NCBI GenBank assembly: GCA_029964075.1
Contig: CM057149.1
Coordinates: 31,200,197-31,264,196 of the forward strand
Direction of reading: 5' to 3'
Length of the DNA stretch: 64,000 nt
Source: Patiria pectinifera
Taxonomy: Eukaryota > Echinodermata > Asteroidea > Valvatida > Asterinidae
How positions within the stretch are numbered: the first letter of the stretch is position 1; each line of letters opens with the position of its first letter. The position numbers and the translations under genes were made by a program. This document shows positions 1 to 64,000 of this stretch, in pieces. The notes beneath the pieces are model-generated. The model searched no databases, was not told the origin of the DNA, and worked only from the letters and a program-made list of their open reading frames with translations.

Positions 1-1273
1 TTCAAGAAGACAAAAATATTTTACGTCAATTTGTATACAATTTTTTCCCATCTGTTTATTATATTCTTAGAATTCCCCGACGTCATGATGACGTTTGGGG
101 TGACTGGGTAGACAACTGGGTATTATGCTGTGAGCAATTTGTATATATATTTTTTTTGCATAGTGAAAAATGTCAAAAAGTATTACCAAAAATACCGTTA
201 GTTAGCGGGTTGTATTTTCCCATTACACTGCAGAGGTCACACGAACAGTATGCTTATTACAAAGCCATGCCGCCGAGAACAGCTTGTGTTTATTCTTCCC
301 AAAACTACCTGTTGACTTTATGTTAAAAAAAAAGGTATTGACTGAAATACGAAGGCCAATAAAAACGCTAGTCAAACATGTAACTGCTTTGTAGATAGGC
401 TTAGGTACAGCAAATGGATTCGAATTTTGGGCGAGGATCGAGGTCTAGAACGGGAAAGATTAAAGTGTACATAATCTGAAAATTGCCTTTTTTTTTCTTT
501 TTTTTTGGAAAGCAGCTTGTATTGTCGTCAAACAAAATGCATGGAATATCTGAGGGGCAAGTTGATATTCTTTTTAATTCCTGTGCAAACCTCGACCAGC
601 CCTTGCTGCTTCCGCATTAATATAGAAAGTAACTGTAGAGATGTAGAATTATTGAGTAAAACAATTCTGTTTTGAAGACGTCCGTATTATATTTAGCTAA
701 AACTTTTGTTTATAGCCCTTTTTTGTCTAAGTTATTTCCTGTACGCCCGTGCATTTGATAACATCATTTGGTATTATATGAAACAGATATTTGGACATTG
801 AAAAAAAACAAAAAAAAAAACAGCAGAAATAATGGCTCAACCATTTGTAAAGGCTGAAGCCCTCTGAACTCTAGCAAGATTAAAGAGGCAGTAGACTCAT
901 CATAAAGGTGGTTATGAATGAAGTGCACGTGACCTGACAACAAGACCAAAACCCAAAAATTTGCCGCAAACTAGTTTTCTTCTAAATGTAAAGTTAAAGA
1001 AAACATGTTTACCGTCCCAGCCTTTTTCCACACCGGTGGCAAGTCCCTACATAAACCGTATCTATCAGTGATGGCAATGGGATACATTAACAGAAAACTC
1101 CACATATTACGCGACTGGGAAAGATGACAGTCATTTTGCTGGTAAAAATATTATATACATGTCTTGCAATTGGCGGAAAGGCAAGCGGCCATCTTCAGAA
1201 ATTGCGGCCATTTTGAAAATTGAAATTTTCATCAAGCACTTTGTTTCTGCGATCGACGCATAAAAAGTGTTAG
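1..1273. other. AT-rich non-coding sequence
   Basis: No exon-like reading frame with splice signals, RNA gene or repeat with readable ends was found. It contains A/T tracts near 485-508 and 800-820 and a short stretch near 1190-1225 with GCGGCCAT motifs resembling the repeat units of the 6.4-10.4 kb element. Confidence 0.5.
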
Positions 1274-1605
1274 TCTATGGAATAGCCGCTTGCAGACAAG
1301 CGTCTATTATATTCGCGCAGATTCGGCGATTATGCAAAACAAGACTGCGTCTTGACATCAAGATTCTGGCCGTTCAGCTGCCGCCTTGTATCGGGTCTTT
1401 CGTAACCCGTTGTTGTATTACAAAAACTTGGCAGCCAAATTGACCAATCAACAGCATTGTTCACATTTCTGATCGAAATGGCGTCACACTTTCTAAAGTC
1501 GACTCCGATTGGCTTGAATGCGGGGTCGCATAAAATGTGCATGCTAGGATGTATCAGACGTTAAGTGTTGCTTTGCACACGTGAAATTCAATGTCTGATC
1601 CTCCG
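1274..1605 (+). repeat. Dispersed repeat R, copy 1 (about 330 bp)
   Basis: This sequence recurs at 25362-25687 (+) and, split in two, at 10660-10396 plus 6365-6300 (-). Shared landmarks are the start TATGGAATAGCCGCTTGC, a block near GACTCCGATTGGCT, and GGGGTCGCATAA followed by a cluster of TCAGAC motifs. No reading frame or clear terminal inverted repeat is visible. This copy is the best guide to the uninterrupted form. It is probably a non-autonomous element of unknown class. Confidence 0.7.
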
Positions 1606-3866
1606 AGTCAGACTAAAAACTTGCCGGCCTTAGTAAATTCTGTACTCAATGGATTGAGGCATCAAAGGGCAGGGAGAGGTTAATAGGGGCTGATGTCCCG
1701 AGGTTACATCAGTCAGTTGCTTACTTTACCGCATGTCGTTTCCTCTTCTCATTTTTTTAACAACTGGTGGCCTACCTCCACATTTAATATCTCCTAGCCC
1801 TTATCTCTGCTTTTCTATTTGATTTTGTATTATGTGCGGAATGAATTGGCTGTAAGATAAAGCGCCTTTCAAGCACGATATGATAAGGAAATAAAAGAAT
1901 TATGTAACGAGGAAATGATGTACCGTGTATTCATGTTTTTAATAGCGTGGAAACACAGCTCCTCATATGAGTCTGTGGCCTTGAATCCACTAACGAGAGG
2001 TTGTAGATAGTACGTGTCAGGGCACCAAACAGACTCTACGATACTGATTTTGTGTTTGGTAAGGGCTCAACAAAAACAACTATGCATCTATTATCTGTTG
2101 TGCAACCGGTATCGGTTGTGCAAATCCCGGATGTACCGTGGCTGCTTCGCAAAAAAACTAACACTGTTGTTTGAAGACCTCGATTTGTAACTGAAGGAAA
2201 CTGTACGATGTAGGGCCTACCTATGCCTACATGTATAGGTTATAGTTTAAAAAAGAGAGAGATTGTTAATACTCTAATTAGGCAAAATACTACTGAATTA
2301 CCGTCCTTCAAAATATAAAGAAAGGAAGGCTCGTTCCGTATTAAGTGGAATACATGTAGGGATATATTTTGCCATAGTTTGTACGAAAAATGACCCTAAA
2401 ATGAATTAATTCCATTAAAGAAAAGGCATGAGAACAAAGGCACATAATGACAGCGCTGAACCAAATTTTTATTGAGAATTCAAAAGAAAAGGCTAGAAAT
2501 TCATGAATTTACAGAGTTTCATAAACCCGGTTTTGCTCCATCCACTGCAAATGTGATGGCTTCTTCTTTTTCACATGTAGGCCTAAATGAACTTTGGACC
2601 CTCTTCCTTCCCATAGACCAATACAACCGAACACAGAACTGTCATCGTCTTTGCATGATAGTTTGGAAAAAGGTATTTAAAGGGCCCATGTCATGAATTT
2701 TACTTATAGGAACATATTTTCATGCAACTTTCTACTCCTCTAAAATGTATAAAAAACTATATGACACCGTTTTTTGGTTAATCTTATTGAAAGATGCTCT
2801 TCTTTATACATTTTATATTTTCCATGCTATTCCTGACAAATGAGGGCAGAAGTTGTGATGTCGTTTGAGGAAGACACTGTTCGGTGTAGGAGTTTTCTGT
2901 TCCAATTGTGATCCCACAATATGCTCATTGAAAACATGGGTGAGAACACTTTTGTGAGAAAATTTATGACGGCAAAATATCCAAAATTCTGGCAATGATG
3001 TAGGTTTTGAAATATAGCTGTAACATTGAAGTTTTTGCATGTAATCACACTTTTGCTATATGAATATGCAAATTTTCATTAGCCTAAAAACCAAAAAGGC
3101 ACTAAAATGAACGAAAATTTTAAATATGGTTAAATGGGACACAAAGATGCATTTACAAGGACTACATTAAAAAGTTGCATTACATAGCCCTTTCAGTCCG
3201 TGTGTTGAAGTAGAGAAGCAGATGACATAAAAGTTTCAAAATTAATATGGAATTACTAATTCCTTTTATTATACATTTAGTTGAACCCGTCCAACCCTCT
3301 TTGAAAACCATATCTTGCTTTCAGTTGCAGCGTCAACAGAACGAGACAACTTGGGCCATTTAATTGCCTCAAAACTATTCAAAAGAAGATTAGCATTTTT
3401 CTGGGGGTACCATTAGGCCATTTGATTCGACGGTTATCTCTGTGTGTCCTCGGATAAGGACCCGTGCAATGTGCACGACTGTTTGCAGTTTGTATAACAG
3501 GAGCAGTATGATTCGTTCTCTTTTGATCGGATTCAACTTTTAATGGAATATACCGCTTTGGGAAATGCACCCGAGTGACCTGGCATGCGTTAACGATCCG
3601 CGTCTTGAACTTTGTAACTTATAGATTATTCGGGTATACACACTTGGCAATTAACTGATTTATCAGTTTTCATTCAATGCAATCTTTCCTTTTTTTTGCG
3701 TAAACTTAGGTTAGAGGATCCTGGTAAAAATTTTCCATTCGGCTTCTGGAATTGGGTTGCCGCCTCACGTGACTGGAAAGCAAGACCACAATATCGAGTA
3801 AAATTGAGTACCAAGCTAGCTTTTTTTTTTTTTTTTTTTGCTGGTCCTAAAAGGCCAGCCAGCCTA
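1606..3866. other. Intergenic, nothing recognised
   Basis: AT-rich DNA. The short open frames here (up to about 75 codons) have no recognisable domain and no flanking splice pattern. No dispersed repeat with clear ends was found. Confidence 0.45.
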
Positions 3867-3868
3867 TA

Positions 3869-4371
3869 CAGGGTGAGTAAAAAAAACACCGAAATGTTGG
3901 GACTATTGTTTCAGTGAAGTTCTGCATGTCACACTTTCAAAATCAAGGATATGAAAGCCCAATTCATAAACCTTGTTGTAGTACAAGAATCATTCAAATC
4001 ACTCACGTACTTTTCAAGTTACGGAATTTCAAACACAACCACCGTTTTAAGGTTCTGTCCACGGATCACAAAAAAAGTTCAGTGTTCTTTCAGCAAAACG
4101 AAAACATATCACAAAGGGATGTGTGTGAATTGTTTTCGTTTTGCTGAAAGAACGCACGCCTTTTTGGTGATCCGTGGACAGAACTTCAAAACGGTGGTTG
4201 TGTTTAAAATTCCGTAACTTAAAAATTACATGAGTGATTTGAATGATTCCTGTACTAACAAAAAGCTTATGAATTTGGCTTTTATATCGTAGATTTTGAA
4301 AGTGCTACATGCAGAACTTCACTAAAAAAATGGTCCCGACATTTGGGTTTCGGTTTTTTTTACTAACCCTG
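3869..4371. mobile_element. Palindromic foldback MITE with TA target duplication
   Basis: The element is an almost complete 503 bp hairpin. It starts CAGGGTGAGTAAAA and ends with the reverse complement, TTTTACTAACCCTG, and the two halves pair throughout around a centre near 4115. It is bounded by TA at 3867-3868 and 4372-4373. The TA duplication and CAGGG termini suit a Tc1/mariner-like non-autonomous element. A one-arm relative lies at 52718-52871. Small open frames inside are by-products of the palindrome. Confidence 0.85.
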
Positions 4372-4373
4372 TA

Positions 4374-5985
4374 GTGTCCTCTTTAAACGTATCTGACTTA
4401 CTGACTGACTCGCTGACTAACTGCCTCCCCTGATCCGGGCAGTGCTATTGTATAGGATTTCACTTTAACACCAATGAATGGGCTAAATCCGGCCCCCAGT
4501 GAATAGCCATTTTGAATCAATTGAATAGAGTACTTACTCCAATTCATATACAAGCTCTCAACAAGCACATATACAGAGCAATGCTTTTGAAGTCACGGTA
4601 GTGTGAAGAGCAAAATTAAAAATAAAAACAAATTAAATTAAACATTTGAAATTTATTCAAATAAATATTTTTTTTGTCGCGATTGAATTTCACGATCCTC
4701 CGAAAGGATAATATTTTGAGTGCGATAAACTTATAAAGATGCAAGTTACAACAATAATCCGCAACTCAATAGTTTCTGCCGAAGTAAGTTACAAACTTTC
4801 CCTTTTCTGTTTATACCAACTTAAATGCTGGCGATGATCGGCACGAATGTAGAAGTTCACGAGGCGAATTTAAATTTGTATTTTTGGGGGGTCGTATTAG
4901 CATATCTTCGATACACCACATAAAATTGTTTTTATTGATTTATTATGTGTACCCTGGGGCATTCTACACGGCCCGGGAACTCGAACCCATTCAACGATCG
5001 TATTTTACAACATATGTGTTGAGCAACCACTCGTGTCAATCCTCGAGCAACGCTGTTTATTGCTCTCTTGTGGTCCTTGAATTGCCATAACTTTTGAGTT
5101 TCAAAGATTTTGCTTTAAGATAAAAAATCATCGACCGCAACACACGTGGTTGAAAGATAATACGCTTGATGTTGAACTTGAAAATAATTTGAAATAATGG
5201 ACTTTGTAGGAAAAGGTAGACGGCACTTCAAGACTGGAAGATTTCAAGGTCAATCTTCGGTGGTTCATTTATAAACTTGCGAATTCCACCAATTGTAATT
5301 TGTAAAGTTTCTTCTTTCGAATTGCTTTTGATATTAGCCTACATGTATCCTGATACATGTATTAAATACTGCAAATGAGCGAAACGTATACGTATCTGAG
5401 AAAAAGTTGGACTAAGGCAAGTGGTGCACCAGAAATAGGGCGATATGACTCAAATTCACCATATGAAATTTAACAATAAGTGCCAGCCGAAAGATGTCAC
5501 TGAATTCACGTCATTATTGATGACACACAATGTCCATATATGGTCTGATACAAACTCATTATCACCTATAACTTATAAAAGATGAAGACACTAAAATATT
5601 CCATTGAGGTAATCTCGGTATCGAAATAGATACATCGATTACGGACTTGCGTGCGCGTGACGTCATCAACATTTTGCTATACTGCAGCCACTTGACACTT
5701 TATCGTGACCCGCAGAGATTGTACCAAATCATAATATCACAAAGGAACACTTCAAGGGATATGTTGCTATTTAATCTGTACACGTACGGCAAGCCCAAAC
5801 TTGATATTTCATATCAAGTGGTTTCACCTGACCCAGAAAGCGTATCAGGGAGTCGCGTTGTGAACAAGATATGACTTGATGTTCAAAGTTTATTTATCTT
5901 GAGCGTCTTTTTATGTCTAGCTATATATACGTTCTAATTTAACTGAAAGGTACTTTTTACGATTTTAAAGTAACTCTCTAAATAT
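4374..5985. other. Intergenic, nothing recognised
   Basis: AT-rich sequence with no supported gene. A short frame at 4884-5090 has no domain similarity that I can see and no splice context. Confidence 0.45.
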
Positions 5986-6221
5986 CCGGGTCAGATTGAC
6001 CTCGGAATCCGGGTTATATTTGGCTCGACCCTTTTCCCGGTCACAAATGACATTTTTCCGGGTCACAACTGACACTTTCCGGGTCATATATGACACTTTT
6101 CCGGGTCACAAACACTTTTCCGGGTCAAAATATCTCGGAAAAGTGTCATTTCGACCCGCTAAGTTTTATTTTTACCCGGAAAAGGGTTGAGCCAAAATGG
6201 ATTCTGGGTCAATTTGACTCG
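5986..6221. repeat. Imperfect inverted repeat with CCGGGTCA units
   Basis: The left end (CCGGGTCAGATTGACCTCGG) pairs with the right end (GGGTCAATTTGACTCGGAC). Between them the motif TTTTCCGGGTCACA recurs about every 20-25 bp in direct orientation (roughly 6045-6128) and then once inverted. It looks like a small foldback element that expanded its subterminal repeat. No target duplication was identified. Confidence 0.6.
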
Positions 6222-6299
6222 GACGTTTTTAGAGCGTAACATTCGTCCGGAGATCGCCAAATTTTAGTGGAAGTTTTTGTTGTCTTAAATAGCCGTGTA

Positions 6300-6365
6300 A
6301 AGGTTCGTCTGAGGATCAGACATTCACGTGTATGGAACCACACAAACAAATATGTCTGATACTGT
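6300..6365 (-). repeat. Dispersed repeat R, distal fragment of an interrupted copy
   Basis: Read on the minus strand, this begins GTATCAGACATA and contains ACACGTGAATGTCTGATCC, matching the end of repeat R at about 1549-1600. It continues the minus-strand R copy at 10660-10396, so the 6366-10395 element has been inserted into R. Confidence 0.65.
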
Positions 6366-6500
6366 TAGTCAAGTTCACTATGTCCAGATATTGAACTTCG
6401 TTAACTTTTTTGGGGGATTTGCAAACCTATACATTTTTGGAATCTGTGTGGTACAGGCAATCAGAAAACCAATGTTTACAATTTGCCGGAAGCATGCATG

Positions 6501-6988
6501 GCGGCCATCTTGGATTTTCAAAATGGCCGCCTTCAAAATGGGTGTTTCTCAATATCTCAGCATCCAGGTGGCCTAGAGTCATGATTTTAACGGCTAAACA
6601 TACATTTTCAGGGGTGAGGAAGCCAGTAGTACAAGGTAAAATAAGCTAAACATAACCACAAAGCGGCCATCTTGGATTTTCAAAATGGCCGCCTTCAAAA
6701 TGGGTGTTTCTCAATATCTCAGCATCCAGGTTTCCTAGAGTCATGCTTTTAACGGCTAAACATACATTTTCAGGGGTGAGGAAGCCAGTGGTACAAAGCA
6801 AAATAAGCTAAACATAACCACCAAGCGGCCATCTTGGATTTTCAAAATGGCTGCCTCGAAAATTGGTGTTTCTCAATATCTCAGCATCCAGGTTTCCTAG
6901 AGTAATGATTTTAAAAGCTAAACATACATTTTCAGGGGTGAGGAAGCCAGTGGTATAAAGTAAACTCAGCTAAACATAACCAGAAAGC
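6501..6988 (+). repeat. Three 162 bp tandem units, left arm
   Basis: Units begin with GCGGCCATCTTGGATTTT at 6501, 6663 and 6825, exactly 162 bp apart. Each contains a short internal inverted pair (GCGGCCAT ... ATGGCCGC) and a conserved block ending in AAACATAACCA. The mirror array in the right arm ends its units at 9946, 10108 and 10270. Subterminal tandem repeats inside inverted arms are typical of foldback elements, where they often bind transposase; that role is inferred here. Confidence 0.85.
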
Positions 6989-7159
6989 AGATTTTCATGT
7001 TCATTCCATTATAATACATTTTTTAAATGGCTCAAAACTTCTACATGTAGCAAGTCAAACCTCCAGCATGTCTAGGCAGCTTCTTGGACAACTTAAATAT
7101 CATGATAGCATGACAAAATAAGTGTGGTATAACAAAATCTTTGTTATATAGCAGAATCT

Positions 7160-8178
7160 TTACACATCATCATCATCACTGTCACTGGTCGGCAACATGT
7201 CATTCCTAGAGTCCTCATCATTCTGGCACTGGGTGCTGCACTGGCAGAGGTCTGTGCATGATAAGTTCTTGGACCTGCAAGAGCATCGAGATGTTGAACA
7301 GTCTGCTCTGCACTGGCATCTCACCATCTCAATGATGGCCTTGGGGGCTGGGAGGACCTTAGTTGTGATTGGCTTCACCTGATCAGCTGCTGTGTCCTTG
7401 TAGAAGCCATGCTGCAGCGGATCCAGGAACTGCTGCTGAGCAATGCTTGCCTGGCCCCATACTGTGGCCTGGATCTGGACTCGGTGGATGTGCTGCTTGA
7501 GAGCACCAAGGGGGAGGCAGCTCGTCACTTTCAGCCATATGCTTGCAGAAAAGATGCCATCGCAGCTCAGGGATGCTCGCAATCTGGATACCCTTTGGCG
7601 CGTATGCAGCACAGACGAATGTAGCCAGCGTTGACAGCAGCTCTTCAGTGACTTCAGTGGCATCTGAAAGCATCTGCAGAGCATTGATGACTACTACGCC
7701 TGCTTTGAGGTAGACTTTCAGCCAGGTTGCCTTTCCTATGCGAGAGAACCTCCCAGTGTTGTCTGCCCCCGTGAATGCGTGGAAGGCTGGCAAAGCCTTT
7801 GCTCTTTCTGGACCTCGATCTGTCCATATTGGCTGCACTTGGACCACTCCGGAAGCCATTGACATGGACGTGTTTCTCAGCAGAAGGTCATAATGTGCTA
7901 CGACCAGCACCAGAGCATCAGTGTCTGGGGAGAAGACCACCAACTCTGCATCAGGTGGGTTCCTCTGTGATGCCAGAACTGCATGATAGATTAGCAGCGT
8001 GTCCGCCTCTTCGTGATTGTTGTCCTCGATTAGCAGCTCGCTTTTGCTCCTAGTACGTCCTGCGGCAGATGCGATAACCAGCTTTGACGAGTCTTGGTTG
8101 TACTCCAGGGTTTTTGCTGCCAGATACTCAGTCAGATCAGCCTTCGTTTTGTCGTGGGAAAGGAACCGGCTGACACAT
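7160..8178 (-). pseudogene. Decayed element ORF, left-arm copy (PIN/FEN1-like nuclease remnant with CXC tail)
   Basis: Minus-strand frames from the inner tip to the stop at 7160 encode, in order, SRFLSHDKTKADL, HEEADTLLIYHAV, VVFSPDTDALVLVV, PAFHAFTGADNTGRFS, a helical stretch of about 110 residues, a cysteine-rich block (VRCQCRADCSTSRCSC and TDLCQCSTQC) and an acidic end (DSDDDDV). The order of acidic motifs resembles the C-terminal half of FEN1/XPG-type PIN nucleases; I infer this from motif spacing. The cysteine block resembles CXC/CRC DNA-binding repeats. A 2 bp deletion near 7515, relative to the right arm, shifts the frame between the two main pieces (7383-7943 and 7160-7684). The same kind of ORF is known to me as a repetitive hypothetical protein family in cnidarians and deuterostomes. 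Confidence 0.65.
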
Positions 8179-8599
8179 GTCTCTCACAAGAGACTGTGAT
8201 GAGATCATTCCAGTGTGAGAGAGACTGATGTGAGAGACATCAGTCTGGTATTGAAGCATTCACTGAGGTCTTTGACTGTCACTACCGTGGCTGGTTTCTT
8301 TGCTAGCTTCTGCACGACCACCATACCGTCCACCAGTGCAATTTTTCGACTTCGATGAGGATCTTCAGTGGGTGTGCAGTCTATTGTTTCTGGATCCACT
8401 GCATCGCGCTGCAGAACACTTGCATCGTGCAGCTGCTGCTGCTGATCTTCATTGGGTGGTTCTGCTGTTCCGAACTTCTCAAGGAGGTGGATCATTGGGA
8501 TGTGCTTGATGCTGGTGTTATCTCTGATCTGATATTGGATCGGATCCTTCCCTTGTCTCCGTTTCTCCCTTGTGGTACTCTTCAGGGAATCAGCCTTGT
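8179..8599 (-). pseudogene. Loop segment of the foldback with rearranged ORF blocks
   Basis: On the minus strand one open frame (about 8600-8205) reads first DTYKADSLKSTTREKRRQGK...SIKHIPM (block B), then a Q- and D-rich stretch followed by IALVDGMVVVQKLAKKP...ECFNTRLMSLTS (block A). In the ORF family as I know it, A precedes B and B runs straight into SRFLSHDKTKADL. Here B is first and A is joined to the left arm through about 75 bp of GAGAGACAT-like filler (8179-8255). The loop is therefore a mosaic and not a simple spacer. It supplies the N-terminal acidic motif (VDG) that the arms lack. The block order is read from sequence; the ancestral order is from memory of the family. Confidence 0.55.
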
Positions 8600-8604
8600 A
8601 TGTG

Positions 8605-9618
8605 TCAGCCGGTTCCTTTCCCACGACAAAACGAAGGCTGATCTGACTGAGTATCTGGCAGCAAAAACCCTGGAGTACAACCAAGACTCGTCAAAGCTGG
8701 TTATCGCATCTGCCGCAGGACGTACTTGGAGCAATAGCGAGCTGCTAATCGAGGACAACAATCACGAAGAGGCGGACACGCTGCTAATCTATCATGCAGT
8801 GCTGGCATCACAGAGGAACCCACCTGATGCAGAGTTGGTGGTCTTCTCCCCAGACACTGATGTTCTGGTGCTGGTCGTAGCACATTATGACCTTCTGCTG
8901 AGAAACACGTCCATGTCAGTGGCTTCCGGAGTGGTCCAAGTGCAGCCAATATGGACAGATCTAGGTCCAGAAAGAGCAAAGCCTTTGCCAGCCTTCCACG
9001 CATTCAGGGCAGACAACACTGGGAGGTTCTCTCGCATAGGAAAGGCAACCTGGCTGAAAGTCTACCTCAAAGCAGGCGGAGTAGTCATCAATGCTCTGCA
9101 GATGCTTTCAGATGCCGCTGAAGTCACTGAAGAGCTGCTGTCAACGCTGGCTACATTCGTCTGTGCTGCATACGCGCCAAAGGGCATCCAGATTGCGAGC
9201 ATCCCTGAGCTGCAATGGCATCTTTTCTGCAAGCATTATGGCTGAAAGTGACAAGCTGCCTCCCACCCTTGGTGCTCTCAAGCAGCACATCCACCGAGTC
9301 CAGATCCAGGCCACAGTATGGGGCCAGGCAAGCATTGCTCAGCAGCAGTTCCTGGATCCGCTGCAGCATGGCTTCTACAAGGACACAGCAGCTGATCAGG
9401 TGAAGCCAATCACAACTAAGGTCCTCCCAGCCCCCAAGGCCATCATTGAGATGGTGAGATGCCAGTGCAGAGCAGACTGTTCAACATCTCGATGCTCTTG
9501 CAGGTCCAAGAACTTATCATGCACAGACCTCTGCCAGTGCAGCACCCAGTGCCAGAATGATGAGGACTCTAGGAATGACATGTTGCCGACCAGTGACAGT
9601 GATGATGATGATGTGTAA
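8605..9618 (+). pseudogene. Decayed element ORF, right-arm copy (PIN/FEN1-like nuclease remnant with CXC tail)
   Basis: This is the plus-strand mirror of the left-arm ORF. The frame 8605-9245 covers SRFLSHDKTKADL, NNHEEADTLLIYHA, FSPDTDVLVLVVA and AFRADNTGRFS. It then breaks at a 1 bp insertion near 9236 (CATTATGGC against CATATGGC in the left arm) and resumes in another frame from MAESDKLPP through the CXC-like block to the stop at 9616-9618. A 3 bp loss changes the G-A-D motif seen in the left arm to R-A-D. Each arm is intact where the other is broken, so the frame damage arose after the arms separated. It is probably not functional as it stands. Confidence 0.65.
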
Positions 9619-9781
9619 ATGATATAACAAAGATTTTGTTATACCACACTTATTTTGTCATGCTATCATGATATTTAAGTTGTCCAAGAAGCTGCCTAGA
9701 CATGCTGGAGGTTTGACTTGCTACATGTAGACGTTTTGAGCCATTTAAAAAATGTATTATAATGGAATGAACATGAAAATC

Positions 9782-10270
9782 TGCTTTGCGATTATGTTTA
9801 GCTGAGTTTACTTTATACCACTGGCTTCCTCACCCCTGAAAATGTATGTTTAGCCGTTAAAAGCATTACTCTAGGAAACCTGGATGCTGAGATATTGAGA
9901 AACACCAATTTTCGAGGCAGCCATTTTGAAAATCCAAGATGGCCGCTTGGTGGTTATGTTTAGCTTATTTTACTTTGTACCACTGGCTTCCTTACCCCTG
10001 AAAATGTATGTTTAGCCGTTAAAATCATGACTCTGGGCCACCTTGATGCTGAGATATTGAGAAACACCCATTTTGAAGGCGGCCATTTTGAAAATCCAAG
10101 ATGGCCGCTTTGTGGTTATGTTTAGCTTATTTTGCTTTGTACCACTGGCTTCCTCACCCCTGAAAATGTATGTTTAGCCGTTAAAATCATGACTCTAGGC
10201 CACCTGGATGCTGAGATATTGAGAAACACCCATTTTGAAGGCGGCCATTTTGAAAATCCAAGATGGCCGC
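9782..10270 (-). repeat. Three 162 bp tandem units, right arm
   Basis: Mirror copy of the left-arm array. On the minus strand units begin GCGGCCATCTTGGATTTT at 10270, 10108 and 9946. The third unit in each arm is the most diverged (CTGCCTCGAAAATTGG in place of CCGCCTTCAAAATGGG), and it is diverged the same way in both arms. The triplication therefore predates formation of the inverted repeat. Confidence 0.85.
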
Positions 10271-10395
10271 CATGCATGCTTCCGGCAAATTGTAAACATT
10301 GGTTTTCTGATTACCTGTACCACGAAGATTCCAAAAATGTATAGGTTTGCAAATCCCCCAAAAAAGTTAACGAAATTACACAGTGAACTTGACTA

Positions 10396-10660
10396 TGTAT
10401 GCGAACCCCACGCGCCAGCCAATCGGAGTCGACTTTAGAAACTGTGACGGCATTCCGATCAGAAATGTGGACTAACTAACTGTTGATTGGTCAATTTAGC
10501 TGTCATGTTTTTTTTTGTAAAAAAAACAGCGGGTTACGGAAAACTCGATAGAAGGCGCCCGCTGAATGGTCAGAATCTGAATGTCAAGACGCAGTCTTGT
10601 AAAATCGCCGAAATCTGCGCGAATATCATAGACGCCTGTGCAAGCGGCTATTCCATTATA
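10396..10660 (-). repeat. Dispersed repeat R, proximal part of the interrupted copy
   Basis: Read on the minus strand from 10660: TATGGAATAGCCGCTTGC, then GACTCCGATTGGCTGGC and GGGGTTCGCATA, which stops exactly at the edge of the foldback. The rest of R resumes at 6365. With intact copies at 1274 and 25362 this gives filled and empty versions of the insertion site. No unambiguous target duplication is visible because R copies vary at this point. Confidence 0.75.
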
Positions 10661-10792
10661 TGATTGTACAGGTCTCGGTAACAGACAATTCACATAATAT
10701 GTCTTGCATTAGCAAAGTATGTCGAAAAACAATGGCTCATATACGTAAGTTCCAGCAGCGAATAAAGCCATCAAAACTGTCAACGTCAGCAT

Positions 10793-11118
10793 CAGGCGCG
10801 GTTCTAGAACCAATATTTTTGGGGGGCTAGCACGGTGGATCCAGATTTTTTTTCAGGGAGGCGTGCTGAAATATTGACCGGTTATTTTTTCGAGGCACTT
10901 AGGCCTCCGAAAATCAATGGGGGCTCATGCCATATTTTCAATGGGGAGCGCCAATAAATCCTAAAATCATTCACAATATATTATTAACTAATGCACCCTT
11001 GTCACGGCTATTTCTTCTTTAGGGGAGACCGTTCGCATGTACATGCAATATTTTTTTTTACGGAATTTATTTTTGGGGGGCTAGACAGCCCCCCTAGCCC
11101 CCCGTAGAACCGCGCCTG
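10793..11118. mobile_element. hAT-type MITE with 8 bp target duplication
   Basis: The 326 bp element begins CAGGCGCGGTTCTAGAAC and ends GTAGAACCGCGCCTG. It is bounded by GTCAGCAT at 10785-10792 and 11119-11126. An exact 8 bp duplication is the hallmark of hAT transposition. The interior has G-rich runs (GGGGGGCTAG) near both ends and no coding capacity. Confidence 0.9.
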
Positions 11119-11126
11119 GTCAGCAT

Positions 11127-13162
11127 CACATATTATAAAGAGGCAAGTGTGGAACATATGAGAGAAGCACTGCGTATCTTCAAAAAGGTGACTGGAAACA
11201 AGACTATAGCACACGACCAGCTTGATTTTTGGAGACCAAAATTTTCTACTCGAAAACTAAGTTCTTCGTGCGATATAATTATATGAAACGCAGTCTTTAA
11301 AGCTTAGTTATGAGACAGAGTTCGTCTATATTCTTCTGTTAGGTTATACACTGTACATCCATCCATCTATTTTCAATTCGCCGTTCCAGACAAAAACGCT
11401 CCTTTAATTTAAACCCCTTCTTTAAATCCGTGCATGCATGGTTTCTATAATATCAAACCTTCGCCAAACTTGTAATTGAAATGTGATGATGCGCAAATGC
11501 TGGTACATTTTAAGCAAGGTACCTTCAAGTTGCCTTCTCTGTTTTAACACGAGATTGTCTGATAAGTTTACCACGCTAGCACCTCACCGTCAATAACGCA
11601 TACAGAAGAGAGGCAAAGTTCAAGGGGTGACAACCTATGTACCAATACGAGCGTTATTCTCGCTTCAGTCAATTATCGAGCAGTCATTCAGGCACTTGTA
11701 CGTACGATGTGATTGCGCAGGGTCAAGTGTGTTATGTTGTGTTTATTTCATTCAAGTGGGATGGGAAAACTTGACTGCGGGATTGGGCTATGGCGGGCAA
11801 CCTTCTTACAAGCATGGAGTATCGCTCGCTTAGTTATCGCATGGTTAACGTACATTTCATGTCACATGAAATAGACAGGTCAACCCATTTGATCAACCAA
11901 CCCACCAACCAACGAAACAGACAACCAAGCAACTAACCAACAAACGATCGAACAAAACGTTATCATTTTATTAAATTCCAAAATAGGGCCTTCTGGACAT
12001 CAGATCAACTGAAAGTCTACTTGATGATTGGTGTTTTTGCTTGGACATTGCTGGACTTGTCACCAGGTTCGTATTGACATCATGGCGGCATTGGTCACCC
12101 CTGGCTATCCGATCCGCGCACTGTGTGCCCTCTTGAAGTGTAAGGACAAGTGCGGAGAGAGGGCGCTAATCTGTCTGTAGAAAATTCAGAAACCTATCAC
12201 AAGCAAGTTCCAACTTGCGTAGGGGGGGGGGGAGGAGATGAACCCGCCCGTCTGACACGATTTTATCTCTATAAATCACATTTTCGAAACGTTATTTACT
12301 TCAAACAAACACAAGAAAAGGGTTGATAGATAATACGAATGTGGTTTCGTTTCTGACGAGTCACGTGTGCTGTTCGATGATAACTGCGCGATTGATAGGA
12401 TATAATTTTAGCTTGGAAATAGATTCTGGTAGTGAATAATCGTTTCTTTTTTGAAAATGTACATCTATAGCTTGGCCTTCCATCCTTGAAGGTGAAAAAG
12501 ATTATGTTGTGCTCAGTTTCTTTCAAGTTATAACACTTTTTTGTTAATCGAAGCCTATGACTCAAGTTGTTTTTCTATCAACTCATTGAAATACCTTGTG
12601 GATAAGTTTTTTTCTTGACAGGAAATAAAATAAAGCAAAACAAGAAGAAAACCGATGTGCGTGGTATTAAAGGTTTTTTCCGGCTATTTTTTAAAACGTT
12701 TATAGGCCTATATAGAATTTATCGTTTCTAATATTCAAATTCGTCCATCATTTGATTTGGTGTACTTCCAATGTTTAATTTCGTCTTTAATTTGACAGAC
12801 AATTTCAATCCTGTGTAAGCAAATTCAAACAACTGGGCACACGTTTTCATCCCGGAGTACTCAATTGCGTCTTGTTATTCAGAAATCAAATTCGTCTAAT
12901 TGATTAATAAGATGAATTCGATCTCTGAATGCTGCCAATCGGCAACAGCTTTTACGAATTTGATCTGTAATGACGAATATTCTCGACCCGGTGACTAAAG
13001 ATGACCAAACTTTGAAATTGAATTTTGAATGACTAATTGATTTTGGTAAAAGCGTGTGAAATTTATCGTGGACGAAATTCACTGTTTGAGGTACTGAATT
13101 TGAATGAAAAAAAATCTTTTAAAATAGACGGAAAAAAACATATAGTACAGCTGTAGAGGTTC
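11127..13162. other. Intergenic, nothing recognised
   Basis: AT-rich sequence with no supported gene or element ends. A low-complexity (CCAAC/AACCAA)-type stretch lies near 11885-11955. Confidence 0.45.
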
Positions 13163-13170
13163 CTCTTGTG

Positions 13171-13529
13171 CAGTGGCGTCACCAGACTTTTCAGTCTGGG
13201 GGGCACAGGGGGGGCACCAGCATTTGATGGGGGGGGGGCACTTATAGGTGGATACGGATCGCCGTCCTGGGGGAGGGGTCTAAGGGGAAGGGGTGCCCCC
13301 TCCCCTTCCCCCTCCCCTTTGGAAAATTTTCGCATACGGAGGATGGGCTAGATGCAAAATGGTGCCACATTTGATGCTAAATTCAATCTGAAGATATCTC
13401 CAGAAATTGCTATTTTTGAGGTAATGATTTTAACAACGCGCAGAATTTTTTTTACCAACCCAAATCTCAGATGGGGGCACTCGGGGCACTAGGTTTTCCA
13501 GGGGGCACGTGCCCCTGGCGACGCCACTG
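13171..13529. mobile_element. hAT-type MITE (CAGTGGCGTC family) with 8 bp target duplication
   Basis: The 359 bp element has termini CAGTGGCGTCACCAG and, inverted, CTGGCGACGCCACTG. CTCTTGTG is duplicated at 13163-13170 and 13530-13537. G-rich subterminal runs (GGGGGGGGCAC) are typical of this class. It has no coding capacity. Confidence 0.92.
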
Positions 13530-13537
13530 CTCTTGTG

Positions 13538-14660
13538 TCACAAGTATTAGCCCACTACACAGAGAAAACTGGCACGTTCAGACCTTTACGTACCGGAAAG
13601 TTGGCCGAATTATATCATTTTGTAACTTCGATTTTTTTTACTGTTATGCCTTTTATTGCGAAATGTAAGCAAGCCGTTTTAAAAAGCCACTCGTCTTATC
13701 TGTTGAAGTGACAGACGAGTACTTTGTATCCATAAGTTACTGTTTGTCACGCGCCCTCTTGAGTTTTGATAAAGGTCACATACACCTAAGAAATAAGAAG
13801 TCCACAACCATGCCCTACATGAGGTTAATGTTGATTTCAATATTGCCATGCAATGGGTGACTTTTCTCGCAGAGATGGAAACTCGAATTGAAAGACGGAA
13901 AATCGATATAAAAGATGTACAATGCGTAACAGTTGAACACAAAAAAACTGTGTTAGATAAAACAGTGTGTTGGTTTAACAGCCTTTAGCGGCCCTTTATA
14001 TACGTATTATACATTGTATGTGCGGCGGGTGCATCTTTTTTTAATCGTGTTGCTTTCCAGACAATCATTAGTGTTATCGAAGCTCAAAGTTCCGTATAAT
14101 TTGTCCGATAAGAGAGGTAATGATTGCGACGAAAACTACCTTTTAATGCACACATTATTGAACCGCCCTATGAATAAAGCAACCGGCTAAAAGTGTCATT
14201 TGGTATGAATGTAGTAGCTGTCTTGTTTAGGTTCGATATAATCAAAAATTGGTGTCTATTTACGAAAAAAAAAGGCCGAAATTTTTTATCGGTTCATACT
14301 TTTGGTGTATTTAGCGCCAATTCTTCAGGATGATGATGACGGACTATCCGAGGGTCAAATCATACTAACGTTTAAAGCTCATTAGAAAGCCAAATACAAA
14401 GTAACACATTACCAACGCTTCCAGGGTTCGACCGTCCAGCCAGGCTACTGAAACAGACTCTTATAACTAGCCCACGGGCATTTTCACTAGCCCGCATGTT
14501 TATATTTCTTTTATACTTATATATATAGAGTGTCTCCTAAACAACAATTTGCATACATGTAATACGTGTATACATGTAGAGCCTGAAAGTTGACCCGTGG
14601 TGGCGCGCTTCAGACAGTCCTACTTTATGCGCAAAAAATACAAACTAACGGACATAAATA
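13538..14660. other. Intergenic, nothing recognised
   Basis: No gene, RNA or bounded repeat was found. Confidence 0.45.
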
Positions 14661-14790
14661 AATCCGCCGTAGATTAAGGTCACAGAAATAAGAGGGACAA
14701 TCAGCGAAAATATGTTGTGAATTCTGCCTACATTTTAAGAATCGTCTAAGTCGCATATTTAAGTGGAGTGCTTCAGTGGCGAACCCAGGA
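14661..14790. repeat. Copy of a repeat also at 17663-17785 (empty TTAA site)
   Basis: From GTAGATTAAGGTCAC through TTAAGTGGAGTGCTTCAGTGGCGAACCCAGG this matches 17663-17785 with few differences. Here the site reads GATTAAGG uninterrupted. In the other copy the same TTAA is occupied by the 17222-17662 element. Confidence 0.75.
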
Positions 14791-14940
14791 TTTGGCTTTT
14801 GAGGGGGGTTCACAATTTTTTTTTTTGAAATCGCCCCTCCCGGTTGTTGCTCGATTGGCCATTCTAAGCTCCATATATGTTTAATTGTTTACAAAGTAAC
14901 TCAACCCCCCCCCCTTCTTCTGATTTCTTGATCCGCCCCT
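14774..14940. mobile_element. Truncated hAT-like MITE fragment
   Basis: Starts CAGTGGCGAACCCAGGATTT, a hAT-style terminus, followed by G- and C-rich subterminal runs. The far end (near TTCTTGATCCGCCCCTTACG) lacks a clean inverted terminus, so this is a decayed copy. The same left end occurs at 17764. Confidence 0.5.
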
Positions 14941-15123
14941 TACGACATACTAAAAGATGAATCGGGGCACGTGATCACTGTCACGAGGTCTCCTTCAATG
15001 AAGAAACCATTAATCTGCACTAAACATGTTTAGCGTCCTGCCTTTTTGAAAAAAAAAGGAAGGAGGAGGCCTTTTTTGCTGTCCAAAATGGCCGCCCGAC
15101 CCATTTTCCAAAACGACCGGCCA

Positions 15124-15641
15124 CAACCTCGTCCCCAGTGCTTACTTTATTTCCAACCTCGTTTCCAATAGTAAGCCCTGGATAGGAAACTTTCTTCCTG
15201 TATCCTGATTCGATACCGCAATTGGCTAGAAATGGATTTATATCGTGTACTTGGTGTTGTTATTCACAACGTGCAGTACGTGTTTTCGCGATCATTCGTC
15301 CACGCCTTCTCGAAAATATTCATTTCCTTTCCAATTTGTTTATATTATGAAATGTGATATTGCATGTTGTCTCGTTAAGATCGTAACAGTTTAATTAAAA
15401 TAAAATCGTGTTTCTGTAACTCACGCCACGCTCGCGCTGCGCGTATGCGACGAATTGATTCTGTTTTTACCCCAGACACCGCAAACAAAAGCAAACGCAA
15501 ATGTAACGTACCGGCAGGCACCAGACTATTCCTCATTTGCATACGTGCTCAAAAATCTTGCACATGCAAATGATCCAATACCAGGGTGAGAGAGCAGGTA
15601 GTGGTGGGCGCGTACTGCTCGACACCCTGGGGACGAGGTTG
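15124..15641. mobile_element. MITE with CAACCTCGTCCCCAG termini and 9 bp target duplication
   Basis: The 518 bp element begins CAACCTCGTCCCCAG and ends CTGGGGACGAGGTTG. It is bounded by GACCGGCCA at 15115-15123 and 15642-15650. A second copy at 57439-57902 also has a 9 bp duplication. Nine bases is the usual duplication of Mutator-like elements; the short terminal repeats make that assignment tentative. It has no coding capacity. Confidence 0.9.
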
Positions 15642-15650
15642 GACCGGCCA

Positions 15651-17217
15651 GGCTATATTTCAAGATGGCCGCCTGCTTTTTTTTTTTTAAATGGCCGCCA
15701 CTTGGACTCAGGAAATGACATACCAGCTTTGTGGGACAGATGCAACAGACAAAGAGGCCAAAATGATGCCAGTGTCACTGTTTAGAATTTATCAAATTTT
15801 TTCGTTAAAAGAACAAACAAACAAACAAACACCCCAACACCCCAACAAACAAACAATCCGGCGGCCTCTAAAAAGGAAGCGGGCGGGGAATCTAAATATT
15901 TTTTTTATTTGGCCTGTGTACAAAACAACAACCCCGTGACGGTATTTATCTGAACAACAGCTGAGCTGGCACAATAATTTCGCCATTGAAAGGTCTACAG
16001 GGATTGACATTATATTCGAACGCATGAAAAGATTGCAACCATATTAAAAGGATGCTTGACCTTTCATTTATGTTTTTATCATATGCATAAAATGGTTGCT
16101 CAGTATTGTCAACAAGAGATGCCGCTAATGAGTTAAAACAAATGTTGGCTGGTCCGATTGACGGAATCGATTGATCTTTGTTTCGTATTGAAAAAGAGAA
16201 CTGCGCTGAGGCCTCGATTGAATGTAATGAGATGTATAATGTACATGTGTATAGCTGTACAGTATATTTTTCTGTCCCCAAATACACTGTTAAAATGGTA
16301 CGTAGGCCTATAGCTTTTAAACACGTTTTTGTGCCCACTGTTTTTCACATGAATATTCTGAATCGTGTTTAGGATTTTGCACAGTGTGCATAATGGTGCC
16401 ATTAATTTAATGACAGCGTGATAAAAGTGTACATTTAGCCTGTCATTTGACTTCAACCCGATAAGCGATTTTAATGTACTTTACAATTTATACCATATGG
16501 CACTAATGGGATTTCGTACGCGCCTAAACATGTCACAGACATCCACAAATCTAAAGATGTCGTGGACGTAAGCATGCCCAAAAAATGGGTACAAAAAAAC
16601 CGTTTAGAAATGAGTTTAAACTCTTAACACGTATTATAAAATTTTGTACAGTGTGTAGTTGCTGTCTGATCGATTTACATAAATCCTTTAGGCTGAAACT
16701 TGAGGGGGAAATGATTGGACTGCTACCCACACAATCATCAGAAACACGTTGCTCTAACCAAAATTCGTAAATACATGAGACAGACAGTTAATGCCAAAGT
16801 TTATTGCAGCATGTAGGTTTTATGTACTATATCGAGTGTTAAATGAATTGTGATGGCGATTAATTCGCATTCTCTCACACGCGCTGGAAGGTAATACTAA
16901 GAAGAGTTATTCTTATTGTATAGTCGGCAGTGGTAACATTATCAATGCACGCCATAGGTAACATGTCATCAAATCGACATAGAATGTCGAGAAACTGCGA
17001 TCCTATCCTATAGGGCAGTCAGACATTGAGTAACTCTTTATCTTGACTTCCTTTCTATTTACCAATAGTTCGATATTTACGAGGATAAATTTACATCATG
17101 CCCTAGACAGTCCAATTTTAACCAACGAACAAAACTAAAGCCGCCGTGACACCCTCGTGCCCCATTTTAGCTTTAAAACTTTATTTAAGACAGGTCCGAC
17201 CACACTAGTAGATTAAT
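15651..17217. other. Intergenic with (AAAC)n simple repeat
   Basis: A simple repeat of AAAC/AACA units lies at about 15810-15857. Open frames of 107-130 codons on the minus strand at 15946-16456 have no recognisable domain and overlap each other. They are not called as genes. Confidence 0.45.
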
Positions 17218-17221
17218 TTAA

Positions 17222-17662
17222 CCCTAAAAGGGCCGGGTCAGAATCCCCCCTTCGCTTTTTTCCTCGATAGCCTCTAAAAAAAAAAATTCGCGACCCGAGC
17301 TGTTATGACTTTTTAGCCTCAAGCCTTGCGCATCTTGATACCAAAAATATAAAAATCGAAACACGATTATAAAAATATAAAATGTTCCGGCGCTACGCGC
17401 CGTGAAAACTGAATTTTCCCATATACGTCGTGTACACAGAGCAAAATTACCAGTCGTACATATGAATAATTAATTAGCCATAATTCCAAAACCCTTTGAC
17501 CTATAGTCATGAAATTTCTTGGGTATGTTCATGATGAGTTACTCTATGCATGTACCGAGTTTGAAAAAATGAATTCGTCACTCGATGGCTGAGATCTTAG
17601 GGGAGTATCCGCCCCCCCCCCCCCGGCTGAGAGATGGTCAAAATAACCCGGCCCTTTTAGGG
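17222..17662. mobile_element. piggyBac-type MITE in a TTAA site
   Basis: The 441 bp element has termini CCCTAAAAGGGCCGGGT and, inverted, ACCCGGCCCTTTTAGGG. It is flanked by TTAA at 17218-17221 and 17663-17666. TTAA plus CCC ends is the piggyBac signature. The paralogous sequence at 14661 shows the empty site. Confidence 0.85.
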
Positions 17663-17785
17663 TTAAGGTCACGGAAATAAGAGGGACAATCAGCGAAAAC
17701 ATTTTGTGAATACTGCCTGCATTGTAAGAATCGTCTAAGTCGCATATTTAAGTGGAGTGCTTCAGTGGCGAACCCAGGATTTGGC
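17663..17785. repeat. Paralogue of 14661-14790 (filled-site copy)
   Basis: Shares AAGGTCAC.GAAATAAGAG and GTCGCATATTTAAGTGGAGT with the 14.7 kb copy and runs into the same hAT-like end (CAGTGGCGAACCCAGG at 17764). Confidence 0.7.
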
Positions 17786-17997
17786 GAGGGGGGGGGGGCT
17801 CACAATTTAAAACAAAACATTGGGGTTTTTTTATTGGGGGGGGGGCGGACTATTTTGACGTTGGTGGCGCCACTTACACCCCTATTATACTATTCGAAAT
17901 AGGCCAAATACATATCACCGAGGTCAAATCGTGGGACACAAAAATACCCCCCCCCCCCAAAAAAAATACCCCCCAGCCCCCCACCTTGGGTACGCCG
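17764..17997. mobile_element. Truncated hAT-like MITE fragment
   Basis: Starts CAGTGGCGAACCCAGGATTT. The right end, near CCTTGGGTACGCCGTTTTC, resembles an inverted terminus that has lost its last bases. Long G and C homopolymers occur inside. No target duplication is visible. Confidence 0.5.
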
Positions 17998-18625
17998 TTT
18001 TCAACCAAACTTTGTCAAAAGTAGTAGCCCAGTCCCAACATGTCACATGACAAAATTGGGGTCATCATGGGGTCACTGGAGTCAAAACCTGATTTTTTTT
18101 AACACAAAAAAATACTTTGATTGTAGGGAAGTTGATTAGAAGTTGATTTCCGAGGGTGCACGATACTCCCTTCTTCCCAACCAACTGTTTTTAGTCGTTT
18201 TGTGAATACGGCCCCGTGCCCCTATAGTCGGTTTTAAACGTACTTGTTTAATTCCGGCCAAGCACATATGCCCTAATACATTTAGCAATACCACCCACAT
18301 GCCGAATAACGTTTACCTGCAACTGGTGCTCACCTGATTTTTTTTCTGCTAAGCAAAAATTAACTGAGCAATATTTCCCATCGTGGAAGAGGTCAATGTT
18401 ATTATGCAGTCACGACGCTTATAATTCACGGTCTATCGACGACGAGCACTTAATGGCACACGGTAGGCCTACTACCTAATGCGACTGCATAATGTTTTAC
18501 CATTGCAGAAAGCGGCAACTGACATAATTTTGTGGGGGGAACTGCGTTTCATATTTGGTTCATTTTCATAAGATACGTCCACCCGCGAATAAAGCACAAC
18601 ACGACTAGCCAAACACCATACCGAT
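17998..18625. other. Sequence upstream of the transporter gene
   Basis: Holds the presumed promoter and 5' UTR of the gene starting at 18626. No TATA box at a convincing distance and no clear upstream exon could be identified. Confidence 0.4.
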
Positions 18626-21600
18626 ATGGGTGAAAGCCAACGAGATTCTCCCGCCTTGTGCCGAGAGACATGGAGTGGGTGGTTGGCCGTCCTCGTACTG
18701 TGGACCCACGGCTTCATCTGGGTAGGAATCGTCAAATCCCTGGCGATGATGCTGCCTGTGTTGAAGGACCAGCTTGATTCAGAAACCTGGATCCTTGGTT
18801 GGATGATCGCGATGATACAAGCCATGAATGGAATAACAGGTATGTTTCAAACAGGTATTATGTTTAATAAATTTACCTCAGTATTGGGATTTACCCTTCC
18901 CCTTCCTTGTGCTTGATGTTGTCTGAGTTCTTGCGAGAAAAAAAATCACAAGTTATATACTCGGCGGGCAGAAGCCACTAATTTACATCTTCCGACGCCA
19001 AAGTCCATCATAAGAAAGCAAACTATCCCCGGAAGTAACAAAGCAAGTGTTTATAAAACCTAAACCAACCAACAAGGAAACACGTTTAAACGAAATGACA
19101 ACCGAGTTTCAATTTACACAAATGAAACTAAGACAAGAATCTCACGGCAGCTGCTCTACCTAACATTTTCTCCGTAAATTTGACACATTCTGGATTTCTA
19201 TTACCCAGATCTTGGATGAATGGTTATAAATAATCGACTTAAAGGTGGAGGAGGATGGTTAGGATTTGTCTCATCATCAGAGGGTCAGAGGTTCAAATCC
19301 AGCTGCTGTCCATAATGTGGTGTCCTTACTGGCAAGCCACTTCACCCCCTCACTTGCCGCTCTCCACCCAGGATTACACTGAAAAATTGCCTGGGTTAAT
19401 TTTACCCAAGAAAGGGTGAAAACTGCAACTTCCCAAAGTTGGGTTGTTCTATGACCAATTGTTTGGGTTATAGTTTCTGTTAAATTCAACCAAAACTTGT
19501 AGTTATACGAGACCAAATTGACATACTTTACTATGCATGTACTTGAATTGCAATTTTAGGCTCTGTTTCTGGTTCTGGTTCTGGTTGAGTCGGTAAAATT
19601 CACTCAAGAATATCACCCCAATCATAGTTGCAATATCCCGACGAGATATAGGCCTATATATTGTGTCGCTTTGAAGGACCAACTGTTACATACGATTTCC
19701 CCCCATTTATGTTGATAAAAGACTGACCATAAAGCATCTGACCATTCTTTTTTTAAGAAACAACATCCCCCTATTGCCGCACCTTCTTCTAAATTTCTTA
19801 CCAAAGAAAGAGCACCAATGAATGAATTGCACCAGGCAAAAATGATCGAGAGCACGAAGGCAAATTATGGAAGACACCAATGTACATGAGGACACCAAGT
19901 AAAATAGTAAATAGTACCTTGTCTGAATAATCCAAAAGCTTGAAAAAAAAAAAAAAAAAAAAAAAAAAAGCCGCGTCCCACGTCAATTCCTTTTGGTTGG
20001 TCCAGACAGAGAATATATATATTTGTTTGGCCTTAAGGGGCACAATTATATCGAATATAACAGTGTGCCCGTTGCTATCAGACTGGACCACGGTCCGCCG
20101 CGTGACCCAGGCCAGGTCGGTATAGTTTCAAAATGCTCTTATTTTTAACCAGAATTAATTTCCTTGGCTGAAATTGGAATTAATATCTCTTTTCTAAAAC
20201 TCTTCCATTTGCGACAAATCAACATGGCTTGGAAATTCCTAGTTTTTGAGTAAAATCCATGTATCTATTTCGTGAAAACCTATAGAAAATTGCCCTGTGG
20301 AGACGTATACAATCTTCTGTTCCCTATTGTACACACGTCTCCAGAGGGTACGATGTTATCAGATCAGACATGTAAATAGGCCCAGAATTGCCTACGCGGG
20401 CCAAATCACGATTTGCATGCCCTCGAATTCTCAGGTATAGAGCATTTTGAGGGCCTTGAACTTGAGGATTTGTAAAAAGAAAAAGGGTCAGTGGAAGCAT
20501 TGCAGAGACTTACGAGCTCGTATTTCTGTAAAATTTGGATGAAATTATGTCAAAAATGGCCTATGCAATGGAGCCTATATAGGTGTCCATTTTCAAAATG
20601 TTTTTTAGGTGTTTTAGGGGGTGATCATCTTTGAATGGAATGTTTTTTTCCCAAAGGTCATCGGTTAATCCCCCCCCCCAAAAAAAAATGAACAGAATAT
20701 GAAAGATGATGAAATAAGCGTCAATTAGATGGTATCTCAAACACCTTGGAGAGTTGTGATTATTTTTTAATACTTTTAGGAAGTATACTGGTACTTATCA
20801 TTGGGGCTTACGGGAGTCAATTTGCAGGTTTGCACCCATAATGCATTCAGCACCCATCTTGGATGTGTGTTTTGTCATCTTGTACAAACATAAAACACAC
20901 ATCTCCAGGGTGCAGACCTGTAAATCGACTCCCATAGACCTCAGTGATAATTACGCGTGCTTCCAAAACAAAAAAATATTTAAAATACTCGCAACTCCCA
21001 GAGGTGTTTAAAACACCCATCAAATTAAAGCTTATTTCATCATCTTTCCTTTTCTGTTAAATTGTTGGGTAGTAATGATTTCCTTTAGGAGAACATCCAA
21101 TGATGGTCACCCCAAAAAGTAGTCCTGAGGCCCATCGCCATTTAAAAAAAAAATTATGTTTGCGCTCCATTGCAAAATTTTAGGGCCCAATTTCATCCGA
21201 TATTCCGATTTTCACAGAAATACGTACGAGCTCGCAGTCCTGTGCACGGTTTCCACCCATCTGGTTTACACACCTTCAAGTTCGTGGCCCACAAAATGCT
21301 CTAATTACAAGGAAATTGAGGGCAGATATCGTGATTCGGTCCGCGTAGGCAATTCCGAGTCGACTTTTGGTCTGCAACATCCAAGATTGCTGCAATGCGA
21401 ACAATACGATAAGTCATTTGAATCATCATATTCATAATTTGTGCCGAAGGTAAAGTTTGTTAACCAAATACCCTCGTAAAAAATATATACTGCTGTTTGT
21501 CATCAGGAGACCAATGACGAACAGAGCACACTGAGACAAATAAAAATTAATGACCAATTGTTTTATTTAAATCCCTTAATCCGAATTTAATTATGTACGA

Positions 21601-24600
21601 GTTTACATCGGGCGAGGTTTGCAGGAATAATGCATAGGCCTAATCCACGCTCAAAGACACAGCACCTTTGTATCCCAATTAGTTTAATTTTAATACTCGT
21701 GTTACCAGTTTAAAGGTTGTTTATCGGTACCGGTTTGGGTTTTATGGTATTGTGCATTTCCATATTCATAAGCAAAACTGTGATTTATTCAATGTAGAAA
21801 CTGCTGTGTTATTTACAGCCTCTTCAGCACCAAAAGTTGCCAGAATTGTAGACATTTTGCTGTGGTATTTTCTGGTGTGTGTTTGTTGTTGTTTTTTTGT
21901 GGTGATGCACTGTTTCAGTCATTACAGTTATTCAATGAGCAAACTTCATGCACAATTGTTCCAAATGAGTTGCACATTTTGGGTTCACAAGTGAAACAGA
22001 AAACCCAAAATGAAATAGTGGGTGCGTTCGTTTAGCTCAGCCGGGTCGACACGGGTCAGCCCCGTACCGTTCGATTAGCTCTACATGACGTCATTCTCGG
22101 GGCTCACCATCCGGCCACCGCAGACCCTGCTCGTGGAGCAGAGTCACTGGTGGAAGTACGTCAAGCATGCGCTGTTCATTCCATAGAAACGGGCAAATAT
22201 GGCGGCCGGACAGCGGAAATCTCAAGTTGACTTAAAGTTGAATTTTTAAAGGTTATCATGTATTGAGTTCATTGCGACTTTCGAGGCTATACATAATAAA
22301 TTCAACCCAACTTTTTTGAGTTTTGGAATTGACTAAAAAGCAGTAAATCTCAAACTAAGACCCAATCCGAAACGGGCGTTTTGTCGGTGGCTACGGCCAC
22401 TGCTAAGGGCATCACGTGAGGATCGTGATGGCCCGCGGTTGAACTTTCGATTTAGCCCGGCTGTCGTGGCTGACCCGTCTGCGTTACTCGAACACGCCCG
22501 GGGTATGCCTTGAATAACGTCACAGCAACAGCGCCCTCCGTGAAATTCCTCTTGGATTGCTTGAACTTCGGTTTAAATAAACAAATAATAAAATATAATC
22601 AACAAAACCGGCCCCTTAAAAAAAAAACTACCTTATATAATTTCACTAGGTCCATTTTCCACGTCACTGAGGGACAAGTTTGGAGCAGCCTGTGTGGTCA
22701 CTGTGTGCGGGGCTTTGATAGCGGCGGCCGTTATCACTGGTTCGTTCGTGCAGACTGCACTCCAAGAGGGAATGGTTTATATGCTATTAGCAGGTAAGAT
22801 CCGAATCAAGTTAATTAGATGGTTAGACGATGAACGTAACTGTGGGACGCAATTCGGTTTTATGGTAAAATCTGTATTTACCCAAATTTAACCAAACTTA
22901 CTATAATAGCGCCCTCCTAGTGTGCTCGCCACATCTCAAGAAGGATCGGTAATTAATGAACTTTTCTGGCTTTCAGTTCGTCTTTCACTGTTTTAAAAAC
23001 AGCATTCATAGTCAGTCCGTATAAATTTTGAGGTGATATTCTGCAAGATGCAAATTAAGAGGGGCGCGGTTCGGTATCACAGGGCCGGAGGGAGCACTTT
23101 TTGACCTTAAATCTCTGTCAAGCCCCCAGAATATTGTGCAAGATTTTCAAGCTGACGATGTCTTAGGCTGAATCGCATTAAGTGTGTTTTCTTTTTCGTG
23201 TGGTTTTAAAGGAGCGGGTTATGGTGTATCCAACGTTCTGACCAAGGATGCTGTTGGCCGTCTGTTTGATAAGAATTACGCGACGGCTGTCGGCGTGGCC
23301 CGGACCGGCTACTCGGCGGCCCTCTTCGTGTTTGCACCGCTCGTCCAGTTATTCCTCGGTACGTACGGCTGGAGAGGGACCATGCTACTGTTGGGTGGCA
23401 TCACCATGCATCTGGTGGCCTGTGGCGCCCTCTTGCGAATTGCTGACACACCAACCCATCGTGAGGGGTATCAAACGCTTATCTCCTCACCAAAAACTCC
23501 CTCGGAACGCAACAACATTTTGAAGTCGTGTGGAAGGTTTCTCAAAAGCATCGTGGTGAACTTGAACTTGGGTTTGTTGAGCAAGTTCAGTTACTGGTCG
23601 GTGTCTGTCATTTATGTCATCTCCAAGTACGCCATCGACTCCTGGGTGATCTATTTTGTGTCACTGTCGCAGTCGTGTGGGCTGTCGCTGGAGGAAGCCG
23701 CGACGATTGTGACGGTCGCTGGGGTCGGTAATCTGCTAGCCAAAGTCGGACAAGGGATCGTGACAGACAGAGGCATCCTCCCTTATTGGGTGTTGCTAGC
23801 CGTAGCCACTGCCGTTAGCGCAGCTGCATTCTGCGCCACTCCCTGGTTGGCCACGTATTGGACGTTGATGGCGTCTGCCTTGCTCATTCTCATCGCAGAC
23901 GGTGTTGTTAGCTGTCTGAGTGACGTATTGACCAAGCAAGTTCTAGGCGTGGAGTTGCTGGCTAGCGCTTACGGGTGGATCGGGATCCAAAACACGATCT
24001 GCAGATTCACTCTTGGTTTTATTCCTGGTGAGTGACTTGAACCCGAAAATAATTGAGATATTAGGCCAAAAAAAAGTCTCCGGTTTCTGGTATGGAGCTT
24101 GCCCAAAAAGTAGTGCGGCGACGCGGCTTTTTTTTTTTTTACCTGATTTTTTTGCTTCAAATGTCGGCTGATGACTGCAAATGGTGCCCGACTAAACTTA
24201 GTGCAAATATATGGGAGTCCAGAGAGGCCACATAAAGCTTATTCTCGACCATAACCCAATCTAAAAACACGATAAAAGTGTGCAGCAGCAGGATTCCAGT
24301 CAAACCAGTGAGTTTGGCGGTTTTGAGACATCATCTTTCATTGAAAAAAAAAAACTTTTTCATTTTGCCGACGCGCATGGCTACGGCGACGCGCGCGCAT
24401 ATCAGAAACCGGAGACTTTTTTTTGGCCTTATAGGCCTAAAAGTCGTTTACATTGTGTGTCGGTGTGATTTTATTCGAGATGGGGTTCGAACCTCAAACC
24501 TTGATCTTACCTGCCCCAAATTATCCATTTGGGGGCAATTTACGTCTCGGGTTGTGTTGATAAGAGTTGTATCTGCTGTGAAAAGTTGTAGCTGTTTTTA

Positions 24601-25274
24601 AGCTCTGGCATGTCACTTGGTGGTCTGTCTGTCTGTCTGTCGGTCGGGCTGTTTGTCTGTCTGTCTGTCTGTCCCCGAAAATCGACCAAAAAGTTTGACC
24701 AAAAACAAATGACTAATTGACCAAATGCCATGCCGTGGTCATAAAATGCACGACATTTTTCGGAACACGGGTTTTGTTTCAATCGAGGCGCAAAGCGCGT
24801 TTATTTTGCATAATTTTATGTCTGTCCCCGAAAATTGACCGAAATAAGCCCCATAAGTGTCCCACAAAATATAACTAGGGCCTACCAAATTGAAATGTTC
24901 ACAACAAAATAAAACTAATACTTAAGAAAAATTGGTCATACCAATTCCGAAAGATGTTTATGAAAACTGTGTAAATGGAGGCAAAATAATTATGTGCAGT
25001 AATGTTTTAGTCACGTGGTATTTTGTGTATATATAGTGTTGGACGGTATCCGGAAGGAGGAAATTACCCCAAATTGACCAAAAATATCTGCCATCGGCGT
25101 CGCATTTTTCGCCAGAGCTTATTGTGCACTCGCACTTGTTTTGGTTTTTTTCCTTCAGGTTTGATCTTTGACACAACCGGAAGTTACAGCGCCGCCTTTG
25201 TTTTCATCGGTTGTCTGCAGCTCATATCGTTGAGTCTTCTTTTTGGCCTGCGATATTTTCAACACGTCAAGTGA
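18626..25274 (+). CDS. Monocarboxylate transporter-like protein (SLC16 / major facilitator superfamily), 4 exons, 358 aa
   Basis: Exons are 18626-18839, 22650-22793, 23212-24027 and 25159-25274. All introns are GT-AG and all three interrupt codons in phase 1, and the joined frame is open to TGA at 25272-25274. The start is the first ATG (MGESQRD) before the TM1 segment (GWLAVLVLWTHGFIWVGIV). About 12 hydrophobic segments can be counted: two in exon 1, about two in exon 2, seven or so in exon 3 and one in exon 4. The stretch NYATAVGVARTGYSAALF followed by GWRGTMLLLGG is the TM4-TM6 pattern of MCTs. Members move monocarboxylates or related small solutes across the plasma membrane, but the substrate cannot be told. 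At 358 aa it is short for the family (about 430-500), because the central loop (residues ~200-225) and both tails are brief. Introns 1 and 3 contain foldback and Harbinger-type elements. The first AATAAA downstream is at 25969. Confidence 0.87.
19240..19400 (+). repeat. tRNA-derived SINE-like fragment
   Basis: Contains a B-box-like GAGGTTCAAATCC at about 19288-19300 preceded by a degenerate tRNA-like head. It is followed by GGCAAGCCACTTCACCCCCT and CTCTCCACCCAGG, which resemble the conserved central domain of widespread invertebrate SINEs. No target duplication was found. It lies in intron 1 of the transporter gene. Confidence 0.45.
19943..19970 (+). repeat. Poly(A) tract
   Basis: An uninterrupted run of about 28 A within intron 1 of the transporter gene. 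It may be a retroposon tail, but no body with a recognisable end precedes it. Confidence 0.6.
20300..20348. repeat. Short hairpin
   Basis: CCCTGTGGAGACGT pairs with ACGTCTCCAGAGGG across about 20 bp. It lies just left of the 971 bp palindrome. Confidence 0.55.
20385..21355. mobile_element. 971 bp imperfect palindrome (foldback) in intron 1 of the transporter gene
   Basis: The outer tips are GAATTGCCTACGCGG and CCGCGTAGGCAATTC. Internal pairs include TTACGAGCTCGTATTTCTGT with ACAGAAATACGTACGAGCTC, and AAACACCTTGGAGAGTTGTG with CGCAACTCCCAGAGGTGTTT, around an axis near 20870. Pairing is imperfect, suggesting age. No reading frame spans it. Target duplication is not evident. Confidence 0.75.
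22019..22500. mobile_element. Possible MITE with GGGTGCGTTCG ends
   Basis: The left end GGGTGCGTTCGTTTAGCTC pairs imperfectly with the right end CGAACACGCCC. GACGGGTCAGCC-like motifs lie near both ends. No clear target duplication. It ends about 150 bp before exon 2 of the transporter gene. Confidence 0.45.
24064..24428. mobile_element. PIF/Harbinger-type MITE, copy 1 (transporter intron 3)
   Basis: The 365 bp element begins GGCCAAAAAAAAGTCTCCGG and ends CCGGAGACTTTTTTTTGGCC. It is flanked by TTA at 24061-24063 and 24429-24431. The 3 bp TTA/TAA duplication is the PIF/Harbinger hallmark. It starts 36 bp after the exon 3 donor. Copies lie at 43381-43750 and 39111-40005. Confidence 0.88.
24625..24675 (+). 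repeat. (GTCT)n microsatellite
   Basis: Repeated CTGT/GTCT units interrupted by GGTCGGGCTGTTT. It lies in intron 3 of the transporter gene. Confidence 0.8.
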
Positions 25275-25361
25275 GCAGGGGACGTCGCTACCAACTTGAT
25301 TTTTTTTTTAGGGGGGGGGGGTGACAACGAATTCGCTGACAGGCCATCTGTGCTGGTAGAC

Positions 25362-25687
25362 TATGGAATATCGCCCTTGCTCAGCAAGGGTCTATGATGT
25401 GCGAGCATATGGGGCGATGATAATACAAAACAAGACTTTGCCTTGACCTGATTCTGACCATTCAGCGGGCGTCTTCTGTCAGGTCTGTGTAACCCGTATA
25501 AAACACAACTGCGAAACTGAGCAATCAACAGTTTAGCTTAGTCCACATTTTCTGATCGAAAGGACGTCACGCAGGTTCTAAACTCGACTCCGATTGGCTG
25601 ACACGCGGGGTCGCATAAAGTGTGCAAAGTCAGACGCTGTTTCAGAGCGGGCTGATCCGTTGAATAACGGATGATACTCAGACTACC
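25362..25687 (+). repeat. Dispersed repeat R, copy 3
   Basis: Begins CTATGGAATATCGCCCTTGC and contains ACTCCGATTGGCTGACACG and GGGGTCGCATAAAGTGTGC, matching copy 1. It starts about 90 bp after the transporter stop codon and so probably lies in the 3' UTR or just beyond it. Confidence 0.7.
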
Positions 25688-27489
25688 GTGCTAGGAGGTC
25701 CAGGAATATTTTCCCGGCCACCCAGCCGCCGCAAAATCAAGGGGGAGGGAGCGACAATTTTCGCAGACAAAAACGATTAATGAATTAATGCATTAATCGT
25801 TTTTGTCGGCAAAAATCGTTTTATTGGGGTGTCAACCCCCCCCCCCCCATCCCCGCGACACCGGTGTGGATCGGACTAAAAATGCGGTTAGGACTATAGC
25901 TAAAAAAAGATCGCCAGTTGAAGTACTAAACGAAATAGCTGAATTAACGGTTTGCTTGTGTCCGCTACAATAAACTTCAAAAGGCCAGCAAAAACATTGA
26001 AAAAAGATCTGCTGATTGTGCAGATATGGATAATTAATGTCCTCTATAGGAAGGGCAACCTTGCGCCTATAAAGGATAACGGTTATTTTAATAAAAATCA
26101 AGAAATGAAGGTGTTGTTCAAACGATCAGTCGATTATGATAAAGAATGCTATCGACGAATGCTATCTACGAAATCGTGTTTTGTGATCACAAGGTTGTGC
26201 ATGCTTTTTCACTGTTTTCTCGAAAACCTTAATATCCACTGAGCTGAAGTGAAAGTTCAACGGGTTAGGTTTTGAATAGGCTTCTTTATATTTTGAGTGG
26301 TGTTATTATTTGTAACGAACAACAAAATGCATGAAAAGCAAATGGTTCTAAATACCTTTGAAGTGAGCAGGAAAGAATCACTCCAACTAACATGTACAAG
26401 TCCCTTACAAGGACGATTGTAGGAAACTGCCTGTCATGTCAGTATGTAGCTGCATCATCAGTGAAAATTGAAATGAATACTTAACTTAATGGTGAGGGCT
26501 GTGACTGTATTGTTTAATTATCTCTTTTTCATGAATATTTTTAAATCAAGGACAACGTTAGTGCAGTTAAATAAAAGCAGCTTTCCCTTTTTGGTCGGTG
26601 ACTCGTAGTGAATACTGCTCTGAAAGTGTGTGTTCCCTGACTTGGCAACGCAGAAAAACAGCAACATTAACAACAAATTGTGAAAAAAAAAACTTATCAA
26701 AAGGAAAACAGTGCATGCAGTTTCATTGCGATTGAAAAATAAGCTTACAACATTGAGTTATTATGAATAAAAACTTAAGAGTTGATTAAAAAAGTACGTG
26801 GCATTTCTACTTTCTGGTGCAGTTTATAACAAACTAAAACTTTATAACAAACTAAAACTCATTTATCCGCTATTTCTTAATGAACTTGGGAGGCCCGATG
26901 AAATCTTTCAATCTCATTACTTTTATTGGTTAAAAAAAAGGACGCGTAAATTAATTCCAACTTAATTGTCTGTTTCTTATTAATGAAAAAAAATCCAGCT
27001 GTAATCTTCCAATCTCATCGTCATTGTGTGATGATGCCCTCGCTATAGGATTGACGTAAATGATCTTCATTACCATGGTAACGCACCCCTATATGCCACA
27101 GGGGTTGATCCTTCAGTTGTCGTTCAAAAACAGAAGCAAAAACAAATTCGTCCAGTACATAACTATATACAGAGCACTGAGAGCAGTATGGTGGTTTCAA
27201 TACAAACGACTGAACTACAATGGAGCTGCAATCTTAGACGCCCGCATTTCTGTCTTCTATAAACTCTGTCATTTATGTGTGTTGTTCCACAGTCCACACA
27301 GATCGACTGAAACAACACTGTCAAATAGTGGGAAGTGAAAAATTAATGTAAACCTCGTTGAAAACGTTCAGTTTATATCCAGTCAATGTGTTCGTAGGCC
27401 AGCGTAGATCTCTGGTCTCCCCTGAGAATAACGTTTTCTCTTCTATTCCACACACCACACACCTGACTTGTCACTGTCCTAACTATCTT

Positions 27490-27825
27490 CACAGCAGCGA
27501 GAACCCGCCAGGAAGCGAAATTCACCGGAGTTGAAAAATGTGTTCAACTTTTGAAAATTCGCCGCGCGAAAACTTGCTGTGAAACGGCCTTTAGCCACGG
27601 GGAATGCAACCAAGGAGTCTGTATTGATTGCATAAAATCCAAAATTCAAACTACATGATATGTGCGCATCAAGCGAACGTAAACACGAATGACTTCACGG
27701 CAAGGTTTTTTTTGGGGGGGGGGGCTGCGAATTCAGAAAAGTTGAACACATAATTTCAACACATTTCGCAGCAAAATGTTTACTGACGTCATTTCGCTTC
27801 GCATTCGCATTCCTGTGAACAATGA
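27490..27825. mobile_element. Possible hairpin MITE
   Basis: GTTCAACTTTTGAAAATTCGC near 27540-27562 pairs with GCGAATTCAGAAAAGTTGAAC near 27727-27748. Outer segments (GGAAGCGAAATTC and ATTTCGCTTCGCATTC) also pair. The ends are not sharp. Confidence 0.5.
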
Positions 27826-28564
27826 GCAGGCGTTAGGCTATACTGTTGTCACTTGGTGCCTTCTTAGTAGTACCACTTCTTGAACTCATGAGGCAAGTGC
27901 GCCTTATGTTTGCCATTACCTTGCGAATACACTTGAATTTGATTGAACAATCTTTCTGTCATGATATTGTTTCAGTGGTGAGATATGTTAGAAGACTCTG
28001 CTGATGGCTCCCACACGCCAAGGATGCAGTCTCATGCACCTGTTCATGATGTGGGCGGCGATGGCACTGTCTACTCATCCTGCTATTGAGGGTAATGATA
28101 TTCGGGGCAAAACAGAGGGAATTTTCGGGTGACACCATGTGGAAAGAAATCTCTTCTTTGGAAGAAGTGTGGTTCTGAAAAGAACCGGTTGGTTGAGTGT
28201 AGAACTCGACGTTTCGGACAGTGTGCTCTGTCCGTCCCCAGGAGGGTGCAGTGTAGCGCACGCGGCGTGAGAATGATGTGAACCGCCACCAAGTGTCTAA
28301 ATGGGGACAACATGTTTAATTGCCTTTTGTTTTCCCTCGTCCGGCGCGCCGCCGCCGCGGCTAGTGTAGCTGCTAAGTAATACTGCTGCGTGCTGCGTAC
28401 AGTGCGTATTGTCAGCCAGCTGGCCAAAGTGCAAACGAAAGATCGCTATAGCCTATACGATGCATGTCGACAGCAATGATTTCGAGGTACGTAGCTGATG
28501 ATCAAGTGGAAATAGTTTAGATTTCAAATTAAGGGAACAACAGGAAAAGATTTCCATATACGAA

Positions 28565-28730
28565 GTTCACTCAACACCCTGTGAACAAACGCTATGAGAT
28601 TGAACTGAAAAATTCTAAGTGTTTTCTAAGAAAATGCTTGTATTTTCTCACTGCTCAAATTGACTTTGATGACATGAAATTGCTTTCTGGGGGCTTGTTA
28701 GTCAATACAGAGGAAAATTAGTGAACTTCG
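28565..28730 (+). repeat. Diverged dispersed repeat U, copy 1
   Basis: Similar to 31065-31250 over CACCCTGTG.ACAAAC, TATGAGA, AAGTGTTTT, AATGCTT, CTGCTCAA.TTGACTTT and GGAAAA.TTAGTG. No termini are recognised. Confidence 0.5.
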
Positions 28731-29515
28731 CATATGGTAATCTTGCCAACAAGAGTTTTCAGGGTAATCTTTACTTTTAGGACCCCGTTCCTTAGGAAGG
28801 GAAAGACTCACCAAAACAGTTGACTATAAAATCATAAATGAAAGCACTCAAAATTGACATTCTGATATTTCTTGACACATCTGAACAATTGGAAATGACA
28901 CCTTCTTGAATAGTTAGTAGGTTTAATTTTGTGGAAAGAGGGCAGGGCTTTGATTTTAGAGGGGAATTGAGGGGTAAAAGACGACGATGACAACCAGAAA
29001 ACAGACTCAAAAACCAAGATGGCAAACATGAAGCTCGATGCAGTGAAAGCTCGATGCTGATTGGCTGATAAAAAAATAAACATCTTAGGCCCATTTTTTT
29101 TTTCAGCAGCCAATCAGCATCAGGCTTTCATTATGTAGCGCTTTCACTCGTGTTGTGAGAACTACAACATGCACGTCTGACTGCAAAAAAAAAGGTAGGA
29201 AAGTCACATTTTCTTTGAAAGTGCTTTCAAAATTGGGAATGGTCGACAGACATGACCATTTTATGCCCCAGCCAATACATTGGCATGATATGGGGGTATC
29301 AATGAACTAGTCAAACTTTAAACTTTTCCCCCTCTTATTCAGGCTGGCAACTTTGCCTCAGACCCGCTGATTTCCTCGTTTTTATTTCTCGGGAATGCCA
29401 TTACAAATTGGAAAAACACTGTACAAAGTCTTGTGACATGTGGTTTGGAATTTCCTTGTTTTTTCTTAATTCACAGTTGCATGCCTGCTTATTGTTTTGA
29501 TTTTCCACAATAACC

Positions 29516-30876
29516 CAGAGGTGGCAGCAAGTCATTCTTTGCAAGTCCAAGTCAAGTCACAAGTCATTGTTTGCAAGTCCAAGTCAAGTCACAAGTCATT
29601 AGGTCCAGTCACAAGTCAAGTCACAAGTCATTAGGTCCAGTCACAAGTCAAGTCACAAGTCATTTGGTCTAAAAACAAGTCAAGTCACAAGTATCTTTGT
29701 CCAAGAACACGTCAAGTTGCACATTATTTTGTCCATCTGTAATAAGCTAAAAGAACCTGGCGTCAACTTACGAGTTATTTTGAACATGCCTCCTTAATTC
29801 CCCTTTTTCAATGTGTTGCAATTACTATTCTTGTAGTTCATCACATATCTGTCGGATATTAACCCTTTGTATACTTTGATAAATTTACTTTACATTGAAG
29901 AAATAAATGTTGAGATGACATGAAAACAGACTTCACTCACTCGATTACATGAAGTATACTAACACTTTATTGTTCAATTTTCATGGAAACTAAACGCCTA
30001 CCAATGTGTTAGACTATCCGGTATTTTACATGCAATTGACAAAGGCCTGCTTTCTTTTCATGAAAGGTTCCTTTCAAAGTTTGTTCAACCATTACATTAA
30101 GCAAGAGACTTGGTCATTGAAAACTGTAGTTTGTTGTGACAGTCTTATTGAAAACGTTTGAAACTAGTGGGAACTATTCATTTTACTGGATTCAGTCACT
30201 GAGGTTTATTTTCTGGAATGAAACTTTCTCGCTGCATCTATAAACTGCATTTATAAACACCTTGAGTGGCCTTTTGGGGCCTTGTGTTGGGCGACTTCAA
30301 TTTAAAAAAAAATATTTTTTTCATGTACAAACTGTTACACTTCAAATAAACAAGATTTGATAGCATAGTATCACTCAACTTTGCTCTGTGTGGCCTCATA
30401 ATTATTCCTCCATGACTGAATACACGTGCGAAACTCACCACCCGTGGAACAACACCGCTAGAAGCCGCCATGCTTGCTTGTCAATTATGACATATTGCAG
30501 TCACTATTTATTTCACTCACGCGCACGTACGCAACGTAACAGCTCAGCTCACTGATATGATCTACAGCTGCAGCTGGGCGAAGTAGAAACCGCGCAAGCC
30601 AAAGTCCGTTTTTTAATGCACGTAAGGCGTAAACCGAATAGCTAATTAAAAGTATAATAGCTTAATTAAAGTGAATTGGGTCGCTCGAGTAGCGTCTGAC
30701 TTGGGTTGGTAACAAGTCATTTTTTGCAATCCCAAGTCAAGTCACAAGTCATTGTTTGCAAGTCCAAGTCAAGTCACAAGTCAAAGCTGGTATTTACAAG
30801 TCAAGTCACAAGTCACAAAAAAAGCGACTCGAGTCCGACTCGAGTCCAAGTCACATGACTCGAGTCAGCAACTCTG
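29516..30876. mobile_element. 1.36 kb non-autonomous hAT element with AAGTC minisatellite ends
   Basis: Begins CAGAGGTGGCAGCAAGTC and ends GACTCGAGTCAGCAACTCTG. CAATAACC is duplicated at 29508-29515 and 30877-30884, an 8 bp hAT-type duplication. Subterminal arrays built on AAGTCAAGTCACAAGTCATT occupy about 29528-29720 and 30700-30835 in the same orientation. The 1 kb interior has no transposase-like frame; the longest open frame there, about 77 codons on the minus strand at 30238-30471, has no recognised domain. Confidence 0.88.
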
Positions 30877-30884
30877 CAATAACC

Positions 30885-32498
30885 TAGTAACAGTTAGGCC
30901 TTGAATTAACACTAACAACTTCAAAACAAGTTAGTCTGATCGGGACTCTACCATCAATCAAGGCTTCATGACCATGTCTACAAATCACGTTTTAACATTT
31001 GGACATGGTCACGATGGTCTGGCGATAGTGATAGGAATTAAAGATTCCCATATCTGGCCATCACTTGTCACCGGCACCCTGTGCACAAACCGTATGAGAC
31101 TGGTCTGAAAATTGTAGGCCCAAGTGTTTTATCAGTAAATGCTTCACTATTCTCCCTGCTCAATTTGACTTTTTAGGACATATTAAATTATCACTTTCTG
31201 AAGGCGGATAGGTCACTGAAGTGAAGGGAAAAATTAGTGTTGGCCAGACATGGATATCTTTCCAAGTGTTGAAAAAGGCGATTCGTCAAGTCCTATAGTT
31301 ACACCGACTAGCCTAAACAGGGAAATATGCTAATAAAGTCGCTCCAAGGATGGTATCTGAAAATTAGTGAAATGCATAAAAACAATAAATGACTAATGAA
31401 TTATGGGAATAACTTCCAGATCCAAATACATTAACGATATTTAATTCAAAGAAATTTGGGAAAAACTGGTTCCCTTCTTTGTAAATCAAAGAAAACTTTT
31501 TTATAAATACATCAGTCAGTGAACAGAATGTTGCATAAAAATGACTGTTGCATAAAAAGATTCAGGCATAAAAAGTGAAATATCAGACAAGGGATTCACT
31601 CACCACTCGGGATGTTCTACGTTCATGCCTACTCCGTGTCCGATGTTAAAATCGAAGTAGAAGCAGCAAAAATATTGCAAAATACAATGCCGGCAACGCC
31701 GGATATATAATTATTTTGCTGCAATCGGGGAGCCGAACCCAAAACTTGCAGAAAAAGTGGAGTGTACAATGCTCGCTGTAAATGCTGGTTGCAAAGCAGG
31801 AGCAGAACCAGGCAGATAGATGTCAACCCAAAGCAGAGTTGGAACGGAATCAACAATATTTTGGACCTAGCCCTACAAGAAAACCATACGAAACGCCCGG
31901 AATGTTGGCTATTCCTCTTAAACAAAGCGCGGTGGAATGCAAAACTCGCATGCTCATTACGCCCATCACATAGTTGAGTAAAATTCTAGGCGGCGCGCGC
32001 TGTTAAAAAAAAGTTGAGTTGGCCGCGAGAGGGCGCTATGCAAAAAGCATGATCGCAATGGCTGCTCACATGTAAAATGACACAAACACGAAGTTAAGAA
32101 GTTATGAAATGAATGCTGGAGTAAGGAACCAGTCGGGTAAAAGTAAGTACTGAAACCCGACCTGGTTACAATTGTTTGACATATCCATACCCAAGATGCA
32201 TTGCAGATATTGGAAATGTTTGTTAGGCTATACCCCTACTGATTTTGTAGTAGGTTGGTGTGGTGGATATCCAGAAAATTTACTTAACTCTCGATCGTTC
32301 CAATGCAGACCTGTTTTCATGAAGCTGATTGGTTCCTGAGTCTGGAGTGCTGAATGGTAACACATAGCAACCGGTAAAAACACACGTTATAAATGAAAAG
32401 ATATGTTTTCATCAACTGACATAATGCCGTGCCGCCCTGTTTTAGTATCTTTTCTATATCTTTCCCCCCAGATTTAATGACATGATATAATCGTGATC
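30885..32498. other. Intergenic, upstream of the P450 gene
   Basis: Contains repeat U copy 2 and the presumed P450 promoter and 5' UTR. No convincing TATA element or upstream exon was identified. Frames of up to 98 codons near 31629-31977 overlap on both strands and have no domain. Confidence 0.4.
31065..31250 (+). repeat. Diverged dispersed repeat U, copy 2
   Basis: Counterpart of 28565-28730. It sits just right of the hAT element while copy 1 sits just left, in the same orientation. Confidence 0.5.
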
Positions 32499-35400
32499 AT
32501 GGTGTCCAGTTCAGTTGTTCTCACTGCTGGAGCAATCACTGCAATTTGCTACGTCGTCTATCTGATTGTGGGTTTACTACAAGGCATACGCAAGCAACGA
32601 GCGGCCTTGAAACAATGGCCAGGACTGCCAACACACTGGCTGTATGGCAACATTCACCAGGTAGCAATAAACAGCATTCATGAATACCCGAGACAGTTTA
32701 CCCATTCCTATCGATCGAGAGCCGTGGGTGGTTTTAAAGCCAGAGTCCATCATTTGCCTCTATCCAAAAAGTAACTGTCGTAACTATTGTTGAAAAACAT
32801 ACTTGGTTGAAAGATAGTAAGGGGACTAAACTCCCTGTAGAATCATTCTTTCTGGCTACCTGTCATTTTGAAGAAATCAACGAAAGAAGGCATTTCCAAC
32901 GGTGCGTCTTAAGAAGCACCGTTGGAAATTTCTGTTAGTAGTTCGTTTTTTTATTCGGCGAAGCGCGAGCAAGCGTTGGCACGACGCACACGTGCGCATG
33001 GATGCTATAATCCGTCGGATCGTTGCGCGACATCGCGTAGCTGCAATCGGCTCAGTGAGAACGTGTCTCGGACACTGAATTCAGGCCCAACTCAAAACAT
33101 GATTCATGAAATCAAGATCTTTAATTGCTGTTTTACTCGAAATGTACAGCTGAAGCTGAGCTGAAACTTCATCAGATCAGTTGTTCAGCACCCTTTTTTA
33201 GATTTTGAGCACTTTTGTTGCTTCAAACGAACAAAATGCACAAATTACAAATGATGGACTATACCTTTAAACAGGGAATAAATGTATGCTTGGAGGTATT
33301 AAATACTATGTTTAAGACTGGTTGGAGTCTGGAATGCTGATAATTATCGGAGCCAAAGGCGACGGTAATTATCAGCATCCAGACTAATACTGACCAAGCA
33401 CATATTTGTTCCCATTCATAAATACTTTTTCAGTCCAAAAGTCAAAACAAGTCATAATTAAAAATTTCTAACGATTTTGTTCATCAATTTTACTTCATGT
33501 TTTTCGAAACACCCCTCTAGCTTTATAATGGAGTGTCCAGCTCGCGAGTAAGATGTAAACAACGCCTTCAATGGAGATTGGCGTGCGTCGCGCATACTGC
33601 GCGATGTTGCGCAGATGCAGCTGTGGCGATCGAGTGCGTTGTGAATTTAGGACTGTGAAATACTGACCCACTGGTAGTATTTTGCATGTCTACGTGAGGA
33701 TTGTGAACGTTCAACCAATAAAACCCTAAAAGGCACTGGATTTCAAAGGAGTCAAAATTTCATGTGACAAGTGGACCAGCCAGCCATGTCTTTATCATCC
33801 GTTTAAAACCGGCCACGTGACAGGAATGATCAATGGGAATGGGTCTTAGGTATTTATGAATGGTTGATAAAACACCGGTTGGCTGGTTTTAAACACTTTT
33901 TCAGTGTCACATGAAATTTGGACTCCAATGAAATCTGATCCCTTTTACCCTTTTATTGGTTGAACATTCACAATCTTCACTTAGGCATGCGCGATTCTAC
34001 TAAAAGAGTCTATATTTCATAGAGTCCTAAATTCACACTACACCGGCACAGCTGCATTCTGCGCCACATCGCGCAGTATGCCACATCTCACAGTATGCCA
34101 CATCTCATGCAAGAAGATTTTTAGTACTAGCAAGAGGCGCATATATAAGCTAGAGGGGTGTTTAAAAAAACATGAAGAAAATTGTTGAACAAAGTTGTTG
34201 GAAATATAAATGTTTTACTTGTTGTGACTTTTTGACCCCCTGAAAGGTATTTATGAGTGAGAAAAAATATCTGCTTGGCCGGTTTTGACTAGTACGTTTA
34301 AAACCGGCTCAGGGGCCTGGACGCGGTAAACGATATACCTTTCAGTCAAAAATGATAAATACCTTTCGGTCAAATAGTCAAAACCAGTCATAAATTCACA
34401 CATTTCCAATGGTTTTGTTCAGTCATTTTACATCATGTTTTGTGAAGCACAGCTCTGGCCATGTCTAATGTACATGTATGTGCCTCATGCGCGTAGTGCT
34501 AAAAATCGCATTGGCGCACGCGGCGCATACTGCGCGATGTGGTGCAGAATTCATTGACGTTTTACCGGTGGCTGAAAACCACCCACGTGACGGGATCCCG
34601 ACCCATAGGAATTGGTAAACTGTCTCAGATATTTATGAATTTCAAATTGAGCCATCAAATGTCAATACATCATGATAAGAGAAAATTTGCATCTTTTTGT
34701 GAGGTTCTGAAAATATCGGGGGGGAACGTCCTGATCTAACTTGAACAAGGAGCTCTTTTATTTTTTAACACAGGTAACAAATACTCAGAAGACTGTTAAA
34801 TATGTTGTACATTCTTTCTGAATTTAGCATCCAATGTTTGACGCCAAAGTGCGCAGTCAGGGTGGGGAGGAAGGCTTTCGATTTCATCGGGAGCTGACAG
34901 CCCGTTATCCTAGAGGCTTCTACTTCTTCCTGGGCCCCACACGCGGCGTCTTGACGGCCAACCATCCGGACATCATGAGACCAATTATGAAGAGTGGAGG
35001 TGAGACGAGAAATTAAAAAAAAACACCTTCATTGAATAAAGCAAAGAAAAAAAATCTGCGTTTCCGGTTAACCCACCAAACCTAAAAATTCAGGCAGAAC
35101 CTAACTCCTTTTATTGAAAAAATTAAATAAATAAATAGATGAAAAGTCATGGTGCTGCCCCCATGCAAAAAAAAAACATAACAAAATTTAAAATGAAATC
35201 CACAAAATCTCAGGGACAGCAATTTGTCCAAAATTCTGCCAATTTCTGGGGTGAAAGTAGCCGTGATACCAAAGCCTCTGCCAAAAATGAAATCACTAGT
35301 TTGCTCATGAATGTGGTACTTCACATTACCTGAAAAACCGAAGGTCGCAAAAATACCTTAAGAAATGGCAATATGAAAACCGTAACAAAAACCCAAACCA

Positions 35401-38400
35401 ATTTTACACCTTTTTCTCTCCTACCTTGAACTAGATCCGAAGCCACTCGAACAAGGCCAGCCCAGCTACCACTTCGCCGTGCCCTGGTTAGGGGAAGGCT
35501 TACTCATTGCTAAGGGTGACAAGTGGTTCCGCAACCGACGCCTACTCACCCCGGCCTTCCACTTTGATGTGCTCAAGCCATATATGGGAGTCTTCAACGA
35601 AGCTGTGGATATCTTGCTGGTGAGTTTGGAACCTGTGCCCAATACACGGATCCATTGACCAGTTCGCGTCGGAGGACGTGATAACACGCAATGGCTGTTT
35701 TTATACACAGGCACGGCTGACGGGTTAAGACGTCAAGATTGCCTCGCCTCGCCTCCAGGCGACGTCTTAACACGCCAATCCCTTGTGTCTTTAAGTCTGT
35801 GAAGTCTGTTGAGGCAGACCGTGTGTTGATCTTGAATTGGCCAGTGGGCACAGCCTATTTTTGTACAATTTACGCTCCAGTGCACCTCCCAGAGTATTGA
35901 AACATATGAGGTTTTGGTATGAAAGAAATATCGTACAAATACTGTTGCAATTACTCTTGCAAATCAGTATTTGTGGCGTTTGGCTGTATATTAGAATTTG
36001 GCCGGAAAAGTTTTCAGCAAAAGTAATCCCTGCACAAAGTGGTTAAAGGCATATAGGATCATTTGCTTTTCATGCATTTTGTTCATTTCCAATAATACCA
36101 TCCCTCAAAATCCATAAAAGAGTGTTCAAAACTTAACCTATTGAAATTTCAGCTCAGTGTATAGTACACTTTTGGGTGAGCAGTTTCCTGTCAAATTTGC
36201 CTGCTTGTCGGGTGTCTTCGCAGGACAAAATGGACAGTTACGCTGAGAGTGGGGAGAGTTTTGAAGTGTCCAAGAACGTCAGCGCGTGCACCCTGGATAT
36301 TCTCCTCCGATGTGCCTTCACCCAGGAGATGAACTGCCAGACCAGCGGGTGAGTGGATCAAATGCCCAAATTGTTGTGTGCCAAAGAAAAGGACGTTAGG
36401 AGCACAGACACGTAGAAGTTAGTTTTTGAGATAATCCATTTTAAAGGTTTTTGTGCTCCCATTTACTAAAAAATCACCAAAGGCAGAAATTTTGACCGAT
36501 AAAATTTATTAATAATTTGAATAATATTTTGCATTTTTAAAATGAAAATTGTACTTAACTTTCAAGTTATTTACAATGTTATCAAAGTAACCTCTTGCCA
36601 AGGACACCCTGCTTTACCTCTGCCCTTCAGGGGACGTAAAGGCACTGGGAACATATTTTGTTTTACGTGTTTTAAGCAATTGAAAACATGATTACGTTGT
36701 TTTGCTGGAGAAAGGTAATGAACAACTGCCTTCCGTCTTTTTTAATCTGTTAGTAATTTTTTTTTATAGCTTTTTGAGTAAACATTGAAAAAAATTTAAA
36801 GATTTCCATGCACTTATTGTTTACCCTAATAACCTGAACTTGCCCTTTCGACACCCTTTTGACCCTTATGACCTAAAGGGGGTATTTACAACCCCCCCCC
36901 CAATATTTTGTAAAGACTGCCCTTTTCCATTGAAATGTCCCTTTTTCACCAGCTCTTGGGGCCAAAAAAATAATAGTTCTGCTTCTGATTACATGCCTTT
37001 CAAAAATAGGGTCGGTCGGTAGGAATTTTTTTATGGGATATTAAATGTTATTATCTGGACTCTTTTTTTTTTGAGTTCTTGAAAAAAAGTGCAGCTGGCA
37101 GTGGCAGGCAGCAGCCCTAGCCTTCTTTTTTAATTTTGCATATTTATCTCCCTGAAAGCGCCATTGTCTGTTTGTGTGCATACTGGTTGGTTTTGAACAG
37201 CGCCTGGATTTACGGAGTCAGAGTGTCCGGAGAAGCATTTCCAGCACGGAGCACCAAGTCACCTTTCAAGATTTTAACCTCCCCCTATAAAAATGACCTT
37301 ACTACGCCCCTGATTACAATGCCACTAATCTGGGTCTTGCATTTGACATTGGTGTTTGACTTGGCTGTTTTATCTTGTCTTTTTTCAAAAATAGTGTTTT
37401 TTCGGCCAAAAATAATCCCGGCAGCAAGTGGTTAAAAAAAAAAAGTTATGGGAAAGTAGATTTGGTCAGGTCACTTGAGTTTAGCAAAACAATGTGGAAA
37501 TTTAAAATGAAAAAATAAAACCCACAGATTAGAAACAAAATGGTTTGGATATTTATTTTGTTTGTGCTCGATTTTAGTATAATCAAAACTGATTTTGGAC
37601 TTCTTTTTTTTTTTTTTTTTGCAGTGATCACCCTTATGTACAAGCTGTGGGTGAGCTGACTGGAGATATAATTGAAAGATGCTTGTAAGTATGTGTCGGA
37701 CAAAACATAATTACCCTTGTGTTATGTTTCAAAATTGGAAGGGAAAAAAAAACACAACCTGTAGTAAATCTCACGAAGCTTGGGATTTCCCAGTTACTTG
37801 TCTGTCAACTGAATAGGATTCTTTTCTTTTTTTACCCCCGTTTTCGGACCAGTAATTTTGTGTACTACTTTGACGTCTTCTTCAACTTGTCCAGTCTGGG
37901 AAAGAGGTTCCATAAGAACTGCGACCTTGTGCACCGATTTGCTGACAATGTCATCACTGGTCGCCGTGGGGAACTGGTAATGATTATCATACACGGTGCT
38001 TGTGCATCAAAATGCTTCATTCATTTAAAGGGAATGTACACCATTGGCTTTTGCTGTGATTTTCAGAAATGAACTATTTGGGGGGTTTATATGATAGATC
38101 AAATATTGTTACACTGACATGTTTGAAGTTTTTTGTTCGAAAATGCTTGAAAAACCAAGAAAAACAAAAATGTTCAAGTAGTCTGGTTCCCTGACTCCGC
38201 CAAAGATAAAATGGATCAATTTCCAGATGCCGGAAAATTGTAAGGTAAGGGAACAAGTCTAGCTGGCCTACACCCGTTCATAAATATGTAACCAATAGCA
38301 AACAAAATTTGAACTGAATAAAAAATGGTAAATTTGGAACAGTAGTTGCAAAATGGTTAGTTTTTTCCAACGGTGGTCGGCCGACCACCGCTGGAAATGT

Positions 38401-41400
38401 ATACAAAAATATCATTTTCTTAAAAATGACTTCACACCAGGTGCCATAATTTTACAGGATGCTTTAGACTGTCATTTACCAACATCCTAGTAAGGTATTT
38501 CGTAAAAACTTGGTAGTTATATTTTTCAATGTTTGCAAATGTTGTATATTCCCTTTAACAAATTGTTGACTGCTGTGATGTAGTGTTCTGCAAAGCGGAC
38601 GTGAAACTGACCCGACCTGAAACAGACGTCGGGTCGGGTCGGGTCGGGTCGGTTTGTCCATCATTTCAGTCTTTTCTAAATAGGGGTGTGCATCGGAACT
38701 GGGTGCCCGGGTGCCCGGGTACCCAACTGCTGATGTCAGGAAACGGAAACTTAACAAATTACTTAGTTACTTCTCAGACAATGAAAAAAGAAGGTTTTGA
38801 ATGTCACTTGTGGGTTTTTTGCAAATGAAAACCAGGCTAAATTGAAAATCAAAACAGATTTCATGTTTATGGCATTCTAACATGCGACAGATGACGGTCG
38901 CAAAAGTTGCAGATTACTTGGTAAAGCTATAAAAGCCCTTCAGACAACTTTCAGGATTTGAAAATTGGGGGGTTGGTTTCTTGTACGGGTACCCGGGTAC
39001 ATGTACCCATGTTTTACCTCAGTGGGGTACCCTTTTCCTGTGCTACCAGTAAATGCACACCACTACTACTCTCTAATTTACACAACCCCAAAACTGAGCG
39101 AAATGCGTAAGGCCAAAAAAAAAAGTCACCAGTTTCTGGTCCGTGCGCGCATCGCTGTAGCATGCGTATTGGCAGAATTAATTTTTTTTATATTTCAATG
39201 TAAGATGATGTCTCAAAACCGCCAAACTTACTGGTTTAACTGGAATCCTGCTGCTGCACAATTTTAACGTGTTTTTAGATGGGTTTACGATCAAGTATAA
39301 GCTTTATGTGGCCTCTCTGGACTCCTGTAATATTTGCACTAAGTTTAGTCGGGCATCATTTACAGTCATCAGCTGACATTTGAAGAAAAGAAAACAGGGA
39401 AAAAAAATGCGTCGCCGCACCACTGTCCAATGTAAGATGATGTCTCAAAACCACCAAACTCACTGGTTTAACTGGAATCCTGCTGCTGCACAATTTTAAC
39501 GTGTTTTTAGATGGGTTTACGATCGAGTATAAGCTTTATGTGGCCTCTCTGGGCTCCCATATATTTTGCACTAAATTTAGTCGGGCACCATTTGCGGACA
39601 GTGTTGTAATGTTGTAATTGTGCGTCTGGAAGCCATACTGAGGGAGCCATGGTCATGTATCTGGAACCTGTAAATGCTTTTTAATTAGCGCAATATGTAT
39701 AAAGGGAGCCAACTAATGACCAGCCTGGCAGCATATGTACAATGTCGATGTCGCTGTATAGTTAACGTTACCGTTTTCTCTGATTTGTTTCTTGACTATT
39801 CAAATTTCCTGAAGAATGTTCGTGTCGGTCGTGATTGTAAGTTGGTGCAGAATTCTCAAGCCTTTTGGCCTCAAGCTCCACCCTGAAGGATATTTTTGAG
39901 AAGTTTAAGGGGATCAAAGTGTCATCTGCAACATCAGCCGACATTTGTAGAAGAAAAAAGTAGGGGCAAGCTCCATACCAGACACGGAGACTTTTTGTTT
40001 TGGCCTAATGTGTCCAATATTTTTGAGGGGTTATTTGCACACTAGAGTCCATGAACAGTGTGGTACTCAACGCTGTTACCAACAATAGCATACAGTATAC
40101 CAACGCTGCCCTCAATTGAGGTAAAGTGTCAAGCCCAAGAACACACGTGTTTAGTAAGTCTGATGCCAAGCAAATGTTCTTGGAGATGGCGTCATGAGTT
40201 TTAAAATCAAACTCCTCGACCATTCATCCACAACACCTCGGGGTTAATTTGCTCCTAGTTTCTTTGCAGAATTTAATACTCCATGACACGGACGTTTTCA
40301 GTGTTTCTTAGAAATTCTTACAAGTGTCCCTGATCTGGTTTATAACTGAAGGAAAAGGGCCAAGCTGCCCAGGCTGACGGTTCTTCCAGACGTAAGTACC
40401 TAGACTTCCTGGACATCCTTCTCTCTGCTCGCGACGAAGACGGCAAGGGGCTGACGGATCTGGAGATTCGTAACGAGGTGGACACGTTTCTCTTCGAGGG
40501 CCACGACACCACGGCCAGCAGCCTGACCTGGATCCTGTACTTTCTAGCGCTGTATCCTGAGCATCAGGCAAGAGTCCAAGAAGAAATTGACGAAGTGCTC
40601 TCGTGCCGTGACTCGGACAACATTGGATGGTAAGCAGTGGGGTTTAGAGGTATGGTAGATCATTTTTGTCATTTGTGCATTTGTTTGTTTGAAGCAACAA
40701 AAGTGCTCGAAATGTAAAGACAGATGCTTAAAGTTATAGTCCATCATTTGTAATTTGTGCATTTTGTTCGTTTGAAGCAACAAAGTGCTCAAAATCTAAA
40801 GAAGGGTACTGAACAACTAACCTGATGAAGTTTCAGCTCAGCTTCAGCTGTATGTTCTGAGAAAAACAGCATTCTAGGATCTCAATTTCAAATCAAAAGT
40901 TGCTGAATCATGTTTTGAATTGCGCTTGAATTCAGCGTCCGAGAAACGTTCTCGCTGAGCCGAATGCAGCTACGCGATGTCGCGCACTGATCTGACGAAT
41001 TATAGCAACCGGGGGTGCGTGTGCGTCGTGCCAATGCTTGCGCGCGCTTCGCTGAATAACGAAACGAACTACTAATTTAAATTTTCCTACGGTGCGTCTT
41101 AAGAAGCACCGTTGGAAAGGCCTTCTTTTGTTGATTACTTCAAAATGACAGCTTGCCAGAAAGAATAATTTCACAGGGAGTTTAGTCCCCTTACTATCTT
41201 TCAATCAAGTATGTTTTTCAACAATAATTACGCCAGCTACTTTTCGGATAGCTGCAAATGATGGACTATAGCTTTAACAACTAACCTGATGAAATTTTAG
41301 CTCAGTGAATGTTGTATATTCCGGGAAAACTATTCTAGATAGGATCTCGGTTTCAATTCAAAAGTTGCCGATTCATGATTTCAATTGCGCCCGAAATCAG

Positions 41401-44006
41401 CATCCAGGACACATTCTCATTCAGCCGATTGCAGCTACGCGATGTCACGCACTGAACTGACAGGTAATAGCAACCGTGCACCCGTGTGCGTCCTGTCAAC
41501 GCTTGCGCGCACCCATTCATGGATTCGCTGAGTTACAAACCAACTACTAACAGAATTTTCCAAAAGTGAGTCACTTGACGCATCTTTGCTGGGAAATGGC
41601 CTTCTTTAATTGTATTTTAATTGTTTTTTAATTGATTTTTTTCAAAATGACAGCATGCCAGAAAGAATAATTTCACAGGGACTGTATTGCCATTACTAGG
41701 GAATATACAACGGAATATACAACATTTGCTTTTGCTGTAATTTCAGAAATGGATGGATTTGGGGGATAAGTATTTATAGGAAATATTGTTACACTGACTT
41801 GTTTGAAGTTTTTTATTCATAGATGCTGGAAAATCCGAGAAAAACAATCATGTTCTTGTAGTCTGGTTCCCTGACCCCACATAAGATGAAATTGTAAGGT
41901 CAGGGAACCAGTCTTGCTGGCTTGTACCCATTTCATAGGAGTGTAATCGATTGCACAAAAATGCGGACTATTGGGGCAGCATTTTAAAAAAATTGCTGTT
42001 GGCAAGTTTTAATTTTTTTTTTTTATTCTTAATGTAATTCTTTCAGGGATGATCTTGCTAAGTTCCCGTACCTTGTTCAGTGTTTGAAAGAGTCGTTGCG
42101 CATCTACCCGCCGGTGCCATTCATCCAGCGAGTTATTCAAAATGACGTGGAGATTGACGGCAAGGTTTTACCGGCTGGGACAACACTGGACGTGTCTGTG
42201 TACAATCTTCATCACAACCCGGAGATATGGCCCGATCACATGGTAAGAAACAAAGCGGTTTCCTTCACTTGGGAAAAAAAGAAAGAAAAAAAAAGAACAT
42301 TTTTGTCCTCATTGTGCAGTTTCATAAAATTGAAATTCATAAGTACGTATGTGTTTACCCATTTTCAGTTCACAGATTAATAAAGCCTAGGAACAAAGAC
42401 ATAGAAAAGCAATTGTTAATTGTTTAAGCAAGAAAGGCCTGACCAAAGAGTTCACAATCCACCTCCACCCTGTTGAAACAGCGCCCTCTTGGGACAGTCA
42501 GAAGAAAACTTGTACTGCACATTTTGATTTTTGGGTGTCAATTTTGAACTCATTATTACCTCCTCCAAGGAGGTTATACAGTTGAGTCTCGTTAATACAA
42601 ACTCGTTCGGACCTAGCCAAATTGTTTGTTATATCAGAATTTTGTATTAAGAGGAATATCAGCCCCACTCATTGTGCACATAAATGCACAGTCGGGACCA
42701 AGGCTTTATGTTTGTTATAACCAAAATTTGTATTAGCAGAGTTTGTACTAAGGAGAGTTGACTGTATTTTCATTGGCATGGGTTAGTATGTTGACAAGAT
42801 AAATCCAAAAGTTATAGACCGATTTGCATGAACATTTTTTTAGGGGTGGTCCTTGGTACAAGGACAAATCCATTAGATTTTGGAAGTGATCCGGATCTGT
42901 GTCTGGATCCAGGATTTTTTGTAAGGATTCTTCACCATTTATGCGAGTATTTCTTTTGGGTGTACTGACATTATGGCGGGGAATTGTTTAGCCTTTGCTT
43001 TCTAGTTTTTCAATTGTTTTCTTCTTACGTTACTCACAGGAATACATTCCAGATCGCTTCTCACCTGAAAATATCCAGAAGATAGACCCCTTCGCCTATC
43101 TTCCATTTGCAGCTGGACCTAGGTGAGCTTTATAAAGAACCCCTCAAAATTGAGAGTACATCTACTAGAACAAAAGTACTGGGTACGAGGCTTTCGAGTC
43201 ATAAATCACACTTTGAAGTGCTTGGGTGCAGAGTACTGCAATTGTACTTCCAAGAGCTTAGTTGAGGATGGAGCACAAGTGGTGCGAATACACAACATGC
43301 CAGGACGCTTATGGTGCTGTGGACATGGATGAGTATCAACGAAAACTACTCCTGAAAGCCTGCAAAAAGCCGTACTTTTAGGCCAAAAAAAATAAGTCTC
43401 CGGTTTTTGGTATGGAGCTTGTCCAAAAAGTGGTGCGGCGACGCGGCTTTTTTTTTTTTTTACCTGACTTTTTTGCTTCAAATGTCGGCTGATGACTGCA
43501 AATGGTGCCCGACTAAACTTAGTGCAAATATATGGGAGTCCAGAGAGGCCACAAAAAGCTTATTCTCGATCATAACCCCATCTAAAAACACGTTAAAATT
43601 GTGCAGTAGCAGGATTCCAGTCAAACCAGTGAGTTTGGCGGTTTTGAGACATCATCTTTCATTGAAAAAAAACCTTTTTCATTTTGCCGACGCGCATGGC
43701 TACGGCGACGCGCGCGCATACCAGAAACCGGAGACTTTTTTTTTTGGGCCTTATCCTGATTTTTTTCCCCAAACACCTGCTCTTGTCCTGTCCTGTTTGA
43801 AAATAAGACCGTTTCCCTCCTTTCCTCCCCCCAGAAACTGCATCGGGCAGAACTTTGCCATGAATGAAGAGAAGGTGCTCCTGGCCCGACTCCTGCGACG
43901 ATTCCACATCGAGCTGGACCCGGACCACCCTGTGGTCCTGTCCAATCACTTAATCCTCAAAGCCCACCATGACATCAAGATCAAGATCACCAAGAGGAAG
44001 CTCTGA
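32499..44006 (+). CDS. CYP4: Cytochrome P450, CYP4 class, 10 exons, 518 aa
   Basis: Exons are 32499-32660, 34828-34999, 35435-35619, 36224-36348, 37625-37684, 37853-37976, 40352-40629, 42047-42242, 43040-43122 and 43835-44006. All junctions are GT-AG and phases match to TGA at 44004. The start is the ATG giving [11 protein letters not shown], followed by an ER membrane anchor (residues ~4-28) and the proline hinge WPGLPTHW. Visible signatures are the CYP4 I-helix motif [16 protein letters not shown] (318-333), whose Glu325 is the residue that links covalently to haem in CYP4 enzymes; the K-helix ExxR (Glu384-Arg387); [10 protein letters not shown] after it; and the haem loop PFAAGPRNCIG with axial Cys464. 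CYP4 enzymes omega-hydroxylate fatty acids and eicosanoids with NADPH and P450 reductase; the substrate here is unknown. The acceptor of exon 7 is the least certain junction (poor pyrimidine tract; an alternative lies 6 bp downstream). Introns 1, 6, 7, 8 and 9 carry MITEs. Confidence 0.92.
32738..33266 (-). mobile_element. TTAA-flanked hairpin MITE S, copy in P450 intron 1
   Basis: Flanked by TTAA at 32734-32737 and 33267-33270. The ends are AGCCAGAGTCCATCATTTG and, inverted, CAAATGATGGACTATACCT. It matches 40732-41273 in opposite orientation, including a central hairpin (CAACGGTGCGTCTTAAGAAG, about 32898-32917, with its paired arm following). It starts 77 bp after the exon 1 donor. Confidence 0.75.
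33327..33384. repeat. Strong 58 bp stem-loop
   Basis: GTCTGGAATGCTGATAATTA pairs with TAATTATCAGCATCCAGAC around a loop of about 15 bp (GGAGCCAAAGGCGAC). It lies just left of the larger palindrome at 33395-34285. Confidence 0.75.
33395..34285. mobile_element. 890 bp imperfect palindrome in P450 intron 1
   Basis: Outer pairing is CCAAGCACATATTT with AAATATCTGCTTGG. Inner pairs include AAACACCCCTCTAGCTTTATA with TATAAGCTAGAGGGGTGTTT, and TGAATTTAGGACT with AGTCCTAAATTCA, around an axis near 33840. Arms of the same family recur at about 34345-34560. No reading frame or clear target duplication is visible. Confidence 0.72.
34345..34625 (+). repeat. One-arm relative of the 33.4-34.3 kb palindrome
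   Basis: Contains GATAAATACCTTTCGGTC, AGTCAAAACCAGTCATAAAT, TTTTGTTCAGTCATTTTACA and GCGCATACTGCGCGATGT in the order seen in the left arm of the palindrome. Confidence 0.65.
36040..36175 (+). repeat. Truncated MITE S relative (P450 intron 3)
   Basis: Begins at TTAAAGGCATATAGGATCAT and includes TGCATTTTGTTC and GAAATTTCAGCTCAGTG as in the full S copies. It ends shortly before exon 4. Confidence 0.5.
38029..38554 (+). mobile_element. TTAA-flanked MITE T, full copy in P450 intron 6
   Basis: The ends AGGGAATGTACACC and, inverted, TGTATATTCCCT lie between TTAA at 38025-38028 and 38555-38558. An internal stem is formed by GTCTGGTTCCCTGAC and the following GGTAAGGGAACAAGTC. Partial copies occur at 41695-41965 (+) and 57912-58176 (-). 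It starts 52 bp after the exon 6 donor. Because TTTAAA is palindromic, the exact boundary is uncertain by a base. Confidence 0.7.
38626..38652 (+). repeat. (GGGTC)n microsatellite
   Basis: About five tandem GGGTC units in intron 6 of the P450 gene, preceded by an inverted GACCCGACCTG motif. Confidence 0.8.
38681..39065. mobile_element. Possible hAT-like MITE in P450 intron 6
   Basis: TAGGGGTGTGCAT at the left pairs with ATGCACACCACTA at the right, and both ends have GGTACCCGGGT-like subterminal motifs. No exact 8 bp duplication is visible, so the boundaries and class are tentative. Confidence 0.5.
39111..40005 (-). mobile_element. PIF/Harbinger-type MITE, rearranged copy (P450 intron 6)
   Basis: Terminal GGCCAAAAAAAAAAGTCACC and, inverted, GGAGACTTTTTGTTTTGGCC lie between TAA at 39108-39110 and 40006-40008. 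The interior is duplicated: GATGATGTCTCAAAACC... occurs at about 39207 and again at about 39433. A ~335 bp foreign stretch (about 39602-39937) follows. It is an inverted, enlarged relative of 24064-24428. Confidence 0.8.
40732..41273 (+). mobile_element. TTAA-flanked hairpin MITE S, copy in P450 intron 7
   Basis: Flanked by TTAA at 40728-40731 and 41274-41277. The ends are AGTTATAGTCCATCATTTG and, inverted, CAAATGATGGACTATAGCT. The body matches the intron 1 copy in opposite orientation, including the central CGGTGCGTCTTAAGAAGCACCG hairpin region near 41092-41115. Confidence 0.78.
41278..41965 (+). repeat. Partial MITE S joined to partial MITE T
   Basis: From 41278 the sequence follows the S copy (AACCTGATGAAATTTTAGCTC, GATGTCACGCACTGAACTG, CAGAAAGAATAATTTCACAGGGA). 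It changes near 41695 to T (GGGAATATACAACATTTGC, TTACACTGACTTGTTTGAAG, GTCTGGTTCCCTGACC). It is a nested or abutting pair of broken elements. Confidence 0.6.
42579..42764. mobile_element. pogo/Tigger-like MITE, TA target duplication (P450 intron 8)
   Basis: The 186 bp element has ends CAGTTGAGTCTCGTTAATAC and, inverted, GTACTAAGGAGAGTTGACTG, between TA at 42577-42578 and 42765-42766. The CAGT-GA-TCTCGTTA terminus is characteristic of pogo-type elements. It is non-coding. Confidence 0.85.
43381..43750. mobile_element. PIF/Harbinger-type MITE, copy in P450 intron 9
   Basis: Nearly identical to 24064-24428. It is bounded by TTA at 43378-43380 and 43751-43753 and ends 84 bp before exon 10. One frame stays open through it into the last exon (43407-44006). 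Confidence 0.88.
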
Positions 44007-44136
44007 TTTCTAATGCCATCCAACAGAAAATCTGTCAACAAATCCATCCACTTTGCTTCAATAGTGCCTGATCCTTGTCCATTCAGGAGTTGTAGAATGT
44101 TGCTAGGATGACTAATGCAAATAAGTGCCGTCCAAA

Positions 44137-44142
44137 ATAAAT
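44137..44142 (+). terminator. Possible poly(A) signal of the P450 gene
   Basis: AATAAA 131 bp after the stop codon. A second AATAAA lies at 44492-44497. Neither has confirming evidence beyond position. Confidence 0.3.
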
Positions 44143-44563
44143 TGACAGCCATGCGAATGCATGCCCTCTCTACTGACCTATTTCCAATCCAAGACATTTG
44201 TCAATGCGCCTGTTTGTTTCATTCCAGATCCTGTTCGATATCATGTGATCCAGCGCCGTGCAAAAACAAAGGGAAAAACTCTCGCGTGCCGAACTCTTTA
44301 GGGCGCACACGAATGTCCTCTGCTTCAGATTTGAAGGCAGAAAGGCTATTTTTTTGTAGGCTATTTTTTTTATCTATAATTTCCAGAAAAAGTAAATCAA
44401 TCGTACTACATTTAATGCTCAAAGTACACTCTGAAAGAATTATGAAGACATATTGTTACACACAAGCTCATTTGATGCTTCGAATCTACTAAATAAAATT
44501 ACGTTTTCTCCTGTCCATCGTTCACATCGCAATCTTTGATCTTGTGAACCCACCTTGCAAGCA

Positions 44564-44793
44564 GGGGCCAATTTCACGGAGCTGCTAAGCACAAAAATTT
44601 GCTTAGCATTACAATTTTTCCTTTTACCAACCAAATGTTCATGTGTTGTATATTGCTTGTGACTGGTGTTCAGCTGCTGTTCGCTTAACACAAAAAATCC
44701 CATGGAATTTTGGCTGTTAACCTGTATTTCTTGAGCAAGACATTACTGTGCTGAGGGAATTTTTGTGCTTAGCATCTCCATGAAATTGGCCCC
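44564..44793. mobile_element. MITE, GGGCCAATTTCA family, copy 1
   Basis: GGGGCCAATTTCACGGAGCT and, inverted, CATGAAATTGGCCCC form the ends; GCTAAGCAC and GTGCTTAGC follow inside. Related copies are at 49563-49835 and 54768-54938. No clear target duplication. Confidence 0.78.
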
Positions 44794-46073
44794 AGGATCC
44801 GTTAAAACGTGATCTGGAGCAGCTACATGTATCGACGCGTCGGATCACCGATCGCGATCCGGATCTGCGAGAAACAAACAGGCCCAAAGTATATGTAGCT
44901 TAAAGCTAAATAGATATTATATCATCGCAGCACTATAGAAAATATTTTATCTAAATTGCATAGTAAATAGACTGATATTCTCAAACACAACTTAATTTTG
45001 ATTTTACCAAAAATATATTGTACCATAAGATATACTCAGTGTGAAAAAAAATGTAAACACTAATTGCAAATATTTTTTTCAAGTTCTTTAGTTTTTTTTT
45101 AATAGTTTCTACAAACACAATACAAATTTACAGTGACTTTACAGTGAATGTCAATAGTCGCTTTTTGTAAAGGTAATATTGAAGACCAATTAACAGTATA
45201 TAAAAGATTTGATTTAAGAATACAAACACAGAAAAGTTCAGATTAATCATTTGTTAAGCACCAAATTCGCCTTAACAAACGAAGTACAGCAGTTCACTAT
45301 GAAACTTTGAAATCAGTACTGAAGTTTGCCAAAAAACACACATTTTCTTAAATTATATTTGTGTATTTTTGAATCAATAATTTTTGGATGATTATTAAGT
45401 ACAGTATAAAATTTCTAGTGAAACATTGTGTTAGACCGTGAAGCATAAAAGTACTTTTAGTAAACAAGCACTGAATCGAACGCCTTAAAATTCAAAGCAC
45501 TATGCTGAATTGCAGAATTGTGACAGGCAGACAATATTTACTGTAAAAAAGATACTTAAATATTTTGTCAAATACAATAATTTGCAACGATGTGTGTAAA
45601 TTTTTAATAGTACAGTGCAATAATTGTTCACTTTTGCAATAATGTGTGTGCTTTTGTAGTCAATTGTAAAAACCCACAACAGGATTTTAACGAACTGAAT
45701 TTTCACTGTCAAAAGTTTGGCCAACATCGCACCAGCAGTGATTGTGTAGTACAGAGATACGGCTTTAAACTATGTGAACCATTTTTTAAGCCTTAGTTTT
45801 AAGAAAAGTGCAAGTAAAAGATGTTGTGAATTGAAAATCTGATCAAACACAATGAGAACAAACTATGTACATGTACACTGACCAATCAAGTACGAAAAGC
45901 CTGAATAAAGACAGTGACATGAAATACTCGGTTGTTTGGTTAAGTTTTTCCGTGAGTGAGTAGAGAAAGCCTCTATTAAAGACAAACCTTGTTTTTGTAC
46001 TAAACCCCAAGACTTCAGTTTCCCCACAAGCAAGGGTAGGATGATATAAGGCCCTTTGACAAGATTGTCTTTG

Positions 46074-46585
46074 CTCGTACCCCCTGCCCTGCAAACAGGA
46101 CGCTGGGACGGGCTGATGAATTTACGCTCTGATTGGATAGATTTTGCGTGACCTGCAAGTCATAACGCTGCAAGGTTGTAAACGGCCGTTAAAACCAAGT
46201 CACTGCTCTTTTACATGTATTCCCGTTCATAAATGTTTTTCTTTTCTTTGAAAAGCGTATATTAATGTAGGAACATCTGTAAAACTTATCTGTTTTGTAA
46301 ATTTTCAATTCCCGTCACTTGCCCAGGCTCCGTTTCGCATTCACGATGGGTTGCATATTAAGCGAGGCTCAAAATTTGTCCACATGGTCCGCAATGAAAA
46401 AGAAATCATATCCGGTATGGAGAATGTGCATTTCTATAAGAAAGTTTTCGGATAGCATTTGCGCGCAGTTCTGCGTAAACAGCTGCAGCCAGATAAATTA
46501 CCCAGAATGCCACCCCCACTTCACAAGATTATGTGAAGCTCATCAGCCCTTCCCAGTGCCCTGTTTGCAGGGCGGGGGGTACGAG
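46074..46585. mobile_element. MITE with CTCGTACCCCCTGCCCTGC ends
   Basis: CTCGTACCCCCTGCCCTGCA pairs with TGCAGGGCGGGGGGTACGAG, and the pairing continues inward (GGACGGGCTGATGA with TCATCAGCCCTTCC). Length is about 512 bp. The interior is unpaired and non-coding. Confidence 0.8.
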
Positions 46586-46659
46586 TGAAAATACTGTCTC
46601 GCCAACCCATGTTGAAATCAACACGGGTCCACCGTACGTGTAACAGGGGTTCCACCGAA

Positions 46660-47101
46660 TATGTGACCAGCTCCACAAAAAAAAGGGTATTATGCCGCAA
46701 AAAAGTAAAATTGGGTTATATACATTGTTGGAAAGCCCACAATGTAAGCTTTCATTTGGTAAATAATTTAGCTCCATAGCCCCTCCCGTTCTGGAGATAT
46801 GACGTATTTGCATAATAGAGTTCAAATTACACAACTGAGAAAACAGGCCTTGAAATAGCTGGCTTTTTGTTGTAGAACAACAGAACGATGCACATAAAAT
46901 GGTTGTTTCTTCCACTTTGTTCATCAAAATCAACATTTCTGTGAAAGAAACCTGAAACTGTAGGTATTAAAGATGTCATTCATGACAAAAAAAAAATCAC
47001 ATTTTGACAAAATGTTCTCCCTCTGAATGTTGAGCAGGCCATTACACAATAATGCACTGTGCGACTAAATAACCTTTTTTGTGGAGCCGGTCACAATATT
47101 A
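46660..47101. mobile_element. MITE with ATATGTGACCAGCTCCAC ends
   Basis: The left end ATATGTGACCAGCTCCACAA pairs with the right end TGTGGAGCCGGTCACAATAT. It lies about 75 bp right of the previous element, within sequence rich in CCATGTTGAAATC motifs that continues to about 47345. Confidence 0.7.
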
Positions 47102-47891
47102 TGGGGAGGCAAGGCATACCGTTCACACTTAACAACATTGTGTACATGGGTCGGCTGTGGATTTCGGATTTTCAACCTGGGTAGAGCATCTCAACCCTGG
47201 TCCAAACCAGGGTTAGATTTCACCCGTTTAGAGCGCCGGACCCATGTTGAAAGTGAAGACCCTGTTGAAATCTGGACAGTGTGAAAAGAGTTCCCAAAAC
47301 CTCAGTGTTGGACCCGGGTCCAACACAGTGTGTGTGTGAAAGGCCCTAAAGCTCATTTAAATTGCAGCAGACACTCGATGTCAATCGTCAACTACGTGTA
47401 ATTACAACCATGAAGAGGCTTCTCAATTTTAAAAACAAAATATTCACAGCTTATAAAAGTGAGTGTTGCATTTTTGACTTTGCCATACAAAAATGTACAA
47501 AGAGAAACAGGTTTCACTCAAAATGCACTCAGAATTAAAACTAACATATAGGTAGTAGAAACACCATGGCAAAAGTACCCCAACCCCTACGGAAAGTGTA
47601 TTTCACTCCTGCAGTCTGAAAAAGTTGAAGCTTTGTTCAAGAAAAAGTCCAAAATGAGGACCTGAGTATGGTGTTGAAATGTACATGTACTCCCTAGGTA
47701 GTTTTTAAGCTTAATATGAATTCAATGGTGTCATAAAGCCCTCAACACATTTTGCAGACACATATAAAAAAATCTTTTTAAAATTGTGAATGACATTGTA
47801 ACAAATCTTGTCACAGGCAGGATGCCAAGTTATACAAAAATACGTACTGAAATGACAGACGTCGTCATTAATTTGTTAATTAACAAATCAC

Positions 47892-47897
47892 TTTATT
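47892..47897 (-). terminator. Possible poly(A) signal of Prickle
   Basis: TTTATT on the plus strand (AATAAA on minus) 54 bp beyond the stop codon. The implied 3' UTR would be unusually short, so a more distal signal may be used. Confidence 0.3.
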
Positions 47898-47950
47898 TAT
47901 AAAAAATCACATAGCACAAACTCGATTTGATCTGTAAGCAAGAAGCCACA

Positions 47951-50900
47951 TCAAGACACAATACAGTTCTTTCCTTTCCTCTTGGATTTCTTCCTTCCGT
48001 TGGACTGCTTTTGATTGAACGGTTGGGATTGAGACCGAGTTCTTGCGTAGGTCTCTACGTAACGAATTCTGGGCCCCAGCTGACCCTTGCCGCTGGGACT
48101 GAAATAGTCCTCGTCTTCCGATGAGGATGAGCTGGACATATAATCGTCACGGTAACTTCGCCTCCTCCCACTGGAGTAGCGATCCATGGCTGCTCGCTGA
48201 TCAAGCGTGACCTCGGACCGCGAGCGACCGGTGACTCGCTCCGAGTGATACACGTTGGACTTCCTGTCAAAATGGTCTGGATCCCGAGGATTCCTGGGCT
48301 GTGTTGGATAGTGTCCCATGGTTTCTGGCCTCCTCATTCCATTGTGGTAGTTGGCATTGGTCTTGGGTACCAGACCGTGCCTGTAGCTATTGTCAGATTG
48401 CGGGATGATGTAACGTTCGTCGTTGACGCTGTGAGTGGACTGTGTTCGCTGGGATCCCCCGATGGTGTTAGTGGCCGTTCTGACTTCGCTGGCTGCGCGT
48501 CTTTTCATTTGATCCGTGCTTGGTGGCTCCTTGTACCTCCCCTGTACGGCTTCGTTCTTTAAGGCCCGGTTCTGTGCTGAGGTAGCACTATTGCGTCTCC
48601 TCTCAGGGGCAGTTCTCATGCTTGCCCGCCGCCTTTCTTCGGCTGCTGACTGTGACTGTCGTCTGAGATCCGGCAGTGAGTGACGCGACAGGTTGCGTGA
48701 CCGATGAATAGACTGCTGGGTCCGGTCCTCCGCAGTCACGGCCGACAAGTTATCCAGATTGAGCTCTTCAACATTGATCGGTCGGCGGCTGCGACTCATA
48801 TTGGGAGACCCCAACCCCATTGGATCGTCCATCTCTTGTGGGGCTTTCTCCCCACGACTGCAGTTTCCACTGCAGTAGATCAGTCCGTGCTTTGGCAAGA
48901 AGGGCCGGCCCAGTAGCGATATCCCACAGGTACAGCACTGGAAACATTTCTGGGTGGCGTGCCAGTGTTGGCCCTCGTGGGACATCTGTCCCTGGTCCAC
49001 ACCGATGGGTTCCCCGCAGGTGTCGCAGTACTCGGCAAACATGGTCTCGAAGCAGGTGCAGCAGTAAGGCTTGCCCTCCCTCATGATGTAGCGCTCACCG
49101 CCGAGCTCCTTGTCGCACTCAAAGCAGCAGAAATGCTTCATGTGCCAGCTGCGGCCCTCGGCCTCGGTGCACTCATCAGCAAAGATGATCTGAAGATTGG
49201 GGGGAAAATAAGACACAATGAAATCATGAGACACAATAACATGCAGATTAATCAACCAAATATACCTCAGGGTTTAATAAGTAATTCCTTTTCTATCCTA
49301 TGTCAAGCACAATCTAGCTCCTGGATCCACTTTTACGGTGCGGCTATGCAGCAAATTTGGCCAAGTACCGCGTAAGCCCTGTGAAAAATGAAGCATAAAA
49401 CCAGTCGATGCCAACAGGGCCAGTATAGAATCGCAGAGATTATGCAGCTCATATCCGACTCTTGCCAATTTTATTTTTTCACTCTGAAATTTTAGTCATA
49501 GGCAAGTTCTGTTGCATTTTGATGATCAGAATGGTACACAAAAATTTCATTGTAATTCAGCAGGGCCCAATTTCATGGCGCTGCTTAACAGCCGATTTGG
49601 TGCTAACAGAGCCTCCATCTATTTCATACAGACTGTAAGCAGTAAGCACAGCAAAAGCATGTTTAACTCCTGAGGAAAATGTTGCTTAAATTAGCGATGT
49701 AACATAGAAATCTCCATGCACGTGCAACTGCTAGCACATCCACGTCGTGAAAAAGTGAAAAACTCAGCGTGATTTTCTGCTTCACTAAGCACAACTTTTC
49801 TGCTAACTTTTAAGCAGTACTATGAAATTGGGCCCAGAGGACAAGCAACTGTGGTATTAAATAAAACAAACAGCAATTTCTTCAAGCAAATGTGATGCGA
49901 TCAAGCTACATGAGTCCCTTGTCGGGAATTTTCATTTGGAGATACAGGCCAAAATAGGGCCACTTCATCACATCACTTCATCACTTCATCACATCTCTTG
50001 GCGTTCCGACTTCCATAATTTTTGAACTAAAGATGGCATCAGCGTGCGATTTTCACAGCAGTAATGCTGAGATTGTGTTCTTTTCAAATCTGTAATAAAA
50101 AAAAAATTGACGGGGGTCGACAAATGACTCATTTAGCTTGATCATATCACAAATACTGAAGTGTTTCGGAGGGTGAAGTACCACAAACGTTACATCAATA
50201 TACCTCATCACAAGCAGCACAGCGCGGCTTCAAGGTCTCGGCGTTATGCCTCCCGCAGTATATCTTGCCCTCTCGGTAGAAGTAGATCAGATCAACCAGT
50301 TGTTCATTGCAGACCGCACAGACGAAGCAGGCCGGGTGCCAGCAGGCGTTGGAGCCAGCCCGGGAGGCAAAGATGGCGATATCGCCGCCGCACACAGCAT
50401 TGCCACACTGTGGGAGAAAACAAAATCAGCCAGATTCGAAGGGTTAGCTTTGACATCGACACCCTAAGCACTTTTGAAAAGAAACTTCCCAAATCCTCCC
50501 AAAATCCAACACTAGTGGGAAATCAATGGATATCTCGGTAACCTCAAGGGTTGTCAGGCCCTGTGGATTGAACTGAACACTGGCTGGTTGCTACCGGTGC
50601 ATTGTACCATCCTCAAGCCTACAGAATCCTTTAAAAAAATGATGGATTTGGCAGGCTGTGCAAAAAACATGCTAGCTGAGTATGCTCTAATACAATTTTA
50701 CCCACCGAGTGTGCAAAAACAAGCAGAAAATGCGAAGAGAATGTTTCTCGATCGAGCGGCAGCCATCTTGCTTGTCACGGGACTGGTCACGTGAAAACAA
50801 GTGCAGATGTTTTTACTAGAACAGTTCTTAGATTGTGTCACAATGTTACAAAATCCACATTGCACTGAAAACCAGGTTACAGTTACTAAATAATAAATGT

Positions 50901-53900
50901 GCAATTGTACTTCAGACATCGCACACAAAATCAAAAACAACTTTGCAGTACCTCAATATTGTAAGTTGAACAGAGGAGAGAAGTCATACATATATCCAGG
51001 TTTTTGTTTTTAACAAACTCTCCCCTCAAATCAGTAATATTTAGTACTAATATTACAAACTGATCTCACTGCACATTTACTGAAAGATGATCTGCTGTTT
51101 GATTGATTATGTTTCTTTTTTTTATCTACTTTTTCGAGGCGTTTTTATTGGGGCCAAACCTTTGCAATGCTCCACTCTACTCGCGGCTTTCTGCATAGGA
51201 TACGTGTATACAAGTGCGCATATGTCATTTATATTCTCACATAGACTTTGACATTCGGTGTATTAATCATCGGACTTTACAAATAGCCATAACTGAATGA
51301 ACAAATAGAGCGACATAAAAAAAATTCACTTTCTTTCTGTCCCTCGGCGGAATTTGAAGTGGCATAGCTGTTTGGGGCTGAGTGCGCTGTATTTTATCTG
51401 AGGGTTTGTGGCGTCACACGTCGAGTACCCGACGCCTGGGTGTGACGATACATAATTGGAGACAGTGGGTCTCCAACCACTCCAGTATTTACACGCAACT
51501 AGCTTATTCAAATGTCGTCACTTGCTCTTCAGTTAAGAACCCGCCAAAAATTAGGATGATAAATTGAAAGTTGGTGGTCACTTTCTGAGGAAATGAGACA
51601 TTCCAGTATAAGGGATGGCACTGTAATTTAATAATATCCAATGGATGGGGGAAGGGGGGGGGGCGCTGTTTGCATACTGATTTTGAGTGTCGTTGAAGAA
51701 TATACATGCTGGTGGGAGGGGGATGGTTGTTTGGACAGACTTGAGTAGCCTACCAATTAGCATTTACTGATTTGCTTTTCTCCGAGTGAACACTTTATGG
51801 GTTTTACTTGAAATTGATTTGGAATTGATTGTTGTGGTTTGTAGTGCACTTTAGTGGATTTTAAATAACTTGACTTTTATCTGAGGTTTTGCTGTTCATA
51901 ATGTAGGGCGCTTAACAATTTTATTTGGAAAATTCATGGCAGAAATGTTGTGCTTATTACCATACATTTTTTTGGGTAATATGCCAAGTGTGATGGAAAG
52001 TGGCTTGCTGGGATTGCATGTTTTCTTTTTTGAGGAAAAAACAATAATAATAAAAAAGAGTACTTTTTGAGCACAACTTACTTTACAAGGTCAAGTCCCC
52101 TCCCCCTTAACCCCCCTCCCCCACTAAAAACCCATACAAATGAGACAATCAATGGTGATAGAAAGATCTCCCTTCACTGTTTTGGACTACTGAAAATAAC
52201 TCCCTTACTCCAAACATGGCTTTTCATTTTCAGACCCGGCAGTTAGCTCACTATAATTATGTCTTTTTATTGCGACCGTTTCTGCGTGTCCAAGAACCCT
52301 CTACAAATGTAATGCGTGCTTGGGTATCCCTGCATTGATTTCACGATATGAGTGACGGAAGGAATCCGCGGCGTCCAGCCGAGCCCCGGCATTCTGACAT
52401 GAAGCCAATGTTATCTAAACAGCCCAGGGTCCGATCTGTTACATGCAATAATACCGGCCCAGCGTGTAGTCATAACCGTGAAATGAAGCCCACACTGCAT
52501 GGGGCCGAACAAAATCCAGCTGATATACGATCGGGGCCCGCACGTTTTTCTTGCTTTAAACACGGCAAGCAGCGCCGTGGAATTTTACACATCACATTGG
52601 CAATGACGACTCAAATACTATACATGCATCATGCACACGCATTGTGTGAAAAGGCATTATTTTGCGAGTGAACAAAATGTCATGGAATGCCTGTAGTATT
52701 ACAGTTTTTGATAATACAGGGCGAGTCAAAACAAACGAAACCAAAATGTCGGGACTATTGTTTTCATGAAGTTGTGCATGTAGCACTTTGAAAATCTAGG
52801 ATATGAAAGCCCAATTCATAAGCTTTCTTTTAGTACAAGAATTATTCAAATCACTCATTCGGCATTCCTGTAACATTATAATTATAACAACTGAGAAAAA
52901 CTTAAATAAAAACAACCTGAGATTGCCATAATATTTTAAGATTACAAATTTAAAATGGATTACTGTTCTTTTTAGACTCTTCCAATCAATCAGCTTCTCC
53001 CTCCACCAATCTCTGCCATTTTCTAAATCTCGCTTTTGTGTTCGGCTTTGCCTTCATCTCTGGCTCCAGAAGGATTTAGGAACCATTAATCCTAAACCCA
53101 AACAACAACAATCCCAAAAGCTGGCTTCACATCAGGATTTGATGTCTAAGCAAGAAATGGGACATGATAGCCCAAGTCTCAAACCTCATGGGTCTAAAAT
53201 CATTTCATAATGAATTTCGAAGCTGCGCTGAGACAAACCCAAGGTTTCAGATTCATCTAATCGACCAATGACCAACCTGATGGCAGACGCATCCAGCCAG
53301 GGTCAGCGGCAGCGGCCTGGCCGTCCCCCTCCCCAGGGCCTCCCTCTTGCGCTGCGAGCTGAACAGCTTGAGTTCTCGCTTCTCCTCCTCGCTCAGCCCG
53401 TTGCAGTAGCGCACCTCGTTGTCGTGGGGCGGCAGCTGCTGCATCAGGGACTTGATGCGGTACTTCTCCCCGCCGCTGTTGACGTAGGGGATCTTGTCGT
53501 CCGGCAGGGCGTTCATGTACTGGTGAACCTTTGCAGTCCAAAAGAACAGATTAATCAATCTGCCATGTTTTTGTCATTCAGTATCACATTACAGGTTTAG
53601 CGCAACAAATTTCAATCAACGTTTTTCAATGCCCACGAAGGGCCAGCCATAATCCGTTGACTGACTGAGCGACTACGTCTCCTGAGTATACAATAAACAC
53701 AGACTTTTGGATCCAGTTTCGACTAGTAAGCACGCCAAGTCTCGTTTTCGTAAATCCATCCTTCGGAATTACATACAAGATTCATAGAAGCAATTTCTTA
53801 TTGACTTCCAAGCTGTCTAATTTAACCCTAACCCTGTAAGATCTCATCGCGGATAGTCTTGTAATGTACATCCTACTAAACAGGTGCAATTTCAGCTCAG

Positions 53901-54438
53901 AAAACGTCGCGGATGGAAAATTGAAAATATAAAGTCTTGATGTTTCTCTGATGGCGGTGCTGCGTGTATTAAACCACGGAGGAATAAGAACGAACACGGA
54001 AACTTTAGTTTGCTTGCGTTATACACGTATGCCTCACTTTGATTTCCAAGATGGCGCGCCCTGATAAAGCTGTATTTAATACCAGTTTCAGATACCAGGC
54101 AACGAGCAAACAAGAGAGGCCCCAATCCCAATGTCCACACATCATTTTGAAATACTGTTTCCTGCACACTGTCTGTAACTGATCTCACTTGAAGCATCAT
54201 TTTTTTTTTTTTTACATCATTTTTTTTTTTACATAATGCCATCCGATCTGGTTACACTACCTGTTCCGGCTTGAGGCCCGGAGGCACCCACGTGTACTCC
54301 TCCAAGATGCAGCCGCTGTCGTCGTCCGAGGTGGAGTTCCTCTGGAAATCCGTCATCATGCGGCTGACTGTCTTCTCCTGGTCCCCCGACATGATGTAAT
54401 GGTCCTCCCGCGGACACTTGCAGTGCAGGCAGATCTTC
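47951..54438 (-). CDS. prickle: Prickle-type PET-LIM planar cell polarity protein, 3' part (N-terminal exon missing)
   Basis: Minus-strand exons are 54438-54261, 53528-53277, 50407-50204 and 49189-47951. The junctions are phase-consistent, and the first exon begins one base into a codon, so at least one upstream exon is missing. In order the 623 codons give a short CxxC segment ([12 protein letters not shown]), a PET domain starting in exon 1 ([28 protein letters not shown]) and finishing in exon 2 ([33 protein letters not shown]), LIM1 (about half exon 2/exon 3), LIM2 and LIM3 ([37 protein letters not shown]). About 280 basic, Ser/Arg-rich residues follow with SRHSLPDL and an acidic [12 protein letters not shown] patch, then the C-terminal CAAX box CIVS, predicted to be farnesylated. 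Prickle binds Vangl at the cell cortex and antagonises Dishevelled/Frizzled. CAAX end plus PET-three-LIM order separates it from Testin. Confidence 0.92.
49563..49835. mobile_element. MITE, GGGCCCAATTTCA family, copy 2 (Prickle intron)
   Basis: GGGCCCAATTTCATGGCGCT and, inverted, CTATGAAATTGGGCCC form the ends. It lies in the intron between the LIM1-LIM2 exon and the last exon. Confidence 0.8.
52718..52871 (+). repeat. One-arm fragment of the TA-type palindromic MITE
   Basis: Starts ACAGGGCGAGTCAAAAC and continues GGACTATTGTTTTCATGAAG, TGCATGTAGCACTTT and GATATGAAAGCCCAATTCAT as in the left arm of 3869-4371. It stops after CAAATCACTCATTCGGC. It lies in a Prickle intron. Confidence 0.75.
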
Positions 54439-54767
54439 CTGTGTTACACAGCCAAAGGGGGGAGATGGGGGGGGAGGAGTGGAGAAAGAAAGGCAGACCG
54501 TGAGACAAAGTAATGAACGGTCCCGGGGTTTAATTACAAATTACAAATTACCCTGCTAACCGGTCCGTGGGGAAGGGGGATTTTGATTGTGATATTAGTC
54601 ATGAAATCTGAGGGCAATGAACATTGGGCTGGGGATTTTTTATTTTTAAAGGGACGCTCTGGTTTGTTGGACTTGAGGTACGGCACCTGTGAATGGATAA
54701 TTTAAACCTGTGCTTATTTGTCATTAGCTACTTGAAATATCCACTCCAGAACTTCAACAAAGCAACT

Positions 54768-54938
54768 GGGCTTAATTTCGATGGAGCTGCTAAGCAGACA
54801 AAAATGACGCTAAGAAATTTGAAGTGCTAAAAATGTTCACTAGCTATATCACGTGACCTTTAAGGTGATAACCTGTTCTTTTAGCAAGGCAAAATCATGT
54901 ATTAAAAGTACCGGTAAGGGACTCCATGAAATTAGCCT
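54768..54938. mobile_element. MITE, GGGCCCAATTTCA family, short copy 3
   Basis: GGGCTTAATTTCGATGGAGC and, inverted, GACTCCATGAAATTAGCC. It is about 170 bp, shorter and more diverged than the other two copies. Confidence 0.6.
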
Positions 54939-55000
54939 CAGCTGTGAGTTACATGTACGATGGTCCAGTTCACAGAGAATAATACTGGAAAGTATTTTAA

Positions 55001-55132
55001 GGTTGAACAAAGAAATTGACTGGAGCGGGGTTTGAACCTGCGACCTCCGGATTGCCGTTTTGGTGCTCTACCAACTGAGCTATCCAGCCCTGTGTTGGCA
55101 TTTCCCTTTTTTGTCAATCTCTTTGTTCAAGG
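55001..55132 (-). repeat. tRNA-like sequence inside a short inverted repeat
   Basis: On the minus strand 55089-55018 forms a canonical 72-nt tRNA layout. It has a GGCTGGA/TCCAGTC acceptor, a GCTC/GAGC D stem, an A-box (TAGCTCAGTTGGTAGAGC) and a B-box loop (GGTTCAAACCC). The anticodon stem pairs poorly and the position before the anticodon (GGC) is C instead of U, so a working tRNA is unlikely. Flanks GGTTGAACAAAGAAATTGAC and GTCAATCTCTTTGTTCAAGG are near-perfect inverted repeats. It is probably a dispersed tRNA-derived repeat. Confidence 0.6.
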
Positions 55133-57438
55133 GGCGCTATTCAGAAGCTATAAACCAGTACAATGTACATGTACATCACGTAGCCAGGGGTCACGTCCAA
55201 AAGTCACGAAGCTGGCAACATTAGCAATGCTGCAAACCCGGAGAATAGCAAATGGGGATCACTCAGAGAGGATACTGCTTTTTGTATTGCTTCTTTGACA
55301 GAAAGTCCACAGAAAATGTCTATAGTTATACAAGCGACATACGGTATGAACTACATGTAATGAACAGCTGCTGCTAAGCCATGGTTTGGACCAGACAGTT
55401 ACAAAATGTACATGGACATCTCCTGAAGAATTAGGCACTATAAAATGAGTGATTAATTACAACAGTAGGAAATTGGGCGATTGAGATCAAGTGCTATTCA
55501 ATCTCAAATGTCAGTATTAACTCAATAAATTGCAGCCCTTAAAACCATTACGACATTTCATTTCTTGTTGCACATCGTTTCCATAGGTGTACACGATAAG
55601 GGTGTAAAATCGCATTTTGTGCAGACAAACTCGGAAAACTGCATGACTGGCTATCAAGTCAAATATTGATTTATTTATTTTCTGAATCAACTGACATCTG
55701 TAGCAAACCAAATTAATGACAGGGAGAAAAAAATACTTTATGAACCGTACCGTACACTGAACCAATCCCTATACAAAGTGCTCACATTCTGAGTCACAAC
55801 AATGTGCCCTTTTTTATGAGGCATGAATTTCTTTTGATAATTTCACAAAAGAGAATTACATTGTTGGGTTCTCAATAGGTTCAGCCACAGGGGAGAAATC
55901 CTAGTATTCACTGGCGCAGCACAGTTGGCCAGGTGTTGAGGTGACAGGTCTATACAAATGACATACATGTACATGTCTATTACAATGTAAACTTGAGTAT
56001 GTGTACATGTATGCACATGTAGTTATTTCAAGCAATGACATTGCAGTTGGCCTATTGTTTGTGAAAAGCAAACGAATCTCTAAACAAAAACCAAAATTGG
56101 GGGCCCCTACTGCACCATATTTCCAACAGTTTGTTTATAATTACATGTACATGGCATATTTTCAACAGTTTGTTTATAATTATATATGGCACATGTACAT
56201 GTCCATGCACATGTACAATACAATACAACACTACACGTCTTGAACAATTCCATACACACAGAAAGAGAGATAACATAAGCACCACGGGGATAAAGTGCAG
56301 TTCGTATTTAGAACAAACCGCATAATTTGCATAATTTTCTTACAAATCACATACCTGTAATACAAATTCGGTCAAAGTGAAGCCAACCACACGTCTCCTT
56401 TCTAGATCTAGGTCATGTAGGTAACTATTTTTGCGCTAAGTTCAATGTACAAAGCAGAAGCAAAGAATATGTATACCTGACACTTTAAAAACATCAAGCA
56501 GACTGATGCTCACTCACTGGCAAGAGATCACTTTTTGAAAGGTCGACAAGTACCATTACCCTACATGTGCTAGTGCTTAACTCCAAGTCACCCTTTCCAC
56601 CACACTATTTAGATATCCACTTTACAGGTTGTTGTGTGTGTACTTTTCAATCCAGGGACACGACATACGTCACAAAGTCTTACTTAATAACTCACCGGCT
56701 CCACAAATACGCAATTCTACGAACTACCTCGATCGAGCAGACTGTGACAAAAAACACTGGCCCCGATGTGTTTGAACAACTAAAAACCATTCCCTCCTCT
56801 CGCACGATAACTCTTAAACAATCGGGCAGGGCTAGATTGACAATTTAAATGCACTGGTTACTAGGCTTTGGCCCCCACCTTTACTGTGTGCCAGTGTGCG
56901 TGCATGTTGTTACAAGTAATGATGTTATACACTGCAGTAAATTCCTCTCATTCCTGACATGGTTGAGGGTAATAAATACTACAGGTGATTCCTATGTTGT
57001 GACATGTGTGACATGCAAAGTTAAACAACGCAACTCCTTGACAGCTCATGTGATACAGGAACATTCCAGATTTAAAAGATGTGTACAAGTACATTTTGTA
57101 CATGAACATGTACATGTACCGGTCCATGGTGGCTCTTAAATATTTTTCTAATTTCTAAGGCGCATGCTTACGTAAACCTACACATGCAGTGTATTAAAAT
57201 GTAAAAAAAATTCACTTCTTTCTATAGAAGTTATTACACAATTCTACGTGTACATGCATGTTTTACCTGACAGTCCAAAGCATCCTGTAAAATCATGGCA
57301 CCTGGTGTGCTGTCATTTTCAAGAAGAGTTGTATTTTTGTAGGGGAAAAAAACTGGCTTTTTTTTTTTCAAATACTACCCCCAATTTACCATATTTAGTT
57401 AGACCACATTATGTTTGCAATCGAAGTACAGTATGAAC

Positions 57439-57902
57439 CAACCTCGTCCCCAGTGCTTACTTTATTTCCAACCGTGTTTCCAATAGTAAACCCTGGATAG
57501 GAAACTTTCTTCCTGTATCGGTGCTATATATTCTACGTGCAGTACGTGTTTGTCGCGATCATTCGTCACGCCTTCTCGAAAATACTAATTTCCTTTCCAA
57601 TTTGCTCATATTAATACGAAATATGATACTGCATGTTGTCTTGATAAGATCGTAACAGTTTGATTTCAAAAATGTTTTTTTCGTAAACTCGCCGCCGCTC
57701 GCTGCGCTATGAATTGATTCTGTTTTTACCCCAGACACCGCATACAAAAACAAACGCTAATGTGTAACGCATATCCAGGCACCAGACTGTTCCTCATTTG
57801 CATACGTCTGCAAAAATCTTGCACATGCAAATGATCCAATACCAGGGTGAGAGAGCAGGTAGTGGTGGGCGCGTACTGCTCGACACCCTGGGGACGAGGT
57901 TG
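57439..57902. mobile_element. MITE with CAACCTCGTCCCCAG termini, copy 2
   Basis: 464 bp, same termini and body as 15124-15641. AGTATGAAC is duplicated at 57430-57438 and 57903-57911, again 9 bp. Confidence 0.9.
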
Positions 57903-57911
57903 AGTATGAAC

Positions 57912-58176
57912 AGGTACAAGCCAGCGAGACTGCTTCCCTGACCTGACAATTCCCTTACGTCTATAAATTGCTCCGTTTCATCTTAAGAGGGGTCAGGGAG
58001 CCAGACAAGAGGAACATGATACATGTAACGTTTTTCTTTGTTTTTTCCCCAGCATCTACGAACACAAAACTTCAAACAAGTCAGTGTAACAATATTTGCT
58101 ATAAAATACTAACCCCCAAATCCATTCATTTCTGAAAATGACAGCAAAAACATATAATGTATATTCCCTTTAAACT
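57912..58176 (-). repeat. Partial MITE T, minus orientation
   Basis: Contains GGTCAGGGAGCCAGAC, ACTTCAAACAAGTCAGTGTAAC and TGTATATTCCCTTTAA, the complement of the left part of 38029-38554. It abuts the MITE ending at 57911. Confidence 0.7.
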
Positions 58177-58844
58177 TGAGAAAATCGACCCCCCAAAAAC
58201 TACCTTTTTTTTTTAAAGAACGTTGTACATACATGTATGTACATGTGATTGAAATTTTATCCCCCAAAGTTTGATGGGTAAAATGGTGAAGGACCATGGA
58301 AGGACTAACTTCTCTGAATGAAAAAAATCTCTGTTGGCACAAGGGACTGATCCCTACAACCACTTGTCCCTGAAGCAGGTGGTCAATGACTTTTACAACT
58401 GACCAATCAAATCAAGTAATAGCCGTGGTCAGTCTGTGCGCCGACCAATCCCATCAAAGACTCCATGCGGTGGCATGGATTGTTGACCAATCAACAGATT
58501 AACTCTTTTTGTGTGTCTGGCACTCAGTCAAGGGGGGTCTTCTCAGGAAAAAAAGCTCAAGGAAATCATCCCAAATACCAACAACTGCTGAGATGATAAG
58601 GGCGACTTCAACTTTTTCATAGCTGTTCTGTATCATGTCTCTATGAAAAGTTCGGATAATTTAACCTTGAAATAAACAATTGTACCAGTAGGTTTCTGAA
58701 CTTATAAGAACAGCCTTGGAATTTGTATTGCCATGACCAGAGAAACTTCATTTTAAGACCCCTAATTATTTTTTTTCAGGGCAGTTTCTGTACAAAGAAA
58801 GAATCTGAGAAAGAAAATTCCATTTTCAAAATGAAAAAAGAAAA

Positions 58845-58930
58845 ATGAACTGAGGCAGGATTTGAATCTGTGACATCTGGAATGCCACACTAATGGCGTA
58901 CAAACTGAGTTACATTTTGTATCTACCTGT
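58845..58930 (-). repeat. Degenerate tRNA-like repeat
   Basis: The minus strand carries TAACTCAGTTTGTACG (A-box-like) and AGATTCAAATCCTGCC (B-box-like) at tRNA spacing. It is more decayed than the copy at 55001. Confidence 0.4.
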
Positions 58931-60210
58931 AGCCATATGGGCAACTCCAATTCATGTAATGTCTGTGACAGAACTTTTAATTTTCAGAGCTCAGTGAATA
59001 AACCTGCAAATGTAAATTGTAATTGCAAATCTTACACATTAATCATCTGGTAGTGGTCACGAAGATTACAGACCAGGAGTTTTGGATCATTTCTCTGAAT
59101 CGTTGATTAGATATCATGGTTTATAATTGGCCTTGTTGCAGACATTACTCTTAATTGTTTCATAACGCTGGAATTGCCCAGGTATACATGTACCGGTACA
59201 ACTGTAGCACACAGTGTCCAGATAATAGTCAATGTCTTTGGGGATGCATGTTTCTGACAAGGGTACCGGTATTATGCTGCATATTAAAGGCAGTAAAGAC
59301 AAGAGTAGGGGGGAAATTATCAGATGATGATCATCCACGACCTTCAAGACTGGGTCTGATTTGAAACCCAAGTGAAAAAGCTTGAAAGTAAAAGGAAAAA
59401 AAAAACCCACTTTCACAAAAAAATGTTTTTGCACACACAAAGACAACAATGATGTACCGGTCCATGTACACAAGTCTTGTAAAATATCACCAACAATGGC
59501 AAAGCAAACTGCACGCTGAAAAATATTGACACACAGGAAGCCTTGAGTAGGACATTCCAATAATTAAAGGCAGACACAAGCTCTTAAGACTTCTAGCAAA
59601 TACACCGACTACGATCGCAATTCTTTAATGTGGGTTCAATCCGCGGATGTACGGTGTACAACCTGAGTTTCAACAACGCACTCACTTAGCCCAAGACCTG
59701 AAACCAATATAGGTTTTCCGAGATAAGGAGATCTGGGGACAGGGGTGACTGCCCGCTGAAGCCCACACGCCACGGGGACGCGTGAGTGATAACTTGATAG
59801 CTCCAAAGGGGTAGCCATGTTCATATTGTTAAAAAAAAAAGGGGGGGGGGGGAGAGAAAACTGCCTTGGGGTTTGCAAGGGATAGGACTACGGCTGACTC
59901 GTATTCCAGTCTGCCTCCCACTAGCCACTTCATGCATTATGGATGAACGCTGACTGACTGACTGTGGCTTTTTTTATATTTTAGTCGGCCAGCCAACAGG
60001 GCCAATGTCCGAGAGGCCTCTGCAGAACCAAACCGTGTGATCAATCACTGTAGAGAGATTCCCATCTCGGTTTATATTCATCCACTTATACCGTATCTAT
60101 GGCATTGAATTATTCGTAGGTTTTTTTTTTACTTTTTGAGTGTTAACGTTGGGGTCAGGGATTTCGTATAAAAGGGAGAATGGAATCGTCGGCTCCCTTT
60201 GATCGTATAT

Positions 60211-60722
60211 TCATGGTTAATGGCAGGTGAATAATAGAATACATTCTCAGTTTCAAAACAGGTTTTTTTGTTATAAATTCATAAGAACAATGTACCGTAA
60301 CAGGAATCGTGGACAGAAACTTCAAATTGATGTTAAAATATATGGTTAATGGCAGGTGAATAATAGAATACATTCTCAGTTTCAAAACAGGTTTTTTTGT
60401 TATAAATTCATAAGAACAATGTACCGTAACAGGAATCGTGGACAGAAACTTCAAATTGATGTTAAAATATATGGTTAATGGCAGGTGAATAATAGAATAC
60501 ATTCTCAGTTTCAAAACAGGTTTTTTTGTTATAAATTCATAAGAACAATGTACCGTAATGGACAGAAACTTCGAATTGATGTTAAAATATATGGTTAATG
60601 GCAGGTGAATAATAGAATACATTCTCAGTTTCAAAACAGGTTTTTTTTGTTATAAATTCATAAGAACAATGTACCGTAACAGGAATCGTGGACAGAAACT
60701 TCAAATTGATGTTAAAATATAT
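60211..60722 (+). repeat. Four-copy 129 bp tandem repeat
   Basis: Units start with GGTTAATGGCAGGTGAATAA at 60215, 60344, 60473 and 60593. The spacing is 129, 129 and 120 bp because the third unit lacks about 9 bp after ACCGTAA. The units are nearly identical, so the array is recent. It creates a repetitive 159-codon minus-strand frame that is not called as a gene. Confidence 0.9.
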
Positions 60723-63700
60723 GTACACATATTGGCAAATTTATACAAAGTCTGAAGATACTAAACAATACACCTACCGGTACATACATGTACATGTACA
60801 TACATGTACATCATGAAGCTTTTAAGACATATTTCTTGTATTAATATTGAAGTACCCTGGTACTTGTAGGAAAAATTTGGATACTTTTAGAAAACTAAAT
60901 ATTTACATGTACAGCTCCAATTTCAGAAACTACATTTACCATTTTCAGCTCCATTGAGCAGTACATGTACTTAAACAATTTTACATTTAAATCCAGGCAC
61001 CTTAACCATCTCTTGACAAGTAGAAAGATTTTTGTACACAAAAGGAAGGGTATCATAAAAAAAAATGAGTATTTAAAACAAAAACAAAAATCACAAAACA
61101 TTATTAACGGCACCAACATTCACCAAAAGATTGACCCAAATATACATTGTACCATCAGATATAATCCTGGCCTATTCTTCTCTTATTTTTACTGTACGTC
61201 CACCTTAAAAAAAAAAGTTGTCTCCCGCTAACACGCCAGGGGGAGACACTGTACATTATACCTACGATGCACCTGTACCTTCAAGCCTAACAAGCTCTTT
61301 CACATTGTCCGGGGACCAATTACAATGTTCTTTGGATCCATGTTTGCCTGGAGGGGAAGTTGGACGGCCATAGTATACCATCAAATTTGTGCCCGTAATA
61401 TGAAATTTTGTCCGGGCTTTTTGCGTATAATGTGAACGTGTCTGTAGTGTGTCCCTGGGCTGTCCTGGGATGTTACTGGCAAGGTAATTACACGATACCC
61501 GTCCCTCATAAGAGTGTATCATTTCTTGGGGATTGTTCGGCGAGTATCGCCCAAGGTACAATGTGTGGTAGAGGAGGTTTTCCAGACAGGATTTGCAGCA
61601 TTGTAATGATGAGATTTTAACAAATTATTAGCGGGCTTGCCATAATCACGTAATTGCTAATGTGGTGTGAAAGGCGAGCTGTACATTCACCGATGCACAA
61701 TGAAGGTGATTCTAATATGTACGTACACAACATGTTGAACGCCACTTCTGAGTTTAATTTTAAACACAAATCACAAAAGAAAGACAAAAGAATCTCAAGT
61801 CGGCAAATGCACACAACTGAACACTGAGTGACTGTGACTAATTGAACATGTGTTCATAAAATATAGAAATGCGAAGACAGGTAGGTACCGAAAGGCCTAC
61901 GAGTAGTGGTACAGTGCACATGTGTGTTAATGAATTTGTGCACACTGAACCATGTTCATTTACTTGTACGGTACCGGTATGTTCTGCCTCATTTTGCTGA
62001 AGCTTTTACCATGCAAGTAATTTGGGCTATAAGATTGATCACTAACACATGAAATATGTATTATCTACTACCGGTATGTGTACAACCTGATGGGTACAAT
62101 GACGTAAAAAACATTAGAATTAAACAAGTCATTTACCCACCAACACAGAGCGGAGAAAGTAACTTCTGGCAAGCCGGGATGCACAAGTTCTTCAACTTCA
62201 AGGTGCGGTGCAAAATCTCTACTGAACTCACAACAAAATTTATTTTGTCCTCAAAAGATGTACATGTTTGTGCACTACACAGACCACCGGCCCCGACATC
62301 GAAACCCATTGTGACCGCACTTAAAATCTGCAACTGTTTAAATACTCGGTTCACAACTGAACCCTTCCATTCTTATCACTGCTTCATTTCCCTCCCATTT
62401 CACAGAAAATTCTCCCCTTTGTATTTGCAACAATAACCTTGCTACAAATGAAATTGGGAACCTTCAAGTTTTATGGCAGGAATGCTTTTTTTTTCTTCTT
62501 CAGAGTTCATCAGACCAAAACCAAGCCAGCACTGAGACTTATTGACTGCGCTTTGCCTTGCGATGAAATGGCCATTGTTCTGAACAGTGGCGAAGTACAA
62601 TACATGTATGAAATTCATTATTGAGGTTGACAAATCCAATAAAAGGTTACAATGTACACCTGCAGTCAGTGAAAAAAATAATTTCATCGTCACTAAGGTT
62701 CAGCACAAGGCAATATGAATACAAAACCAATCCCAAGTCTGGATTTTGTCTATTTCGGGAACTATACATTTTTAAGTACCTGTAAAATGTGTCACAGCTC
62801 ACAACAGACTTGTGCAAGTCTAATCGACAGCCCCAAACTGTGTACAATCTCGCTGGCCCCTTTCATATAAATGACAAATGACAGCTCGGAACTGAGGTTG
62901 CAAACCTGTCATTAAGTTTTCACAGTATGGACCAACCTTTTACCTCGGGGTGCTGAATGAGAGCTATTAAACGGCTAATGAAGTTTATGGATAGGCCACC
63001 CGTGTGTGAACACCAAATGAGCTTGGGTGGTTTGGACTGAGCAATCAATTTTATTTTATGATTCTTGGTAAAAGCAAGCCCCAAACTAACATAATTTGAT
63101 CAAATTTTCTTTCAAAAGCTATGGTCTCTTACTGCAATTGATTTTAAGTGTTTTAACTAACTCCTTAGCGTCTTTTACTAGGAACTGGACCAATTCCATC
63201 AAAATCTATCAATCACTGTGCGTCTAATACAAAACTGTACATGACATAATGGAATCCACCACTGATGCGCTGGTTGACATTGATGGACTTGCTACACATG
63301 GCTTTTATCACAATAGCAGTACAGGAAGATTGGCAAAATCAATCGGATACCCCTAGCACTGTTTCAGGCCTGCAGGCCCAAGTCCATCATGCTCCATCAA
63401 TATTTAGTCACGCCAGGCCTTCTGGATCAAGTTCCCCAACATCCACCAAAATGGGGGGATGGATTTTGATGGAGTTGGGGTGGTTAGGGTTAATCACAGC
63501 AATGCAAAAGAATACTTTCCCCAAAAATCTACATGCAGCTGCATCATGCAAGTTTATGCAAAATCCTTTTTATTCTACCGGGTACATCAGACAATTACAT
63601 TCCTTTTAATCCTACTACGGGGTACTAATATGCGTTGGATTGCAGTGCCAATGCCAACACTATCTGAAATCTCCTCTCAATGAAACTAAAACAATAATCA

Positions 63701-64000
63701 AACCTGTACAGCCGAACAACGTCCGAAATTGTCGCCTAAAAACTGGAAAGAACTTGCTTCAACTGACAACAGGAGTTACATCTACTTGTTACAATGTTCC
63801 CTAATTGTACATGACGCGAAGCTGAAAAATCCACAACTAATATCAGCAAATGCTTCCTGTCCAGAAGCAAGAGCGCTCAGTCACAAACCCTAATCAGCTC
63901 CCCCTTCAAAGTAAGGCTTCCTGGGTATGCACTTCAATTTAAAAAAAACCACACACTGCGACACCTCCAGCAGAAAAGACACTAATACCAGTGCCACTGG

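Follow-up and report, generated by a model that had tools for sequence, protein, structure and literature searches.

In maize, Mu killer is an inverted duplication of a gene belonging to the transposon itself, with the potential to give a hairpin RNA; Academ transposons carry a nuclease of the XPG type; and the foldback elements FB4, Tetris and Tm1 belong to superfamilies other than that of the starfish element described here. This element resembles FB4 in its inverted, repetitive and rearrangement-prone arms (as outlined in the relevant part of PMC8277862), and Tetris and Tm1 in having inverted repetitive arms, but its arms, unlike those of all three, contain transposase gene sequence. Galileo, a P-superfamily element of Drosophila, has long, internally repetitive terminal repeats, as does the family studied here, and the sections of PMC3573991 and PMC4168063 on these repeats describe their growth through tandem repeats and through recruitment of adjacent internal sequence, the last part of the transposase ORF among it. 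However, Galileo belongs to another transposase superfamily, and the TSDs of 7-8 bp given for it and the P superfamily in that section of PMC4168063 differ from those of our element (3 bp), almost the whole of which, unlike Galileo, forms a single palindrome whose centre is rearranged. AcademX elements, as summarised in PMC10045372, have 3-4 bp TSDs and encode a DDE-type core plus a nuclease. At DNA breaks, foldback inversions arise by microhomology-primed snap-back with templated insertions; in the portion of PMC11724301 concerned they are mostly 5-34 bp, whereas here about 2.2 kb would have been copied and the product is mobile.

The window, that is, the whole 64,000-nucleotide stretch of Patiria pectinifera DNA that was analysed, holds a 4.0-kb element made up mostly of two 1.8-kb arms. 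Its features are as follows.

1339-1600, minus strand: dispersed repeat copy representing a related empty site; both element flanks align across the insertion point
6363-6365, no strand: left TSD, TGT, identical to the 3 bp at 10396-10398
6366-8178, minus strand: left inverted arm, a terminal repeat followed by the outward-reading 3' end of the transposase gene; 96.9% identity to 10395-8600
6366-6396, plus strand: 5'-type TIR tip (A at arm position 15, a 10-bp block at 19-28, C at 31)
6501-6986, no strand: three 162-bp units of the left arm
7160-8171, minus strand: gene fragment of the left arm (nuclease domain, C-terminal half, plus Cys-rich tail), frames broken; corresponds to P0002 residues 996-1217
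8176-8177, no strand: deletion site, where 361 bp of left inner arm that L009 and L010 possess are missing
8179-8228, no strand: hairpin tip, consisting of the stem GTCTCTCACA, 28 nt of parental sequence and 12 nt of filler, then the fold-back
8229-8606, minus strand: right inner arm, segment A (8229-8494) and segment B (8481-8606)
8600-10395, plus strand: right inverted arm with a 3'-type tip and an outward gene fragment, stop at 9618
about 9783-10270, no strand: three 162-bp units of the right arm
10396-10398, no strand: right TSD, TGT, matching the left TSD

The arms, which align over 1816 columns and are separated by a 421-bp spacer, agree with the earlier note in their length, their three 162-bp units each and their decayed outward ORF, a frameshifted gene that lies on the minus strand in the left arm and on the plus strand in the right, with stops at 7160 and 9618. 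The tandem units are 90-96% alike inside one arm, and since the repeat region aligns throughout to the 3' end of L013, an ordinary copy, they were inherited. Both element ends read TAGTCAAGTTCACT, with TGT outside each, and the arm tips are asymmetric, one being of the 5' type and the other of the 3' type. The 5'-type states fit all six 5' TIRs of ordinary copies and L014, some of which have single-base variants within the 10-bp block, and the right tip has the states of the 3' TIRs (5/5). In addition, the left flank alone scored 51.3 against the related empty site, compared with a maximum of 39.1 among 200 shuffles.

The same palindrome, with the same rearranged centre, was observed at three further loci of the same genome (L009 and L010 on contig C22, L012 on C19; the window copy is on C21). 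The four foldbacks are bounded by exact 3-bp TSDs in every case (TGT in the window copy; CAT, GGA and TTA in the others), and the flanks of different loci, compared over 250 bp per side, have no mutual similarity, which bears out the proposal of a mobile foldback element. A single TSD pair encloses the whole element at each locus, ruling out two adjacent insertions, and chance is excluded because three loci on other contigs share both the structure and the centre junctions. The earlier note had also reckoned with a one-off rearrangement if the ORF occurred elsewhere without inverted arms; such ordinary copies of the family are indeed present in this genome, but four loci with the same palindrome and centre rule out a one-off event.

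L009 and L010 are full-length, with arms of about 2.2 kb and a 40-nt loop, and are self-complementary across the entire ~4.4 kb (96-97%). Inner-arm DNA was lost after formation from the window copy (361 bp) and from L012 (205 bp), and a 442-codon open frame covers one arm of L010 and one of L012. All four copies share thirteen fixed inter-arm differences inward of the tip, and whole foldback copies diverge by just 0.6-1.5%, which together indicate one founder and a later spread. A fifth locus, L014, is a second, apparently independent foldback; it keeps the parental junctions, and its outer end is joined to a 5' repeat.

The centre of the palindrome, whose hairpin tip was read by eye against L013 and L009, differs from the ordinary copies in that segments A and B are each inverted in place, and segment A includes the N-terminal part of the nuclease domain. 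Since the two segments were inverted separately, an origin by snap-back would take at least two template switches, a point against it. The loop junction, with up to two substitutions allowed, was found in 4/4 foldbacks and at 0/14 other loci, and the rearranged centre junctions likewise occur in all four foldbacks and are absent from those other loci. The junctions C'/B and B/A occur in both arms as mirror images, and matches of 1 and 3 bp, together with the 12-nt filler, were seen by eye in the fold-back region.

The nature of the gene carried by the arms was revealed by the ordinary copies and their relatives. The earlier note had found no transposase and proposed a non-DDE element, or one that had captured a nuclease-like gene; in ordinary copies and relatives, however, a long coding region includes a D...D...E core, and the nuclease is its C-terminal part, on which ground both capture and a non-DDE class were rejected. 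The nuclease-like ORF of the window element is the 3' end of the family's own transposase gene. In particular, the 7.2-kb relative L023 has an open frame of 1330 codons, ordered as a DDE-like core, an XPG/FEN-like nuclease and a Cys-rich tail, and the coding region of L011 is one open frame of 998 codons; frames are broken in L013, L017 and the remaining 7.2-kb relatives. The transposase-coding sequence of ordinary copies has 47-69% amino acid identity to P0002 (57-69% in the main segments). The loci examined included no intact autonomous copy from the subfamily to which the window element belongs; the 1330-codon frame comes from a relative more distant than that subfamily.

Of 18 loci examined in the family and among its relatives, 15 have exact 3-bp TSDs, a count that leaves out L019, L020 and L027 (single end found); the misses are L011 (two of three bases match by eye), L025 (eroded tip) and L026 (none). 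The tips of the window element and of the 7.2-kb family, TAGTCAAGTTC and TAGTCAGGTTC, have one mismatch in the first 11 positions, and both have 3-bp TSDs. Under the Repbase rule for non-autonomous members, as excerpted in PMC4455052 (equal TSD length, at most one mismatch at positions 1-11), the window element falls with the 7.2-kb family.

Within the core, the acidic columns are conserved wherever sequences cover them in an alignment with many partial rows, as read by eye (DNxD in 4/4, the second D in 8/8, E in 9/9), and because of these partial rows no core column was counted as 90% conserved by the alignment tool. The nuclease region has acidic motifs in XPG/FEN order, with 15 columns invariant in 11/11 sequences, and its profile (12 sequences) matched an XPG-like host protein by hhalign with a score of 40.4 (P 4.8e-5, probability 68%), the best of 100 shuffles reaching 22.5; the host protein itself, however, falls short of the Pfam cut-offs (XPG_I_2 at E 2.9e-4, XPG_I at E 0.0031). 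FEN1 alone scored 17.5 by hhalign, under the best of 60 shuffles (23.4), and Pfam XPG_I matched one of 11 nuclease members (E 0.079). The Pfam TCR match of the Cys-rich tail in the window and L013 was not significant, a Pfam search with four window proteins, P0002 and P0003 gave no relevant match, and neither did PDB profile searches of solved structures. AlphaFold modelling of the core and the nuclease of L043 gave very low confidence (mean pLDDT 34.0 and 35.9, respectively), and scanning of viral contigs found no relatives.

We consider it likely that the window element is a non-autonomous foldback derivative of a DDE cut-and-paste family of AcademX type, of snap-back origin and mobilised in trans. 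The parent family appears to fit the published description of AcademX by its 3-bp TSDs and its nuclease, and the suggestion of an undescribed element class finds no support, as TSD length and protein layout match the account of AcademX in PMC10045372. Unlike AcademX, the window copy has a palindromic form and interrupted coding frames; ordinary copies have a terminal repeat of 526 bp, and the foldback arms take in a further ~1.3-1.7 kb. A core from a superfamily other than Academ, or from an unnamed one with an XPG-like nuclease, is rather unlikely: in its favour, the match of the core to Pfam DUF6589, to which Pfam assigns no function, is weak (7/14 aligned members at E up to 1, the best, 3.6e-5, being below the curated cut-off), and the strong DUF6589 copies of the same genome seem to be another lineage, but the combination of 3-bp TSDs, nuclease and DDE-like core is that of the AcademX description just cited. 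In L046, the strong DUF6589 copy that was read, PHD-like Cys-rich motifs but neither a nuclease nor a helicase were seen by eye in 3.5 kb. The open-access literature searched gave no match tying an Academ transposase to XPG and, among the matches listed, no foldback Academ element.

As for its formation, the founder palindrome probably goes back to a gap repair that was aborted and that involved template switching and snap-back synthesis. To repair a broken parental copy, synthesis would have started from the 3' terminal repeat and proceeded inward through the gene end, with template switches at 1-3 bp matches; the nascent strand would then have snapped back where it met a short inverted match, with filler, before copying itself outward, and the new end would have annealed to the 5' terminal repeat that was still in place. 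Its two tips being intact, the palindrome would have been moved in trans by the family transposase, now to at least four sites, and full-length palindromes would later have shed inner-arm DNA asymmetrically. Snap-back accounts for the centre, yet other paths can be envisaged.

One such path, which we regard as unlikely, is ectopic recombination or end joining of two neighbouring parental copies in opposite orientation, with loss of the middle and no snap-back of a nascent strand. Oppositely oriented family copies about 9 kb apart do exist (L015 and L016), and the 13 fixed inter-arm changes are as expected from two slightly different source copies. However, the mirror-image C'/B and B/A junctions in both arms imply that the centre had been rearranged before it was copied into the two arms, and among the sequences compared the 5'-type arm and the 3'-type arm each have private changes, which fits mutation after formation. 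A distinct class that lacks a DDE transposase and is moved by a nuclease of its own is very improbable and largely refuted: the window element alone shows just nuclease-like and tail coding sequence, but its TSD length and its tips, given the single difference from the 7.2-kb relatives noted above, are common to elements carrying the DDE-like core. Long palindromes are prone to misassembly, yet an assembly artefact is scarcely credible in view of three more loci on other contigs that repeat this centre and have fixed differences specific to each arm, their own TSDs and different secondary deletions.

Returning to the snap-back derivative of an AcademX-type family, the 4-kb inverted structure is a foldback variant of an ordinary cut-and-paste family and not a new class. 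The birth of a foldback element can be read within one genome, from ordinary copies through the template switches of the founder to full-length and shortened daughters. The family also offers a test case of whether transposons with their own flap-type nuclease form palindromes more often than others do. In addition, the element is a candidate mobile self-silencing hairpin, resembling Mu killer as an inverted duplicate of its own gene and differing from it in being mobile and multicopy. That foldbacks might recur from the family's transposition chemistry (DDE core plus flap/hairpin nuclease), two apparently independent palindromes having been found among 12 close loci, and that transcribed hairpins might serve as mobile sources of dsRNA against the parent, is a speculative proposal that we consider improbable. 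The lack of an intact close parent among the loci examined is compatible with silencing and no proof of it. If the proposal were true, mobile hairpins with about 1 kb of mirrored parent gene would act like a mobile Mu killer.

The two inverted arms of the element (6366-8178 and 8600-10395) align at 96.9% identity over 1816 columns, and each carries three 162-bp units and a broken reading frame directed outward, which bears out the ~1.8 kb arms with triplicated units and decayed outward ORF described in the earlier note. Both ends start with TAGTCAAGTTCACT and are flanked by TGT; a degenerate 22-bp tandem repeat lies to the left, at 6032-6131. In the genome (613.5 Mb, 1020 contigs), a search with the left arm's outer 635 bp returned at least 41 matches (40 of 194 candidates scored), and one with the gene part of the arm plus the spacer returned 51 (19 of 19 candidates scored). 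By a count of the latter matches, 12 loci showed at least 92% identity in their best piece, and three of them besides the window's own locus carry its palindrome.

Loci with at least 92% identity in the best piece, by structure
Window, L009, L010, L012: foldback of the window's type (four of the 12 loci)
L014: a different foldback (one locus)
L011, L013, L015, L016, L017, L018, L019: ordinary, deleted or truncated copies (seven loci)

An exact 3-bp target site duplication (TSD) was found at 15 of 18 loci, namely the window and 17 of the 20 fetched loci (L009-L028), L019, L020 and L027 being left out with a single end found. At L011 the script assigned the wrong end, and two of three bases match by eye; the tip of L025 is eroded, and L026 has no TSD. 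Flanks of different loci (250 bp each side) showed no similarity to one another. The flanks of the window element align, across the insertion point, to a dispersed-repeat copy at 1339-1600, a related empty site. L024 and L028 (~4.9 kb each) are another non-autonomous group: their tips are related, their TSDs are 3 bp long and they retain remnants of the family's gene. The ordinary copy L018 contains a LINE-like insertion (4012-6923; reverse-transcriptase motifs by eye).

Other repeats were observed in the window. A small second foldback (3879-4357) has 197-nt arms, 86% complementary and separated by 85 nt. Inverted arms of ~480 bp, in pieces, 83-89% complementary and ~7.6 kb apart (32734-33215 and 40782-41277), could mark a further element with long terminal repeats. 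Related units of ~80-140 nt lie in inverted orientation at several places (24133-24354, 39185-39566 and 43454-43672), and a 129-bp unit occurs in four tandem copies at 60213-60723. Host genes are probably present at 47951-49255 (-) and 23184-24035 (+), because exons there look, by eye, LIM-domain (prickle-like) and transporter-like, respectively.

The four foldbacks point to a single founder. Each of L009 (4392 bp) and L010 (4399 bp) is self-complementary along its full length (96-97%, with gaps), and the window copy and L012 are the same element after separate inner-arm losses of 361 and 205 bp, respectively. The centre junctions occur in all four foldbacks and in none of the 14 other loci compared, which belong to the family or to its relatives. 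Inward of the tip, the arms differ from each other at 13 places (an 8-bp block counted once), each difference being fixed across the four copies, and whole copies differ by 0.6-1.5%; together with the common centre, this indicates that the palindrome formed once, aged slightly and later spread.

Ordinary copies carry three segments in the order A-B-C toward the 3' end, and each foldback half reads, from outside to inside, inverted C, B, A, with joins sharing 1 and 3 bp; inward of A, 28 nt of parental sequence and 12 nt of filler precede the fold (all read by eye). As the same rearranged junctions stand in both halves, the rearrangement preceded the copying. One tip carries 5'-type states, as in 6/6 5' repeats compared, and the opposite tip 3'-type states, as in 5/5 3' repeats; inward of position 31, no site separating the two was found in these repeats. 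The tips and the rearranged centre fit a model in which gap repair would start in the 3' repeat of a parental copy, synthesis would switch template, the nascent strand would snap back and copy itself outward, and annealing within the terminal repeats would complete the joining. Template switching followed by transposition has been proposed for FB4 (PMC8277862), microhomology-primed foldback synthesis has been described at breaks, and templated insertions are commoner without the flap nuclease Rad27, complex ones often being inverted pairs (PMC11724301). L014, in which both arms retain the parental junctions and a complete tip is joined within a 5' repeat, looks like a second foldback event with end joining as its last step.

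Among the relatives that inform on the parent, L023 (7.2 kb, 3-bp TSD, ~350 bp terminal repeat) has an open frame of 1330 codons; an upstream frame with Cys/His motifs by eye (P0003) was read in L021. In the window's own subfamily, ordinary copies code for portions of the L023-type protein at 47-69% amino acid identity (main segments 57-69%), L011 retaining an open frame of 998 codons, and no intact copy of this subfamily was seen among the fetched loci. Aligned by eye with distant genomic relatives, DNxD is present in 4/4 covering sequences, a second conserved D in 8/8 and the D..E of "D...E(Q/H).N" in 9/9, a pattern resembling that of a DDE core. Pfam DUF6589 matched this core weakly in 7/14 aligned members (best 3.6e-5, under the Pfam cut-off) and did not match the long protein P0002 itself. 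Stronger DUF6589 copies are numerous in the genome (82 matches, 83/83 candidates scored); one of them, L046 (C10:11333800-11337300), has PHD-like Cys-rich motifs by eye.

C-terminal acidic motifs follow in XPG/FEN order ((I/V)VDGM; V.D.Y...K..R..R; HEEADT; SPDTDV; TGCD...F.GKGK), with 15 columns invariant in 11/11 sequences. Statistical support for an XPG/FEN-like nuclease is mixed: Pfam XPG_I matched 1/11 members (E 0.079), FEN1 aligned by hhalign scored 17.5, below the best of 60 shuffles (23.4), although its second half was in register as expected, and a PDB profile search with this region gave nothing relevant. A host protein (L045), asteroid/FAM120-like by eye, scored 40.4 against the same profile (hhalign P 4.8e-5, probability 68%; best of 100 shuffles 22.5) and is itself a weak XPG match (XPG_I_2 E 2.9e-4, XPG_I E 0.0031, both under cut-off). 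The Cys-rich tail matches Pfam TCR in two relatives (best 6.2e-6), with no significant match for the window and L013 tails. Related protein sequence also occurs in records labelled bacterial, L043 (filed as a planctomycete MAG) and L044 (a mussel symbiont), probably as eukaryotic contamination; L043, whose similar uninterrupted 1466-aa frame is open at the 5' end of the contig, is itself probably of eukaryotic origin.

The nuclease of AcademX elements is XPG-like. These elements make TSDs of 3-4 bp, and the TSD difference has been tied to the encoded nuclease (PMC10045372). The nearest precedent for the window's foldback is Galileo, whose terminal repeats grow via tandem repeats and recruited neighbouring sequence, in one case a gene end (PMC4168063, PMC3573991). 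The earlier note had suggested an undescribed element class; instead, equal TSD length and a single mismatch in the first 11 bp group the foldback with the 7.2-kb family under the Repbase rule for non-autonomous elements (PMC4455052). The foldback is thus a variant form of an already known kind of element, and its family is a candidate member of AcademX.
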